From: Gracilariopsis chorda
Lineage: Eukaryota; Rhodophyta; Florideophyceae; Gracilariales; Gracilariaceae
DNA length: 64,000 nucleotides
Assembly: GCA_003194525.1 (NCBI GenBank)
Contig: NBIV01000038.1
Coordinates: 1 to 64,000 of the forward strand
Reading direction: 5' to 3'
Made by a program: the position numbers and the translations under genes. The notes under the pieces were generated by a model, which ran no database searches, was not told where the DNA came from, and saw only the letters and a list, made by a program, of their open reading frames with translations. Below, piece by piece: positions 1-64,000 of this stretch; position 1 is the first letter of the stretch; each line of letters starts with the position of its first letter.

Positions 1-1140
1 TTCAAGTGCTTTTTTCGGATCAATCCGGTCGTTGCTCGATGGAGCATTGTCCTGTGGAACAGGTGTGGTTCGCAATTCCGAGTTACTCGGTATGTTCGAC
101 GCTGAAGTAGCGGTTTCCTCCCCCTCCTTAGACTTGACGTCTTCGGACGGCGGGGCGAACTCCTCAGAAGAGGTGGTAACTCCGAGTACATCGGCGGCTG
201 TCATCTTCGTTGGCAGCATTCCCATAGAATGGGGGGTTACACTCCCAATTACTTGGTGTTTTACCAGATACTGGGGGTGTTTGCCAAGGTTGGCAACCAA
301 TATCCGGAAAGGAATATCCGGGGAAATGGAGACAATTACATTAGCCAGCGCCAGCTGGGATTTCTCGTACAACGAGACGAGGGGTTGTATAACCCGAAGA
401 CCGTGTTGACGGGAATTTACCTGCACCCAGACTTGGGACTCAGCCGGTATAGAAACCGAGGCAGCGACGCGGAGCTTCGTGGACTCGCGGGACGCGGGCA
501 GTGGTTCCTGCGCAGCAGGGAGCGGAACTTGTTTCCGAGAGGACCGCTTTAGCGGGCGGCGAACAATCGGATCCGACGATCCGTCGTCAAGTTCTACACG
601 CCTGAGGCGGGGCCTGATTGCGTCGACAAATCTGTCGCAGTAATCACATCCCAGTATGACTGGTGCTGCCAATGAACGGCAAACGATGAAGTCCAACTTC
701 ACCACAGAGGTACCAAGTCTCACGACGAGGTCCACTGTGCCCACCGTTTGTAACGGATTGTTGTTCGCATCCGAAATGTCGGGGACCGCGTCAGAGCGGA
801 TACAAGACCGCACAAGCGGGGGTAACAATGATTCCATAACAAAGTTGGGGCCTGCACCTGTATTCAGGACGGTGAGAAACCTCACCATAAACTGGGGATC
901 AAGGCCAAGGTCGGCATAGACCTTATAATTGCGCTTGGCCAAGACCAAGACTCTACCGGGAATCCGGGGATTTTTACTCCGTATCCACGGGCCACGCAAC
1001 ACACCGAGGTGCGCAGAGTCCGCGTCAGCGGTGTCTTTCCTCGAGAGGACTTTCACCGGGGAGCGAGGTGAGGACGCCTCGGGCGCCAACAGCCTCGTTC
1101 TTGAGGACGCCTCTCCCAAAGGGGAGACTCCCTCAGTTAG
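1..1140 (-). CDS. pol: Pol polyprotein, copy A: protease region, partial, catalytic Asp replaced
   Basis: Open frame on the minus strand from the gag/pol junction to the window edge, with no stop. It aligns throughout with the protease part of copies B and C: MAKRNYKVYADLGL-type lead-in, active-site region, then VILGCDYCDRF. The retropepsin active site, VLDTGA in B and C, reads VLNTGAGPNF here: the codon at 864-862 is AAT instead of GAT, so the catalytic aspartate is Asn and the protease should be inactive. An AAGGAGGGGGAGG purine tract lies at 114-129. RT, RNase H and integrase are outside the window. Confidence 0.85.
114..129 (-). other. Internal polypurine tract, copy A
   Basis: Minus-strand AAGGAGGGGGAGGAAA encodes KEGEE in the pol frame. 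The same tract with identical codons occurs at the same place in copies B (32826) and C (57216), and it shares the core GGAGGGGGA with the 3' polypurine tracts. Confidence 0.5.
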
Positions 1141-1146
1141 TTTTCC
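1137..1146 (-). promoter_or_regulatory. Putative -1 gag/pol frameshift site, copy A
   Basis: On the minus strand gag ends G-GAA-AAC-TAA and the pol frame is -1 relative to gag, entered at AAA-CTA. A hairpin with stem TCTCCC/GGGAGA and a four-base loop begins about 12 nt downstream. The same arrangement occurs in copies B and C. The heptamer is not a perfect X-XXY-YYZ, so the mechanism is inferred. Confidence 0.55.
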
Positions 1147-3281
1147 GCCTTCGGCGGTGGGTTGGTTTCCTCGACAACGAGTGCTTCATCCCGTTGACGG
1201 GGGTTTCTGTCCGCATAAGCGGGGTTGCAAACGGATGGTTGCGTGATCTCCCGAATCGGGGTGTATGAAGCTTGCCGCGCACGCGGGGTCTGTGGTAGGG
1301 CATGGGAAAAGTCCGTTTTAGCACGGAGGTAGGAAGCCGTCGGGACGGAACGTTTCTCCTCTGGAGTGAGGGCCTCATAATTTGCCACCACCTTGGCCAT
1401 ATCCTTCAGTGAACAAATACACTGAGGAGAGGTATGGCCATGGGCATAGCACAGGTGGCAAATGAGAGCCAGCACCGCGACACGCGGATTATTATTCCGA
1501 GTATCGGAGAACCGAACCGCAGGGCGGGTGTCAGTCCATCCAGGCCGTTGATAACGGGATTGACCGTTTGAAAACGGGAGTCGTTGGGGTTGAACCCGAC
1601 TGTTACCACCGTACAAAACGGGGTCTTCCGTTCCCGTATCACGGGTCATCTCCGTCGTTGACGGTAAATCACTGGCGGGTATCGACACACCATCCTCCTG
1701 CACCAAATGCACGGTATCAAATCCCTGTCCAGGGTTCCCATCCGCGGTGAGCGGGAGTGAGGAAGCTTCGCTTTCCAGCAACAACGCCTTGGCGGATTTA
1801 GACCGATTGTTCGGAGTTCTTGCACGAAGTGCATCCCCTTCCGCTCGGGCGTGTTGGACCAGCTCGAGATAGGTGATCCTCCGCTTGTCCTCCCGATAAC
1901 GGGTAACTAAACTCCGGATTGCCGGGTCAAGAACATCGATGAACATGGTACTGCGCTCCCCAGCGGGGTATACGTTACCACATCTTTGGAAAGCCTTGTT
2001 AAGGCGCACCGAGTAATGGGTCTCGGTCTCTCCAGCACGCTGGCGTGTATGTCGCAAAGCGAGGATAGCCTGCTGTATAGCGGTGTTTGTGGCGTAGGAG
2101 CGCAGTAGATACTGCACAGCCTCCGGCCAGCAAGTAACATCTCCCTCGGAGGCACGAGAAGATCCTCTGACAGATTTGTATTGGTACTCCGCCATTCCCC
2201 GTAAGAAATACGGTAAAGCCAAATAGGCTTGTCCCTCATTCATACCGAGGATATCGGCCTCCGCTACAAAGCGAGATAGGAAATCCAGTACTAGGACTGG
2301 GTCCTCTCCAGTAAAATATTGGTTGCGGAGCGAGAGCTGCATTCGCTTAATGCATTCTCGCACCTTTCCCGTACCACGGGGCCTACGTCCAAGTGACGAG
2401 TCTTCGAGCCGGTAGTACCGGTATGATAAAAGCTTCCGGTAATCCGGGTTTGTCGGTTTCAATTCCCGAAGACCGGGGTGTCTTCGCCCCTTCTGGCGGG
2501 TTCGGACCACACCTTCAGTGGCCGATGACCGCTTCGAGCGGGAGGAGTAGCCTCGCTTCTCGTCCTCCGAGTCGGAGTCCGAGGAGCTCGAGCTAACCGA
2601 ATGGTTTCGGGATGAGTCCGACGATGTCGAAGAATCGGAGTCCGAATATTTTCGGTGGTGTTTCCGTCGATGACGGCGTTTCTTCTTCCCAGCAAGCTGG
2701 TCGTTATGCGATGCCTCGTTTACCGGATCACCCGGGGATGGTTTGTCCATGAGGACGAACTGCTCCAGCGTCTCCAGGCGGGCACCAATCCGATGAAATC
2801 GGGCTTCAACTCCTTCGATGAAGGTGGCGGGTTGTCCCAAACTCTCCAACACGGAGTTGACGTCAGACCGTAAAATACGGAGTTCCTCGGCGACCTCCTT
2901 TACGGGGGTTGCCAAGACCACCTCTTGGAGGGATTTTAGTTCCCCTACAAGGGTGTCATGGGCGGTCCACAAAGCGCGGACCTGGGATTCCAGGGAAATC
3001 CCCTGGGGGGTGTTATCGCCCGTTCCACGGGGGTTTGAAGCCGCGACAGCGGGAGCGGGCCGGGGTGCCTGGGGCACTGCGGCAACAGCCGGAGTCGATG
3101 CTGCATTCCCCTGCGGGGGTGATAACGAGGGCAAAAGGAGGTTCCGGGGTTCCCGGTCGGGGGTATCATTCCGCGATGAGGCGGCGCCAGTACGGCTGGA
3201 ACTTGTCCGTATAGGGATACGGGGTACGAACCGAACTTCAGAAGTGTCCGCGTTGTCGCGGGAGCGACTACGCGTAACCAC
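1137..3281 (-). CDS. gag: Gag polyprotein, copy A
   Basis: About 714 codons open. The N-terminal half is Pro/Ala/Ser rich, followed by a basic and Ser/Asp-rich stretch. The central part has the retrotransposon-gag-like core (KRMQLSLRNQYFTGEDP, DFLSRFVAEADILGMNEGQ), and a CCHC zinc knuckle near the C-terminus reads CHLCYAHGHTSPQC (C-x2-C-x4-H-x4-C). It packages element RNA into virus-like particles by family analogy. The first in-frame codon used here is GTG: a stop lies just upstream and no in-frame ATG occurs until deep in the protein, so the N-terminus may have suffered an indel. It ends AAC-TAA at the frameshift junction. Confidence 0.85.
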   Translation of the reverse strand: MVTRSRSRDNADTSEVRFVPRIPIRTSSSRTGAASSRNDTPDREPRNLLLPSLSPPQGNAASTPAVAAVPQAPRPAPAVAASNPRGTGDNTPQGISLESQVRALWTAHDTLVGELKSLQEVVLATPVKEVAEELRILRSDVNSVLESLGQPATFIEGVEARFHRIGARLETLEQFVLMDKPSPGDPVNEASHNDQLAGKKKRRHRRKHHRKYSDSDSSTSSDSSRNHSVSSSSSDSDSEDEKRGYSSRSKRSSATEGVVRTRQKGRRHPGLRELKPTNPDYRKLLSYRYYRLEDSSLGRRPRGTGKVRECIKRMQLSLRNQYFTGEDPVLVLDFLSRFVAEADILGMNEGQAYLALPYFLRGMAEYQYKSVRGSSRASEGDVTCWPEAVQYLLRSYATNTAIQQAILALRHTRQRAGETETHYSVRLNKAFQRCGNVYPAGERSTMFIDVLDPAIRSLVTRYREDKRRITYLELVQHARAEGDALRARTPNNRSKSAKALLLESEASSLPLTADGNPGQGFDTVHLVQEDGVSIPASDLPSTTEMTRDTGTEDPVLYGGNSRVQPQRLPFSNGQSRYQRPGWTDTRPAVRFSDTRNNNPRVAVLALICHLCYAHGHTSPQCICSLKDMAKVVANYEALTPEEKRSVPTASYLRAKTDFSHALPQTPRARQASYTPIREITQPSVCNPAYADRNPRQRDEALVVEETNPPPKAEN

Positions 3282-3396
3282 TGGCTACGCATCGGAGGGA
3301 TTTCTCGACATGAGAAAATACCGTTACGACGGGAAACGATCACGGAACTTCCGGTGAATAAAAACAAACCTCGTAAGAGGGAAAACAAAAACCGAT

Positions 3397-3413
3397 TCTA
3401 GGTCGGGAGACCA
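3397..3413 (-). other. Primer binding site of copy A
   Basis: Minus-strand TGGTCTCCCGACCTAGA begins three to four bases after the LTR end. TGG pairs with the CCA of a tRNA 3' end, and the same 16 bases follow the 5' LTR of copy B. The tRNA could not be identified from memory. Confidence 0.65.
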
Positions 3414-3416
3414 CTT

Positions 3417-4243
3417 TGTGGTGCAATGCCCCAAAGGGGAAAAACACCGAAAGACGTTCGGGATCTTCCTCTCACGAGGTGAACCCAGTTGGGTAGAGCC
3501 CTCCCAGAGGTGTCACGGCGAAGCCGGTTTGTAAGACCAGGGACACCTGTCGCGACTCGCGCAGGGAGGTGAAGGCGAAGAATCGGTATCCGCGTGAGCA
3601 GGGTGTGATCCTCAGTAGAGGTATGTTTCCACGTAAGTGGGGGTGTGTGAGCGGATGCGCACACGAGGGCCGCGGATAGCGGGAGGTGCTACCCTAAAAA
3701 GGGGAAGAAGGAAGGGCGAAGAGGAGGAAGAGAGGAAGAAGTGAGTCGCGAGAGCGACGAACAGATACGGCGATGCCGGTGGACAGGACTCCCTATACAG
3801 GGCGAAACACCAATATGATTGGAACAATTATACTCCCAAGGATGGGCTTCTTTAGATGTGCAAGGGGGTTAGATGTCCCGTGGTTTACGGCGTTTCCCTC
3901 CAAGGAGGAGTAGAGCACGCGCGCAAGCGGTAAAAACTAGAGCCAATTCCCCAGGTTGGGGTCCCTTGTTGGGGAAGGTTTACTGGTGCGACAGCAGTGC
4001 ACCGTCGCAGTAAGTACTAGCTTTCCAGAAATGGGTGTGAAAATAATAAATAATAATAACTAAAATACTCCACATTTCGTGGCAACATCCACTACTGTGG
4101 CCAACCGCCAATTGACCCAAAACCGTGTCCCACGTGTCCATATCCACCATAGTGGGGCGTAATTCATATACAAACTACACAACCGATAATATCGGGAAAG
4201 CGTTCAAGTACCCAGAATCCATCCCTGAGGGCGTTGCAATTCA
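3417..4243 (-). repeat. 5' LTR of copy A
   Basis: About 827 bp. The plus-strand edge next to gag starts TGTGGTGCAATG at 3417. The far edge ends GCAATTCA at 4243. Both ends were placed by alignment with the solo LTR at 52729-53560, whose ends are fixed by a target duplication. The flanking bases CACGC (4244-4248) would be the target duplication, but the other side is outside the window. Confidence 0.85.
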
Positions 4244-4248
4244 CACGC

Positions 4249-4620
4249 CCCCGTTGGTGCACGCAAAATGCCTATTTGGCGCAACGCCTCCCTACCATTT
4301 CAAAAATTCAGCAGTAGCAGCAGCAGCAACGCTTGCTCCTTACTGGATGGCACTCCCATAATGACTGTGGTGCCAGCTATTTACACAAAGCAACGTGTCG
4401 GGCTTTCTCACCATTGGCTGGCACTGCAGTCAATTTACGTACCTAAACACAAACCATTACGGCTTTACATAATCTAGGCGCCGCGGCGCCCCGTGGTTCT
4501 ACGAGCGCTATTGCGAGCGCAAGCGAGCAAAGTGCTCGGAGAGCCTCCGAACGCTACTAAATACACAAAGCTACAAAAACCACGCGGCGCGCAGCGCCGC
4601 CCACGGCCGAAGGCCGTTTC
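4249..4620 (+). repeat. Dispersed repeat, left copy (CAG-rich with GC palindrome)
   Basis: Homologous in inverted orientation to 44222-44710. Shared blocks in order are: a GCAACGCCTCCC-type block, a short CAG-repeat run (about 4311-4332), CATTGGCTGGCACTGCAGTCA (first 20 bases at about 4412), the palindrome-like GGCGCCGCGGC (about 4478), a CGAGCG-AGCGAGC block and a GGCCGAAGGCC hairpin (about 4591). No coding frame is conserved. The copy A LTR abuts its left side. Confidence 0.65.
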
Positions 4621-4860
4621 CACTTGTCTAACATATCTAAGGATTTGTGCGACAACGACCTTCGCACCCCTTAAAAAATAAGTAAAATGCACGATCTCGT
4701 TATTTTGGCGCAAACTGCGCCAGCACCCAAAATCGTGCTTCATGTTCACTTTTTGAGCCTTTTGGTACGCCAACTCTTTGCACCAATGATAATCAAACGT
4801 TTTGGACAACCAAGACGTTTCATTCTCAGGTTTGTCACCCCTCAAGCTCCGGCCTTATCA

Positions 4861-5055
4861 CTCTTTCCTGCAGGCAAGATGCAGACGTCATAATTGCAGC
4901 AAAGAATGGTAGGGCGGCCCTACCACTCTTTCCTGCAGGCAAGATGCAGACATCACAACTGCAGGAAAGTGTGGTAGGGCGGCGCTACCACTCTTCCCCG
5001 CAGGCAAGATGCAGACGTCACCACTGCAGGAAAGAGTGCTAGGGCCGAAGGCCCT
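4861..5055 (+). repeat. Three tandem 65-bp hairpin units
   Basis: Units start at 4861, 4926 and 4991, each exactly 65 bp. Each has CTCTTTCCTGCAG-like sequence at the left and the complementary CTGCAGGAAAGAG-like sequence 30-40 bases later, followed by a GGTAGGGCGGCCCTACC-type palindrome that bridges into the next unit. Units differ at several positions. Confidence 0.8.
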
Positions 5056-6065
5056 TCTTACCCTTTTTACCCACTGTAAGAAATGATCTGAATGATACCA
5101 TTTGGTTTTTTTGGAGACAAAGTTTGAGGCCATCAGCAACGGCGTAGGCATCTCCTATAAAGGAATAATTTGATTAAAATTCTGCTTTGTGCTCTTCTAC
5201 GTCATACATGTTAGGCATCGAAATTCTGGCAGCATGATCTTTGGTTACAGTCTTAAGTAATAAAAGCTTCCCAAAACGAAGAAAAACAGATTTCAAAGTG
5301 CCACTTATGAAAATGACTATACATAATGCAGCAGGTGAGCCTCTAGAGCGATATTAAGAGAGTCTGAGTGCCAAAAAACTTGGTACTGATAGTTTATGCG
5401 ATTTATTGCGACTTGAACGAAGTTCTGGGAGTCGTTGGATGAGTCCATCAGAGCTATAGCAAAAGTACGAGTTGAAACAGATTTGGAATGGTTTGAGAAG
5501 GTGGGGAAACGATGCCTGGTCAAACTCACAAAGCTTAATGAGTGATTGATCAAACCCAGAGCCGAAAAGAATTTGAAACGCAGAATAAGTTGAGTGCTGC
5601 AATACCAGTTACGTGATGCGGCGATTACGACGTCTCACTCTTTCAAAAAAAGTTAACTGCCATGCTTTGCAATGTGCTCGCGTTTTACTGGACGTCGTCA
5701 GATTTCGAGTTAACTGTTTCCGCATAAATAAAGTCATAGAACTGCCCTTAGCAGGAGCGTATAAAAATTGGCGCTCAATGGGATCCGTTTTTTCTCAAAA
5801 GAGAATCAAGCTTTGGATTAACGCGCTCAGCTCACCTCGCATCTCACGACCTGTGACACGGCGCCGCCGCCAGCGCAGTTGGCAACCGGACCGTGCAATC
5901 TCCGTCTTCCACACACCCCGTCCCCTTGGCCACCAACTCCTGTCGCCACTGCTTGTTTCCTTCTTCACGGAGACGACAACCGCTCTCTAGCTAGAGACCG
6001 CCTCTTGTTATCCTGAGCACCGCACCCAGAAGACGCCGTTCACATTCACAAAGCGTAACGACAGA
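5056..6065. other. Intergenic sequence upstream of the first Sel1 gene
   Basis: Only short frames without recognisable similarity. The last 250 bp are GC-richer and lead up to the ATG at 6066, so they probably hold its promoter and 5' leader. No clear TATA box was seen. Confidence 0.5.
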
Positions 6066-9000
6066 ATGGAGCTGGCCGCGCTAAGCAATGTGTTCTACAT
6101 TGTGGTTCTCGCGTACATTGCGGCGTTCATGCCGTGGACGGCGTTCATTGCGAAGGATTTCATCAGCGACAAATGGAAATCAATACGGCACACACGTCAG
6201 GCCGGGTACATCAACCTGCTTTTCGCCATTGTGCCGGCGTGTTACATTTTGTTCTACTGCCGTGTTCAGTTTGCTGCTCTTGACTGGAAAGAAGGATTTG
6301 CTGCTGTTGCAGCGCTAGTTTTCGCGCTGCTCCACGGGGTTCGGTCGGGGTGGGGACTGTGGCAACTGTACTTGTTCCGGTCATGGTGCGCTGATAGCAT
6401 TGAGGCACTGGAAGCGATGGGAGTAACGTACCGCTATTATGACGAGAATCGGCGTGGTGTAGTAGATAAGCACTGCAAGAGAGCTTGGAAGAAGGCCGAC
6501 GAGATGCTGGTAAACAATAGGGTTGTGGACAACCAAATTCTGAACGGGGAAGCGGTATGTCACATAGAGTACGGGAATAACATACGTGTGCAAGCTGAGG
6601 TACCGTACTACATGGAGTGGCGAAACGCAGTTGAACTGGTTCCGAGGTATTTGGTATTCTTGTTGAAAATGATGTTCTGTTTCGGGGCTATTGTTTTGGA
6701 GGGTATACGGTTCAGCATGGGGCTGGGAACGAGTGGGAAAGTTCGTCAAGTTCCGAATCAGCCGGTTGAGGTGTGGATGAACTGGGTGATTGTGTTTGCA
6801 GCTCAGGGGCTTGGGGAGTGGTTGTCGGGTTTCAAGGTGGGTGCGAAAGGTAGAAGAGGTAGGAAGGGTGGTAAGGGGAGAAAGGGAGTAAGAGAGTGGG
6901 AGAAACGGAGAATGGACTTTGCGTCCGAGGTGCTTGCAACATGTATCATGCAGTTGTGGCCGGAAGTGGAGGGTGGAATAGATGGGAAGAAGGGCATGGA
7001 GCCGATGTTTTGGAGTGGGTGGGAGGAGGGGTCGGAGATGCATCGTGGAAGAATGGTGAAGGAAGAACTACTGAAGTACGCGATGAGGAGTGGAGAGGGT
7101 CTTCCGTTTGGTGTGGCACACGAAGAGGTGTTGGAGGCGAAGGAAAGAACGGGGGGTGAGGTTGGATACAATGACTACGGGCGGCAAATAGTGAGCAAGA
7201 TCGGGAGCTTGGACGTGAGAAAGGAGTTTTGGCCCGAGATTGGTAAGCTGGATGTGGAGATGCTCGAATGGCTGACGATTTTGCTGTACATGGGACGCAG
7301 ATCGGTGAAATTGCGCGAGGGAAGGGCAAGTAGTAGTGAAGATGATAGTAAGGAAGATGAGAGGAGTGAGAGTGGTGGAAAGGCAGATAGGTTATCGGAT
7401 AGCGAAGATGAGAGTGTAGAAGATTGGGTGGACCAGGCGAGCAGAAACCTTAGTGAGCAGCTATCGCGACCGTTGGGAAGGGAAGCAAAAAGGGAATCAG
7501 ATGAGGATGGATCGGGGGTGGAGCGGGGAGTAGTTTTGCCATCGTTCCCGTTTTCGACGAGATGGAAGAGGGCGAGGTGTAGGAACCGTCACGTTCTAAA
7601 GGTTGGAGAGATGGTTGATGCGTGGCTGTCGATGATTGGTGGAGATGGATTGAGATTTGTGTTGGAGTTGAATGAGAAATGGTCAACCGCTTGTAGAGGA
7701 GTGAGACACGAAAACAGAGAGAAGAGAGAAGAAGAAGAAGGAGACCCCAACGAGTGTATTGACATCAGAAATGTGGGTGGGGATGGAGACCAAAAGGATG
7801 AAGGGGGTTTGCGGAATGTGCACAAGGAAGTGGAAAAGCTGAGACTGCAATTCCAATTTGGGGATGAAGGGTGCCGGTGCGAGTGGGGCGTAAACTTCGG
7901 AATGACATTCATGGGCTACAAAATGGAATCCGTAAGATCACGGCTTGCTGCGTGGGCACATCAGAATGATGAGAAGTGCGAGGAAGGGAAGTGTAGCTCA
8001 GCTTTTCGAAGAGGGCTAGGAGAACTGGAAGGCGGTGTGCAGAGTATGAGCAGACCGTTTGTTTTGAGCAAAGCACTATCGTTGGCACTGGGAGCGGGAA
8101 GGGTGGAGTCAAACTTGAAGTCAAGGAAGTTGCATGTTCGGCTGTTGTGGGAACTACAAGAGCACCTGGAGGAATGCATACAAGGTGATGAGAAGTGCGA
8201 GGGTGAACGGGTGGCGCAACATGGACCGGAGAGTTTTGAGGCCATAGCGCTGTGTGTTCTTTCGTTTCCGTCGCTACGCGTAGATGTGGAAGAAGAGGAG
8301 GAGGATGAGGAGAGTGGAATGAGGAGGACAAGAGAGTGGTGTGGGATCCCAGTGAGATGGCTATCCGAGGATGGGTGCGAAAGCATGGAAGAGGAGCAGG
8401 GTTGGATTGGAAAGAGGATGATAGTTTTTGAACCGGTGTGTGGACCGCAGCATTGTCAAGTCAAAGTTCGTTTGGATGATGGTGATTCAGATGGAAGGAG
8501 GAATGCAGTGGTTTCAATTTGTTTTGGAGAAGAGAGGGAGTTTGTGTGGGAGTGGTGGCGGGAGGCGTTCACTGGTCGGCTAGAGGGGATGAGGGAATGG
8601 CAGAGTGAGCACTACATGGAGACGTCACTGAGTGTGATACGATCCTATGGGGCTATGGATAGTGAGTTTGAGAGGTATGAGACTGTGACTAAGGAGGAGT
8701 TTGAGGTTTGGAAAAGGTGGAGACCATTTCGAGCAGAGATATGCATGTTCGAAATGCAAAGTAGTGGGCTGCTGAAAGAAAGTGCGAAGATACAGCATGA
8801 ACCGTCACGACAAGTTGATTTGGGATATGGCACGGCATCCTTTGGGTTTCGAAAGCACGAGAGAAGAGTTGTGACATACGAGGAGGCTGAGATGCGTGTG
8901 CTTTTCCATGGGATGAGCCTGATTCGGGAATCGATTGTGGAGGAACGAAAGACCGGGGAGAACGATGTAGGAGCTGGGGGTGAAGCTGGGATGGTGTCCA

Positions 9001-10766
9001 CGCCGGATGATTTGATGTGGAACGCAGAGAGATTAAGTAGAGGAGAGGATGGTGAAGGTGACGTGGAGAGGGCGCTGTTGCTATATGAGGCAGCGGTAGG
9101 GGAGTTTGGAAACGAGGAGGCGCTGGAGAAGTGTGTGGACCTGATACTACACAGCAGTCGGGTATCGGATACGCGGGCAGTCGAGGTGGTACGGATGTTT
9201 GTCGGGAACATTCTTCCGAATGGAAAGCTGAGTGAGAGGAGAATGAGTTCGGGTACACTGGAAGCAGTGAGAGGTGTTGTGTTCAAGACTTGCAAGAAGC
9301 TGGTGTTCAGATGTGAAGAGAGTATGGAAGAGAGTGGACTATCGGAGTTACTCTTAGTGGTTGCTTTGTTTGGAACATGGGAAGCGAGGAAGGATGCCCG
9401 AAATCTGACGGATGTGATGTTCTGTTATTCTGCGACGTTCGAAGCTGCTTTTGAGTATACTACCATGTACAAGATCATTCGGCACGTGCAGAACACAAAC
9501 AGTCTCGAGGCGGGTGCCGTGAATGGCGAAATGGGAGAGCGGGATGTGAATGCACAGAACTCAAAATACGAGGTAAGATTGGTTGAAAGAGCTTTTCAGG
9601 TGACCGGGCATATGAGGTGCCTGAACGTACTTGGAAACCTACTATGCAGGGTAACGGAGGGAGTTCCTGCTGATGCAGCGCGCGCCAAGGAGTTGTACGA
9701 ACGAGCGATTGCTGATGGTGGGGATGTTGGCGCTATGTACAATTTGGGTGTTCTGCTGGTGAACGGGGCTGATGGAGTAGCAGCCGACGCAGCGCGCGCC
9801 AGGGAGTTGTGGGAGCGAGCGATTGCTGATGGTGAGCATCTTGGCGCTATGGTTGCACTGGGTGTTCTGCTGGTGAACGGGGCTGATGGAGTAGCAGCCG
9901 ACGCAGCGCGCGCCAAGGAGTTGTACGAACGAGCGATTGCTGATGGTGGGCATGTTAACGCTATGGTGAACCTGGGTGTTCTGCTGAAAAACGGGGCTGA
10001 TGGAGTAGCAGCCGACGCAGCGCGCGCCAAGGAGTTGTACGAACGAGCGTTTGCTGATGGTGGGCATGTTGACGCTATGTACAACCTAGGGATTCTGCTG
10101 GAAGACGGGGCTGATGGAGTAGCAGCCGACGCAGCGCGCGCCAAGGAGTTGTACGAACGAGCGATTGCTGATGGTGGGGATGTTGGCGCTATGTACAATT
10201 TGGGTGTTCTGCTGGAAGACGGGGCTGATGGAGTAGCAGCCGACGCAGCGCGCGCCAAGGAGTTGTACGAACGAGCGATTGCTGATGGTGGGCATGTTGA
10301 CGCTATGTACAATTTGGGTGTTCTGCTGGAAGACGGGGCTGATGGAGTAGCAGCCGACGCAGCGCGCGCCAAGGAGTTGTACGAACAAGCGATTGCTGAT
10401 GGTGGGCATGTTGGCGCTATGTTCAATCTTGGCAATCTGCTGGTGAACGGGGCTGATGGAGTAGCAGCCGACGCAGCGCGCGCCAAGTGTCTGTTTGAGG
10501 CAGCAATCGCTATATCAGAGGACGTGGACGCAATGGTTGCACTTGGTGAACTGCTGGTTGACGGTGCAGAAGACGTTGAGGGGGACGCTGTGGCTGCACA
10601 AGAGCTCTTTGAGCGTGCAATAGAACGGAATGGAAGCGCACTTGCGACGCTACGTCTCGGGGAACTGTTACTGCGAGGAGCGGAAGGTATCCCACAGGAC
10701 GTTGAGCGTGGAAGCGTTTTGGTGGAGCAGGCGCACGAAATTCTGCAGGGCACAACATTGGAGTGA
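6066..10766 (+). CDS. Giant membrane-anchored Sel1-repeat protein
   Basis: 1566 codons without introns. Hydrophobic segments at about residues 8-27, 48-66, 75-92 and 195-213 suggest an N-terminal multi-pass membrane region. A highly charged central region follows, with basic (about 260-285), acidic Ser/Glu-rich and Glu-rich stretches; I recognise no family there. From about residue 1195 to the end are Sel1-type alpha-helical repeats (AAR-AKELYERAIADGG-VGAMYNLG pattern, 38 residues each), usually protein-protein interaction scaffolds. The paralogue at 20266-24666 has the same N-terminal membrane segment, centre and C-terminal Sel1 region. ATG at 6066 matches the paralogue's aligned start. Function is unknown; an organelle-membrane scaffold or adaptor is only a guess from the architecture. 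Confidence 0.9.
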   Translation: MELAALSNVFYIVVLAYIAAFMPWTAFIAKDFISDKWKSIRHTRQAGYINLLFAIVPACYILFYCRVQFAALDWKEGFAAVAALVFALLHGVRSGWGLWQLYLFRSWCADSIEALEAMGVTYRYYDENRRGVVDKHCKRAWKKADEMLVNNRVVDNQILNGEAVCHIEYGNNIRVQAEVPYYMEWRNAVELVPRYLVFLLKMMFCFGAIVLEGIRFSMGLGTSGKVRQVPNQPVEVWMNWVIVFAAQGLGEWLSGFKVGAKGRRGRKGGKGRKGVREWEKRRMDFASEVLATCIMQLWPEVEGGIDGKKGMEPMFWSGWEEGSEMHRGRMVKEELLKYAMRSGEGLPFGVAHEEVLEAKERTGGEVGYNDYGRQIVSKIGSLDVRKEFWPEIGKLDVEMLEWLTILLYMGRRSVKLREGRASSSEDDSKEDERSESGGKADRLSDSEDESVEDWVDQASRNLSEQLSRPLGREAKRESDEDGSGVERGVVLPSFPFSTRWKRARCRNRHVLKVGEMVDAWLSMIGGDGLRFVLELNEKWSTACRGVRHENREKREEEEGDPNECIDIRNVGGDGDQKDEGGLRNVHKEVEKLRLQFQFGDEGCRCEWGVNFGMTFMGYKMESVRSRLAAWAHQNDEKCEEGKCSSAFRRGLGELEGGVQSMSRPFVLSKALSLALGAGRVESNLKSRKLHVRLLWELQEHLEECIQGDEKCEGERVAQHGPESFEAIALCVLSFPSLRVDVEEEEEDEESGMRRTREWCGIPVRWLSEDGCESMEEEQGWIGKRMIVFEPVCGPQHCQVKVRLDDGDSDGRRNAVVSICFGEEREFVWEWWREAFTGRLEGMREWQSEHYMETSLSVIRSYGAMDSEFERYETVTKEEFEVWKRWRPFRAEICMFEMQSSGLLKESAKIQHEPSRQVDLGYGTASFGFRKHERRVVTYEEAEMRVLFHGMSLIRESIVEERKTGENDVGAGGEAGMVSTPDDLMWNAERLSRGEDGEGDVERALLLYEAAVGEFGNEEALEKCVDLILHSSRVSDTRAVEVVRMFVGNILPNGKLSERRMSSGTLEAVRGVVFKTCKKLVFRCEESMEESGLSELLLVVALFGTWEARKDARNLTDVMFCYSATFEAAFEYTTMYKIIRHVQNTNSLEAGAVNGEMGERDVNAQNSKYEVRLVERAFQVTGHMRCLNVLGNLLCRVTEGVPADAARAKELYERAIADGGDVGAMYNLGVLLVNGADGVAADAARARELWERAIADGEHLGAMVALGVLLVNGADGVAADAARAKELYERAIADGGHVNAMVNLGVLLKNGADGVAADAARAKELYERAFADGGHVDAMYNLGILLEDGADGVAADAARAKELYERAIADGGDVGAMYNLGVLLEDGADGVAADAARAKELYERAIADGGHVDAMYNLGVLLEDGADGVAADAARAKELYEQAIADGGHVGAMFNLGNLLVNGADGVAADAARAKCLFEAAIAISEDVDAMVALGELLVDGAEDVEGDAVAAQELFERAIERNGSALATLRLGELLLRGAEGIPQDVERGSVLVEQAHEILQGTTLE
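9651..10562 (+). repeat. Array of near-identical 114-bp Sel1-coding repeats
   Basis: Units of exactly 114 bp (38 codons) start at 9651 (divergent), 9765, 9879, 9993, 10107, 10221, 10335 and 10449. The central units are nearly identical in DNA, including synonymous positions. Degenerate units follow at about 10563 and 10677. This indicates recent expansion or gene conversion inside the gene. Confidence 0.92.
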
Positions 10767-13700
10767 CACATGGCCGAGCAATTTGAGCATCGCTGCCCGC
10801 CGTTAGTCGTAAAGTGAGACGTTTCAGAGGAAATCATTCGTCTTCTGTCAAACACTGTGCAAAAACGCACTAGCGCCAGTCAACTCGTGCCTGAGGTAAG
10901 GAATCGGTGCCTGGACGTTCTGAGAGATTGTCATGCATCTCGCGAAGGTGTACGGCCCCGCTGAGATTCGCGGCAGGGGGAAGGCGAAGTGCCACACGAC
11001 GTGTTGCGGGTTCCGGACAGCGTTTTGAAGTGAAAGACGGGATATCTTGTGTGAGGGTCTGTGTGACGCGAACGCGAACGACCACCGCGCGCATCCCTCG
11101 CTTGGTGGCGCAGTGCGGGGGGTGCTTACTGAGTTGTACTTGTCCACTTTCTTTGACAGCAAATGGCAGTTCACTGGATCGACAGAGGTGAGAGAGCTGA
11201 GGCAACGCGATGCAGTAAGGTATCGTCGTAATGTACATAGGTGGCTCCCATGAGGACACTTAGTGATGCTCCAGGTGGGCAACATGCAGGTATAGTTACA
11301 CCTCTTAACACAGATACGATGCACCCTGTACAACGACAAAGCAAACCGGTCGAGCGCAAGAAAAGCAAACATCAAGTTCAAACTGCTAAAGGTCTGACGC
11401 TTCTCAAGGCAACCGTCGCAGCCAAAGCAGAATCAACAAACCGTCCTTGCGAACACACGGGGTATCTCAGTGTTCAGGACAAGAAAAGGACATCAAGTAG
11501 GGTAGAAGCCTTGGTGCTTATAGCCCAGGCCATTGCACCGCGAAATGCCCCGTCTCACATCGCTTTGCGCAACGCTGTGCGGCATGTTGTAAAGTCCATG
11601 GTGGACATGCTTGCGCAACGCTGAAGAAACAATGCAAATCTGAGCTGATCTTGCCCAAATGCTGTACTTCTTCGCCGAGGGCCTGGAACTCGGAGTCTGC
11701 TGGCAAACTAGGGTACACTGCATACCATCCACCACCGACAACCGGTGTCGAGAGACGTAGAATCCTTCCAGAAGTGTGCTTGTCCATGAATACCAAAGAC
11801 TGCAAAGTTCGCAACAGGGTCGGTCAACATGGGCATGCCCTCGTTGCAAGTGCGCAACAGCTCCACAAACAGCGCTTGCACGGCTGCGTTCCACAGCTCA
11901 GCGCTCCATGGGGGTGATTATTGCTGTCGGCGGAAGTTTTCGGGTCGGATGGTGGGCTTGGCCGGCGTTGACGGTGAGCGGGTGATTGGTGGCAGGCGGG
12001 TCGAGGGGTCGTTGTGGTTGTTGTGAAGCTGGTTGTGGCGGATGGGATGAAGGTGACGAAACATGATGCGCAGCCGGTGGGAATGGCAGTGATGACGGCT
12101 GGCGCTGTCTAGCGCTACCGTGGGCGCGCCCAGCATGCACGTCCGCTGCAAAAGAGGTCCCGGTTTGCGATCCGCTCTGTACGTGGTGTACCTTCGGTAC
12201 AGTTCATGCTCGCCAGCTGTCCGCCTGGAACGCGCAGAACGCGGGGAGGACGATTTGGTAATTACCAACGGTACCTCCGATACCGTTTAAACGGCGGAGG
12301 TGGGTCGAGATATGGCTAGTCGGTGGCCAGCCGAGGAATGCAACAACAGCTTGATGCCGAAAAACAAAACGAGCGCTGCATGAACAGTTCCACGTCCCGC
12401 AAGAAAGATGAAACAAACTGAAACAAACAGAAAAAGGTGTACCAGCGGTACTACACGTTTCCAGTCTGAGCATGCTCATCTTCTTCAAAACAGATGGTCA
12501 TCCACTTCAATATCCGGCGGCTCTGGGTGCGCGTCGATCGTGGAGCTTGGCAGTGCTATGCGCAACTCATAAATTCTCTATGAACTTCAGCACGCATATT
12601 TTGGAGGTTGACTATTTACATAGCAGAAAGAAAATGTTTGAAATGATCCAAAGCATTAATCTTCCACATCCTCATTGCCGTGTATGCACTTTTGATTGAT
12701 AGACACCCCAATTCTTTCGCACAACAACCTGCTTGGAAACAAAGCTCCCTATTTTGTTGTTGAGGATGTCACACTTCGCCAACAGGATTTGCACGACAAT
12801 CCATGCCGCAAACAGACGTCTTTTTTCCATAAACCGCCTCTGCAGTTCAAACATGTGTAGTAAGTGCGACATAACTTTGTGTGTGTGTGCGTGTTTACGG
12901 GCACGTGCCTCTGATTCCGAGGCAGCGGTATTAACTTTCTAGTAGTAGAAGGCTAATCATAATTCCGACGGCTAAATTCCCCCCCAGTAGACCCAATCGC
13001 ATATCCATTTGGCTTCCTCATCCAGCGTAACTTCATATTCTTTTTTGTGGCCTTTTCGGAAGGTCGGCACACCGCGAAGGGCGGAACCGCATGTGCACTT
13101 TGCAGGAGTCGCCAAGTAGCGGTAGGATTGCTACCCCTGCAGTGATCCCTCACCACAGCAGGCATCCAGAGCAAAGCGATTTAGCATAACTTTTTGTGAT
13201 GGACAAACGAATAGCTTACAAGTATTGTTGAATCAGTAACTTAAATTGAATATGTTTGGAGAACCCAAGATGTATTGTATTCTGCTTAAGCTATCATCAC
13301 ATAGTTAAAACAAAATTTCTAAATATGAGCTGATAAAGATAGGTAGCACGTTATGGTAATTGTTGGGGAATAAGCTCGTCTGCCAACAGTTATAAGAAAT
13401 CTTTTGGCCACTATGAGCAGACCTTGTTAAAATATGTTCGGTAATGATATTATGACAAGCTTTATTCAGCTTCTAATTAAATAAAAGCAACAAGTCATAT
13501 TACTGAAAAAGTCCATGGTATCTGAAAACAATTATCATCAAATTCAAGTTCTACCTAACTTCTGTAGGAACTACAAAAAGATAAACCGCTTGATTTGATT
13601 GAATCTCGGCACGAAATAGAGCATAGTATTCAAGGTTTAGCATGTTTTTTTTTATGTTAGAGCACATAATACGCTGGCTCTTCAACAGTCAAAGCGATCA

Positions 13701-15422
13701 TCTCGGTAACGTGCTTTGTATTGCACAGACTACTTTATTGTTACGTCCTGTTTGAAGCGTACATATATATGCTCACAAAACGTTCAATAAGTGTTTCTGG
13801 GTACCGACCAATCCATCTAAATAAATACCATTTACCACACAGTGTCATCTGCGGGCATAAAAACAACTGATTCCAAAGAATCTTATATATCAATTTCTCG
13901 TTTCTTGTTAAGTGGGATTGCGATTATCAAATTTTTAATCCTTTTCCGAGCAGATATAGAGATCTGCACTTTACTTGGATGCAATGCGCACTTAAAAACT
14001 ATGCGCACGCCATCATGTAGTTGTCTTTTTGAATGATTTCCCGTCGGAGCTACAAAGTAATTATGAATCGCTGACAGATGTCATGTGCCAGCTTGAAGTA
14101 CAAAGAAAAAAATTGTAAGTACTAGCTTTTTAAAGTTTAAAACGCAGCCATTCAATGAGCCATTTTTGCTTTCCTACCAAGTATATGAACACTTCAGGAA
14201 AGAAGATCAAAATGAATGGTTGTGACTGTTGTAGCCGGAGTTGTATGCTCCATGTAGATAAAAGTTCTCAAATCTTTCAGCTGAAATTTAGCCCGTTGTT
14301 TTGCAACAGTACTTCAAAACAGTCGACTGCTGCTGGAGCTACAACTTGTCGTCATTTGAACGATGTTTGCTCCATGGATATCAAGACCTTCGTGTTTCCG
14401 TCCTGCAAAACGGGGGGTTTCTGGCAGTCCGAGAATAGAAAATGTTGGTTTTTTGGAAACTTATCTCACTTCCTACAGTTCAATATTTTTCGGGGCATTT
14501 GAAATATCAGGTATTTGAACTGTGGGGCGAATGAAATATCAGATATTTGAACTGCGGAGCTTCGTTGTCAACCTGAGATAGTGAGATAATCACGTAATGT
14601 TGAAAATCTCGTTCAACTCTCGGGGCACTCCACAGCAAAATTGGTCCCGAGCCTTTGGCTCGGGACCTAGTTTTGCTCTGTCGTGCCCCGAGAATTGAAC
14701 TCGATTTGCAACACAACTCCTACAAATGATAAACCACGAATAAACCTAGTTCAACGCATTTCTGAACAGTTATCTGCTCACGGTTATTATGGCAAATGGT
14801 ACAAGTGAGGTTGAATAAGAAGCAACGGATGCTACGATGCTATGTTGCACAAAAGTGTAACAAAGACACATATCATACAAGGATACACGTATTTCTCGTA
14901 TTACACCAAGGCGAAGACAGCAATTCATCGGCACCCCTCTCTAACACAACTTCGCCGAGACGGCATCCGCGAATTCAGCGGCGTGAAGCATCGTTTTGAG
15001 TGCCTGCTTTATGGCACCGCCCGGAATTGGGCCACTGGCGTGGACGCTGCTCGCGTTCACGTCTCAAGTATCGCACGAAAGGGCGCACACACAGAAGGCT
15101 GGAGTCGCTGGTCAATTCTCGTGACGAGTCTCAGCCAGGAACAAACGAGCAAAGGTGTGGGGAGGGAGTTCGGCACGGGACACTAACCAATCGCTAAACC
15201 CGTGCACGCAACTGACCGAACAACGCAATCAGCAAACCAGAAAGAAGGGGCATAACGTAGTAAGCTTAAATGAAAACAGTTATATATGCAAGAATAAAAA
15301 CCGGGTAGGGGTGGAGGGAAAAACCACATCCTCGACGAAGCCATTTGCAAAACCCAAAACCGGAGCGCGTCAAACCAACCAAAAAAGAGAGCATCACGCC
15401 TCGAGAAGAAACAAACGCCCCG
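10767..15422. other. Long intergenic region, no recognised gene
   Basis: 4.7 kb between the Sel1 gene and the deubiquitinase gene. Short frames (at most about 130 codons, for example 11250-11624 plus and 14155-14502 plus) have no recognisable domain. 12950-14800 is AT-rich. The one clear structure is the hairpin-rich segment at 14475-14706. No tRNA or rRNA was seen. An unrecognised small protein or non-coding RNA gene cannot be excluded. Confidence 0.6.
14475..14706. repeat. Palindromic segment with a long imperfect hairpin
   Basis: Bases 14603-14652 and 14656-14706 form long inverted arms around a 3-base loop, with only a few internal mismatches. The innermost arm pairs TCCCGAGCC with GGCTCGGGA. 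Upstream, two 28-base direct repeats start at 14501 and 14533, each with GAAATATCAG-ATTTGAACTG, and an inverted CAGTTCAA lies at about 14477. It could be a small MITE or a hairpin RNA locus. Confidence 0.75.
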
Positions 15423-16781
15423 TCACGACGCGCCAGCCTGCTCGTAGAACAAGATATACCCAGCTTCAGTACTTTGAGCACTCTCCTGAGTGACGCCATA
15501 AACGCTCTGAATCTCACCCTCGTCCTTCGGTTCAACCGCATCGTCATCAAACATCAACCACTGTCGATGCGACTTGATCAAAGACACATAGTGTCCCTGA
15601 TTGGGACCCGATCCCACATGAACCACCACGGCGAATAAAGTATACAGGCGATCGGGATCTTCAGCGTCATCACTAGTATTACAAAGTCGTAACTCTAACG
15701 GAAATACCACGCGATAGTTAAGCTTCTTGTACTTTCCAAGCGGCTCCACATACTTGAATCGCTTCAAGTGTAACGCGAGAATTTTGGGTAGTTGCTGAAT
15801 TCTCATGCGCCGTTCCGCTTCCTGAAGTGAACAACACGCGTCGCAGAAGAACTTGTCCTGCTTTTCAAGCAACTCGGTCGACGAAAAGTTGCGCAGACAA
15901 GAGGTGAGAGAAGAATTCTGTTCCACATCAACGCTAAGGTCGAAGAAAGATTCCACGCGTCTTGTAACAGTTTCACAACACAGACAGCGCACTTCATTTG
16001 AAAGATGGCCTTCGAAAAGTTCGTGTACAAACGTCTTCGGGTTTCGAGACGAAGAGAGGTGCGAAAAGTTGCTGTCGCCAAGAAGGCGCGGCGGTTCGTT
16101 TGCACTGTGTAACTTTCCGTTCACGTTGCTGAGGTACGCATTGTAAGGGTCCTTACTGTGAGAGTTTTGTTCGCGTTGTCGTTTTGCAGACGATTCCTTT
16201 CGGAGACATTCCACCACCTCGTTGAGAATGAAGTTGAGAAATTCGTGCGCGTCCTGGTGCATGTAGCTCGAAAACAGCTCGTTTTCCTGTCGCAGTCTGT
16301 TGACAAAGGACTTTGGCGGGACGGATCCGGTACGCTTTTTCTGAGTGGCAATCTGCATGAAGAGGTCTCCTAACGCCGTGAGCATGGTTTCCTCGGCGTC
16401 GTTTTCACTGGAGTCGAGAAAGTTGGCGCTGGCGGCGGCGTATTCACTGCCATTGCCGTTGTCAGTATTCCTCGCGGCGTTGGAGGCGGCGCTTCCAAGG
16501 GGGGTGGTATTAGCGTTTTTAGGCAGTATAGAAGGCGCTGCCGCAAACAAACTGGGCGAACTGAGGCGAGAATCAGGTGGTTGCGGCTTGACAATGCGTC
16601 GACTATTGGCGTAGTCCAAAACGGCTTTTCGAAAGGGCTCACAAAAGTAGAGCGCCTGTAGAACGGAGTTACAATAACAGGTGTTTCCAAAGTTCTCCAG
16701 TCCGAAGTAACGCTCATCTTCCGGAAGTTCGGTGGTCAACGCCTTTTCAAGCTTGTTGCCCGTGGAGTTGACAGAGCCCAT
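15423..16781 (-). CDS. Ubiquitin-specific protease, USP12/USP46 (plant UBP3/UBP4) type
   Basis: 452 codons from the ATG at 16781. This start was chosen because [15 protein letters not shown] resembles the conserved start of plant UBP3/UBP4 and gives Gly2 in an N-myristoylation-like context; the frame stays open 60 codons upstream without conserved sequence. The catalytic Cys box [13 protein letters not shown] has Cys at residue 35. [13 protein letters not shown] follows, then two CxxC pairs of the zinc ribbon (CLCC, CDAC), and the His box [10 protein letters not shown] has His near residue 397. It removes ubiquitin from substrates; in animals and fungi this subfamily needs WD40 activators. 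A low-complexity insert (about residues 65-125) follows the Cys box. It is convergent with the upstream Sel1 gene and codirectional with the SEY1-like gene. Confidence 0.93.
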
Positions 16782-17291
16782 CGCAAAGCGATGGGCGATA
16801 CGTAGCAGATTAATTATGATGTGTGGAGTGATGGGCGCATGGAAGTGGTGTTTGTGAACGCTTTGGGCGGATGCTGCGGTTGGTTGGTTTGCGCGTGTGC
16901 GGGAGGCGGCGGTGCTGCTTGCGGCGCTTGACCACGACGAAGCGCCACGCGCTGGTGCCACTTTTTGCTACTCTTCATCGTGTCGTACGCGCCAGCGCTG
17001 CACTGTGCTGTTTGCAGTTTTTGCCCATACTCGTGGACACGTGGAACGACAACTTACTCGAAGACGAACACAACAAGCAACGGCAGCTGCACTACCGAAG
17101 GGTACCGTTGGTAGGTCTACTAGTCCAGACACCGACGATAGATGATAGTCTACCAAGGAACAGCCCTCGTTGTTAGTGTTACCAATCAAGTTAAAAAAAA
17201 AACGTGCACGTCCTACACAAAAGTCAAAAGCACACGCAACCACCCCCCCCCCCCCCTTCTCCCCGTTCTAATGTCTAACTACAAGCCCGTC
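16782..17291. other. Intergenic region with a poly-C tract
   Basis: Presumed promoter of the deubiquitinase and 3' end of the SEY1-like gene. A run of 14 C lies at 17243-17256 and a run of A at about 17191. Nothing else recognisable. Confidence 0.55.
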
Positions 17292-19748
17292 TCAACTTTC
17301 CTTCTCACCACCCGCGTTCTCCGTTTCATCCGTCCTCGCTCCGGAAGTCGACACAGCAGTACTATCGCTCAAAGCCCCATGCGCAACCGCCACGCCCGCA
17401 TCACCAGACGCCCCCACCGGCGCCCGGGTAGCCTGATCCAACGCGTCCTTAGCCTGTTCTAGCATCGGTTTCAACGTGGCCACAACAGCCGGCATAAGAT
17501 ATGTAGGCGCGTCCATCGTGAATCCGACATACACAATGGGCACAACCACAAGCGTCAGCATGAGCAACAGCGGACTTCTTAACACCGCCATCAACTCGTT
17601 CCACCCGAGAATCAGAACCACGCCAAGTAGCCAAATTGGGATCTTCGTCGTGATTCGGGCCGCTTCCTGCGCGCGTTTGGCTTCCATGAATATCGCCCCG
17701 CTTTGTCGCTTCAGTTTGTCCTTCAGGTCCGCTTGCAAAATCGAGTCAATTACAATGCCCTCATCAGCGCGCGTTGACGTCAGATCGCGACTTGCGCGAG
17801 TGCGAGTGGCAAGCGTTCCGGACAGCTTAATTTCAGCAAGCACTTCAGCAAGTTGTTCCCCCTTCTCTCGTGCCACAACGAAAAGCGCTTCAATATCCTC
17901 GGTAGGTCCGAAAACGCGAGGCACACCGCGCTCATCAAACCGGAAAGTATCTTCAAATCGTTTCATCATACGTAACAACAAATTGGACGGCGTTCCGATA
18001 GCCGCTTTGATATCGTTCATAGCGGCGTCGTGACATTCATTCTTCAGATCTTCTTCCACTACCCGTTCCATTTCAGCCTCCGCCAGCGCCAGTCCATGTG
18101 CGCCGTACACCCACCTGGCTTCTTTTGCAGTCGCATCCCACGATGCATCGGCCACTTCCGAGGCGCGGCTCCACAAATCATCCGGAACGCTTTCTAATAC
18201 CGATGTCATAGGAGCCTTGAACGCCGACTGAAACGTTTGCAAACAGTACATACGAGTTTCTGAAAGCACGCGTTCCGTCGCTCGCTGCAGCTCCGTGCCG
18301 AGAGTTTTCTCAAGTCGACGTCGTGAAGAAGCTGTTGAACCAATCGCAAAGTAAAGCGGATGCGATTGTAAAGCAGATTCATCCGATATGCTTTCGCTCA
18401 ATGACAGAGCAGTACACGCGTCATCGAATATGTCCATTGCGCGTTGCAGAGCGTCTTGAGATTGTTCGTTCCAGTTTAACCACGGTTGTGACTTGTGCTT
18501 CTTGTCCTTGCCGCCATTGACGCTTTCCTGAAACTCCTTCACAGCGGCGTCGGATGCGGCTGTGATCTGAGCATCCAACAGCATCTTACTTTCCGCAGTC
18601 AAGTGAGCACGAACGTCTTCAGCCTTCATATCAGCGACCGTTTTCGAGTATCGAGACGCCCCTTCGCCATATCGATCCATAGCGGCATTGCAATTTTGCA
18701 ACAATGAATCAAACAGCGATGCAACGATGACAGGCGCGGATCGATCCGGGGGTAAAAGTTGTTCTTGTAGCGGGGCAATAGCGGTGCCAAAGTGGTTGAA
18801 AACTTCTTTGGCAATCTGTTCACATCGCACATGCGCCAACATCTCCTTTTGTGACGGGATATCAAGTTCCTTGTTAGCTCGAATCGTTTCCCATACCGAT
18901 CGAGCATACTCTGAAAAGCCATCCGCAGCCACCCCTCTGCTGTACTCGTCCTTGAAAATACCGTCTTCGTGAAATCGAACCTTGAGTTCAGCAACTTTTT
19001 GTTCAAACTCCTTGGGGCAGTAAATCTTGTGTGGCAGAGCTTCAAAAGCCAGATCAAAGTAATCGGTTATTGGAGTTCCTTCCGCTGCAGGAGGTTTGTT
19101 AATGGTGTTCCAAATATTGTCCAGATCCTCTCTGAGAGAAGCACACAATTTGTCCATGGGAGTTGCATCGTAATCGCGAATGACGAACAAAAGCTTTGTC
19201 TTCGGCATTCGTTTGGCGTTATGATCGGAGCCTGAAGCGCCGAAGAACAGCTGCAAATCGAGTTCCATAATGGTTCTCAACAGCGGCATATTGGAAGCAT
19301 TGTTTCGTCCAACGTCATGAATCCACACATTAACAACCAGAACCTCGGCGAGTGCGAGCGCGAACAAGGCACTCTTTCGTTCATAAGTTGCGGCGTCATC
19401 GCCACGTTCCCTGGAATCAGTACCTTCCAAATCCAGAACCAGAATTGCAGCGTCGCTATCACGACCCAGCCAAACGCCCTGTGTAACCTGATATCGCCCT
19501 CCACCGCTATCCATGGTCGGGAATCGGGTGCCGAAAAGCATGTTCATCAAGGTAGATTTTCCCGAAGATTGCGGCCCCATTATGGCGGTAACGTTATAAT
19601 CAAAGCCCAGGCTTGCAATTTTGACGGCTTGCAAAAAAGCTCCCAGCTCATCGTTGAAGTGTTCTTCATAGTTGACGACCTGTACCATGTGCGAGGCGTC
19701 GATGGGGGCGGGTTTTGACACGGATTCGTCGGGCACGGACGACGTCAT
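17292..19748 (-). CDS. SEY1/RHD3-type dynamin-like GTPase (ER membrane fusion)
   Basis: 818 codons, ATG at 19748. The GTPase domain has the P-loop GPQSSGKST (residues 58-66), switch motif TQGVW (89-93), DLEGTD (106-111) and guanine-specificity motif IRDYD (190-194). A long helical-bundle middle region follows. Near residues 700-744 is a pair of hydrophobic segments (IPIWLLGVVLILGW and LLLMLTLVVVPIVYVGF) forming the membrane hairpin, then a cytosolic tail of about 70 residues. Length and order fit Sey1p of yeast and RHD3 of plants, which fuse ER tubules at three-way junctions by GTP-driven trans dimerisation. It is divergent from the second Sel1 gene across 517 bp, possibly a shared promoter region. 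Family assignment is firm; ER function is by family. Confidence 0.95.
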   Translation of the reverse strand: MTSSVPDESVSKPAPIDASHMVQVVNYEEHFNDELGAFLQAVKIASLGFDYNVTAIMGPQSSGKSTLMNMLFGTRFPTMDSGGGRYQVTQGVWLGRDSDAAILVLDLEGTDSRERGDDAATYERKSALFALALAEVLVVNVWIHDVGRNNASNMPLLRTIMELDLQLFFGASGSDHNAKRMPKTKLLFVIRDYDATPMDKLCASLREDLDNIWNTINKPPAAEGTPITDYFDLAFEALPHKIYCPKEFEQKVAELKVRFHEDGIFKDEYSRGVAADGFSEYARSVWETIRANKELDIPSQKEMLAHVRCEQIAKEVFNHFGTAIAPLQEQLLPPDRSAPVIVASLFDSLLQNCNAAMDRYGEGASRYSKTVADMKAEDVRAHLTAESKMLLDAQITAASDAAVKEFQESVNGGKDKKHKSQPWLNWNEQSQDALQRAMDIFDDACTALSLSESISDESALQSHPLYFAIGSTASSRRRLEKTLGTELQRATERVLSETRMYCLQTFQSAFKAPMTSVLESVPDDLWSRASEVADASWDATAKEARWVYGAHGLALAEAEMERVVEEDLKNECHDAAMNDIKAAIGTPSNLLLRMMKRFEDTFRFDERGVPRVFGPTEDIEALFVVAREKGEQLAEVLAEIKLSGTLATRTRASRDLTSTRADEGIVIDSILQADLKDKLKRQSGAIFMEAKRAQEAARITTKIPIWLLGVVLILGWNELMAVLRSPLLLMLTLVVVPIVYVGFTMDAPTYLMPAVVATLKPMLEQAKDALDQATRAPVGASGDAGVAVAHGALSDSTAVSTSGARTDETENAGGEKES

Positions 19749-20265
19749 GGTGAAGGCGGCGGTGTTGCGTCGACGGACGGGCGCGAAGAGGACGGTGAGT
19801 TTAAGGAGCGGCGAGGAAGGGGAAGCTTATTGATTTGCTGGACCATAAAAGCCGGTCACCGTCAGCGCAGTTGCACCAGAAGTGCACTTGCAACGTGGCA
19901 CGCGTGGCCACCTGGCCATTATTGACACGTTGGAAGACTTAATGGGTCACGGCGATCAATGCCGTGTGTGCTCTAATGCGCTTCGGTGCGGTAGCGCGGA
20001 CGTAGTGCGTCGTCGGGTGATGACAGATAAGAGATATGAAGGTTAGACGGCGGAGCATGTCTTGCGCAGAGGTGCACCACGCGCCTCATCGCTGCTCTAA
20101 GCGCTTTAACTGGAAGCGTCGTAGTGATCTCCTCTCACTAAGCCATACCTTCCCGCCTTGAAAGCCGGTTCCGCTTCTGTCGCTTTCACATTTCTAGCAC
20201 ACAAAGTCAACAGCATCACACCTCGCGAACCGTCTTCAACTTGTCCAAACGCACGTCTGTCAGCG
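19749..20265. promoter_or_regulatory. Divergent intergenic region between the SEY1-like and Sel1 genes
   Basis: 517 bp between two divergent ATGs, so it must hold both promoters unless these lie in leaders. No TATA box or clear operator was seen. Confidence 0.5.
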
Positions 20266-23200
20266 ATGAACATTGAACAGCTGTCAAACTCGTGGTGGTT
20301 TGTTATACTCGCCTACGTCGCCGCGTTCGCACCCTGGACCGCCATATCCAACACAGATTTCATAACATCCACATGGCGCACCGTTCACACCACCCGTCGC
20401 GCCGCCAAACGCAACCTGTTTTGGACGCTTGTGCCAGCCGCCTATGTCATTCTGTACAGTGTTGTAAAAGGAATGGTTGCAGATTATGCTGAGATGTGTG
20501 CCGCTATTATCGCAACTGTGTTTGCATTATTGTTGTCTTGTCGCACTGTTTGGGCGCTCTGGCAGTTGAACCAGTTCTGTTCTTGGGCCGAACGATGCAT
20601 TCTTGCTTTGGATGCTGTTGGAATTCGCTATCACTTTGGTGGCACTGGAGCTGTGGGCTCGACGCATCGTTGTGCTAGGGATGTTGTGGAAATGATGCTC
20701 ATTAATGAAAAGGTTGTCGATAATCAAATTATGCATGGAGACGTTCATTGTTACTTGACCTATGGCAGTAAGCAGTTGCTACGCAGCCGCGATCATGATT
20801 TTGATATTCTCGGTCCGCTTTATGTGGCTGCACGATGGATTGTGGTCATTGGTGCCATGTTGTTTGATTGCATCATGATGCTGTTCGGTCGAAGAACACC
20901 GAACAAGCTGAAACAAGTACCTGTTGAACCGGTTGAAGTCTGGATACATTGGGCATGTACTTTTGCATCGCAGGGCTTGCAACAATGGATCTCACAATTT
21001 GATGTCGCGCTTTGTCCGGCACACGACCCCTTTGAATCCGGCAAACCCGCTATGCAAAGTATGTGTGACCGCGGACAATACTTCGGCGCTCAGGTTGTTG
21101 CATCGGCTTGCATGCACTTGTGGCGAGAGGTTGGACATCAACAGGGTGTCAGTCCGATGTTATGGAGTTGTTGGGATGGCGATTCGGATATCTGTGATGG
21201 GCGCGTTGTCAAGCAGGAGCTTTTCAAAGCCGCCATTGCAAGTGGCGAATGTCTACCTTTCGCAAGCGCGCATGTTCATCAATTGGATGCGACGTCAAAG
21301 CGTCGTGATGGCCAAGTTGAATATGGATATGAGGCGTACCGGCATGTACTGGAATACTTCGTTTCTGAGCTGCCTGTTAGATCAACTTGCGTGCAGGAGA
21401 TGCGTAGGTTTGACGTTGACATGCTCGAGTGGCTCACCATTATACTCCACTTGGGAATGGCATCTCAAAAACTACAACGCGAAAGTGATGAAACTGATAC
21501 AGCGAACCAACTTGTGGGAACACAGGAACGTGGCGGTAGAAAAGCATCTCATAGCCCCCGATCTCGTTTGAGCATGGCCCATGATGAACCTGTGGCAAAA
21601 CGAAGTGAAGAGGCTGTCCGAATACTGGGAAGGCAGGTGGGTATGGGCACTGCTAAAACACAAGCGATCTCGCTCGCCGCTAGTGCGTTTCCAATCATGA
21701 ATGGGGCTGTGTCTTTGCTCTCCGAAGGAAACCGCCTTGTGACAAAGGTCGGAGAGCTTGTTGATGTCTGGATGTCTTTGGTGTGCGGGGACCAGCTGGA
21801 CTTTCTGACTGAGAATATAAACGCCGATTGGAAGACGATATGTTTAGGAGAGCAAGTCGAAAAGAACAGCCAACCTGAGGGCAAGAAGAAGGAAGGGTCA
21901 TACTCACTGCGGCATGTTCACAAGCAAGTGGAGAAGAGACGGTTGGAAGAAAGAATTGCAGACTCCAGCCATCGCTACGGGTATCTGGACCATTTTATCA
22001 CCTTCATGGGGTACCGCATGGAAATAGTACGATCTGTCATCGCTCATTGGGTGAAAAGGAATCCTGGTAAGCGCGGGGATGACTTCTTCAATCCGCTGAG
22101 TAAGCGTCTCACGGACACCACGTGCGTCTCCACTGAGATAGGTCGTGATTTGATGTCCATTCTCAGATCGAAGGTGGATGGCGACCCCTTGCGGAGACGG
22201 GCTGTTCAGTGCCGAATGATTTGGGAGCTGCAAACCTCTTTGGAAAAGATGATATTGTCGTTCGCAGAGTCCAGGGAAACTGCGGCGTGCCATAATGTTA
22301 TCAATTCAACTGCGATCTTGATGGTATTGTCTTTTCCTGGTTTAGCTGTGCATCGAGTTGCGAAGGATCCGGTCTCTAGCATGAAGGATGACGATGGCAG
22401 TTTCCGTATCAGACTGGGAGAGATAGGTGAAGAAGACACACAAGGCGAGAAGAGCAATGTCCCTGTGGGCAAAGAAGTAGAAGGCGTGAGCGTTATTATT
22501 GTACCAATTTGTGGACCGCAGATCTTGAGCATAACGTTGGATGTCGACAAGACTGGCAGCTGCAGCGTATGGATGAAGAGTGCAGAAGGTGAATTCAAGT
22601 GGCAATGGTGGAGGGATGCGTTCATGGGTCGTGTGGAAGGGCTGAAGGAATGGCAAAAGGAACTTGGAATCGGGTATGTAGATGTTGAGAACGAACCTGA
22701 AGATGAACTGAAAACCGCAATGGTGGAGATGACTACACCTATGAATAGTACGCTAAGCGTGTGGAGAGAGTGGACGCCATTCCGAACAGGGTTCTGTAGA
22801 TTTGAGCTGGAGAGTGAGGGGTTGCTTAAGGCATCATATGTGGTCGGATATAAAACGCCCACTGTATCTGACGACAAGTGCTTCTCATACGTAATCGGTC
22901 GCTTGCCCGTGCGGAGGATCAAAGTGGTGAGATATGATGAAGCGGACGACTACGTATTGAAGCATTCGTGCCTTTTCGTGCAAGAAACCTTACGATCAAG
23001 AACTCGAACACAAATATGCGGTCAGGACAATGTTGCCGGAGGCAACAACCAATCTGCAGAGAATGCTGCAAGTAAGTTGATGGACCTGGCGAAAAGGGTT
23101 GATGCACCTCGGGCATTGATGCTCTACGAAACAGCGGCGATACAATACGGACGTCGTGACGCACTGAAACGAAGTCTTGAGATTCTAGTGGGAGGGGGGC

Positions 23201-24666
23201 AGCTGCATGAAAAAGACTGTGCGCGGGCTTCTAGTCTGCTGCGGAGTTTCGTAGGAGCCATGGTATCCACCAAAGGTGAGAGAGTAAAGATGGTTGGAAG
23301 GGAGAAAGACTTTATCTCGAATGTTGTTTTTCCCTACTGTGAGAGGGTTCTGAGGCTCGCGCGTAGCAGGGATGTGATTCTAGAAGAGGCGGCCGTGGTT
23401 CTGAACACGTGCTTGGGGTGTGATCCTGATAGCTATGGAACGCAAGGAATGCTGTTGATGAACTTGCTCGTTTGTTTGTGCCATGGTCTCGATATGGAAG
23501 TAGAAGCACTGTTTGTCAAGTCGGGCGCTGTTGGTTGCATTGAAAGCAGGAAGTCTCCACCGTTTGAGGTGCATGCCAGCAATACAGTTTCCAGTAGGTT
23601 CATGTCTAAGGAGAATCATAATGCGAAGATCGCGCTTCTCGAAAAAGCGATAGCCAGATATGAGAGCAGCATCAGATATCAAGGAGATGTTTCGGGTAAA
23701 AGCTCAGATCACCGATCGTGTTCGGAGTGGTATTATAAGTGTATGACGAGACTTGGGTGGCTGTACTCCGCCGAGTCTGGAGGTGATGCCGGTAATCCCA
23801 GGAGAGCTGAACATCTCTTGACGAGAGCTATAGAAGAAGGGAACGACGTTTATGCAATGATCAATCTTGGGTGGCTGTTGGAAGTTGGGCCGGAGGGCAT
23901 CCAAGCAGATGCGAAGCGAGCTATGGGTCTGTACAAGAGAGCGATTAGGGAAGGTAACCATGTATACGCTATGAACAATCTTGGGGTTCTTCTTCAAAAT
24001 GGCGCTGAAGGTGTTGATGCAGATCCAAAAAGTGCTAAGGAGCTGTACGAAAGAGCGATCGAAGTGGGGAATTATACAAAGGCGATGACAAACTTGGGAA
24101 TGCTGCTGACTTCCGGTGCAGAAGATGTTGAACCAGATCCATTACGAGCGGTCGAGTTGTATGAGAGAGCGATTGAAGAGGGTCGTGATGTTTATGCCAT
24201 GAATAATCTTGCAGTTGTACTTGAAAGTGGCGCAGGTGGAGTTGCGGCTGATCCGAAACGAGCAGTTGAACTGTATGAAATGGCAATTGCAGAAGGAAGA
24301 GATGCGGATGCCATGTACAATTTGGGAATGCTGCTGAGAAAAGGGGCGGAAGGGCTCAACTCAGATGCCATACGTTCCATACAGATACTCTCGCGCGCTG
24401 TGGAAGCTAATGAGGACGTTGACGCGATGATTGCTCTTGCTCATGCATACTGCCAAGGGCTTACTGAAATTGAAGTGGATCCGAAGCGAGCGGAAATACT
24501 TGTACGACGCGCAATATGCAGTGGACGAGGGGTAGAAGATGCGTTTGATTCGTTGCGAGAGCTGTGGAAATGGTTCGCTGAAGGATCGGAGCATGTTGAA
24601 CAGGATGTGACGCTGGCTGAGGAGATCCAGGGTTACGCTGAGCAGTTCGAAATTGAAGTGAATTGA
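20266..24666 (+). CDS. Second giant membrane-anchored Sel1-repeat protein (paralogue)
   Basis: 1466 codons from the ATG at 20266. The frame is open further upstream only from a non-ATG codon; this ATG aligns with the start of the 6066-10766 protein (LSN-WWFVILAYVAAFAPWTA against LSN-VFYIVVLAYIAAFMPWTA). Three or four N-terminal membrane segments, a charged centre with shared blocks such as NLRHVHK/SLRHVHKQVEK and TFMGYRME, and C-terminal Sel1 repeats from about residue 1160 (AKELYERAIEVGN-KAMTNLG). Its repeats are diverged from one another, unlike the homogenised array in the first copy. The pair brackets the deubiquitinase and SEY1-like genes, so the duplication is old and segmental or the copies were separated. 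Function is unknown. Confidence 0.9.
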   Translation: MNIEQLSNSWWFVILAYVAAFAPWTAISNTDFITSTWRTVHTTRRAAKRNLFWTLVPAAYVILYSVVKGMVADYAEMCAAIIATVFALLLSCRTVWALWQLNQFCSWAERCILALDAVGIRYHFGGTGAVGSTHRCARDVVEMMLINEKVVDNQIMHGDVHCYLTYGSKQLLRSRDHDFDILGPLYVAARWIVVIGAMLFDCIMMLFGRRTPNKLKQVPVEPVEVWIHWACTFASQGLQQWISQFDVALCPAHDPFESGKPAMQSMCDRGQYFGAQVVASACMHLWREVGHQQGVSPMLWSCWDGDSDICDGRVVKQELFKAAIASGECLPFASAHVHQLDATSKRRDGQVEYGYEAYRHVLEYFVSELPVRSTCVQEMRRFDVDMLEWLTIILHLGMASQKLQRESDETDTANQLVGTQERGGRKASHSPRSRLSMAHDEPVAKRSEEAVRILGRQVGMGTAKTQAISLAASAFPIMNGAVSLLSEGNRLVTKVGELVDVWMSLVCGDQLDFLTENINADWKTICLGEQVEKNSQPEGKKKEGSYSLRHVHKQVEKRRLEERIADSSHRYGYLDHFITFMGYRMEIVRSVIAHWVKRNPGKRGDDFFNPLSKRLTDTTCVSTEIGRDLMSILRSKVDGDPLRRRAVQCRMIWELQTSLEKMILSFAESRETAACHNVINSTAILMVLSFPGLAVHRVAKDPVSSMKDDDGSFRIRLGEIGEEDTQGEKSNVPVGKEVEGVSVIIVPICGPQILSITLDVDKTGSCSVWMKSAEGEFKWQWWRDAFMGRVEGLKEWQKELGIGYVDVENEPEDELKTAMVEMTTPMNSTLSVWREWTPFRTGFCRFELESEGLLKASYVVGYKTPTVSDDKCFSYVIGRLPVRRIKVVRYDEADDYVLKHSCLFVQETLRSRTRTQICGQDNVAGGNNQSAENAASKLMDLAKRVDAPRALMLYETAAIQYGRRDALKRSLEILVGGGQLHEKDCARASSLLRSFVGAMVSTKGERVKMVGREKDFISNVVFPYCERVLRLARSRDVILEEAAVVLNTCLGCDPDSYGTQGMLLMNLLVCLCHGLDMEVEALFVKSGAVGCIESRKSPPFEVHASNTVSSRFMSKENHNAKIALLEKAIARYESSIRYQGDVSGKSSDHRSCSEWYYKCMTRLGWLYSAESGGDAGNPRRAEHLLTRAIEEGNDVYAMINLGWLLEVGPEGIQADAKRAMGLYKRAIREGNHVYAMNNLGVLLQNGAEGVDADPKSAKELYERAIEVGNYTKAMTNLGMLLTSGAEDVEPDPLRAVELYERAIEEGRDVYAMNNLAVVLESGAGGVAADPKRAVELYEMAIAEGRDADAMYNLGMLLRKGAEGLNSDAIRSIQILSRAVEANEDVDAMIALAHAYCQGLTEIEVDPKRAEILVRRAICSGRGVEDAFDSLRELWKWFAEGSEHVEQDVTLAEEIQGYAEQFEIEVN

Positions 24667-25205
24667 TGGAGCGCCTTGACAACATTACTGGGAGGCGGCG
24701 AAGTACGAGGTCGTATACAAAAACACGTCACTCTTTGGGTAGTGCTCACACGTAAACTCGCCGCTTAGATCATACCTACATTCTGTATGGTATTGGAGAT
24801 GAAGTTTGGCGAGCCTCTATGCATTGCCTCTGCGAACCCGACCTGGGCCGCCCCGCGTAAGCTCGTATCCCTTACCATGCCATCTAATTCGTGACCTGCC
24901 AAAAGGACAACTTCGAGGTTCTTGCCCACTGCTCATCCTTTCTCTCAAGCCACGATACGTGTCTATTCCACAATCTGGTTGTGCGATGTCTTCCACGAAC
25001 TGCACGTCCATTGGTCTCTGGAGACAGCACGATCGAATTACTCTCAAGCGTTGTGGACATTCTGCACGTCAGCACTACCGTTTATCAGGGGGCGAGAATG
25101 CCACCAGTTTATCAACCTCGCTCTTCTTTTCTGCGCTTTTTCGGAACTTCTACCAGTACCTGTTCTACGAGACTTGGCTCCTGCTTGATCTGAGTTGTTG
25201 CTGAG
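24667..25205. other. Intergenic region before the acyltransferase-like gene
   Basis: 539 bp with overlapping short frames on both strands, none conserved or recognisable. It presumably holds the promoter of the gene at 25206. Confidence 0.45.
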
Positions 25206-26438
25206 ATGCCGTCTGTTTTACCGATTCGGTCATGCAATAAGTTGGAAGCATTCTTTGCCACACACAATGTCCGATTCGCCATTGGAACATCCTTTGTACC
25301 CCGTCAAGTACCTAGAGTACAAACAGCTATCGAGAAGGGCGTGCTCTCCCATCCTGCTCTGCAGTACGAACTTGCCGAGAAAGAAACGTCAATAATTCGC
25401 CGGAGAAGTCAGCCTGTGGTCAGTACAGTGGATTTAGATTCACCTCTTGAGGATGCTTTAGAGCGAATCGTGCACAATAAAGATGCCGAGAAGAGAGATG
25501 TGCGGATCTTCCTCCTAACCAGAGGTGGCGAAGGGATCGGACTAGTGTTGGACTTCAACCATGCTCTTTGTGATGCAAAAACGATGCAAGACTTGTTATG
25601 TAGTTTTTACGCATCCCTTGCAGGATCAGAGTTTAAACTCAGAACTATGGAGTACGAGACTGATTGGGTTGTTCTTGTGAAGAGATCGTTAGATTCGCTG
25701 CCAACCAGGGAAGATGATCCCGCGTTCTTACCATTTTCTGAGGCATGTGTGTCATCAACAGATGTATTATGTGGTGACCAAGCGAACACACATATCTCTA
25801 CAAGACCGGCAGATATCAGAGTGGATATCCCACTCGAAACCGTCTTGGCAGTTCGGACAGAGCTGCGGAAGTCGGGTGGAACGTTGACTGGACTATGGGT
25901 GTTCTGTTTACAACAAGCTATCGAGAAGATATATCATGAGAACAACGAAGGTGATGGATGCTGTGTTTCTGTCTCCGTTCTCGTAGATCTTCGGCCATTT
26001 CTCCCCGAAAGCTCATGTCCACCCCAAGCGTTTGGAACTGTCGCTGTATCTCGTGTTGTACGACGGGACGGGGAAAGAATGACAGGTGATGCTGTGAGGC
26101 AAGGTGCCGCTGAAATGAGTGGCGAGGTTCGGCGAAGAGTTGCTCGTGGGGAAGCTCACAGAGCAGCGTTGGCTCTGTGTGAGGGTCGGTTTCAAGAGAG
26201 CGGGCCTGGTGAGGCAACAGTAGAACTATCCAATCATGGGGTGTATAACCTGGGTCGCGGTGGAGAGGTATGGGCTACGCAGCGGAACGACGGTTACAAG
26301 GGCTGCAGTTGTATTTTGTTCAGTGAAAACCATAGTGGGAGAATGAGGATGATTGCTTCATGGGGTGGTCTCAATGAACGGCTTGTTCGACAAGCCGTTC
26401 GGTTTGCCCACGAAGTGTTTGTGATGGCTGCTACGTAA
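25206..26438 (+). CDS. HxxxD-motif acyltransferase-like protein (condensation/alcohol acetyltransferase superfamily)
   Basis: 410 codons, ATG at 25206. The active-site motif is FNHALCDAKTM, giving H119-xxx-D123, the catalytic signature of the CoA-dependent acyltransferase superfamily (BAHD, alcohol/N-acetyltransferases, NRPS condensation domains). The opening LEAFFATHNVRFAIGTSF resembles the first strand and helix of this fold, and the C-terminal half has the expected SVLVDLRPFLPESS and later SNHGVYNLG pattern. It probably transfers an acyl group from CoA to an alcohol or amine; the substrate cannot be told. No transit or signal peptide is evident. The Harbinger transposon begins 64 bp after its stop and may supply or interrupt its 3' UTR. 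Confidence 0.72.
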   Translation: MPSVLPIRSCNKLEAFFATHNVRFAIGTSFVPRQVPRVQTAIEKGVLSHPALQYELAEKETSIIRRRSQPVVSTVDLDSPLEDALERIVHNKDAEKRDVRIFLLTRGGEGIGLVLDFNHALCDAKTMQDLLCSFYASLAGSEFKLRTMEYETDWVVLVKRSLDSLPTREDDPAFLPFSEACVSSTDVLCGDQANTHISTRPADIRVDIPLETVLAVRTELRKSGGTLTGLWVFCLQQAIEKIYHENNEGDGCCVSVSVLVDLRPFLPESSCPPQAFGTVAVSRVVRRDGERMTGDAVRQGAAEMSGEVRRRVARGEAHRAALALCEGRFQESGPGEATVELSNHGVYNLGRGGEVWATQRNDGYKGCSCILFSENHSGRMRMIASWGGLNERLVRQAVRFAHEVFVMAAT

Positions 26439-26502
26439 GCTCTTCTGTTAGAGCAAGACTACCAGTGCGTTTTGTTTTCAAAATAAGCTATAATTTAGCA
26501 CT

Positions 26503-26525
26503 GGGGCGCTCCTGAAAACACAAAT
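26503..26525 (+). repeat. Left terminal inverted repeat of the Harbinger element
   Basis: 23 bp starting GGGGCGCTCCTG, preceded by ACT. Exact reverse complement of 41822-41844. Confidence 0.88.
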
Positions 26526-26865
26526 TTGTGCTGACGTATTTTAGGTGCTTTGTACATAAAATGACCATCATGGCCACGGAAATGCAGTGAAACAAAACGC
26601 AAACCCTCCATCGCCGCAATGTAATATCCAAGAGCTTCGAGTTCTGTGGGGCTTCGTATCAATTCATAATACGTTGCTTACCCGAGGCCTAACGATTATA
26701 CTCCATCCAATGTCACAGGGTATCACACTTCTTATTCTTACCCAACTAAGAAGAAGAAGACTTGTTGATGCTAACAACAAAGGCAACATCCAAAATCGCC
26801 TAAACCAATAAGGTCGCCGGCGAAGAGATCGCCGCATAACCAGAAGAGCTCTACAGTCTCCGACT

Positions 26866-27896
26866 ATGTCTCCGTTTTCATTTCTTTTCATTTCTAGATG
26901 CGAGAGGTCCATGATAACTTTGACAGGCTTTGATTACAAAACGTTTTACTATATTCTCCCAAAGTTCTCTAACATCTATAACAAGTATTCTCCATATGAC
27001 AAAAAAGGTTTTATACTTTTACTTCCCATTCACACAAAAAAAAGGGGGCGTCCTCGTTCCTTGAATGCTGCACAATGTTTGGGCCTCAACTTGGCGTGGA
27101 CGCGTACTAGAGGATCGACGATGGTACTATGCCTACTATTCGGAGTAACGTCGTCTGTATGCTCCCTTTTTTTACGGTTTGGGAGACGATGCTTGCTACA
27201 AATGCTTCATGCTGATTGCAAGGCACAGATTAGGCTTCCGTCGAGCCAGGAAATACAGGTTTTCCAAAGTTTTATTTCCGTGCATTATTCCCTGTTGCCA
27301 GATGTCTATTTTGTCGCCGATGGGGTGAAGCTCTTCTTAGAGCAATGCGGAGATACTGTAATTGAAAAGATGTTCTACAATGGATGGGTTAATGATCATT
27401 TTATTAGTTATTTGTTAGTTTTTGCACCCAATGGTTGCGTAATAGCATTTGCAATCAATGCTCCAGGCGCAATTCATGATAGTACTATCGCAGAGTGGGG
27501 CGGTGTGTAGGGAAAGTCACAGACAATTTTTGGTCTATGCGGGGGTAGATTTGTGGTAGACTCGGTCTAAGGGAAAATATCCGTTCCTGATCAAATACGT
27601 TCAAAATCATTTCACGCGTTCTGACAGTCCTGCGGATATAATTCAGATGAGGCAGGCGACATCTGTACGCCAGTCTGCGGAATGGGCCATGAGGGCTTTC
27701 CAGGGGTCATTTCCGCGAATGAAGGATCGCTTCGTTTACGAAATTAACGGATAGAGGAAGAGGATTATACTCAGCACAATAATGCTATATAATCTGAGGG
27801 CAAGGGTGGTTGGCTTGAACCAGCTTCAAACAACATTTATGTCGTCGTTAAGCGTCAAACCAAATATGTCCCTTTACGATGAGCTGCACCTTTGAG
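26866..27896 (+). pseudogene. Decayed PIF/Harbinger DDE transposase
   Basis: A frame at 26866-27510 carries a RPRSLNAAQCLGL-like helix block, VADGVKLFLEQ (first Asp region) and AFAINAPGAIHDSTIAEWG (second Asp region). After the stop at 27510 the match continues in other frames with a FVVDS fragment, then RQSAEWAMRAFQGSFPR (Glu region), LYNLRARVVGLNQ and a stop at about 27894. This order is that of the DDE_Tnp_4 family. Several frameshifts and stops make it a pseudogene. An N-terminal remnant may lie at about 26700-26820. Confidence 0.8.
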
Positions 27897-27906
27897 GATT
27901 ATATAA

Positions 27907-28749
27907 TCATTTCTTATTGCTATCGACGTTGTCCAAGTCCTGACCGCGAAACATAGAAAGCATCATCATCCTCATAAAGTTGTCCTGACGGCGTCCGTCT
28001 TCTTTTGCCCTTTCACGCTCCTCTTCCCGACGCAGCTTCTCTTCATGACGTTCCTTTTCACGTTCTCGTCGTTCCTCCTCACGTCTCTCCCTGTCCTCCT
28101 CTATCTTTATCATACGCATGCGGTATTCGTCATCTCGTCGACTCTGTTCATGGAGCATGTTCATTCGGTATAGCTCAATTTAATCTTGGTCTGTGGAATG
28201 GCTTTCTCTTTTCCCAGCGTTGGCTCGAGTGTTCCGTTTAAGAACTAAAGGTCTAGGGGTAATTGATTTTGATGGCGGAGTACGTGCTGTCTCCGGCACT
28301 TCAGAGTCTGTAACTCCAATTTGAAAAGGATCTTCCAGAACCCTGTCGAGGCTTTGCCTTTCCTCGTTAACATCTGCATGATCGCAATCGTTTGGTTGAT
28401 ATATTTGCGCTATGGAGTTGACGTGAGTACCCTCTTGCACATCGCTCTCTTGTTCCGTCCCATCACCAAGGTCCGCTCTTTCCTTCATTGCTTCTCTGAT
28501 TGCTTTGGCCTTTTTAACCTCCCGCGGAATGGTCGGATCACCAGTTGGAACCATTTGACGGTGCAAGCTTGAGAACTTACTTTTCAACGAGTCTGCGTTC
28601 CTTTGAGTACTAGGAAACCTAGACGAATGAATTCGTGCTACTGTGTACCACTCCATGGCGCCAATAGGTAGGTGCTCTTCAAGCACATCCAAGAGACTAT
28701 CAACTTCAGTTTTGCTGAATCCATTGCCTCTCCCTGCGGTACTCTTACC
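27907..28749 (-). pseudogene. Myb/SANT-like DNA-binding protein of the Harbinger element, 3' part
   Basis: Read on the minus strand from the LTR border, the frame gives a SANT-like trihelix segment (FSKTEVDSLLDVLEEHLP, later MEWYTVARIHSS and NADSLKSKFSSLHRQM), an acidic linker, a TAA stop at 28180-28182 and, in the same frame, a charged Glu/Arg-rich coiled coil ending at 27907. Such proteins accompany PIF/Harbinger transposases and bind the element ends. The first exon-like part lies at 40339-40748 beyond the inserted copy B; joining at the target duplication keeps the frame. The LTR end supplies an in-frame ATG at 28764, so a 194-residue truncated protein could in principle be made. Confidence 0.78.
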
Positions 28750-29662
28750 TGTAGTGCAATACATTCCCGCGTACGGGCGATGGTGAAACTCATATCTGAG
28801 GTGTACTCGGTGCGAGCGATGAAGCGGGATGCATGAATTTTAGCCCCCGTTTACCGGGCTAATTAGCGGTCGGGTTACTCAGGGTGGTTATGGGAACATT
28901 CATATTTTGTGGTACTTGCCTGGCAAGGGTGGTGGACACGTGGCTACAGCCCCGGCCAGGAGGCCCAAAACGGCTACTTATTTTAGTGTAGTTTAGGGGT
29001 TAATTTTACTTAGGCTAGTGCACTACCTACTGTACTGCACTGAGCTAGTACTTGAGCGTCGGCCGCACGACGGCGAGCTCACCAAGAAAAGAAGAGAGTG
29101 TTCGGCTCTGACTCTATTCGCCATGCGAAGTGTCTAACTCCTCGCGGAGGTACACCGCTTGCCCGGTAGTTTCACCCGACTCGCACCACCGAGGAGACCG
29201 TGCTCGTCGTACCCAGTGGGTTGTGACCACTCGTGGTATTCATTGTTGTCGTGTGACCGCCCGTACAGGCCCTATCTCCGCCCCAGTTTTGGGTATTGAT
29301 ATTACGGACGTGTGTCGTGAGACCGTGAGACCATCTCTTCCCCTCATATCCCCTAACCGCCGCGCGGTGCGTGTTCGTGTGTGTGTATCGGCACCCCCCT
29401 CCGGGGTCTGTTCCCGCTTTCCGCACGCCCCCGTCGGGTGGTCCCTTTCCCTCTTTTGTTCCCCTGCTCGCAGGCTACTTCCGTACCAGCCGTGGTTCCG
29501 ACCCGTTCTAACCCCTAAACCTCCGAGGTACATCCAGGCTCCCGACGGAGTTACACCCGTCATACGGGACACAGAGGGCTCTACCCAGCTGGGCCTACCT
29601 CTCCAAGAGAGCAAGGCTTCAAGCTGCCTTGGGTGCCTTTCCCACACCGGGATTGCACCACA
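28750..29662 (+). repeat. 5' LTR of copy B
   Basis: 913 bp, from TGTAGTGCAATAC to GGATTGCACCACA. The two ends are inverted repeats over 13 bp with two mismatches. It is preceded by TTACC. A frame of about 200 codons at 29130-29759 starts inside it but shows no recognisable protein. Confidence 0.96.
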
Positions 29663-29664
29663 AG

Positions 29665-29680
29665 TGGTCTCCCGACCTAG
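29665..29680 (+). other. Primer binding site of copy B
   Basis: TGGTCTCCCGACCTAG starts two bases after the LTR and is identical to that of copy A. The priming tRNA was not identified. Confidence 0.65.
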
Positions 29681-29811
29681 AACGGGTTTGGCTTTCAATC
29701 CGGCCTGTCGGAAGTCCGCTTCCCCTTTTCTCTTTTATCCCTTTTTGCTCATTCGTTGAGATTCCCAAGCCGTGGGACTGGTGAAGTAAGCCGTGGACGG
29801 CTATCTGCAGT

Positions 29812-31854
29812 ATGCTGCCCACAGCTCCGAGTTCCCCCAGGAATGGTCCGCAACGGAACGCCGCAGCGGCGAGATCACGAAGGTCCGTTCCGGAACAACT
29901 ACTTACCGATGCCGTCGGTCTGGAATCCCAAGGAATCCCATCGGCAACCTCGGTGCCTCGAGCCGTGACAGCTGTGGCCACTACGCCACCTCCGGTGGTC
30001 GAAACGCCGTCGGCTGTCCCCCCGAGACCCGGGTCGCCTAAGTACCATCTCCTCGAGTCGAGAATCGACATTGCCAATGTGGCCCACGCCTCCCTCTCGC
30101 AGCAAGTTACCGAGTTGGAACGGCGATGGAGTGACTCCCTGGCTCGGGATTATTCGGGAGATATTCGTCTCCTGAGAGCTGATGTGAATTCCATTCTGGA
30201 GTGTCTGGGTACTCCGGCTGCCTTCGTAGAAGGATATCGGGAGTTCGTGGAGGAAGTTAAAACCCATATGATGCGGGTAACCGGACGTATGGACACGCTG
30301 GAAGCGTTGCTCAGAGAAGACCTGAACGCTCCGAGACAGGAGGAAGTGAAGGTCATCTCAACCCAACACCGCTCCAGTCACCTCCCCCGTCACCCTGGAA
30401 AGAGAGTTCATCGTTATGAAGTTTCGTCAAGTTCCGACTCGGAAACAAGTTCGAGTAGCTCGTCTTCGAGATCATCGCGTGAAGGGAGAGGCCGCCGTCG
30501 CGGAGAAGAACCTAGTTCGAAGGCTACCTACACCTCCCATGGAGCAATCCGTGCGCGGGAGAAAGGTCGCCGTCATTTCGGCTTGAAGGAATTGAAACCG
30601 ACGAATCCCCTTTACAGGAAGCTGTTGTCCTATCGTTATTACCCATTGGAAGACTCTTCGGGCACTGGAAGTTCGAGAGACACCGGTCGGGTGAAGGATC
30701 TCATACGTCGTATGAATGTGACGATGCTTAAGCAGAAGTTCTCCGGTGAAGATCCGATCCTCGTGTTGGATTTTCTGGCCCGCTTTTTGCAGGAAGCAGA
30801 CGTACTCGAAATGAGTGAGGCGCAGGCATACGTTGCGTTGCCCTACTTTCTTTCAGGAATGGCTGAAGATCAGTACAACTCGGTCAGGGGTTCGTCCAGG
30901 GCCTCAGAAGGAGGTGTTACGTGCTGGCCCGAGGCTGTACACTACCTGCTCAGGTCGTACGCGACGGGAACTGCAATCAGTCAAGCCATCGTGGCGGTTC
31001 GCGATACGAAACAGAAGCCTGGTGAAACGGAAACGTCGTATTCAACTCGCTTGAATAAAGCGTTTCATCGTTGTGGAAATGTGTTTACCGCTTTTGAGCG
31101 TTGCTCCATGCTGGTGGATGGTTTAGATCCTGGTATCAGGGCACTGGTGTCCCGCTACAGGGAAGAGAAGCGCAAGGCGACGTATCTGGAACTGGTCCAG
31201 TACGCGCAGGCTGAGGGTGACACCCTCAGAGCGAGAGACCCGAGGCGTCGGTCGTCGAAGGCTCTCTTCGTCGAGAACGAGGCTTCCTCGACATCTCTCC
31301 CTAACCCGGGGCCATCTTCCGGATTTGCGGATAACATCCAGTATCTTGGCAGTCTTGAACAGTCGTTGGCAACCTCGGGACTGCCGTCCACGGTTACACC
31401 CCCCGTGGTAGATCCGGCCTTTTACGCAAACCCCGGTGGGTTTCCCCCAGCCCCGCTAGCCTACGCGTCGAGCGCCACAAGACACTCCCGCCCGGGATGG
31501 TCCAACCCGAAGCAACTAGCATTACAACCACAACACCCTCAGCACCGCGGAATGATGTCCCACGCCACCGGAACACGTTCAGCCCCGCTGATTTGCTACA
31601 TTTGTTACCTTGAAGGTCATACTGCGTCGCAGTGTACCCTCCCCATTCGCGAGATGTGGAAGATCGTGGGAAATTATGAGAATCTCCCACCGGAGCATAA
31701 GGCTCGTGTCCCGAGTAATTCGTATGAAGACGCAAAGACTGCGGTCCACAATCCTCAAGCTCGAGAAGCCGCAAAAACCGCGAACGGTAACAACCCAAAC
31801 CTTTCGGAACGGGCTCATCCGCACCCAGCGGTCGATTCGGTACCGAAAAACTAA
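29812..31854 (+). CDS. gag: Gag polyprotein, copy B
   Basis: 680 codons, ATG at 29812, about 150 bp after the LTR. Intact. Pro/Ala-rich N-terminus; a helical region (RIDIANVAHASLSQQVTELE); a Ser/Arg-rich stretch at about residues 205-230; the gag core with LIRRMNVTMLKQKFSGEDP and DFLARFLQEADVLEMSEAQ; and a zinc knuckle CYICYLEGHTASQC (C-x2-C-x4-H-x4-C). It would form the particle and bind RNA. It ends AAA-AAC-TAA at the frameshift junction. Homologous to copy A gag through most of its length. Confidence 0.92.
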   Translation: MLPTAPSSPRNGPQRNAAAARSRRSVPEQLLTDAVGLESQGIPSATSVPRAVTAVATTPPPVVETPSAVPPRPGSPKYHLLESRIDIANVAHASLSQQVTELERRWSDSLARDYSGDIRLLRADVNSILECLGTPAAFVEGYREFVEEVKTHMMRVTGRMDTLEALLREDLNAPRQEEVKVISTQHRSSHLPRHPGKRVHRYEVSSSSDSETSSSSSSSRSSREGRGRRRGEEPSSKATYTSHGAIRAREKGRRHFGLKELKPTNPLYRKLLSYRYYPLEDSSGTGSSRDTGRVKDLIRRMNVTMLKQKFSGEDPILVLDFLARFLQEADVLEMSEAQAYVALPYFLSGMAEDQYNSVRGSSRASEGGVTCWPEAVHYLLRSYATGTAISQAIVAVRDTKQKPGETETSYSTRLNKAFHRCGNVFTAFERCSMLVDGLDPGIRALVSRYREEKRKATYLELVQYAQAEGDTLRARDPRRRSSKALFVENEASSTSLPNPGPSSGFADNIQYLGSLEQSLATSGLPSTVTPPVVDPAFYANPGGFPPAPLAYASSATRHSRPGWSNPKQLALQPQHPQHRGMMSHATGTRSAPLICYICYLEGHTASQCTLPIREMWKIVGNYENLPPEHKARVPSNSYEDAKTAVHNPQAREAAKTANGNNPNLSERAHPHPAVDSVPKN

Positions 31855-31886
31855 TCTTGGGAGTCTCCCCCACGGGAGGGGTGTCT
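31845..31886 (+). promoter_or_regulatory. Putative -1 frameshift site with hairpin, copy B
   Basis: G-AAA-AAC at 31845-31851 is followed by the gag stop TAA (31852-31854). The pol frame is -1. Hairpin TCTCCC-CCAC-GGGAGG follows at about 31864-31879. Compare copies A and C. Confidence 0.6.
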
Positions 31887-32726
31887 TCCAAGCCGAAGTT
31901 GAAGACGCCTGAGGCGCCACCGCTTCGCTCCCCTGCCAAAATCCTTACGAGGAAACTGGCTCAAGAAGACGTGAGCTCGGACCACTTAGTGGCTCTGCGT
32001 CGTCCGTGGATACGGTCCCGTAACCTCCGCATCCCGGATCGAGTTTTGGTAATGGCCAAGAGGAACTATAAAGTTTATAGTGACCTCGGTCTCTCTAACC
32101 AGTTCATGGTTCGTCAGTTATCTGTCCTGGATACAGGTGCCGCTCCGAACCTGATCAACATCGGGATTATTCCACCCGCCATGCGGAAATGCATTCGCAT
32201 TGGTCCAAGTCTGGATCTGGCGGACGCTAATAACAACCCGCTCCAGACTCTTGGAACAATTCCTCTGGTACTCAGACTAGGCACCTACGTGGTGAAGTTG
32301 GACTTCATCGTATGCGATTCTCTTGCTGCACCGGTCATCCTCGGTTGTGGTTTCTGTGACCGCTTCGTGGAAGCTATCCGCCCTCGCTCCAGATCCGTGG
32401 AATTGGCCAGCGGTTCGACCATCCCGATTGTACGGAAGCCCTTGCGACACGCCTCCCGTAAACGGGTACCTTTACCTGCTGCTCAGGAAGCGTCCAATGT
32501 GGATCGAGCATCTACGAAGATTCGCGTCGCGGAACCAGTTTCGATCCCGAAGGAATCTCAGGTTTGGGTCTCAGTAACATCCAAACACCACGGGTTGCAG
32601 GTTGTTCAACCGCTCCCCTCGCTCTACGAACAGCGCCGTCTCGCATTAGCAAATGGGATCGTATCCGTCGAGCCGGACAAACCCTTTAAGGTTCTCGTTG
32701 CTAACCTCGGAACTACCACTCAGTAG
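31851..32726 (+). CDS. pol: Pol, copy B, first segment: aspartic protease, ending at an amber codon
   Basis: -1 frame relative to gag. Retropepsin active site SVLDTGAAPNL with the catalytic Asp present, later LAAPVILGCGFCDRF. The frame ends at TAG (32724-32726), where copies A and C have a sense codon (Tyr and Ser) before LVKNQV. The same frame then continues as 32727-36413, so this is a single nonsense substitution or a readthrough site. Confidence 0.85.
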   Translation, partial: LILGVSPTGGVSSKPKLKTPEAPPLRSPAKILTRKLAQEDVSSDHLVALRRPWIRSRNLRIPDRVLVMAKRNYKVYSDLGLSNQFMVRQLSVLDTGAAPNLINIGIIPPAMRKCIRIGPSLDLADANNNPLQTLGTIPLVLRLGTYVVKLDFIVCDSLAAPVILGCGFCDRFVEAIRPRSRSVELASGSTIPIVRKPLRHASRKRVPLPAAQEASNVDRASTKIRVAEPVSIPKESQVWVSVTSKHHGLQVVQPLPSLYEQRRLALANGIVSVEPDKPFKVLVANLGTTTQ

Positions 32727-35700
32727 TTGGTTAAAAACCAGGTCCTGGGCAACATGCTTCCGCATCCGTTGGCTATCCTTCCTACAAAGATTCCGATATC
32801 CGACGTTCTCGGAATACAAGACCCTAAGGAGGGGGAGGAGGTCCCGTTCGTTCCGTTGGATCCCGCCCGGGAAAGTTCAGATTCGACTGTCGAAGAAGCT
32901 CAGAAGAGCACGACTTCAGCATCGGCAGATACTGCGTTAGACCCAGAACAGGCTTTGGATAAGTTGGACCTGGATCACATTAATGAATCTCATCGTGAGA
33001 AGTTTCGTGACATGCTCAGGGACTTTACCGCCATGTGGGACGGTTCCCTGGGGACGATAGGGGTAACCGAACATCGGATTGATTTGTTGCCGGATACACG
33101 GCCTATTGCACAGCACCCGTATCGGGCAGGCCCTAAAGCAAGGGGGGAAGAGAAATCTCAGGTGGAGAAGATGCTGCGAGCTGGAGTTATCGAAGCAGCA
33201 CAATCCCCTTGGGCTTCTCCTGTTGTCCTTGTTCCGAAAGCGGATGGATCATGGCGTTTCTGTGTGGATTACCGCCGCCTGAATGCGGTTACCGTCAAGG
33301 ACGTCTATCCGATTCCACGAATGGACGAGTACATTGACTCCCTGGGGAGCGCAACGGTGTTCACTACCCTTGATGCCAATTCGGGATACTGGCAGGTCCC
33401 TATTAGGAAAGAAGATCGTGATAAGACCGCGTTTGTGTGCCATCAAGGACTATATCGCTTTAAGCGAATGCCGTTTGGACTAACGAATGCCCCAGCTACA
33501 TTCCAACGGGCAATCGATATCCTCTTGGCGAGGTTCAAATGGACCAGCTGTCTGGTATACTTGGACGACATTATAGTGTTCTCCAATAACTTGGACGATC
33601 ACCTGTCCCATGTCCGGGAAGTCTTGACAGTGCTCCGCAACGCGGGCATCACCCTGAAGCTGGGAAAGTGTGAGTTCTGCGCCGATTCGGTAAAATATCT
33701 GGGGCACATCATCCGCCCCGGACAGCTTTCAATCGATGAAGCAAGAGTGAAATCACTTCGAGAGGCGAAACATCCGACTAATCAAACGGAGCTTCGATCC
33801 TTCCTAGGACTTTGCAATGTATATCGCCGATTCGTCCCGAACTTCGCCGACTTGTCAGCACCGCTTGACGCACTCCTCCGGAAAGGACAACCCACCGAAC
33901 TGGACGTCTTTGACGAGGCTGAGTCGTCAGCATTCTCGTCTCTTGTCGACGCTGTAACGTCCCCGCCAGTTCTGGCCTTACCGCACCCGGACTTAACCTT
34001 CGAAGTGGATACTGACTCAAGCGCCCACCAGGTGGGTTGTGCGTTGTTTCAAGTCACGGAAGAAGGAGAAAGACATCCGATCGGATATTGGTCACGTTCG
34101 TTGAACGTTCACGAGCGCAACTACTCGGTGTCCGAGAAGGAGTGTCTTGCTGTTTTTTGGGCGTTGGCAACGCTTCGCCCATACCTTATGGGTAACCATT
34201 TCAAGGTTCACACCGATCACTCGGCTCTCCGTTGGCTACTCGAAATTCGAGAACCGTCGGGCCGCCTCATGCGTTGGCGTCTCCGACTCTCGGAATTTAC
34301 ATTTGATGTCCTCTACAAGAAGGGATCCCTGAATACTCAGGCTGACGCCCTATCGCGCTTAGGAACATCAGCGGAAACCGAACCGGTCGACGATCTGGAA
34401 ATACCATGTTTCATGGCACAATCCCCGGAGGGAACGGAAGAAGACGACCCAGACGTGAATGGGGATGACATCTGTGATGATATTCTGGCTGCAAGCCCTA
34501 CGGATCCTCCGGATGGCCAGGTTGTTCCCATATCCTCTGAGGAAATGATCCGTGAACAACAGCAGGATCCTTTCTGTGCCCAGATTCGTGCCCGTCTTAA
34601 CGGGGGCGCACAGATACCCTTGGCGGTGAACGATCGAGGCTACCTATTCAGGTTGCTGACACGGGCCCCACAGATCGTTGTACCTCACACGCTGCAGCAG
34701 CGCGTCTTCCATCTATCGCATTACGCGAAGTTGGGTGCACATCCCGGCGGGAGGAAACTATACCTGACCCTTCGCAGGGACTTCTATTGGCCTGCTATGG
34801 CATTTGACTGCTATGCAGTTCGCCGCTCGTGCGTGGAATGTGCGAAGAATAATGTGAAACTTCGGAAGTACTCGAAGAAGTTAACACTATTCCCGGCACG
34901 GGCGCCACTCGAATATGTCGCTATTGATATCTTGGGCGAGCTTGTCAAAACCAAACTTGGTTACAAGTATCTTCTCGTCATTACTGACCGCTTCTCAAAG
35001 TTGGTGAGAACAGTACCGCTTAAACGGATTACCGCGGACGTGGTTGCGCGTGCGTTCGTAACCCAATGGGTCTTTACTTACGGCCCGCCGGTACATCTAC
35101 TCTCCGACAACGGATCTCAATTTACCTCAAAGTTCTTTCAGGACGTATGTAGAATCTTGGGAATCAAGAATATGTTTACTACCACCTACCCCCCGCAGTG
35201 TAACGGACAAGTGGAACGATTCAATCGTACTATGCTCAACGCACTGCGCGCGTATGTCGCGGATCACCCCATGGAATGGGACTTGTACACGGACGCTATT
35301 ACGTACGCGTATAACACCCAGGTACACCGGGTCACGACCCTCGCTCCATTTGAGCTGGTCCTGTCTCGGATTCCGCCACCCATGGCTATTGAAGCGCAAC
35401 CGAACGTCTCGGGGTACCCTTCACCAAGGTTATATCGAGATTCCTGGAAGGAATGGTTGAAGAACATGGTCCCTACCGCCCGAAACGCTATGGGAAAAGC
35501 CCAGGAGGCATACAAACAGAACGTCGACGCGAAGATTCGTACCCCGATACCCCAGGTCTCGGAAGGGAATTCTGTCTTCCTGCGAAAGGAATATTATAAT
35601 CCCGAAAAGGAGAAGCGCCACAAGTTGTCACCGATAGTGAATGGACCCTATCGGGTGGTTTCCGTCGCCGACGACACAGTCGTACTGGACATCGATAACC

Positions 35701-36413
35701 AGTTCGAACGCGTCTCACGCGACCGCGTAGCCCACGCGCCTGCGCCCCCTGAGGGCTCATCACCGCTCGTGACAATCCCGGAGGATGACCTCGTAACTCC
35801 GCCAACGGATAATCTGCTTCCGTCCCGCCCACCCGTCTTACCGCACCCGGAACGGGGACTCTCGGATCTTCCGATTGCCGATCAACCGGTTGGGCGCGCC
35901 GCGCGTATCGTGCAACTCACGCTTGACCCCAAACGCCTAACCGTTACTCCGCCCGCGGAGGTCCTTCAGCCTGAACCCACCGCCCTCTCACCTAAGGAGG
36001 GGGAGGGACGAGAATCGATCGCGCCATCGCGGAAGGAAGCTCCGGCGTCGGACGGTGTCCCGTTTCATACGGCTTCGCGAGCGAGTTCCCTCGCGCCGCA
36101 CTCTGCGCTAACCGAGGCCCTTCAGAGCAAGGGTACTGCCGTCACGGAACGCGTGGTAAGCCCGGCACGGGAGAAGGTTGGGAACAGTGGACGAGCCCAC
36201 ATCGGGAATACGGCATCGTCGGATGAGCACCCCCGGAGCAGGGAGGAGTTGAACGCATCGCAAAGCGAGAAGGCCGTCTCCGCGGACCCGGATGCACTCC
36301 TGTCGAGCGAGTCGCTGGGTAGCGAAGGAGGAAGTAGTGAACCGGACTCGGTGTGGTCACTAATGTGGCAAATGATATCTCCGAGCACGGAGCACATACA
36401 ACCTCGGTCATAA
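32727..36413 (+). CDS. pol: Pol, copy B, second segment: reverse transcriptase, RNase H, integrase
   Basis: 1228 codons in frame with the protease segment. RT has FCVDYRRLNAVTVKD, MPFGLTNAPATFQR and the catalytic YLDD. RNase H has EVDTDSSAHQVG, SEKECLAVFWAL, VHTDHSALRWL and QADALSR, so all four acidic residues are present. Integrase has an HHCC zinc domain (HLSHYAKLG through SCVECAKN), then AIDILG, LSDNGSQF and QVERFN supplying D, D and E. A variable Pro/Ser-rich linker follows and the frame ends at 36413 before the chromodomain. This enzyme set makes cDNA and integrates it. Confidence 0.95.
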   Translation: MVKNQVLGNMLPHPLAILPTKIPISDVLGIQDPKEGEEVPFVPLDPARESSDSTVEEAQKSTTSASADTALDPEQALDKLDLDHINESHREKFRDMLRDFTAMWDGSLGTIGVTEHRIDLLPDTRPIAQHPYRAGPKARGEEKSQVEKMLRAGVIEAAQSPWASPVVLVPKADGSWRFCVDYRRLNAVTVKDVYPIPRMDEYIDSLGSATVFTTLDANSGYWQVPIRKEDRDKTAFVCHQGLYRFKRMPFGLTNAPATFQRAIDILLARFKWTSCLVYLDDIIVFSNNLDDHLSHVREVLTVLRNAGITLKLGKCEFCADSVKYLGHIIRPGQLSIDEARVKSLREAKHPTNQTELRSFLGLCNVYRRFVPNFADLSAPLDALLRKGQPTELDVFDEAESSAFSSLVDAVTSPPVLALPHPDLTFEVDTDSSAHQVGCALFQVTEEGERHPIGYWSRSLNVHERNYSVSEKECLAVFWALATLRPYLMGNHFKVHTDHSALRWLLEIREPSGRLMRWRLRLSEFTFDVLYKKGSLNTQADALSRLGTSAETEPVDDLEIPCFMAQSPEGTEEDDPDVNGDDICDDILAASPTDPPDGQVVPISSEEMIREQQQDPFCAQIRARLNGGAQIPLAVNDRGYLFRLLTRAPQIVVPHTLQQRVFHLSHYAKLGAHPGGRKLYLTLRRDFYWPAMAFDCYAVRRSCVECAKNNVKLRKYSKKLTLFPARAPLEYVAIDILGELVKTKLGYKYLLVITDRFSKLVRTVPLKRITADVVARAFVTQWVFTYGPPVHLLSDNGSQFTSKFFQDVCRILGIKNMFTTTYPPQCNGQVERFNRTMLNALRAYVADHPMEWDLYTDAITYAYNTQVHRVTTLAPFELVLSRIPPPMAIEAQPNVSGYPSPRLYRDSWKEWLKNMVPTARNAMGKAQEAYKQNVDAKIRTPIPQVSEGNSVFLRKEYYNPEKEKRHKLSPIVNGPYRVVSVADDTVVLDIDNQFERVSRDRVAHAPAPPEGSSPLVTIPEDDLVTPPTDNLLPSRPPVLPHPERGLSDLPIADQPVGRAARIVQLTLDPKRLTVTPPAEVLQPEPTALSPKEGEGRESIAPSRKEAPASDGVPFHTASRASSLAPHSALTEALQSKGTAVTERVVSPAREKVGNSGRAHIGNTASSDEHPRSREELNASQSEKAVSADPDALLSSESLGSEGGSSEPDSVWSLMWQMISPSTEHIQPRS
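32826..32841 (+). other. Internal polypurine tract 1, copy B
   Basis: AAGGAGGGGGAGGAGG in the protease-RT linker, encoding KEGEE. Same codons as in copies A and C. Confidence 0.5.
35994..36008 (+). other. Internal polypurine tract 2, copy B
   Basis: AAGGAGGGGGAGGGA in the integrase-chromodomain linker, encoding KEGEG. Counterpart of 60345 in copy C. Confidence 0.5.
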
Positions 36414-36960
36414 CCAGTTTCGTGGTGAGCTGAAAAGCAACCGCGGACACGGAGAGTGTGGTTGACACTGCGTGCGTTACCGCAGAGCCCCACAAATGGA
36501 CACTGTGACGCCACTGTCACGCGGACGAAGCCCAAAATTCCAAACCGTGGAAAGGTGTACACGTACATACCGCCGGCCGGCGTCAGGAGTACAGTCAAGA
36601 CCCGCGTCGTGGAAAGACCGCGCGCGACACTTGCCGCCAGCGGCCAGCCAATCACAGTGTGTGATGCATGGCAATCCGCCTCCTGGCGTCGGAACCGTAG
36701 TGAACTGCCTCCCTCACCGTGAACGGTCAAACTCACCAGAGTTGCACGGGTCGCGTGGGAGAAGAGCTCGCGAGCTGCGAGTCAATAGGGGAATCCGGTT
36801 AGAACGGAAGGCTCCCCCCACAAGGAGAGGATTAGGAAGCGGAAAGACCCCAATGCGGTATCAAGTCCCAGCACTCGCAGCGTCGAGGAAAACTGAGTTT
36901 GCCCGCAGGGTCGCGCCAATTTCAGGCAAGTCCCCTCACAGGGTTCTCCCCTTAAGCCCT

Positions 36961-37197
36961 GCCATGACGGGTCAGGAGCCGGCTACGTACGACCAGGAGT
37001 TTGTCGTTGACCACATCGTGGATCACGTTCTGGACTCCAAAGGAGTGTGGTTTTACCAAATCCGATGGTACGGATACCCCCCGGAAGAGGACACATGGGA
37101 GCCCATTCAGCACCTTCCTCGTTCCAAGGTGATAACCTACCACCGCCGGACGCGGTTCCCACTCCCATCCACTTTGGACATGGCCCAGGTTGGGTAG
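36961..37197 (+). pseudogene. Chromodomain of pol, copy B, out of frame with the rest of pol
   Basis: The frame 36472-37197 is not that of pol. From about 36985 it encodes a chromodomain: FVVDHIVDHVLD, FYQIRWYGYPPEEDTWEP, HLPRSKV. The aromatic positions (F, W, W) are present. In copy C the equivalent domain is in frame at the end of pol, so copy B has a frame break at about 36400-36480. Integrase chromodomains direct insertion to methylated histone regions in chromoviruses. Confidence 0.85.
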
Positions 37198-37533
37198 GAC
37201 GATACACTGCACTATGCAGAAGATTCCGAAGACGGAAGAGAAGTCTCCGAAGAGAAGAGGACACAGGAAGAGATCTGGCTACAGAAGGTTACACGAAGTA
37301 ATGGACTGGATAGGGAAACCAATGGTCATTGGACGTCACACCGCCTAGCGGTCCGACCGAAGTAACGGTTTAATGAAGAATACCGCCTAGCGGTCCAGCA
37401 TGAAGATGCTATGAAGAAGAAAAAGAAGAGTCCGGACATACGGATATAGAAGAAGGAAGTCGTTTACCACAAGCTATGGAGCGTTAAGCCCTAACGTATA
37501 TCAGGTGTGTGTGCCACGGTCCAGGATCCTGAC

Positions 37534-39375
37534 TTAGGATGAGCCGCTCGTTGGCGGTTGGTAGTTCGCAGACGCGAAAGCCAATAACTCGCTCACGCTG
37601 GTGAGGTTGGAAGGCGCAACCACTCCAATGGACTGGAGGTGAGCCCTGAGGGCAACGGCCTGAGGGTCCACGGGGACCGGAGATGCGGTAGACGGAGAAG
37701 CAGCCGCACTGGCGGCCATATTCCAGCCATCTGGAGCAGCCACATGCTGGCCGGATCCGTCGAGATCGTCGACCATCGCCGCTCCCGGGGCTACGGCCTC
37801 CTCCACCTCATCGGGGTCGTCATCCACCATTGGATCATCCTCGTAGGAGCCGTGCCAGTCATCGGAAAACATGAACCCAACCGGGTGGCCTCGCGGAACG
37901 GAGCGTGGTACATCGCGTAACGCTAGCGCGTGAGCCCGTGAAGTCACGGATACCTCCCAAGGGTCATAGAAGACGAAGTTGCCAGCGTTTGGATTTCTCC
38001 GGCCTGGAGAGCGATCATGCCTGGAAGGCTCACCGTCAGGGACGTTGGAGGCTGGGACTGTATCCCAGTTAACCATATCGATGGTGTTCAGAAGGCACTG
38101 AAGCTCATCCACATTGGCTTCGGATCCCAGAGGGATATAGAGATCCAATCGGCGGATAACCTGGCGTAGGTGAGGAGGAATGTACCACAGACAGTTCTTG
38201 TCGTACACCTCCCAGAGGAGAAACGCGGCAACGCGAGCAGCCCATTCGGCGAGGAAGAGAGTCCAGTAACCGGAATCCGGATTGTTGATTAATCGTGAAC
38301 CGATGTAGCTGAGGCACGGAGGCATCTCCGCAAAGCATCCCCTCGGGACTTCGAACCTGCTCCACCAATGGGGAAGAGGTGCATACCGGCCGCGCATCGC
38401 GGATGGACGGAGCCTCTCGATCTCGAGATTTTGGTATGGTACCAGGAACCCGAAGCCGGAGCGCGCCTTTCGCTCAAACCGGAGTCGGTCGAAGAAGGAT
38501 CCGCGATGATTCGGACGACGAAGATATCGGAACTCTGCACGCAGAATTGGGCGCCTCCAGAGGAGCATCCCGGCTTCTATTGGAGTGGACCGGAACGGTG
38601 TAGATGGCTGGTAGGCAGCAAGGTTCTCGCAGTATGAGACTTCACCGTACGTACGGTACCGCGAGAGGTCAAAGCTGTATTCCATTGGTATCAGCTCATC
38701 CGGATAACTCGCGCGGGCGAGACGGTCGTAGGCGACCTTGGCCATCCCGGCACGGGCTTCATTCAGCGTCTCGAAACCATATCTGGTGCGCTTCCGTGCG
38801 AGGAACTGTGGCTCTACCGCGATACGCGTCTTCCAGTCGAAGGAGTCGACCAAATCCCAGCCTAGTCCCCCTGGGAGCTCGCCCTCCTCCACATAGGAGT
38901 TGATGAGGTCCGAGTCGGAAACCCATGTGGGGTGGAACCAGGGCGCACGCGAAAAGAGGAGAGCGTCTTCCCGGGGATTGCGGGCCCAAAGTGTCGATGG
39001 TGACACCCAGCCGGCGGCGGTCGCAGTGATCGGTATCGCTTGAGCGGAATTCCAGGCGGCGATACTCGCGGCATCCGAGGCATCCAAGGTTGGAACATGA
39101 GACGATCCTCCAGGCAGAGGCAAGGAGAGGAACCCAGAGGTTGGGTGACGAACCCGCGACCCCGGCGTCGCGGAGGAAGTTTGTCCGCTCGCGAAAGTCT
39201 CCTGCGGGGCGCCCGCAGGCGGGTTGTTCGAACACGGAGTGTTGGTCATAGCAGAGAGGGGCGCAGAGTCTGTTGAAGAAGGTACTGAGGGTTGATCAGT
39301 TGTAACCGTGTTGGTACGGGGGACCGGTATCTCGGCGATTCCCTTGTCGGGACTATTTATACCCTCGCGCCTCAT
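37534..39375 (-). CDS. Antisense-strand protein of the retrotransposon, copy B
   Basis: 613 codons from ATG 39375; the frame is open to 39435 inside the LTR edge but only from TTG. It lies between pol and the 3' LTR on the opposite strand and is convergent with pol. It is homologous to the 614-codon antisense frame of copy C. Shared blocks include APWFHPT, RPILRAEFRYLRR, PYQNLEIER, WEVYD-LW-IP and GHPVGF. The N-terminus is Ser/Thr/Pro rich, the middle is Arg/Trp/Tyr rich, and the C-terminus has an acidic DDPMVDDDPDEVEE segment. No signal peptide, membrane segment or known domain is recognised. Transcription presumably starts in or near the 3' LTR. Function unknown. Confidence 0.88.
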   Translation of the reverse strand: MRREGINSPDKGIAEIPVPRTNTVTTDQPSVPSSTDSAPLSAMTNTPCSNNPPAGAPQETFASGQTSSATPGSRVRHPTSGFLSLPLPGGSSHVPTLDASDAASIAAWNSAQAIPITATAAGWVSPSTLWARNPREDALLFSRAPWFHPTWVSDSDLINSYVEEGELPGGLGWDLVDSFDWKTRIAVEPQFLARKRTRYGFETLNEARAGMAKVAYDRLARASYPDELIPMEYSFDLSRYRTYGEVSYCENLAAYQPSTPFRSTPIEAGMLLWRRPILRAEFRYLRRPNHRGSFFDRLRFERKARSGFGFLVPYQNLEIERLRPSAMRGRYAPLPHWWSRFEVPRGCFAEMPPCLSYIGSRLINNPDSGYWTLFLAEWAARVAAFLLWEVYDKNCLWYIPPHLRQVIRRLDLYIPLGSEANVDELQCLLNTIDMVNWDTVPASNVPDGEPSRHDRSPGRRNPNAGNFVFYDPWEVSVTSRAHALALRDVPRSVPRGHPVGFMFSDDWHGSYEDDPMVDDDPDEVEEAVAPGAAMVDDLDGSGQHVAAPDGWNMAASAAASPSTASPVPVDPQAVALRAHLQSIGVVAPSNLTSVSELLAFASANYQPPTSGSS

Positions 39376-39410
39376 CTCCTCACGCCTATACTCACGTTCG
39401 TTTTCGGCCC

Positions 39411-39425
39411 TTAGGGAGGGGGATG
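39411..39425 (+). other. 3' polypurine tract, copy B
   Basis: TTAGGGAGGGGGATG directly before the 3' LTR. It primes plus-strand DNA in LTR elements. Confidence 0.75.
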
Positions 39426-40338
39426 TGTAGTGCAATACATTCCCGCGTACGGGCGATGGTGAAACTCATATCTGAGGTGTACTCGGTGCGAGCGATGAAG
39501 CGGGATGCATGAATTTTAGCCCCCGTTTACCGGGCTAATTAGCGGTCGGGTTACCCAGGGTGGATATGGGAACATTCATATTTTGTGGTACTTGCCTGGC
39601 AAGGGTGGTGGACACGTGGCTACAGCCCCGGCCAGGAGGCCCAAAACGGCTACTTATTTTAGTGTAGTTTAGGGGTTAATTTTACTTAGGCTAGTGCACT
39701 ACCTACTGTACTGCACTGAGCTAGTACTTGAGCGTCGGCCGCACGACGGCGAGCTCACCAAGAAAAGAAGAGAGGGTTCGGCTCTGACTCTATTCGCCAT
39801 GCGAAGTGTCTAACTCCTCGCGGAGGTACACCGCTTGCCCGGTAGTTTCACCCGACTCGCACCACCGAGGAGACCGTGCTCGTCGTACCCAGTGGGTTGT
39901 GACCACTCGTGGTATTCATTGTTGTCGTGTGACCGCCCGTACAGGCCCTATCTCCGCCCCAGTTTTGGGTATTGATATTACCGACGTGTGTCGTGAGACC
40001 GTGAGACCATCTCTTCCCCTCATATCCCCTAACCGCCGCGCGGTGCGTGTTCGTGTGTGTGTATCGGCACCCCCCTCCGGGGTCTGTTCCCGCTTTCCGC
40101 ACGCCCCCGTCGGGTGGTCCCTTTCCCTCTTTTGTTCCCCTGCTCGCAGGCTACTTCCGTACCAGCCGTGGTTCCGACCCGTTCTAACCCCTAAACCTCC
40201 GAGGTACATCCAGGCTCCCGACGGAGTTACACCCGTCATACGGGACACGGAGGGCTCTACCCAGCTGGGCCTACCTCTCCAAGAGAGCAAGGCTTCGAGC
40301 TGCCTTGGGTGCCTTTCCCACACCGGGATTGCACCACA
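39426..40338 (+). repeat. 3' LTR of copy B
   Basis: 913 bp, same ends as 28750-29662, followed by the target duplication TTACC (40339-40343). Confidence 0.96.
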
Positions 40339-40748
40339 TTACCAACCTTGTGCTTTGGCTTTCTCACACCTTTGCTCGCTTTGAGGGGTGCAGTGGGCAT
40401 TGGAGCAGCGCTTTCGAAGCGCTGGGGAGCACGCGGCGGAAGACCGTTTTGTGAGATCCTGTGCTGATTGTTCGAATCACTCTGGCGATAATAAGCATCA
40501 TGTGGTGGGCATGTTGTATACTGATTCGCACTACCCAGATGAGACAGGTTGGTACTATTTGGGATCGAATTGAGGGTGTCACGATCACTCGATGGGTCCG
40601 GTACGGCGGAAAATACGCGAGTCTGCGGTGAGGCTGCAAATTGTTGCAACGAATTTGTCGTAGGAGTTGAGACCATTTGTGTTGTTTGAATAGCTCGGTT
40701 TGTCCCAACGTGCGAGCAAATATCACTGTCGCTTGGCGGAGCACTCAT
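40339..40748 (-). pseudogene. Myb/SANT-like protein of the Harbinger element, 5' part
   Basis: Minus-strand frame from ATG 40748 (MSAPPSDSDICSH) to the LTR border. It is Ser/Pro/Asn rich and ends with a basic stretch, SKGVRKPKHKVG. The codon at the border, GGT followed by AA of the duplicated GGTAA, continues exactly into GGT-AAG of the 3' part at 28749-28744. The frame is open further upstream to about 40862 but without an ATG. Confidence 0.75.
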
Positions 40749-40989
40749 TCTGTGCGCCTTGCTTCTGTTTCTCGATATCCTCTGGGTTCGCTTCGTGATT
40801 GCCCGGTGAGGGGTGGAGCTCAGATACGGCGTTGGCGGAAAACGAGGTTGAGATCTTTGCAAGCTGTGTCGCGTTGTGCTCTGCAGTTCACGACACTGCG
40901 TAAAGACGAGTTCGTACCAAGTGATGACGGAGATCTAGTGAGATTGAGTTTCGGCTGGTGGTGCAAGAAAGAACTAAGCGTAATAAGAT

Positions 40990-41530
40990 GGCACCACACC
41001 GTGGTGGCGGAGGCACGATGCGCCCGACGCGGCGGCGCCAGGCGATGATGCCGTGGGCAAGATGCGCGCAGTCTGGCAGCGCCAGGGAATGGGGGCAGGG
41101 GCACGATCCGGGCTGTGTCGTGGCGCCACACAGTGAAGGCGGGGGAAGAATAGCCGCGGTGTGGCGGCGTCACGCGGTTATGACTCAAGAATGATGCCCG
41201 CGGGGTAGCGGCGCCACGCGATGATGGCGAAGGTACGTTGTGAACGGGGTGACGCCGTCGCAAGTGGGTGGCGCGAGCACGATGCGCTGTGTGGCGACGC
41301 CACGCAGCGCCACGCGCTGATGGCGCGGCCGATTCGCGTATGGTGGCAGGGTCACGAGATGAAACCACGGGGAAAAGCTGCGCAGGATTGTGGGGCCACG
41401 CGGTGATGGCGGGAGAACGATGCGCGCGGGGTGACGACGCCACGCGGTGATGGCACGAGAGCGACGCGCGTAGGTTGGCAGCACCACGCGATGATGGCGC
41501 GGAAACAATTTGCGCGGTGTGGCGGCTGTT
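40990..41530. repeat. Degenerate GC-rich minisatellite inside the Harbinger right arm
   Basis: About twelve degenerate units of roughly 43-45 bp containing CGCCACGCGATGATGGCG-like and GATGCGCG-like motifs, with units near 41045, 41090, 41133, 41178, 41221, 41403, 41446 and 41490. Subterminal repeats are common in DNA transposons as protein-binding sites. The long open frames here on both strands are by-products of the repeat. Confidence 0.65.
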
Positions 41531-41821
41531 CGTCCTTGTTGCGCTGTAGTTTTCGGCTGTGTCGTTTGGCGCGTTGGTGTGGTTGGAACACACGTGAGGG
41601 TGGTGCAAACGTTCAGATGGGCAATTGGTTCTCCCGGAATCTCGGCCAGCAGCGTGGAGGAGCGCAGGCGAATTACGTTGGGTGGCGTTGCGCTTCTGTC
41701 GATTTGTGTATGCACAATCAAACTCGTCTGTGTTCGACCCTCGGAGAGAAACCGTGTTTGTTTATACACAAATGGAAAATTGTGCATGCACAAATCGCGT
41801 TTTGCGCAAACACAAAATGTG

Positions 41822-41844
41822 ATTTGTGTTTTCAGGAGCGCCCC
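41822..41844 (-). repeat. Right terminal inverted repeat of the Harbinger element
   Basis: 23 bp ending CAGGAGCGCCCC, followed by ACT. Exact reverse complement of 26503-26525. Confidence 0.88.
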
Positions 41845-42516
41845 ACTTCTGCAGACTTGGGTAGCTCTACTAGTGCGCTATATCTATTTCTTGGCTCTAA
41901 ATAATAGCGTACAGCTCTATACCGAGCTCGGTTTGGTGAAATTTTAGAGCGCAATATAGCACATTACCTGCACCAAATTAGTCAAAAATCAATATCCCAA
42001 TGGCCAATCAAATTGCATGCGCTATATTTTCAGAACATGTCGTCCTTCCGAAGGCACTTCGCTTGATGCATGTGAGCCCTGACGGTCGTCAGAGACGCGA
42101 GGTCGGTCTACTCAGTGTGCATAAGCTTATGTCTTGTGTGCGCTAGTCGCCGGCGGTACTGTAACTATGGGGTTTAACAATGCACAAACTTTTGGAACAC
42201 ACGCCTGGTAGAGCTGTGTTACTCAAGACGGGCTATACGGTGCTCTACTCCAAACCTTCCGGGCTATAGTATAGCGCACTGCTAGTCTCTATCCAACCAG
42301 CTCGCTGACCTCATTCCCTGCCAGAAAAACGTCCAAAAATTAAATCAATTTATTACCTGATGATGGTTGCTTTCAGAACACTTCTATTCTACCATATGCA
42401 ATCAAAAAAAAATTCAATGTTACTCAGAAACAATTATAGATCTTTTGTAATATATGTATTGTGACTGATATAAGCTCTGTTACCAAAACGTTTTGTAAAA
42501 CGTAGACATTTTTAAC

Positions 42517-42729
42517 AGGAGCGCATCTGTGACAAACTATTTTGCCATAATGGGGAGTTTGAACGACTACCTCGGCATAGGAAGTAGTCATCATCCTATT
42601 TCTTGATTATTTTTAAAGGTATTTGACAACTAATTTTGGATAGGTATTGACTTATGACTACTTCCTATGCCGAGGTAGTCATTCAAACTTTTCATTATGG
42701 CAAAATAGTCAGTCACAAACACGCCCCGC
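42517..42729. mobile_element. MULE-like MITE with long inverted repeats
   Basis: 213 bp. Arms of about 70 bp (42520-42598 and 42652-42727) are reverse complements with few mismatches, including GACTACCTCGGCATAGGAAG and its complement. The flanking 9-bp direct repeat ATTTTTAAC (42508-42516 and 42730-42738) fits the 9-bp target duplication of Mutator-like elements. No coding capacity. Confidence 0.75.
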
Positions 42730-44221
42730 ATTTTTAACGCCGAGTTCAGAGCCAAAGTTCGGTATGTTCAAATTCTGATAAGAATGGAAGCATTCCTGCC
42801 TGGTTGGTTATGAAAAAAAAGACTTGCAAGACTAACAAGAATAATCATGGTACTATTTTTTCAACACTTTCTAAACACTTTTAGCAAATTTTATTATTAT
42901 AAATACTTGACATACCTTGCTGTACATATTCTTTTACTGCGATGTCAAAAAGCATTTCTGTGCTTACGTTTTGAACTTTCAATGACATTATGCTTTATAG
43001 ATAACATTAAAATCTCTTTTTCGAATCTAATGACTGTTGAATGCCTTAACAGCTTTTTTGGTTCTGGTTAATATACTACAAAAAGGTTTAAAAGAACCCT
43101 TTTAAATATTTGTTTTATAGGAAAGTTTACATCTGAACAAATATGAGGTCAATGTCAAATGCACACTAGTCTTACTCTAATAAATACAGAATCTGTATCT
43201 TGCGATTACATGTCATTGAGTTGCTCCGTATAAAACTTTTATGAAGATAACTGAGTTGGTGAGCCTTCCTGGATCCAGGATACTTGTCACTTGCAGCGTT
43301 ACGCACCGTAGTCTTACTGCCCAGACAATTAAACCGCAAATTCGTAAAATGTTAAGCTCCCATCCTTCATGAATTCATTACGTCGGATTTGTCGTGTGAA
43401 CTCGTAGCCTGGGTGGCTTCCAATAGTCACCCTCAACATGCTAGAAAGGCGCAAGATAAGTGCTATAGATGGCTAGTTTGGGTGGAAAGCGTCTCTTCGC
43501 GTGCCAGAGAAGCTCTTCTCGAACACGAGAAACTTCAAAACCCAAAAACTGTGGCATTGCTTCTCCCCCCCCCCGGCAAGAGCAGCGCTGCCATAAAGGT
43601 TTAATAAGGAGATCTGTAGGCTTTACAACCAGCTGCAAGCCAAACTTAGCAATCTATACAACCATTGCTTGCGTTCTAATCACATGAAGAGCTGTGATAC
43701 TGCAATAGCAACAAGGTATTAATACATGAAACGTACGATATGCGTTATAATTCCACAAAGGCCATTTTCCGAGAAGTAGGTGAGAGACTATAAATTTACG
43801 CCGGACGAGGAAGAGAAGAGATGGTGCTAGTGAGTCCCGCTCAGGGCACATGCAGTTCGGTCCGACGAAGTGTGCCGACCTTCCAAGAAAGTTTACAGAA
43901 ACTATCAAGGTTACCCCGGACGCCCATTAGCGACGTTATTGGGCCTTTTTGATAAAAGTAACCGTCTCTTAGGGGAATATCTTTCTACATTCTAGAATGA
44001 TAATACGATTGCCTTAGAATTAGGGGCACGAGCCCATAAACACACACAGACACACAAGAGATACGATCGGGTGTACTACGTTTACTCAGCTGTCCAATAG
44101 ATGAGTAGTCTTCTACATAGTATTGTAGAAGTTGACGTGATTGCTTTGGATTAAGGGCACTCAGTGGTGTAACAGCCTGTTCTATCAGGCAGTTCTATCA
44201 TTAAGATTGCATACAAGTAAA

Positions 44222-44710
44222 AGCGGCCTTCGGCCGCGGGCGGCCCTGCGCATCGCTGAATAGGGGAGACTTTTGGAGAACTGCAGGCCGCTTTTGCTCG
44301 CTATCGCTCGAAAACGGCCAGCAGACCAATGAGGGCCGCGGCGCCGAGAGTGAATATGGAATAGATTTTCAATTAAGTGCCCGCGCGTTGGAGAGTGGCT
44401 GGCACTCCAGTTGTCTGTGTAGAGTGCAGTAGTTTCTAATTGGGTGGCACTGGTAAAATGACTGCAGTGCCAGCCAATGTGCAGCGAGATGGCTTGCACT
44501 GCTGCAGTGCCAGCCATTTAGCAGCTGCGGTAGCCAACATGCAGCAGCAGCCAATAAGTTTTGAGCTTTGCTGCTGCTGCTGCTGCTGCTGATGCTGCTG
44601 CTGCTACTGCTGGTGAATTTTTTGAATGGCGGGGAGGCATTGCGCGAAAAGACGTTTTTGCAGGCGCTGAAGGGGGCGTGCAAGGAGATTTTCTGGCGCA
44701 ACGCCTCCTG
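44222..44710 (-). repeat. Dispersed repeat, right copy (inverted relative to 4249-4620)
   Basis: Reverse-complement homology to 4249-4620 in the same block order, with a longer CTG/CAG run and extra copies of the GGCTGGCACTGCAG motif. The edges are approximate. Confidence 0.6.
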
Positions 44711-47130
44711 TTAATCGACAACACCCCCCTCATACATGTGTAAATCATTACAGTACGGGGTGGTGTCGACATAGTAAGGGGGTTGTTGAGATTGCTTAGA
44801 CGTAGCTCAGTGAGCTCTGCGCGCTTCTTGCACTGCTGACTGAGGATACTTCGAGCATTTGACTTTTATATACAATAAATTGGGTCGGGGCCCAATCGAC
44901 TTGGCAAAGCTAAGAGAAGAAGCCCACAAAGATTCGATGGCTCCTCGTTTCCCTGTCTGTGCGCTCCAGAGAAAAGTTCTTTTGTGCAGCCAATGTCCAA
45001 TTCTACCCCAACTGGGCTCCAAAAAAAAAACCATATGATACGTATAATTTCGATAAAACTAGAGATAACGACGGAGTTCTTGCAAATTAGCGTGTAAGAC
45101 TCCGTCTGACACACTAGGTTAGAGTCTTCTGAGATGGTAACTGGAAGCATTCTTACAGGATATAACCACGGCATAGCGCCATACAGTGCAGAATACAGAT
45201 TTCTTTGTAACTGTCATTCGTGTACTACACGTGTATTACAGCAATGACATAAGTTAGCAATGTCATTGCTATTCCGTATTTTATTGGGTAGCATGGCAAG
45301 TAACCCTCCAGCTACTTGCCACGTGTAAGATTTCTGTTACAACCAAGAAGCATATAAGTAGGTTTGCTTCACTGCCCTCGGTTGCAGAATGAACAAGAGG
45401 GAGGACAGAGACACACAAAAACAACAATAAATATTCTCGGTGCCGCTCCTTTGCAGCGCTAACAGTAACACAGGCCCCAGCAGAGGGCCAAGCCATTTGT
45501 TGGAATAAGGAGATCAAGATGAAGGTTTAAACACAGAAGCATCCCGGAACGCAATTCTACCGACGGTAGGGTTCTGTGCTTTGAGAGGCTCTTGTATGGA
45601 ATTCCACAACTGCCAACTTGGCGAGGTTTTAACTGAAAAAGTTAATGGCCGCACGGGTCCCAAATTCAATGTGTATTGCTGTCGATAACCAGCATTCAGC
45701 CAAACCGTGCTAGGGAGCTCACATACTAATTCTACACGTAGGCAAGTTCACAGGATTCAGACGAACCGTCAACAAGTCCGCAGCGAAGCCACGCTGCTCA
45801 ATCGGTTGTATTGCTAAATAGTGAAGGGAGATACATTCTTGTTCTTTCTTCGTTGCCGAATACTTGACATATATTTGCTCGGCATTGTATGTTCGTTTGT
45901 ATAGCTCCTACGATGGGAGTAAGTTCGTCTCTCATCTCCACATATGCTGCAACAGTTACAGATAGTAATTGATTCGCGGACCGTCCACCTGTGGTAGAAG
46001 CGCGCCACTGGTTCCAATTTTGTCTTGTCTCCAGCCTTCTAAGGAGGAATCGTGATGCATCTGGAACATCTTCACGCCAGCTTGTCCTCCCGAAGCCTCG
46101 AAGATCCCCTTGAAAAAGGGAAGAATGGTGGTGAGAGTTTTGCTACACATCCAGTAATTGTTGCAACATATTCATCAACACGCGGAAGGCTACCTATTAC
46201 GTGATCTCGGAACCCTTGCTTCCAAGGAAGTCGTCGTTGTTCTTCCATGTGGAGTTGGAATGCAACATGAAGTTCGGAAATGTCATCTATTTGAAGATGG
46301 CCAACTTCCAAGTTTCTCAGATTTACTGTACGACGCGCCTGCAAGAGGACATGAGTGAGGCCAGCAGCCTAAACTTACAAGCACAATTGATCAGGAGGCC
46401 GTCATCCTTCGGTATCCGCAAGGGTAGTGGGATTCATCCATACGCTTTTTCTTGGAGAATTCACACTGCAATCCAATTTAGGTTTGACACACGATGTATG
46501 AAGCCATCTTGCGGAGAAAGACGTTCTTCGATAAGAGCTCCTACCACTTCTTCGGAATTAGTAACGGGCGCCTTTAAACATACATACATACATGAAGCCA
46601 AAAAACTTGAAACCAATTGCACTCACCGTTAAACGTATTCCAAGGGTAAAGGGTTAGATCCTGTTTAACACCTATGAAATCTAACGCTTTCTTCTCATAT
46701 CATAGTAAGTGCAGTACAGGTACAATACTGATTACTACTTAATGGCTGCAGTATAGAAGAGTTGTAAGTTTGGTTGTTGGGTCTTTAGCAAACCCGCCCG
46801 TACGAGGAATCAACGTACGCGTTTCCTTAAGAAGAGACTGAGAGATCCTGTTTACCTAAACAAGAAATAACATGGAGAATGGCAAAGGTTTACTTCTCAC
46901 GTTAACATCGTCCTCGCCACTTCAAAGGATGCGGGGAATAGATGTCTAACATGCGAATTCGATCTCGCCTCGCTCTTTACCCCGCATTGCTGCCTGCAAC
47001 TCGTGCCAATTTCCATCACCCAGTGTCATACGGTCTGTCACATAAATCCGCGCCATCATCAACCATTATCCGAATCAACTTACAGCATGTTTGAATTGAG
47101 AGCCACCCACGACCTTCGCAAGGAATTCGC

Positions 47131-47137
47131 TATATAA
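47131..47137 (+). promoter_or_regulatory. TATA box of the cysteine-rich protein gene
   Basis: TATATAA 67 bp upstream of the ATG at 47204, followed by a pyrimidine-rich stretch suitable for transcription start at about 47160. Confidence 0.65.
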
Positions 47138-47203
47138 GCCTTAAGGGCCCTTCCTCGTCACCCAAGTCGATCAAACCTTTGTCTAAAGACTTTGCTCTTC
47201 ATC

Positions 47204-48037
47204 ATGATTGCCAAGGCCCTCATCCTTTCCGCATGCTTCGTCACTCTCACTCTGGCTTCGTCCATTGTGAACTTCCCAGGAATCAGTTGTGCGGTGGTGC
47301 TATGTGCTCAGGGAACCACCTGCATTGACACGCCAAGAGGTCCGCAATGCGTTCCGATTACTCCACCTCCGGTGGGTGGGTGCGAAACTGTCCGTTGTGG
47401 GAAAGGGAAAATCTGCATTGAAACACCAGCTGGACCTCAGTGCGTCCAGGATACCGGCTGCGCCGCCGTCACTTGTCTCGTCGGATCCGAATGTATAGTG
47501 ACCCCAACAGGACCTAAGTGTGTACCCATTGACGATTGCGTTTGCACCGAAGAGTTCAACCCCGTTTGTTGCAAGTCTTCCACGGGTGAGATCAAGACTG
47601 CCGAGAATCCGTGCAAGTGCAATGGGTGCGATTCTTCCAACAAAATCATCTCAGAAGGAGCTTGCCCGCCGTCTTCATGCGCGTTGGTGGACTGCGCGCC
47701 GGGCTTCAAGTGTGTCGAGAAGGGCGGTGAGGCCAAGTGCGTCCGTGCAAACAGATGCATTTGCACGAAGGAGTTGAATCCGGTATGCTGTAAAACCAGT
47801 TCCGGGTTTGAGAAGAAGCCTAATCCGTGTACATGCACCTGCCTGCCTGGAGCTAGAATTGTTCCAAAGTACAAATGTCTCCTGACGAAGCCCCGCCCGG
47901 ACTGCATATGCCCAGCTGTTTATGATCCGGTTTGCTGCAAAACTTCTTTCGGTGGCGTGTCGAAGGTTTCCAATTCATGTCAGTGTGGTTGCGCAGGAGG
48001 CATAGTTGTACCATTTGGATGTGGCATTCACGAATAA
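47204..48037 (+). CDS. Secreted cysteine-rich protein with Kazal-like/follistatin-like repeats
   Basis: 277 codons from the ATG at 47204; the frame opens four codons earlier only at TTG. N-terminal signal peptide MIAKALILSACFVTLTLASS. Three to four short modules follow the pattern C-xxVxC-xxGxxC-xxTPxGPxCV, resembling follistatin N-terminal-like knots. These alternate with Kazal-like modules of the pattern CxCTxEFNPVCCK-G-NPCxCxC, at least three of them (EFNPVCCK, ELNPVCCK, VYDPVCCK). All would be disulphide-bonded outside the cell. Kazal domains often inhibit serine proteases, but here VCCK replaces the usual VCGSDG, so inhibition is uncertain; a cell-wall or matrix protein is the alternative. 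A TATA box at 47131 suggests regulated expression. Confidence 0.85.
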   Translation: MIAKALILSACFVTLTLASSIVNFPGISCAVVLCAQGTTCIDTPRGPQCVPITPPPVGGCETVRCGKGKICIETPAGPQCVQDTGCAAVTCLVGSECIVTPTGPKCVPIDDCVCTEEFNPVCCKSSTGEIKTAENPCKCNGCDSSNKIISEGACPPSSCALVDCAPGFKCVEKGGEAKCVRANRCICTKELNPVCCKTSSGFEKKPNPCTCTCLPGARIVPKYKCLLTKPRPDCICPAVYDPVCCKTSFGGVSKVSNSCQCGCAGGIVVPFGCGIHE

Positions 48038-49312
48038 GTGCGCGATTGGTAAAGAAATGAATCCTGTAGAATACACAATGATACTTTTGAACTTGAATAG
48101 GGCGTTCGTATTCTTCTTAAAGCTCTGCGTTATTGTAGAGTAAATTGCTTTCGTGCGAGAGTTCATTCGAAACCTGTCGGTGACTTGACTGCAAACTACG
48201 AAAGCACGAAAGTTGGGTGTAAATCGTGACATAGACGTCAAGGCCACTTTTCTCAAGGATAACTGTCCTTAAAGCAACCACTCCCTTAAAATCGGCCTTC
48301 TTACAGGCAGCTCCCGGAGTTTGTTTTACCGCACTCTAGTAGGGAACGCTTTTGTTCAGCCGCATTTCGATCGATTACCTTGACACTTCTTCAACTGCCA
48401 GGAAGGGAAACACTTTCTTTCTCAGCCTTTGCCTTTGATGCTCGGCACTGAAGTCGCACACTCCCAAAGCACGCCCAGGTCCGCAATCTCCATTACTACC
48501 AATTTTCTCTCCTCCCCTGTATCTCCCATACCCTTTGTGTCCAACAATACCATCATACCCAGGTACACCCATACCACCATTCTGGTGTTCAGATGTCACA
48601 ACCTTGGGTGTGATAAACCAAAAATCATTCCTAGAATAAGCGCGAGCACCTAATGGGAGATGAAATCCCTGCTACTCCTGATACTAGAGTGGTACATACC
48701 AACGGTATAAGGACAAAAGTTTCATTTCTGGCAGTATCCTGAAACTTCAAGGAGCGCAGAAAAGGGTGGATTGCTAACTCATATCCCATAAGATTATCGG
48801 GGGAATAGGACGCAACGGCCAACCAGGATCTTATACACGTCCTTCGGAAGACAAACTCATGTTACCAAGGGTACTTTTGGTATATATCCTACAAGGACCA
48901 CTTCGTGCTCATCCCCTTTCGAATGATCGGCCGAATAGAGCCTACAGTTTATTTAAGCGATGAGTACGTGTACCCTGGGAAAAAGCTGTCCCTTGCAGGC
49001 ACACGTGAATGAAACAACTTCTTACAATACTCCCTCTCTTTTACGAACACGCATACATTGATTCCTCGTAGCGCGGGGGTTGCAAGAATCCCGACAACCT
49101 ATAATACTTACTCCTATACCGTAGCCACGAACTATAAACCAGTAGCCGTGCTACACTCACTGGGCTACATATGATACGAAGAAAGTATTAGGTCCCGTAG
49201 GTGTCTTCAACCGCTGAAGCGTTTCGTTTCCGACGACTATCGCCTTCTTCTCTGCACCTGTTCATTCACCCTCTAGAGAACAATACTCTCATCTCCCGAC
49301 CAACCATCTACC
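48038..49312. other. Intergenic region, nothing recognised
   Basis: 1.3 kb between convergent genes. Only short unconserved frames; no repeat or RNA gene recognised. Confidence 0.5.
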
Positions 49313-51358
49313 CTAGTCCAGTGACTCTTTCTCAATGAGCGTCTTCTTCTTTAACTTCAACTCGTGTTGCAGAGAGATTAACCTGTAGTCAATATCATCC
49401 AGAACTTCTTGAATCTTCTTAATCTCTGTCTCAGAACGAGCAACAACTCGCATGTAAGTGCTAAGTACTCCTTCGTAATCAAGCCCTTCGTCCAATTTAG
49501 GAACATTTTCGCCAGGTTTCTCCTCGTGCCTTTCGGCCTCATTGCGCTGATGATTGATCAAAGCTTTCAGCCTCTTCCGGTGCGAACCCCGTCTTCTCGT
49601 AAGAAACTCGATTTCTCTTTCAATTCGGAGTACATCAAGCAACCCGTCAACCAGTTTCTTTCCAATCATGTCATTCTTCTCCAAATTTGCAATGAGTTTC
49701 ATAGAAACATTATACAACAAAGGAACTTCAACATCCTTCTTGACATACTCAGTAACAACCAAGCGGCATCGCTCCTTGGATGCAACGTGAACATGATAGT
49801 CAGTGAGCGACCTCATATCGCTAGGTCGTGGCTGTATCACTGTTGCCTTGCCTTTCTGTTCGCCGCCACCCACCGTTTTCAGATTGTGATACCACAATGC
49901 CTCACTCTCAACTTCTGTGCGAGAGCTTTGCGCAGTATCGTGAAAGACAAAAACGTCAATGTCTTGGTCTTCCAAATTATGAAGTACATACTGCGCAGTC
50001 CTGCGAAACATGACTGTCGCAAGAAGCTTCTCGTCCACTTTTGAGCATGAAATGACTCTCTCCATCGAAGACGTCGATGTAGCCGAGCCACGGCAACCCG
50101 TATAACGCCTGAGAGTGTTGAGGATTCGTTCTCCTTTCATGAGAAACTTCAAGGTAAACGAGTGCGTTGATTCAATATCGGGAGACGAGAACAATCCGTA
50201 TCCCGGTTCCAGATGCCTACTAGTTGTGTTCCGAACGTAAAGGTCCAGGAAACATTGGTCGATGCCTGCGCGGTAGTAGTGAATTAGGCCACTTTCACAA
50301 TGCTCTTCAAACAAAGCAATTCTTGCGCAGCCACCCTCCTTCAACGACAATTTGGTTGTCGCAAGAACTGCGCGGTGAGAATTATAATATGCCTCAATGG
50401 AAGCTTGAGACGTGGTAGTGCTGCCATTCTTAAACAGATTGTCGATATCAGACAATTCGCTGGACCCGGAACCATCCTCTTCATCTCTCTCCGGCTCATT
50501 CTTCGCACTTGACGCATCGCTGTCCATGGCTTGACCTTCGTCCCCAGACCCTTGCTCTTTTGAATACATTTTCGTCTTTGGAAAGTTCTGGAACATTTGG
50601 CTTTGAATCGTTACTTCCACATCTTCTATGTCACAAGAGAGAGGATTCCTAATCGTTACGAAACATTTAATGCGCATATTTCGGTGGATTCCGTAGCTAG
50701 GAGCTCCATCAGCTGGAGAGATCACGTACGAGGTCCCAAAGGGAGCGCCACTTACAATTTGTGTGTAGGACACGCTGACTTCGCCAGGACCAGAGCCACT
50801 AGTAACAATTGTGATGCTGTAGTTGCCCTTGGTATCGAGATCAAACCCCTTTGAGGTGGTGAACTTCTTGAGCTCGGCTGACGCACGGCTTTCCCTGAAG
50901 CTAATTGAGGTAACATTGTCGATATTGTGAGCCGATACCTTTGCGTCACGCAGCAAGAGTACGCTGGTCTTTTCGGCGTCACCTGCTCCGTGATGCCTTA
51001 AGCCGATCAGATGACCCTCAGTGCAGTCATCTCCCATGGAAACCTGGACAAAGGCACCCTGCTGCTCGGTGACCAGGTCCTCCCAAGCGTTTTCTGACCT
51101 TAGATTGAAATTGTCCGCAGAAGAGAAGAACGAGGATGGAAAGGTGATGCATGGGATGTTTCCACGGCTGTCGAAAACCTGCAGGGAATCGACGACGCGC
51201 TGCATCTGTTTCTTGGGTACAGTGAAGTAGAGCTTCTCGGAATCGACGACGGCTGCTTTCCGCGTGACTTGAAGGAATCCATCACGAGAGATAATCAGAG
51301 ACTTGGGTAGAATCTCCTTGGGAACGGCAGCGGCACCGTTCGTATCGGACGTTGTCAT
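49313..51358 (-). CDS. DUF4139-like protein with C-terminal coiled coil
   Basis: 681 codons from the ATG at 51358 (MTTSDTNGAAAVPKEIL); the frame opens 36 codons earlier at a TTG without conserved sequence. The segment SVSYTQIVSGAPFGTSYVIS followed by FVTIRNPLSCDIEDVEVTIQS resembles the strand pattern of DUF4139 proteins (SY-V-GA-W-PSY, N-TG-DW-DV-L). The late RRTAQYVLHNLEDQDIDVFVF fits their last beta domain. An acidic, Ser-rich insert lies between. The C-terminal 120 residues are Lys/Glu/Arg-rich heptads ending with KIQEVLDDIDYRLISLQHEL. No membrane segment. The similarity is remote and the function unknown. Confidence 0.6.
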   Translation of the reverse strand: MTTSDTNGAAAVPKEILPKSLIISRDGFLQVTRKAAVVDSEKLYFTVPKKQMQRVVDSLQVFDSRGNIPCITFPSSFFSSADNFNLRSENAWEDLVTEQQGAFVQVSMGDDCTEGHLIGLRHHGAGDAEKTSVLLLRDAKVSAHNIDNVTSISFRESRASAELKKFTTSKGFDLDTKGNYSITIVTSGSGPGEVSVSYTQIVSGAPFGTSYVISPADGAPSYGIHRNMRIKCFVTIRNPLSCDIEDVEVTIQSQMFQNFPKTKMYSKEQGSGDEGQAMDSDASSAKNEPERDEEDGSGSSELSDIDNLFKNGSTTTSQASIEAYYNSHRAVLATTKLSLKEGGCARIALFEEHCESGLIHYYRAGIDQCFLDLYVRNTTSRHLEPGYGLFSSPDIESTHSFTLKFLMKGERILNTLRRYTGCRGSATSTSSMERVISCSKVDEKLLATVMFRRTAQYVLHNLEDQDIDVFVFHDTAQSSRTEVESEALWYHNLKTVGGGEQKGKATVIQPRPSDMRSLTDYHVHVASKERCRLVVTEYVKKDVEVPLLYNVSMKLIANLEKNDMIGKKLVDGLLDVLRIEREIEFLTRRRGSHRKRLKALINHQRNEAERHEEKPGENVPKLDEGLDYEGVLSTYMRVVARSETEIKKIQEVLDDIDYRLISLQHELKLKKKTLIEKESLD

Positions 51359-52723
51359 GTTGCTCGATTCTAAGCGCTTTCGGAAAAGAATGAGGGAAGA
51401 GTAAGATGCGAAGTAGATGAGATGCGGCCAAAGGTGAATGCAGCTTAAACGTAGCTTGCCAACCAAAGACGAAGCGATCTGCTTCGTTGTTTCATACTAG
51501 ACAGCCGAAATCTCAGTTGGCAAACGCCCCGCTCTCTCCCATGTGGTATTGAGGGACGCAGCCTGCGGCTGTCTCCACTACCACTCGGGATTTCCAACAT
51601 CAAATATCTACGAACTCTTTGGAGATGCCTGCGTTTTCTCTTTTGGGCAGTACACCCACGACACGTCAGCTTCATGGACTCATAGGAAAGCTGGTTTCAC
51701 GAATTCCAAACCCTTCACAAGAACAGTTGGCAAATCTCCTGAAAGCTCCGCATCGCTGTGTATTTGACAAAGAATGACAGAGCCAAAAATTTTCGTTGGC
51801 GTTTTCCCAGGTCTCATAAGATTGCGCTTTTGCGGGTACACTTGTATACTATCATGATGCCTCTGCGGTGAAGGGGAGCTCAAACTCAATCCCAAGCCGT
51901 CTGGGCAAAACCAAAAACAGGGTAGCAATCTAACCCTTCAATCAAGAACCATCCTAGTCTAACCCCATGCACGCTGCGTGTGATTTTTCAATCACGCAGC
52001 GCGGAGCGTAAAAACCCGTGATAAATGCTCCTGGCGTGTCTGGCGTGCACTCAAAAGAACACCTCGGCGTGCACTGCACGACAAGTGAGAGTAATTTCTC
52101 TCTGCAATCGCGCAGTGCATACCGCAGCGCATGCAAAGTATCAAATGGCCTGGTGGGTTCGGACCACAGGTGCGAGGCGCACGGTAGTCCGGAGTGCTGC
52201 TGAGGTCCACGGCGGACAAGCAGACACAAGGTCGATGCGCTGTTGAGGTCCCTACGGACAAACAGACGCGGAGTAGCACGGCAGGCGCGGAAAAGCGCGG
52301 ACGTACAGAAGAAGAAGTCGGAAGACAGTTGTAGAATAGTTCGTTGTTGTTTTAGTCGGGAGCTATTGCACTCTCAACAACTACTTAAGTATTGCAGTAA
52401 CAGTAGACTACATGCACATACAATGTATATGTCCTACACATTATCGTAGACCCTCATTGCGCAGATTAGACGACCAATAATGTCAGTATACATTACAATC
52501 AGTCCTACAAAGCATCATTATCACTTCATCTCCGTCACCGTGTGACGTAGCATGCAGATGTACAATCTGGTACATCTCTACAGCACGCGTGCATGAATCT
52601 TCAGTAGCACAAGAACCTTCTCCTCCCAACCACACGACACCCAATCACGTAGATATTCCACCTAAAGTGTGTGATTGAACTTTCTCTTCACGCAAAGCAC
52701 GCCGACAACCAAACACTGCGCGT
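51359..52723. other. Intergenic region, nothing recognised
   Basis: Contains the presumed promoter of the 51358 gene. The rest, up to the solo LTR, shows short frames only. Confidence 0.5.
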
Positions 52724-52728
52724 CTAGT

Positions 52729-53560
52729 TGTGGTGCAATGCCTCAAAGTGGAAAAACACCGAAAGACGTCTGGGATCTTCCTCTCACGAGGTGAAACCAG
52801 TTGGGTAGAGCCCTCCCGGAGGTGTCACGGTGAAGCCGGTTTGTAAGACCAGGGACACCTGTCGCGACTTGTGCAGGGAGGTGAAGGCGAGGAATCGGTA
52901 TCCGCGTGAGCAGGGTGTGATCCTCAGTAGAGGTATGTTTCCACGTGAGTGGGGAAGTGTGAGCGGGTGCACACAGGAGGGCCACGGGAAGCGGGATGTA
53001 CTACTCTGTAAGGGGGAAAGGAGGAGAGTGAAGGGAGAGGAGGAAGAGTTTGCGAGGGTGAGTTGCGAGAGCGACGAACAAATAAGGCAATGCCGGTGGA
53101 CAGGACTCCCTATACAGGGCGAAACACCAATGTGATTGGAACAATTATACTCCCAAGGATTGGCCTCTTTAGATGTGCAAGGGGGTTAGATGTCCCGTGG
53201 TTTACGGCGTTTCCCTCCAAGGAGGAATAGAGCACGCGCGCAAGCGGTAACAACTAGAGCCAACTCCCCAGGTTGGGGTCCCTTGTTGGGGAAGGTTTAC
53301 TGTTGCGACGGCAGTGCGCCGTCGCAATAAGTACTACCTTCCCAGAAATGGGTGTGAAAATAATAAATAAAATCAATTAAAATAGTCCACATTTCGTGGC
53401 AACATCCACTACTGTGGCCAACCGCCAATTGACCCAAAACCATTTCCCACGTGTCCATACCCACCATTGTGGGGCGTAGTTCATATACACGCTACACAAC
53501 CCATAATATCGGGAAAACGACCAAGTACCAGGAATCCCTCCCTGAGGGCGTCGCACGTCA
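52729..53560 (-). repeat. Solo LTR of the copy A subfamily
   Basis: 832 bp, starting TGTGGTGCAATG and ending GCACGTCA on the plus strand, flanked on both sides by CTAGT (52724-52728 and 53561-53565). It is closely similar to the copy A LTR (3417-4243) along its length. No internal sequence follows, so the body was lost by LTR-LTR recombination. Confidence 0.93.
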
Positions 53561-53751
53561 CTAGTCAAGTGATTTTACATTGCCGTGGAGACGCCTTTAC
53601 ATGCTATAATACGTGTTCGTCAAGGTCCAACAAGTAAACGGAACACCGTGCTTCATCCTCACAATATACATTTCCCGTTTTACCTGCTTCAAGCCCAAGC
53701 TTAGAGCTTACGACTTGTGCTCTATCCGTCACCTTAAAAGATATCAAACCT

Positions 53752-54631
53752 TGAAGTGCAATCCTCAAGGAGGAAGACTCAGCGATGTCCTGTGGACTTG
53801 ATGTTTTTGCCGCTTTCGCGTGTTAATGATTACTACCGCTATTAGCGGGTGTCTCACCCCTCAGCGGATCCGCACTGTGCGCCAGGTGCACACCTGTGCA
53901 TGCGCCGTGTGCCGCCCAAGGCGTGAGTGGACCACGTGTGACACGGATAGTCAAGAGGAGGTTGGCACCACGGTGTGGGCATTTAGTTAACTTATATTTA
54001 TTATTTATTAATTACTACACTATATAGTGGCTCGGCGACCTCGCCCTGACACTGAGTAAACCTCCCCAACCAGGGTTCTTGGCTCTAAGTCTTTTCCGCT
54101 TTCGCGAGTCTTCTACACTCCTCGGAGGTAAAGCCGCGTTACTAACGGTAGACCTATCCACCCTGCGTCACTAGGAGTATCACCGCCTTGGGCACTTGTC
54201 ACTTAATTCACCACCGCCGTGTTCTCGCCCCTGTATAGGGTTTCTTTGTACCGTTTTCCGTGGTCCCGTTGGCCCACACCCCTGTCGCCCCCAGTCGGGC
54301 ATCTCCCGTATTTCCCTTACCCCACTCTCGTGGTTCCTACCCCTTTGTGTGGTTGCTCGTCACCGCTGACGCGTGTCTCTCGTGCCGGTATCCCGTGACG
54401 TCTTCCCCCCACTTACGTGGACTCGTACTCCTTGGAAGGGCTGTTTTCCCATTCGTGGTGATCCTAATCCTACCGTTTCAACTCTCCCCGCTTGGCGTGA
54501 GGGTGAGCCTCGGCTTTACAAACCGACTTCGTCGTGCTCATCCGGAGAGGCTCCGTTCGCTGTGTTGCCCTCGTGAGAGGAAGATTCCGAACGTCTTCGT
54601 GTGTTGTCCCGCCCTCGGTCATTGCACTACA
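53752..54631 (+). repeat. 5' LTR of copy C
   Basis: 880 bp, TGAAGTGCAATCC to ATTGCACTACA. Related to but clearly diverged from the solo and copy A LTRs. A TATATAG at 54021 could be the promoter. Confidence 0.88.
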
Positions 54632-54639
54632 CTATCTTG

Positions 54640-56244
54640 ATGGATGACAACGTCCCGGGGGAGGCCGCTGCTGTCTCGCAAAAAGCGAAGCGCGAGAAGA
54701 AAGATTCTACCCGCCGCACTCGTAAGAAGCAGCCCAAGCACGATCCCGACTCGTCGGATTCCTCCCTGTCTTCACAGGATTCTCACCATTCAGATGGTTC
54801 GGTGTCGTCGGATTCTTCGTCGGACGATGATCGTCGCCGACGCCCGTCCCATTCTAAACGGTCTTCTTCCACCCAAGGTGGGATTCGCCCCCGGAGAAAG
54901 GGAAGGAAACACTTAGAATTGAGGGAGCTCAAATGTACTAATCCCCTCTACAAGAGGTTGGTATCGTACCGATATTATCGGCTTGAGGACTCCTCATTGG
55001 ATCGTACACCCCGTGGTACGGGTAAGGTGAAGGACTGCATAAAGCGTATGCAGCTTTCCCTTCGTAACCAGTCCTTTTCTGGAGAGGATCCCATATTGGC
55101 GTTGGACTTCCTCGGAAGGTTCGTTTCCGAAGCGGACATACTTGGTATGAACGAAGGACAGGCGTTCATTGCCTTATCGTATTTTCTACGTGGCCTCGCC
55201 GAGGATCAATACAACTCTGTAAGAGGTTCTTCCCGAGCCTCCGAAGGAGGTGTAACGTGCTGGCCAGAAGCGGTTCAGTATCTCTTGCGATCCTACGCGA
55301 CGAACAACGCTATTCAGGCGGCTATTCTCGCTTTACGCGATACCCGCCAGAAATCTGGAGAGCCGGAAACCGAATTCTTGGTACGCCTTAATAAGGCTTT
55401 CCACAGGTGTGGCAATGTTTACTCCTCTGGAGAGCGCTGCACCATGTACATCGATGGATTGGATCCGGCAATCCGTACGCTGGTGGCCCGATATCGGGAG
55501 GATCGTCGTAACACCACCTACCTGGAGTTGATCCAACACGCGCAAGCGGAAGGTGATGCACTTCGAGCTCGTATCCCTGCATCGAATTTTCGTCCCGCCA
55601 AGGCGTTGATGATGGAAGCCAGTTCACCATCTTTATCGCTAGCAGCGAGTGAACGCCCTTCAAGGGACTACGATAACGTTTACCTCGCTCAGGCCGGTGC
55701 TCAGTCTATTCCGACAACGGAACTGCCGTCCACGACGGATGCGTCCTACGACACAGCTCAGGAGAATTCCCTGCTGTATGTTGACGGACCCCGTGTTCAC
55801 GGACCTCGCATCCCCTATTCGAATGGTGCCCTCCGGCAGAGTCGTCCCGGATGGAAAGATACCCGCCCAGCGGTGAGACACACGGATGCTCGTTCCGGTC
55901 AGCCGCCCCCACGCTCTGGGGTCATATGCCACATATGTTACGAACACGGTCACATTTCACCGGACTGCATCCTTACTTTGAGAGAAGTAACCCGAGTGAT
56001 CGGTAACTATGAAGCCCTTACTCCAGCGTAGAAGCAGACCGTTCCGATTGCCTCGTACTTACGAGCGATGACGGACTTCCCCCGGAATATCCCGGATACG
56101 AACCCGCGACACGCGTTGCTTTCCCCTGCTGAGCAGGTCACTAACCCCCGTCTTGTTCGACAAGACACCCCCGCTAGCGCTCCACTGCTAGTGGTTCAGG
56201 ATTCTGCAACCTCGCCTCAGGCGGAACGGGCTCAGGAAAACTGA
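54640..56244 (+). pseudogene. gag: Gag of copy C, N-terminally truncated and with an amber codon
   Basis: Starts at ATG 54640 (MDDNVPGEAA), which corresponds to an internal site of copy A gag (MDKPSPGD), so about 175 N-terminal residues are absent. A Ser/Asp-rich basic stretch, the gag core (CIKRMQLSLRNQSFSGEDP) and the zinc knuckle CHICYEHGHISPDC are intact. TAG at 56029-56031 stands where copy A has GAG (ALTPEEK). Beyond it the same frame continues 71 codons to AAC-TGA at the frameshift junction. Confidence 0.88.
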
Positions 56245-56275
56245 TTTCGGGAGTCTTTCCTACGAGAGAGGCGCC
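56235..56275 (+). promoter_or_regulatory. Putative -1 frameshift site with hairpin, copy C
   Basis: G-GAA-AAC at 56235-56241, then TGA. The pol frame is -1. Hairpin TCTTTC-CTAC-GAGAGA follows, with paired changes relative to TCTCCC/GGGAGA of copy A. Confidence 0.58.
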
Positions 56276-57410
56276 CTCAGAGTTGAGGTTGAAGGCGCCC
56301 GAGGCGTCACTGCCTCGCTCCCCGGTCAAAATCCTTACTAGGAAACAGGCCGTCTCAGACGTGAACTCTGAACACTTTAGTGTTCTGCGTCGACCGTGGA
56401 AACGTGTTCGAAACAACAGGTTCCCGGACAGAGTTTTGGTAAGGGCCAAGAGAAACTACAAGGTATATGCTGACCTTGGCCTTTCCACCCAGTTTATGGT
56501 GCGAGTTCTCACTGTTTTGGACACAGGTGCAGGCCCGAACTTCATCGTTGAGTCGCTCCTGCCACCGTCGTTGCAGTCTCAGATCCGCCATGGCGTGATA
56601 CCAGATGTCGCGGATGCGAATGATAACCGGTTATCAACGGTTGGGACAATCGACCTGGTCGTGCGCCTTGGCTCCTTTCTTGTGAAACTCAACTTTATTG
56701 TTTGTCGGAAACTTGCCGCCCCTTTGATCTTGGGATGCGACTTCTGTGACAGATTCCTCGATGCCATCAGGCCCCGTCTAAGACGTGTGGAAATGGAAGA
56801 CGGCTCCTCCGTTCCGATCGTACGTCGTCCTCTACGACATGCCTCGAAGAAGCACGTTCCATTACCTGCTGAGCAGGAACCCCCACCGGCTTCCCGGGAT
56901 TCTACAAAGCTCCGCGTTGCCGCCTCTGTCCAACTTCCACCGGAATCTCAAGTTTGGGTACGATTCACTTCCCTTCAACACGGTTTACGAGTAATTCAAC
57001 CCCTTTCATCCTTATATGATAGGTATCAACTCGCCGTGGCGAATGGAGTAGCTCAAATTGAGCCCGACAAACCGTTCAACGTGCTGGTCGCCAATCTAGG
57101 CTCTACGCCCCAGTCACTGGTGAAAAACCAAGTCATTGGTTTGGTAATGCCCCACCCCACCGCGATGGCTCCCACGAGAATGACCGCCGCCGACGTCCTC
57201 GGTCTCGTTCACTCTAAGGAGGGGGAGGACACTGCCGTCCAAATGCCGAAATGCTCGGATGCTAAGCCGGTTCCAACGAGTTACGACCGGATTGATCCCG
57301 TGAAAGAACTCGAGGAACTTGACCTCGGTCATGTGCCGGAATCGCACCGTGAACGTCTCCGTGAGATGCTACGGAATTTCACCACGATGTGGGATGGCTC
57401 CCTAGGGTAG
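56241..57410 (+). CDS. pol: Pol, copy C, first segment: aspartic protease, ending at an amber codon
   Basis: -1 frame relative to gag. Active site TVLDTGAGPNF with the catalytic Asp present, then LAAPLILGCDFCDRF. It runs through the linker, including an internal purine tract at 57216, to TTMWDGSLG and stops at TAG (57408-57410). Copy B has a Thr codon there, and the frame continues uninterrupted from 57411. Confidence 0.88.
   Translation: MISGVFPTREAPSELRLKAPEASLPRSPVKILTRKQAVSDVNSEHFSVLRRPWKRVRNNRFPDRVLVRAKRNYKVYADLGLSTQFMVRVLTVLDTGAGPNFIVESLLPPSLQSQIRHGVIPDVADANDNRLSTVGTIDLVVRLGSFLVKLNFIVCRKLAAPLILGCDFCDRFLDAIRPRLRRVEMEDGSSVPIVRRPLRHASKKHVPLPAEQEPPPASRDSTKLRVAASVQLPPESQVWVRFTSLQHGLRVIQPLSSLYDRYQLAVANGVAQIEPDKPFNVLVANLGSTPQSLVKNQVIGLVMPHPTAMAPTRMTAADVLGLVHSKEGEDTAVQMPKCSDAKPVPTSYDRIDPVKELEELDLGHVPESHRERLREMLRNFTTMWDGSLG
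57216..57229 (+). other. Internal polypurine tract 1, copy C
   Basis: AAGGAGGGGGAGGA, encoding KEGED, at the same place as in copies A and B. Confidence 0.5.
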
Positions 57411-60400
57411 ATTACTACAACGGAGCACCGGATTGACTTGCTACCTGATACCAGGCCGATCGCTCAGCACCCCTATAGGGCAGGCCCTAAAGCTCAAGAA
57501 GAGGAAGAATTCCAAGTGGAAAAGATGCTCCGAGCTGGAGTAATAGAACCGGCTCAGTCGCCGTGGGCATCCCCAGTGGTACTGGCTCCGAAACCTGATG
57601 GATCCTGGCACTTTTGCATCGACTACCGTCGACTGAACGCCGTAACCATCAAGGATGTGTACCCGATCCCACGAATGGATGAGTACATCGATTCACTCGG
57701 AAATGCTACCGTTTTCACGGCTCTAGACGCCAATTGGGGATACTGGCAGGTGCCCGTCAGGGAAAAGGACCGCGACAAGACTGCTTTTGTCTGTCACTCC
57801 GGACTCTACCGTTTCAAACGGATGCCTTTTGGTTTGACCAATGCTCCCGCTACTTTCCAGCGTGCTATCGACATACTACTGGCTCGCTTCAAATGGCGTA
57901 CATGCCTCGTCTACCTGGACGATATCATAGTATTCTCAGATAATCTGAATGACCACCTCACACACGTGAGAGATATCATGACCACGCTACGTGAAGCTGG
58001 AGTTACTCTCAAGTTGAGGAAATGTGAGTTCTTTACAGATACAGTGAAGTATCTGGGCCACATAATCCGCCCTGGGCATGTGATGATCGAGGAAGCTCGA
58101 GTTAAGTCGCTCCGTCAAGCGAAGGAACCCGCCACTCAAACGGAACTACGCTCCTTTCTAGGATTAGTCAACGTCTATGGACGGTTTATCCCGGGTTGTG
58201 GGGATATCTCAGCACCCTTGAACGCGCTCTTGCGGAAAGGCCAACCACCGAAATTGGAACCCTTTACGTCCGTCGAGACGAAGGCGTTTAACTCCCTCAA
58301 GGAGGCTGTAACATCAGCACCGATCTTATCGTTACCGAAACCCGCACTACTGTTTACCGTAGACACGGATGCTAGTGACTACCAAGTAGGTTGCGCTCTC
58401 TTTGAGACAACTCCCGAAGGAGAACGAACCCCTATTGGGTACTGGTCACGCTCACTGAATGTTCACGAGCGGAATTACTCCGTCTCGGAGAAAGAGTGTC
58501 TTGCAGTTGTGTGGGCACTCTCCACTCTCCGCCCCCATCTTATGGGTGTGCACTTCACCGTTTACACGCATCACTCGTCATTACGATGGCTCATGACAGT
58601 CTCTGAACCGTCAGGCCGCTTAATGCGTTGGAGGCTCCGCCTTGCGGAATTCGACTTCGAGGTGATCTACAAGAAGGGCACAAAGAACGCTCAGGCGGAC
58701 GCACTGTCGCGTTTACCCACGGATGGTGAAACTCTACCCGCTGGAGACGAGGACATTCCTTGCTTCGTCGTCGACGGTCAAGAACCGGAGGCCCCGGACC
58801 GTGAACCCGATAACTCGGATAAAGAACCGGAATCGGATGATGAACTGGACGCACTACTCGTCTCGGACGATGCTCAGAAACCCCCACTGGGTAATTTCGT
58901 GCCAATAACCCCGGAGGAGATGGTCAGAGAACAACAAGGTGATCCCTTCTGTACTCAGATTCGCGCCCGACTTAATGGCGGTGCACAACTCCCTTTCGAG
59001 GTAAATGATGTTGGATACCTCGTCATGACGGTTCAAACAACCCCACAGGTAGTGGTACTGCATACTCTACAATCTAGAGTGCTGCACTTGTCGCACTATG
59101 CGAAACTTGGTGGACACGCCGGTGGACGGAAACTTTACCTCACGTTGCGACGGAGTTACTATTGGCCAGGCATGGCTGTGGACTGCTACGCGACTGTGCG
59201 GTCATGCACGGAGTGTGCCAAAAACCGGGTCAAACTCCGGAAGCACTCAACGAAGTTGAAGTTATTTCCAGCACGGGCCCCTCTCGAGTTTGTCGCAATT
59301 GACCTCTTGGGACCGCTGCTCACCACAAAGCGTGGACATAAGTTTTTACTCGTTATCACGGATCGTTTCTCCAAGTTAGTTCGCACCGTACCTTTACGGA
59401 AGATATCTGCTTTCGCGGTGGCGCAAGCCTTCGTCACCCATTGGGTATTTGTCTACGGACCACCGGTTAACATTCTATCCGATAACGGAAAGCAATTCGC
59501 ATCGCGATTCTTTGAGGACGTGTGTCGGATTCTCGATATCAAGAATCTGTTCACAACGACCTACCACCCCCAGTGTAATGGGCAAGTCGAGCGGTTTAAC
59601 CGAACGCTGTTAGCCTCTCTCCGTTCTTACGTTGCTGATCACCCCAAAACATGGGACCTGTACACTGACGCCTTGACGTTTGCGTACAACACACAGGTAC
59701 ACCGTACAACGGGTTTGACTCCATTTGAATTGGTACTTTCGCGTCATCCGCCCGCCGTAGCGCTAGAACCCCAGCCTACGCTGGCAAACTTCCCTTCCGT
59801 GAAGGATTATCGCCAACGATGGAAAGCGTGGCTTACGAAGTTAATCCCGGTCGCCCGGAGCTCCATGTCACGAGCACAGGCCGCGTACAAGCGTGATTTT
59901 GACTCTCGTGTACGAGGTACAGCACCGCCAATTAAGGAGGGTGACTACGTATTCGTCCGTAAGGAGCACTGGAACCCTGATAAGGAGAAACTGCATAAGC
60001 TCTCACCCGTCGCGGACGGTCCCTACAAGGTCATATCAGTGGATAACGACACCTTAGTGGTGGAAATGAACGACGCTCATGAGCGGATTTCCCGCGATCG
60101 CGTTGTTATGGCACCGCCACCCCCCGTAGAGGTTGCTTACCAAGATGAGAACCAACACACCCCAGTGGAACAACCCACATCTGTGGTTAACAGGCCTTCT
60201 GTGTTGCCACACCCCTCAAGGGGACTCTCAGATATACCGTCCTTATCGGAAGCAGGCCCGAATGGCCTTTCTTCTCTAACGCCACTGCGCGGCGTCTATC
60301 CCCGCAGTTTGGGCGCTTCTACCACTCCCCATGCCGCTCCATTTAAGGAGGGGGAGGAGAACCCTAACTCTCGTCAAGAGACCGAAACCGCTTCGTCGCG

Positions 60401-61928
60401 TCATGACAACCGTGGTGCACGGACCTCCGGACACATCGAAAAGGACAACAGTGGACCGAGAATTCCGTCTACTGACGTGCCATCTTCGCATTTGCGCGCT
60501 ACAGCTACTGCTGAACCCTCTCGAGGAAGTTCTACCGCATCTGCGCCAGATCGCACTCCCCACCGGGATTCTAGTCGTCAAAATGCACCACGCAGTGGGA
60601 AGTCTCTCACCAAAGTGAAATCGCCGCAGGAAACTAATCGCGTTCGCAATACTGAACCAGCTGTGCCGTCGAGCGTTGATCCGCATTCCGTGGGTCACGG
60701 TTCGTCAACAACAGCTACGCTGGATAATGCAGAGCAGACCCTCGCGGGATCCTCTGAGCCGACTAAACTGGACGTGGTAACTCCTACTGCACGGCAGAAC
60801 ACACCGGCCAGGCCGGGCAAGCACACCGTACAGGACGGAAGGAAAACGACCAGCAAGCTGGATTCTGGTTTAGGACCATCGCGCAGTCGCGAACTCACTC
60901 CGAGTGTCTCGGTTGATCCGGACAGTGTGTCCGAAGTCGCACCGGTCACTCCGGAAGGAAAGAACGTCAAAGACGGAAATACTTCGTCGCCGAAGCGAGA
61001 CAACACACCGGCAGCACCGTTGCAACCGCCCTCACGTGAGGAGGCGGAACGCAACACGGCGCGGACAACCCTCGACCATCCGTTGCAAACGGCACGTGAC
61101 CCCGACACCGTACGGACGGCAAAGGCACCAATGACCGCCCGAGGCGAGTCGACGCGTACTGTACGACGCACTGTGGCGCAACCGACTTCGTCGTCTGAAG
61201 CACCCCCGTCAAGACGGATATCTACACACAAACCTGTGGTTCGCGACCCAGATGCTCATCTTTCAGATGCGTTAGAAGCCCTTCAAAGGGTATCGTCAAT
61301 AGAAGCCCCCTCAAGGAGTGAAGAAACCGCGAAGCGGGATACTTTAACCCACAGAAAGGGTCCCGATACGCACCATCAAGTGGTCGACGCAACCGGCCGT
61401 GCCGAGGACCTCCAGGCCTGCGAAGCGGATGAACCTACCCGGAAACCGGTTAATGACCCCTCTAAGAGCATGGACAGGCAGTACCAAGCCATGCCCCTTC
61501 CGGGGAAGACTGTCCAACCCCCACCAGTGGTGGTAGAGCCTGCCGTGCAGGACGCGATAATGCGAACACGGCGAGGCCGGGAAGTCTACAAACAGGAGTT
61601 TGTTGTTGACCACATTGTGGAACGTTCTTACCATCCAGATGGTCACATCCAGTACCGCGTACGCTGGTACGGTTTCGGGCCGGAATATGATTCGGATGAG
61701 CCGATAGAGCACCTCCCACGTTCGAAAGTGGTGTCATATCATCGCAGAACGCGAACGGGAATCCCGGCATCGGTGATAAACGCCCAAGTGGGAAAAGCAA
61801 GCCACTGCGGTGGAAGGAAGGAAATGAAGGATCGCGTTGTGGTATGGAAAGGAAGAAAGGAAAGGAAAGAAGAAGGAACACAAGTCAACTCGGATTTTAT
61901 TCGATACGATCGATGGAACACCGACTAG
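57411..61928 (+). CDS. pol: Pol, copy C, second segment: RT, RNase H, integrase, chromodomain
   Basis: About 1500 codons in frame with the protease segment. RT has FCIDYRRLNAVTIKD and YLDD. RNase H has TVDTDASDYQVG, SEKECLAVVWAL and QADALSR, but VYTHHSSLRWL replaces V-TDH, so one catalytic acid is His. Integrase has the HHCC finger, AIDLLG, LSDNGKQF and QVERFN. After a linker of about 500 residues rich in Ser/Thr/Pro comes an in-frame chromodomain (FVVDHIVERSY, YRVRWYGFGPEYDSDEP); the third aromatic, W in copy B (DTWEP), is D here. It continues to 61928. Confidence 0.94.
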   Translation: MTTTEHRIDLLPDTRPIAQHPYRAGPKAQEEEEFQVEKMLRAGVIEPAQSPWASPVVLAPKPDGSWHFCIDYRRLNAVTIKDVYPIPRMDEYIDSLGNATVFTALDANWGYWQVPVREKDRDKTAFVCHSGLYRFKRMPFGLTNAPATFQRAIDILLARFKWRTCLVYLDDIIVFSDNLNDHLTHVRDIMTTLREAGVTLKLRKCEFFTDTVKYLGHIIRPGHVMIEEARVKSLRQAKEPATQTELRSFLGLVNVYGRFIPGCGDISAPLNALLRKGQPPKLEPFTSVETKAFNSLKEAVTSAPILSLPKPALLFTVDTDASDYQVGCALFETTPEGERTPIGYWSRSLNVHERNYSVSEKECLAVVWALSTLRPHLMGVHFTVYTHHSSLRWLMTVSEPSGRLMRWRLRLAEFDFEVIYKKGTKNAQADALSRLPTDGETLPAGDEDIPCFVVDGQEPEAPDREPDNSDKEPESDDELDALLVSDDAQKPPLGNFVPITPEEMVREQQGDPFCTQIRARLNGGAQLPFEVNDVGYLVMTVQTTPQVVVLHTLQSRVLHLSHYAKLGGHAGGRKLYLTLRRSYYWPGMAVDCYATVRSCTECAKNRVKLRKHSTKLKLFPARAPLEFVAIDLLGPLLTTKRGHKFLLVITDRFSKLVRTVPLRKISAFAVAQAFVTHWVFVYGPPVNILSDNGKQFASRFFEDVCRILDIKNLFTTTYHPQCNGQVERFNRTLLASLRSYVADHPKTWDLYTDALTFAYNTQVHRTTGLTPFELVLSRHPPAVALEPQPTLANFPSVKDYRQRWKAWLTKLIPVARSSMSRAQAAYKRDFDSRVRGTAPPIKEGDYVFVRKEHWNPDKEKLHKLSPVADGPYKVISVDNDTLVVEMNDAHERISRDRVVMAPPPPVEVAYQDENQHTPVEQPTSVVNRPSVLPHPSRGLSDIPSLSEAGPNGLSSLTPLRGVYPRSLGASTTPHAAPFKEGEENPNSRQETETASSRHDNRGARTSGHIEKDNSGPRIPSTDVPSSHLRATATAEPSRGSSTASAPDRTPHRDSSRQNAPRSGKSLTKVKSPQETNRVRNTEPAVPSSVDPHSVGHGSSTTATLDNAEQTLAGSSEPTKLDVVTPTARQNTPARPGKHTVQDGRKTTSKLDSGLGPSRSRELTPSVSVDPDSVSEVAPVTPEGKNVKDGNTSSPKRDNTPAAPLQPPSREEAERNTARTTLDHPLQTARDPDTVRTAKAPMTARGESTRTVRRTVAQPTSSSEAPPSRRISTHKPVVRDPDAHLSDALEALQRVSSIEAPSRSEETAKRDTLTHRKGPDTHHQVVDATGRAEDLQACEADEPTRKPVNDPSKSMDRQYQAMPLPGKTVQPPPVVVEPAVQDAIMRTRRGREVYKQEFVVDHIVERSYHPDGHIQYRVRWYGFGPEYDSDEPIEHLPRSKVVSYHRRTRTGIPASVINAQVGKASHCGGRKEMKDRVVVWKGRKERKEEGTQVNSDFIRYDRWNTD
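60345..60360 (+). other. Internal polypurine tract 2, copy C
   Basis: AAGGAGGGGGAGGAGA, encoding KEGEE in the integrase-chromodomain linker. Counterpart of 35994 in copy B. Confidence 0.5.
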
Positions 61929-62009
61929 TCGAAGAACTACCCTACGTCACAAGGTTGCACCCCCATGGTGAGGGAAAACGCCCCCTTACGGGTTGGAACT
62001 GCCCCCACC

Positions 62010-63854
62010 TTAGTGGTTATTTCCCTGGAGTCGGGCTATCAGAGCATCTCGCATCGCGGTGACATCGCCACTGGCCTCGTTACCTCCCAGCCCCACTTGG
62101 CGGAGGAACTGAGAGATCACGGCAGCCTGACCCGCAGGGGCCACGTTCGCCTCACCTGGCGTAGAGGACCCACCAGTGGGAAGACCGACCAACGGATTGG
62201 ACGGCTGACTCGCAGGGGCGACTCCAGGAGCATCCATACCATATGGTTCTCCCTCTGCCTCGGCGTGACCGGCACCTTCGTCGGGCTCGTTGTCGAACAT
62301 CGGATCCTCACCGTCGTAGACGTTGTAGTACTCATCGGCGTCAACAAAACCGGTCGGATGCCCCTCGGGGATATATCTCGGTGCAAACCGGAGCTCGTTC
62401 GCTTCCTCCGCGGAGATCTCATGCCTCTCCCAAGGGTTGAAATAGATGAAGTCACCCGCGAGCGGAGTTCGACGCCCTGGCGACAGGTCCTGCATCCGGC
62501 TGCCGGCAGTACGCCCACTCTGCTCTAGGGGAACCGAAGCCCAGTCAACCTGGTCGATGAAATCGAGAAACCCCGCTACTTCGTCAGCGTTTGCCGCACC
62601 ACCTAGTGGGATTCGTAAGTCGAGCGCTCGGATGGCGGCACGGACCCGCAACGGGATGAACCACAGTCTGTACTGGTCATAAACCTCCCAGAGGATGAAA
62701 GCCGCTGTGCGGACCGCCCATTCGGTGACCACCACGGACCAGAGCCCAAACTGAGGATCCTCGATGAGGTATGAGCCGTAATACGTGATTAAGGGAGGCA
62801 ATTCGATGTAGCAACCTCGGCACGCTTTGAGATGCGACCACCACGGTGGAATCGGAACGTACCGACCCCGTCGGTTGACCACGCGGAAGCGTTCGACTTC
62901 TAAGTTCTGATACGGAATCAAATACCCGAATCGGGACCGTGCTCGCCGCTCAAAGCGTATCATCGACAAGAAGTTGGCCCTCGCTAAGCGACGCATATAG
63001 CGGAATTCAGCCCGAATGATCGGTCGTGTCCAGCACACCGCGTCTTGGCGCGCCGCGGGAATGCTTCTCCACAAGAGTGGTTCCAAACCCGCGAGGCGGT
63101 CGAGGTACCCCATTTCACCTTGGGTGCGATACAATCCGATGTCGGAGCCCATACCATCGGGGATGGGATACTCGAAGGGAGCCCGGCGAAGCCGTTGATG
63201 AGCGAGTAAGACCAACGCTGCGTGCGCGGAAGCTGCTGATTCCCGACCCCGTCGGATTACCGTGTGCACGGGTATCGCTATGCGATTGCGCCAATCCCAC
63301 GAAGTGGTCACGATTGCCGGAACGTCACCCGGGAGCATTCCGTTTCCATCGGTATACATTGCCAGAAGCGCATCATTGAACACCGCAGTCGGGTGGAACC
63401 ACGGCGCCAGCCGGAGAGTCATCCCATGTTGCGAAGGCTGCAGCCCGACCAGCATGTCGTACGACGGCCACGCTGCCATTAGATACCCTCCCGTGGGAGC
63501 TGCACTCGCAATTGCGCCTGTTTGTTGCGAAGGAGTCGAAAGACCGCTCTGCGGTAGAGGCACGGAATGAAATCCGGAGAAGTACTGTAACGGTGTGTTG
63601 CTGCTGGTGTTGCCGTTGTTGTTGTTGGCATTGGCGTTGCCGTTGTTGTTGGCGTTGTTGTTGTTCATCGTAGATGAAGGAAGCCGAGTAATCTGAGAAG
63701 AAGGCCGCGAAAGCGTACGTGTTGTTGGAAGAACCTCGGAAGAGTTGGTCGCAGATTCGCTGTTCGCAGGTAGGTGCTCGTTACCCAGAATGGGATGGAG
63801 TACCGGCGAACCGGACTTACATTTAAGGACCTTGCCCGGTGCTTCCGTCGCCAT
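62010..63854 (-). CDS. Antisense-strand protein of the retrotransposon, copy C
   Basis: 614 codons from ATG 63854 (MATEAPGKVLKCK), 36 bp inside the 3' LTR border; its stop is 82 bp from the end of pol on the other strand. It is homologous to the copy B antisense protein over most of its length. Conserved blocks: APWFHPT, RPIIRAEFRYMRR, RFGYLIPYQNLEVERF, a WEVYDQYRLWFIP helix, LDLRIPLGGAANADEV and EGHPTGF. N-terminal Asn-rich run at about residues 63-85 and an acidic C-terminal segment. No known domain, signal or membrane segment is recognised. Confidence 0.9.
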   Translation of the reverse strand: MATEAPGKVLKCKSGSPVLHPILGNEHLPANSESATNSSEVLPTTRTLSRPSSQITRLPSSTMNNNNANNNGNANANNNNGNTSSNTPLQYFSGFHSVPLPQSGLSTPSQQTGAIASAAPTGGYLMAAWPSYDMLVGLQPSQHGMTLRLAPWFHPTAVFNDALLAMYTDGNGMLPGDVPAIVTTSWDWRNRIAIPVHTVIRRGRESAASAHAALVLLAHQRLRRAPFEYPIPDGMGSDIGLYRTQGEMGYLDRLAGLEPLLWRSIPAARQDAVCWTRPIIRAEFRYMRRLARANFLSMIRFERRARSRFGYLIPYQNLEVERFRVVNRRGRYVPIPPWWSHLKACRGCYIELPPLITYYGSYLIEDPQFGLWSVVVTEWAVRTAAFILWEVYDQYRLWFIPLRVRAAIRALDLRIPLGGAANADEVAGFLDFIDQVDWASVPLEQSGRTAGSRMQDLSPGRRTPLAGDFIYFNPWERHEISAEEANELRFAPRYIPEGHPTGFVDADEYYNVYDGEDPMFDNEPDEGAGHAEAEGEPYGMDAPGVAPASQPSNPLVGLPTGGSSTPGEANVAPAGQAAVISQFLRQVGLGGNEASGDVTAMRDALIARLQGNNH

Positions 63855-63875
63855 CGTGGATGTCGTATTCGCACC

Positions 63876-63889
63876 TCAGGAGGGGGATA
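63876..63889 (+). other. 3' polypurine tract, copy C
   Basis: CTCAGGAGGGGGATA lies immediately before the LTR. Its core GGAGGGGGA is shared with the internal tracts and with copy B. Confidence 0.72.
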
Positions 63890-64000
63890 TGAGGTGCAAT
63901 CCTCAAGGAGGAAGACTCAGCGATGTCCTGCGGACTTGATGTTTTTGCCGCTTTCGCGTGTTTATGATTACTACCGCTATTAGCGGGTGTCTCAGCCCTC
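63890..64000 (+). repeat. 3' LTR of copy C (start only)
   Basis: TGAGGTGCAATCC onward matches 53752-53862 with about four differences, then the window ends. Confidence 0.92.

Follow-up and report, generated by a model that had tools for sequence, protein, structure and literature searches.

The three elements in the window

The window, by which we mean the whole 64-kb stretch of DNA that was analysed, comprises the initial 64 kb of contig C38 in a red-algal genome of 91.3 Mb and 1,081 contigs, and the analysis covers this single genome. It holds three related Ty3/gypsy copies, here called A, B and C. Copy A, on the minus strand, is interrupted by the contig start. Its LTR (3416-4244, minus strand) has a 90.6% match at 52728-53561, which is apparently a solo LTR of the A type and lies about 190 bp ahead of the start of element C. 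Element B spans 28750-40338 and possesses both LTRs on the plus strand, each of 913 bp (5' LTR at 28750-29662, 3' LTR at 39426-40338), which differ at 6 of the 913 positions and are flanked by the 5-bp target duplication TTACC at 28745-28749 and 40339-40343. The polypurine tract AGGGAGGGGGA immediately precedes the 3' LTR of B (39413-39423, plus strand), and a similar tract is found in C and, in reverse reading, in the A-family copy L061. Element C starts at 53752 and continues past the window end, which interrupts its 3' LTR; the start of the latter (63890-64000, plus strand) matches that of the 5' LTR (53752-53862, plus strand) by 96.4%. The window also contains two large frames with Sel1 repeats at 6066-10766 and 20158-24666, the former with a 114-bp tandem repeat in about eight copies. 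Elsewhere in the host genome, the phycobilisome linker family PF00427 gave seven matches on other contigs, all above cut-off, and PF00502 one weak match of 28.1 bits; the PF00427 matches point to a red alga as the most likely host.

A gag gene was recognized in A (1137-3281, minus strand, 714 aa) and in B (29812-31854, plus strand, 680 aa), the middle part of the latter being conserved with A and C, and C has a gag frame of 476 aa (54601-56031, plus strand). In B, gag is followed by a plus-strand frame at 31857-32726 that has no Pfam match and represents, by its position only, a putative protease region. The pol of B (32727-36413, plus strand) comprises reverse transcriptase, RNase H and integrase according to Pfam, and the same domains are found in the pol of C (57438-61928, plus strand), whose closest PDB match is Ty3 and which ends with a long low-complexity linker and a chromodomain near the end. 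This linker is very long and rich in serine, threonine and proline, and it separates the integrase from the chromodomain. The Pfam Chromo model exceeds its cut-off both in C (26.3 bits) and in B (43.1 bits), where it matches residues 46-90 of a stretch at 36865-37194 on the plus strand that is out of frame with pol. Both elements thus show the Ty3/gypsy order of reverse transcriptase, RNase H and integrase followed by a chromodomain, as in the chromovirus branch; in B the chromodomain resides in another frame. The pol of B had been described as interrupted in the preliminary description, and indeed its frame stops at 36413 and the chromodomain frame is found only at 36865-37194. The motif was found in 28 of 30 family-B loci, and in these the chromodomain frame is open for at most 179 codons upstream (the flank of L059 being short). 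The family-B chromodomain is therefore unjoined to pol (36413-37194) in the flank read of these 28 of 30 loci, despite its score of 43 bits, and a frameshift, an intron or a separate frame may lie behind this.

Between the chromodomain-bearing pol and the 3' LTR, and in antisense orientation to the other genes, B and C each contain a long open frame on the minus strand. That of B is located at 37534-39375 and encodes 613 aa, with its ATG at 39375 and its stop codon at 37534-37536, and that of C is located at 62010-63854 and encodes 614 aa. Position, strand and openness were all reported in the preliminary description and could be reproduced, as both frames translate without a stop. The two proteins had also been considered homologous, and they are 43% identical over 464 aa and contain the sequence blocks quoted as shared. 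The corresponding ORF of copy A is absent from the window because the contig start cuts this element.

Distribution of the antisense frame in the genome

Whether copy A and other copies carry the frame could be answered from the genome, in which the A family has a homologue that is 54-55% identical to the protein of C. A degenerate 8-residue motif of the protein matched 497 times in the genome, of which only the first places were itemised, and its reversed control gave no match in the 91 Mb. In the best-scoring genomic copies, the antisense frame contains on average 0.0 stops in B (30 of 30 without any) and 0.6 in C (16 of 30 without any), whereas the five other frames of the same 60 loci contain 12.7-22.4 stops on average; this sample leans to intact copies because the best-scoring ones were taken. 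A chance origin of the open frame is excluded. Tallied from the tables, and always among the matches listed, a stop was found in 14 of 75 rows with the B query, in 37 of 75 with the C query (7 of these 75 belong to the A family), in 12 of 74 for the A-family frame and in 9 of 62 for the A-family gag. Judged by these tallies in the listed rows, the preservation of the A-family frame is similar to that of gag, and that of the C frame is poorer.

The association of the frame with its element could be followed in two families. In the A family, 15 of the 62 gag genes among the matches listed are followed, 5.5-5.8 kb downstream, by the ORF on the other strand, a count that leaves out three more pairs at other spacing or strand. 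A chromodomain-like stretch that is 52-58% identical to that of C was found in 28 A-like rows, and in at least six cases (contigs C26, C42, C57, C229, C237 and C584) about 160 bp separate such a stretch from the stop end of an A-family frame. For family C, 84 C-type pol tails were retained from 137 rows after exclusion of 28 A-like rows, 24 second pieces and one 74-residue fragment, and 66 ORF rows were retained from 75 after exclusion of the seven A-family rows and two small pieces; as lower-scoring A-family rows come after the C rows, this listing should be nearly complete. An opposite-strand ORF lies at most 800 bp away from 59 of the 84 tails. The remaining 25 have no listed ORF within this distance (C229 and C366 have a truncated match just past 800 bp), which indicates that some C copies lack or have lost the frame, and 7 of the 66 ORF places are without a listed tail within 800 bp.

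A further type, E, was found among the listed motif places, and its string occurs in 26 exact copies. The one copy that was read, over 801 bases, has 263 codons free of stops, followed by a stop codon shortly before the stretch ends. Identity of the type E protein is 81-82% with the A-family proteins, 60% with C and 42% with B, and we assume that type E sits in a similar element. Together these data support the view that the frame is an antisense protein gene that belongs to a chromodomain-bearing Ty3/gypsy element and is conserved. The gene would have been carried since before the split of families A, B and C and type E, and the insertion would be of common descent.

Selection on the antisense protein

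The C-B, C-A and B-A pairs reject an omega of 1 by 163, 278 and 142, respectively, and third positions have changed more than the other two. As dS is saturated in these pairs, their omega values mean little, and the comparison of type E with the A family was therefore used. Over 263 codons, type E and two A-family copies give omega values of 0.132 and 0.118 at a dS of 0.83 and 0.90, with 2 delta lnL of 115 and 128, and the comparison of these two A-family copies (D1 and D2) gives an omega of 0.49. Two further copies were dropped from the pair tests: B2 (L062), taken at first as a second B lineage, is apparently a B copy with a frameshift, and C2 (L063) resembles a decayed C copy; a six-sequence tree run that included both gave an omega of 0.30.

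Within families the picture is a different one. The number of variable sites differs little among codon positions (177, 177 and 206 at the first, second and third position in C, and 50, 53 and 74 in B), and changes private to a single copy are nearly neutral, with an omega of about 0.89 in C and about 0.73 in B. In C, omega decreases to 0.64 for changes common to two or three copies and to 0.30 for those common to at least four, and in B it is 0.41 for changes common to two or three copies (8 to 8) and 1.45 for those common to at least four (14 replacement to 4 silent). This within-family pattern is that of dead copies drifting, and selection shows in the older changes of C, whereas the few older changes of B show none. 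A dN/dS near 1 across many copies had been named beforehand as evidence against a gene, and it is indeed found for the young private changes within families, whereas the values between families are far below 1. The combination of near-neutral young changes and a low omega between families is as expected of a gene that is kept in the active lineage and decays in dead copies.

We therefore regard the antisense frame almost certainly as a protein gene under purifying selection. An alternative would be that the antisense RNA itself is functional and the open frame incidental, for which a precedent exists in antisense RNAs that regulate other elements such as Ty1, as described in the accessible part of PMC12786077. 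The selection on the amino acid sequence between type E and the A family, with an omega of 0.12-0.13, is unlike what a purely non-coding role would leave behind, and this explanation is hardly credible. The antisense protein evolves faster than gag and pol, with a dN between C and B of 0.63 as opposed to 0.43 for gag and 0.20 for pol.

Properties of the protein

A core of about 400 residues is conserved in the protein; the N-terminus is variable and of low complexity, and the C-terminal part is acidic, with a net charge of -14 to -17 past residue 500. It contains about 50 arginine residues, only 4-6 lysines and 14-18 tryptophans. The preliminary description had recognised no domain in it, and this impression was borne out, as no Pfam family exceeded its cut-off and no NCBIfam or PHROGs family was found; two DUF matches in Pfam near an E-value of 0.1 were both under the cut-off. 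The TRP28 domain (PF04195) gave no match in the Pfam scans of the proteins of B and C and of two A-family proteins. A sequence search of the PDB yielded nothing with alignment A1 and, with A3, two matches at an E-value of about 2 that were taken as chance. Scans of IMG/VR retrieved 3 stretches with P0002 and 87 with A3, and a scan of prokaryote genomes with A3 retrieved 45 stretches, and no relative was among them; these scans were seeded by short peptide patterns, which distant relatives can escape. AlphaFold models reached a pLDDT of 30 for a 406-residue core and of 42 for a 184-residue core and were too poor for use. Relative to Pfam, NCBIfam, PHROGs, the PDB, IMG/VR and prokaryote genomes, the protein thus appears to represent an unrecognised family.

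These searches also bear on the origin of the gene, which could be a captured host gene or the remnant of another element that was nested in the ancestor. Its antisense direction would suit such a foreign insertion, but no relative was found in Pfam, NCBIfam, PHROGs or the PDB, nor in the pattern-seeded scans of IMG/VR and prokaryote genomes. We consider such an origin rather unlikely, and as it concerns the origin only, it would be compatible with the role as a regulator that is proposed below.

The protein could furthermore be an extra structural or particle protein, or the gene could be env-like and reversed. Its size and copy number would be compatible with a structural role, and in the A family its preservation is, as mentioned above, similar to that of gag, but the orientation is antisense and a clear hydrophobic segment, as would be expected of an env-like protein, is not present in the three proteins inspected, whose top 19-residue mean hydropathy is 0.95-1.30. 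The usual threshold for a membrane segment is about 1.6. A derivation of the ORF from a reversed gag found no support, the hhalign probability against the gag of the same elements being 0.5%, and this lack of profile similarity also speaks against a structural protein, so that we judge this explanation to be very unlikely.

Proposed expression and function

The ATG of the antisense frame is separated from the 3' LTR by 35 bp in C and 50 bp in B, a gap that holds no more than the polypurine tract and a short leader. Because of this short distance, an mRNA with an ordinary leader must begin in the 3' LTR or beyond, and an antisense promoter in the 3' LTR would serve this purpose. Neither strand of the B LTR contains a TATA[AT]A box. 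Past the stop codon, an AATAAA occurs at 108 nt in C and an ATTAAA at 159 nt in B, which is weak evidence for transcript ends.

We propose that the 3' LTR would act as a two-way promoter, from which an antisense mRNA would run toward pol. We infer the solubility, location and function of its product, which would be a soluble arginine- and tryptophan-rich protein that aids the propagation of the element by regulating the element's own RNA, cDNA or chromatin state, akin to the role proposed for the proteins of plant antisense ORFs. This reading as a whole, namely an accessory regulator gene whose protein is made from the mRNA of an antisense LTR promoter, is in our opinion rather probable.

The host genome contains two full Piwi-domain matches and two large Dicer-like frames, each with two RNase III domains, and the presence of Argonaute and Dicer-like genes means that a regulator would have something to act on. 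The antisense transcript would overlap the sense RNA, and in a host with such genes the antisense gene would either have to be worth its silencing risk or counter the silencing. The latter leads to the possibility that the protein is a suppressor of host RNA silencing, with the convergent transcript making dsRNA and the protein blunting the response. The two full Piwi-domain matches and the two double-RNase III frames would fit this, as would a host conflict in which the protein evolves faster than pol and gag, but the protein has no Pfam similarity to an RNA-binding or other domain, and we regard a suppressor as doubtful. Still less likely is its boldest form, in which the element would maintain a dedicated antisense gene, driven by a reverse LTR promoter, for a new class of antagonist of RNA silencing or chromatin silencing. 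If it were true, the same dsRNA-making transcript that endangers the element would also encode its protector.

As a separate observation, the genome contains 44 short matches to parts of the Argonaute Piwi domain, many of them with stops (on contigs C483, C648, C777, C944 and others). Many of these pieces form inverted pairs a few hundred bases apart, and on several contigs they repeat every ~8.0 kb. The arrangement resembles a tandem or mobile unit with an Argonaute-derived inverted repeat, from which a hairpin against the host Argonaute could form.

Relation to known antisense genes

In the preliminary description no antisense gene was known from a chromodomain-bearing element, a view that has to be given up. 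The title of Zhao et al. 2011 reportedly describes brtn as an antisense gene. According to the accessible part of PMC4227169, the Boty-like elements of Botrytis cinerea have gag, RT, IN and CHROMO domains plus brtn, a gene that the accessible part of PMC8365987 mentions as well. As the fungal Boty has both, the combination of a chromodomain with an antisense gene is not new. Boty resembles B and C in its chromodomain and in an antisense gene between pol and the 3' LTR and differs in its fungal host, a likeness by description and not by the BRTN sequence.

According to the available text of the review PMC7264820, the elements with an antisense ORF between pol and the 3' LTR include Grande, RIRE2, Retand, PvRetro13 and Boty. 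The Retand lineage, of the plant Tat elements, has antisense ORFs that encode TRP28 in 97% of clusters, as far as the available text of PMC11963269 goes. It resembles B and C in that an antisense ORF at this position is kept across the lineage, but it is not a chromovirus, its TRP28 domain (PF04195) is unmatched by the red-algal proteins, and its region between POL and the 3' LTR measures 2.9-6.6 kb in that text versus ~2-3 kb in the red-algal elements. Grande, with gene23, RIRE2 and PvRetro13 likewise have an antisense accessory ORF at this position; their hosts are flowering plants, and their sequences were compared only via Pfam, the description being again that of the accessible part of PMC7264820. 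In the same source, the Grande gene23 protein is described as nuclear and its gene as transcribed from an upstream promoter, and for HTLV a promoter inside the 3' LTR is reported. The Tekay chromoviruses of sunflower and grasses combine a chromodomain with a conserved accessory ORF, the 5' aORF, according to the part of PMC11728184 that is accessible, but this ORF lies 5' of gag-pol.

Among literature titles and abstract openings, in which subscription literature is thinly covered, no report of an antisense gene of red-algal elements was found. In the accessible parts of a survey of plant elements (PMC6317226), the terms "antisense", "red alga" and "Rhodophyta" were not found, nor was "antisense" in those of a dataset paper with two Rhodophyta (PMC8282616). 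The layout is thus already known from plants and a fungus, and what would appear to be new, judged by the literature and databases covered, is the red-algal host and the unrecognised protein family.

The literature that we found on antisense accessory genes of LTR retrotransposons covers flowering plants and a fungus. A conserved case in a red alga, with a protein that looks unrelated, suggests a repeated origin of such genes and a benefit to the elements that carry them. Hundreds of motif matches and several families, with an omega of about 0.12 between two of these, should make the red-algal elements a good system for studying the function of such a gene.
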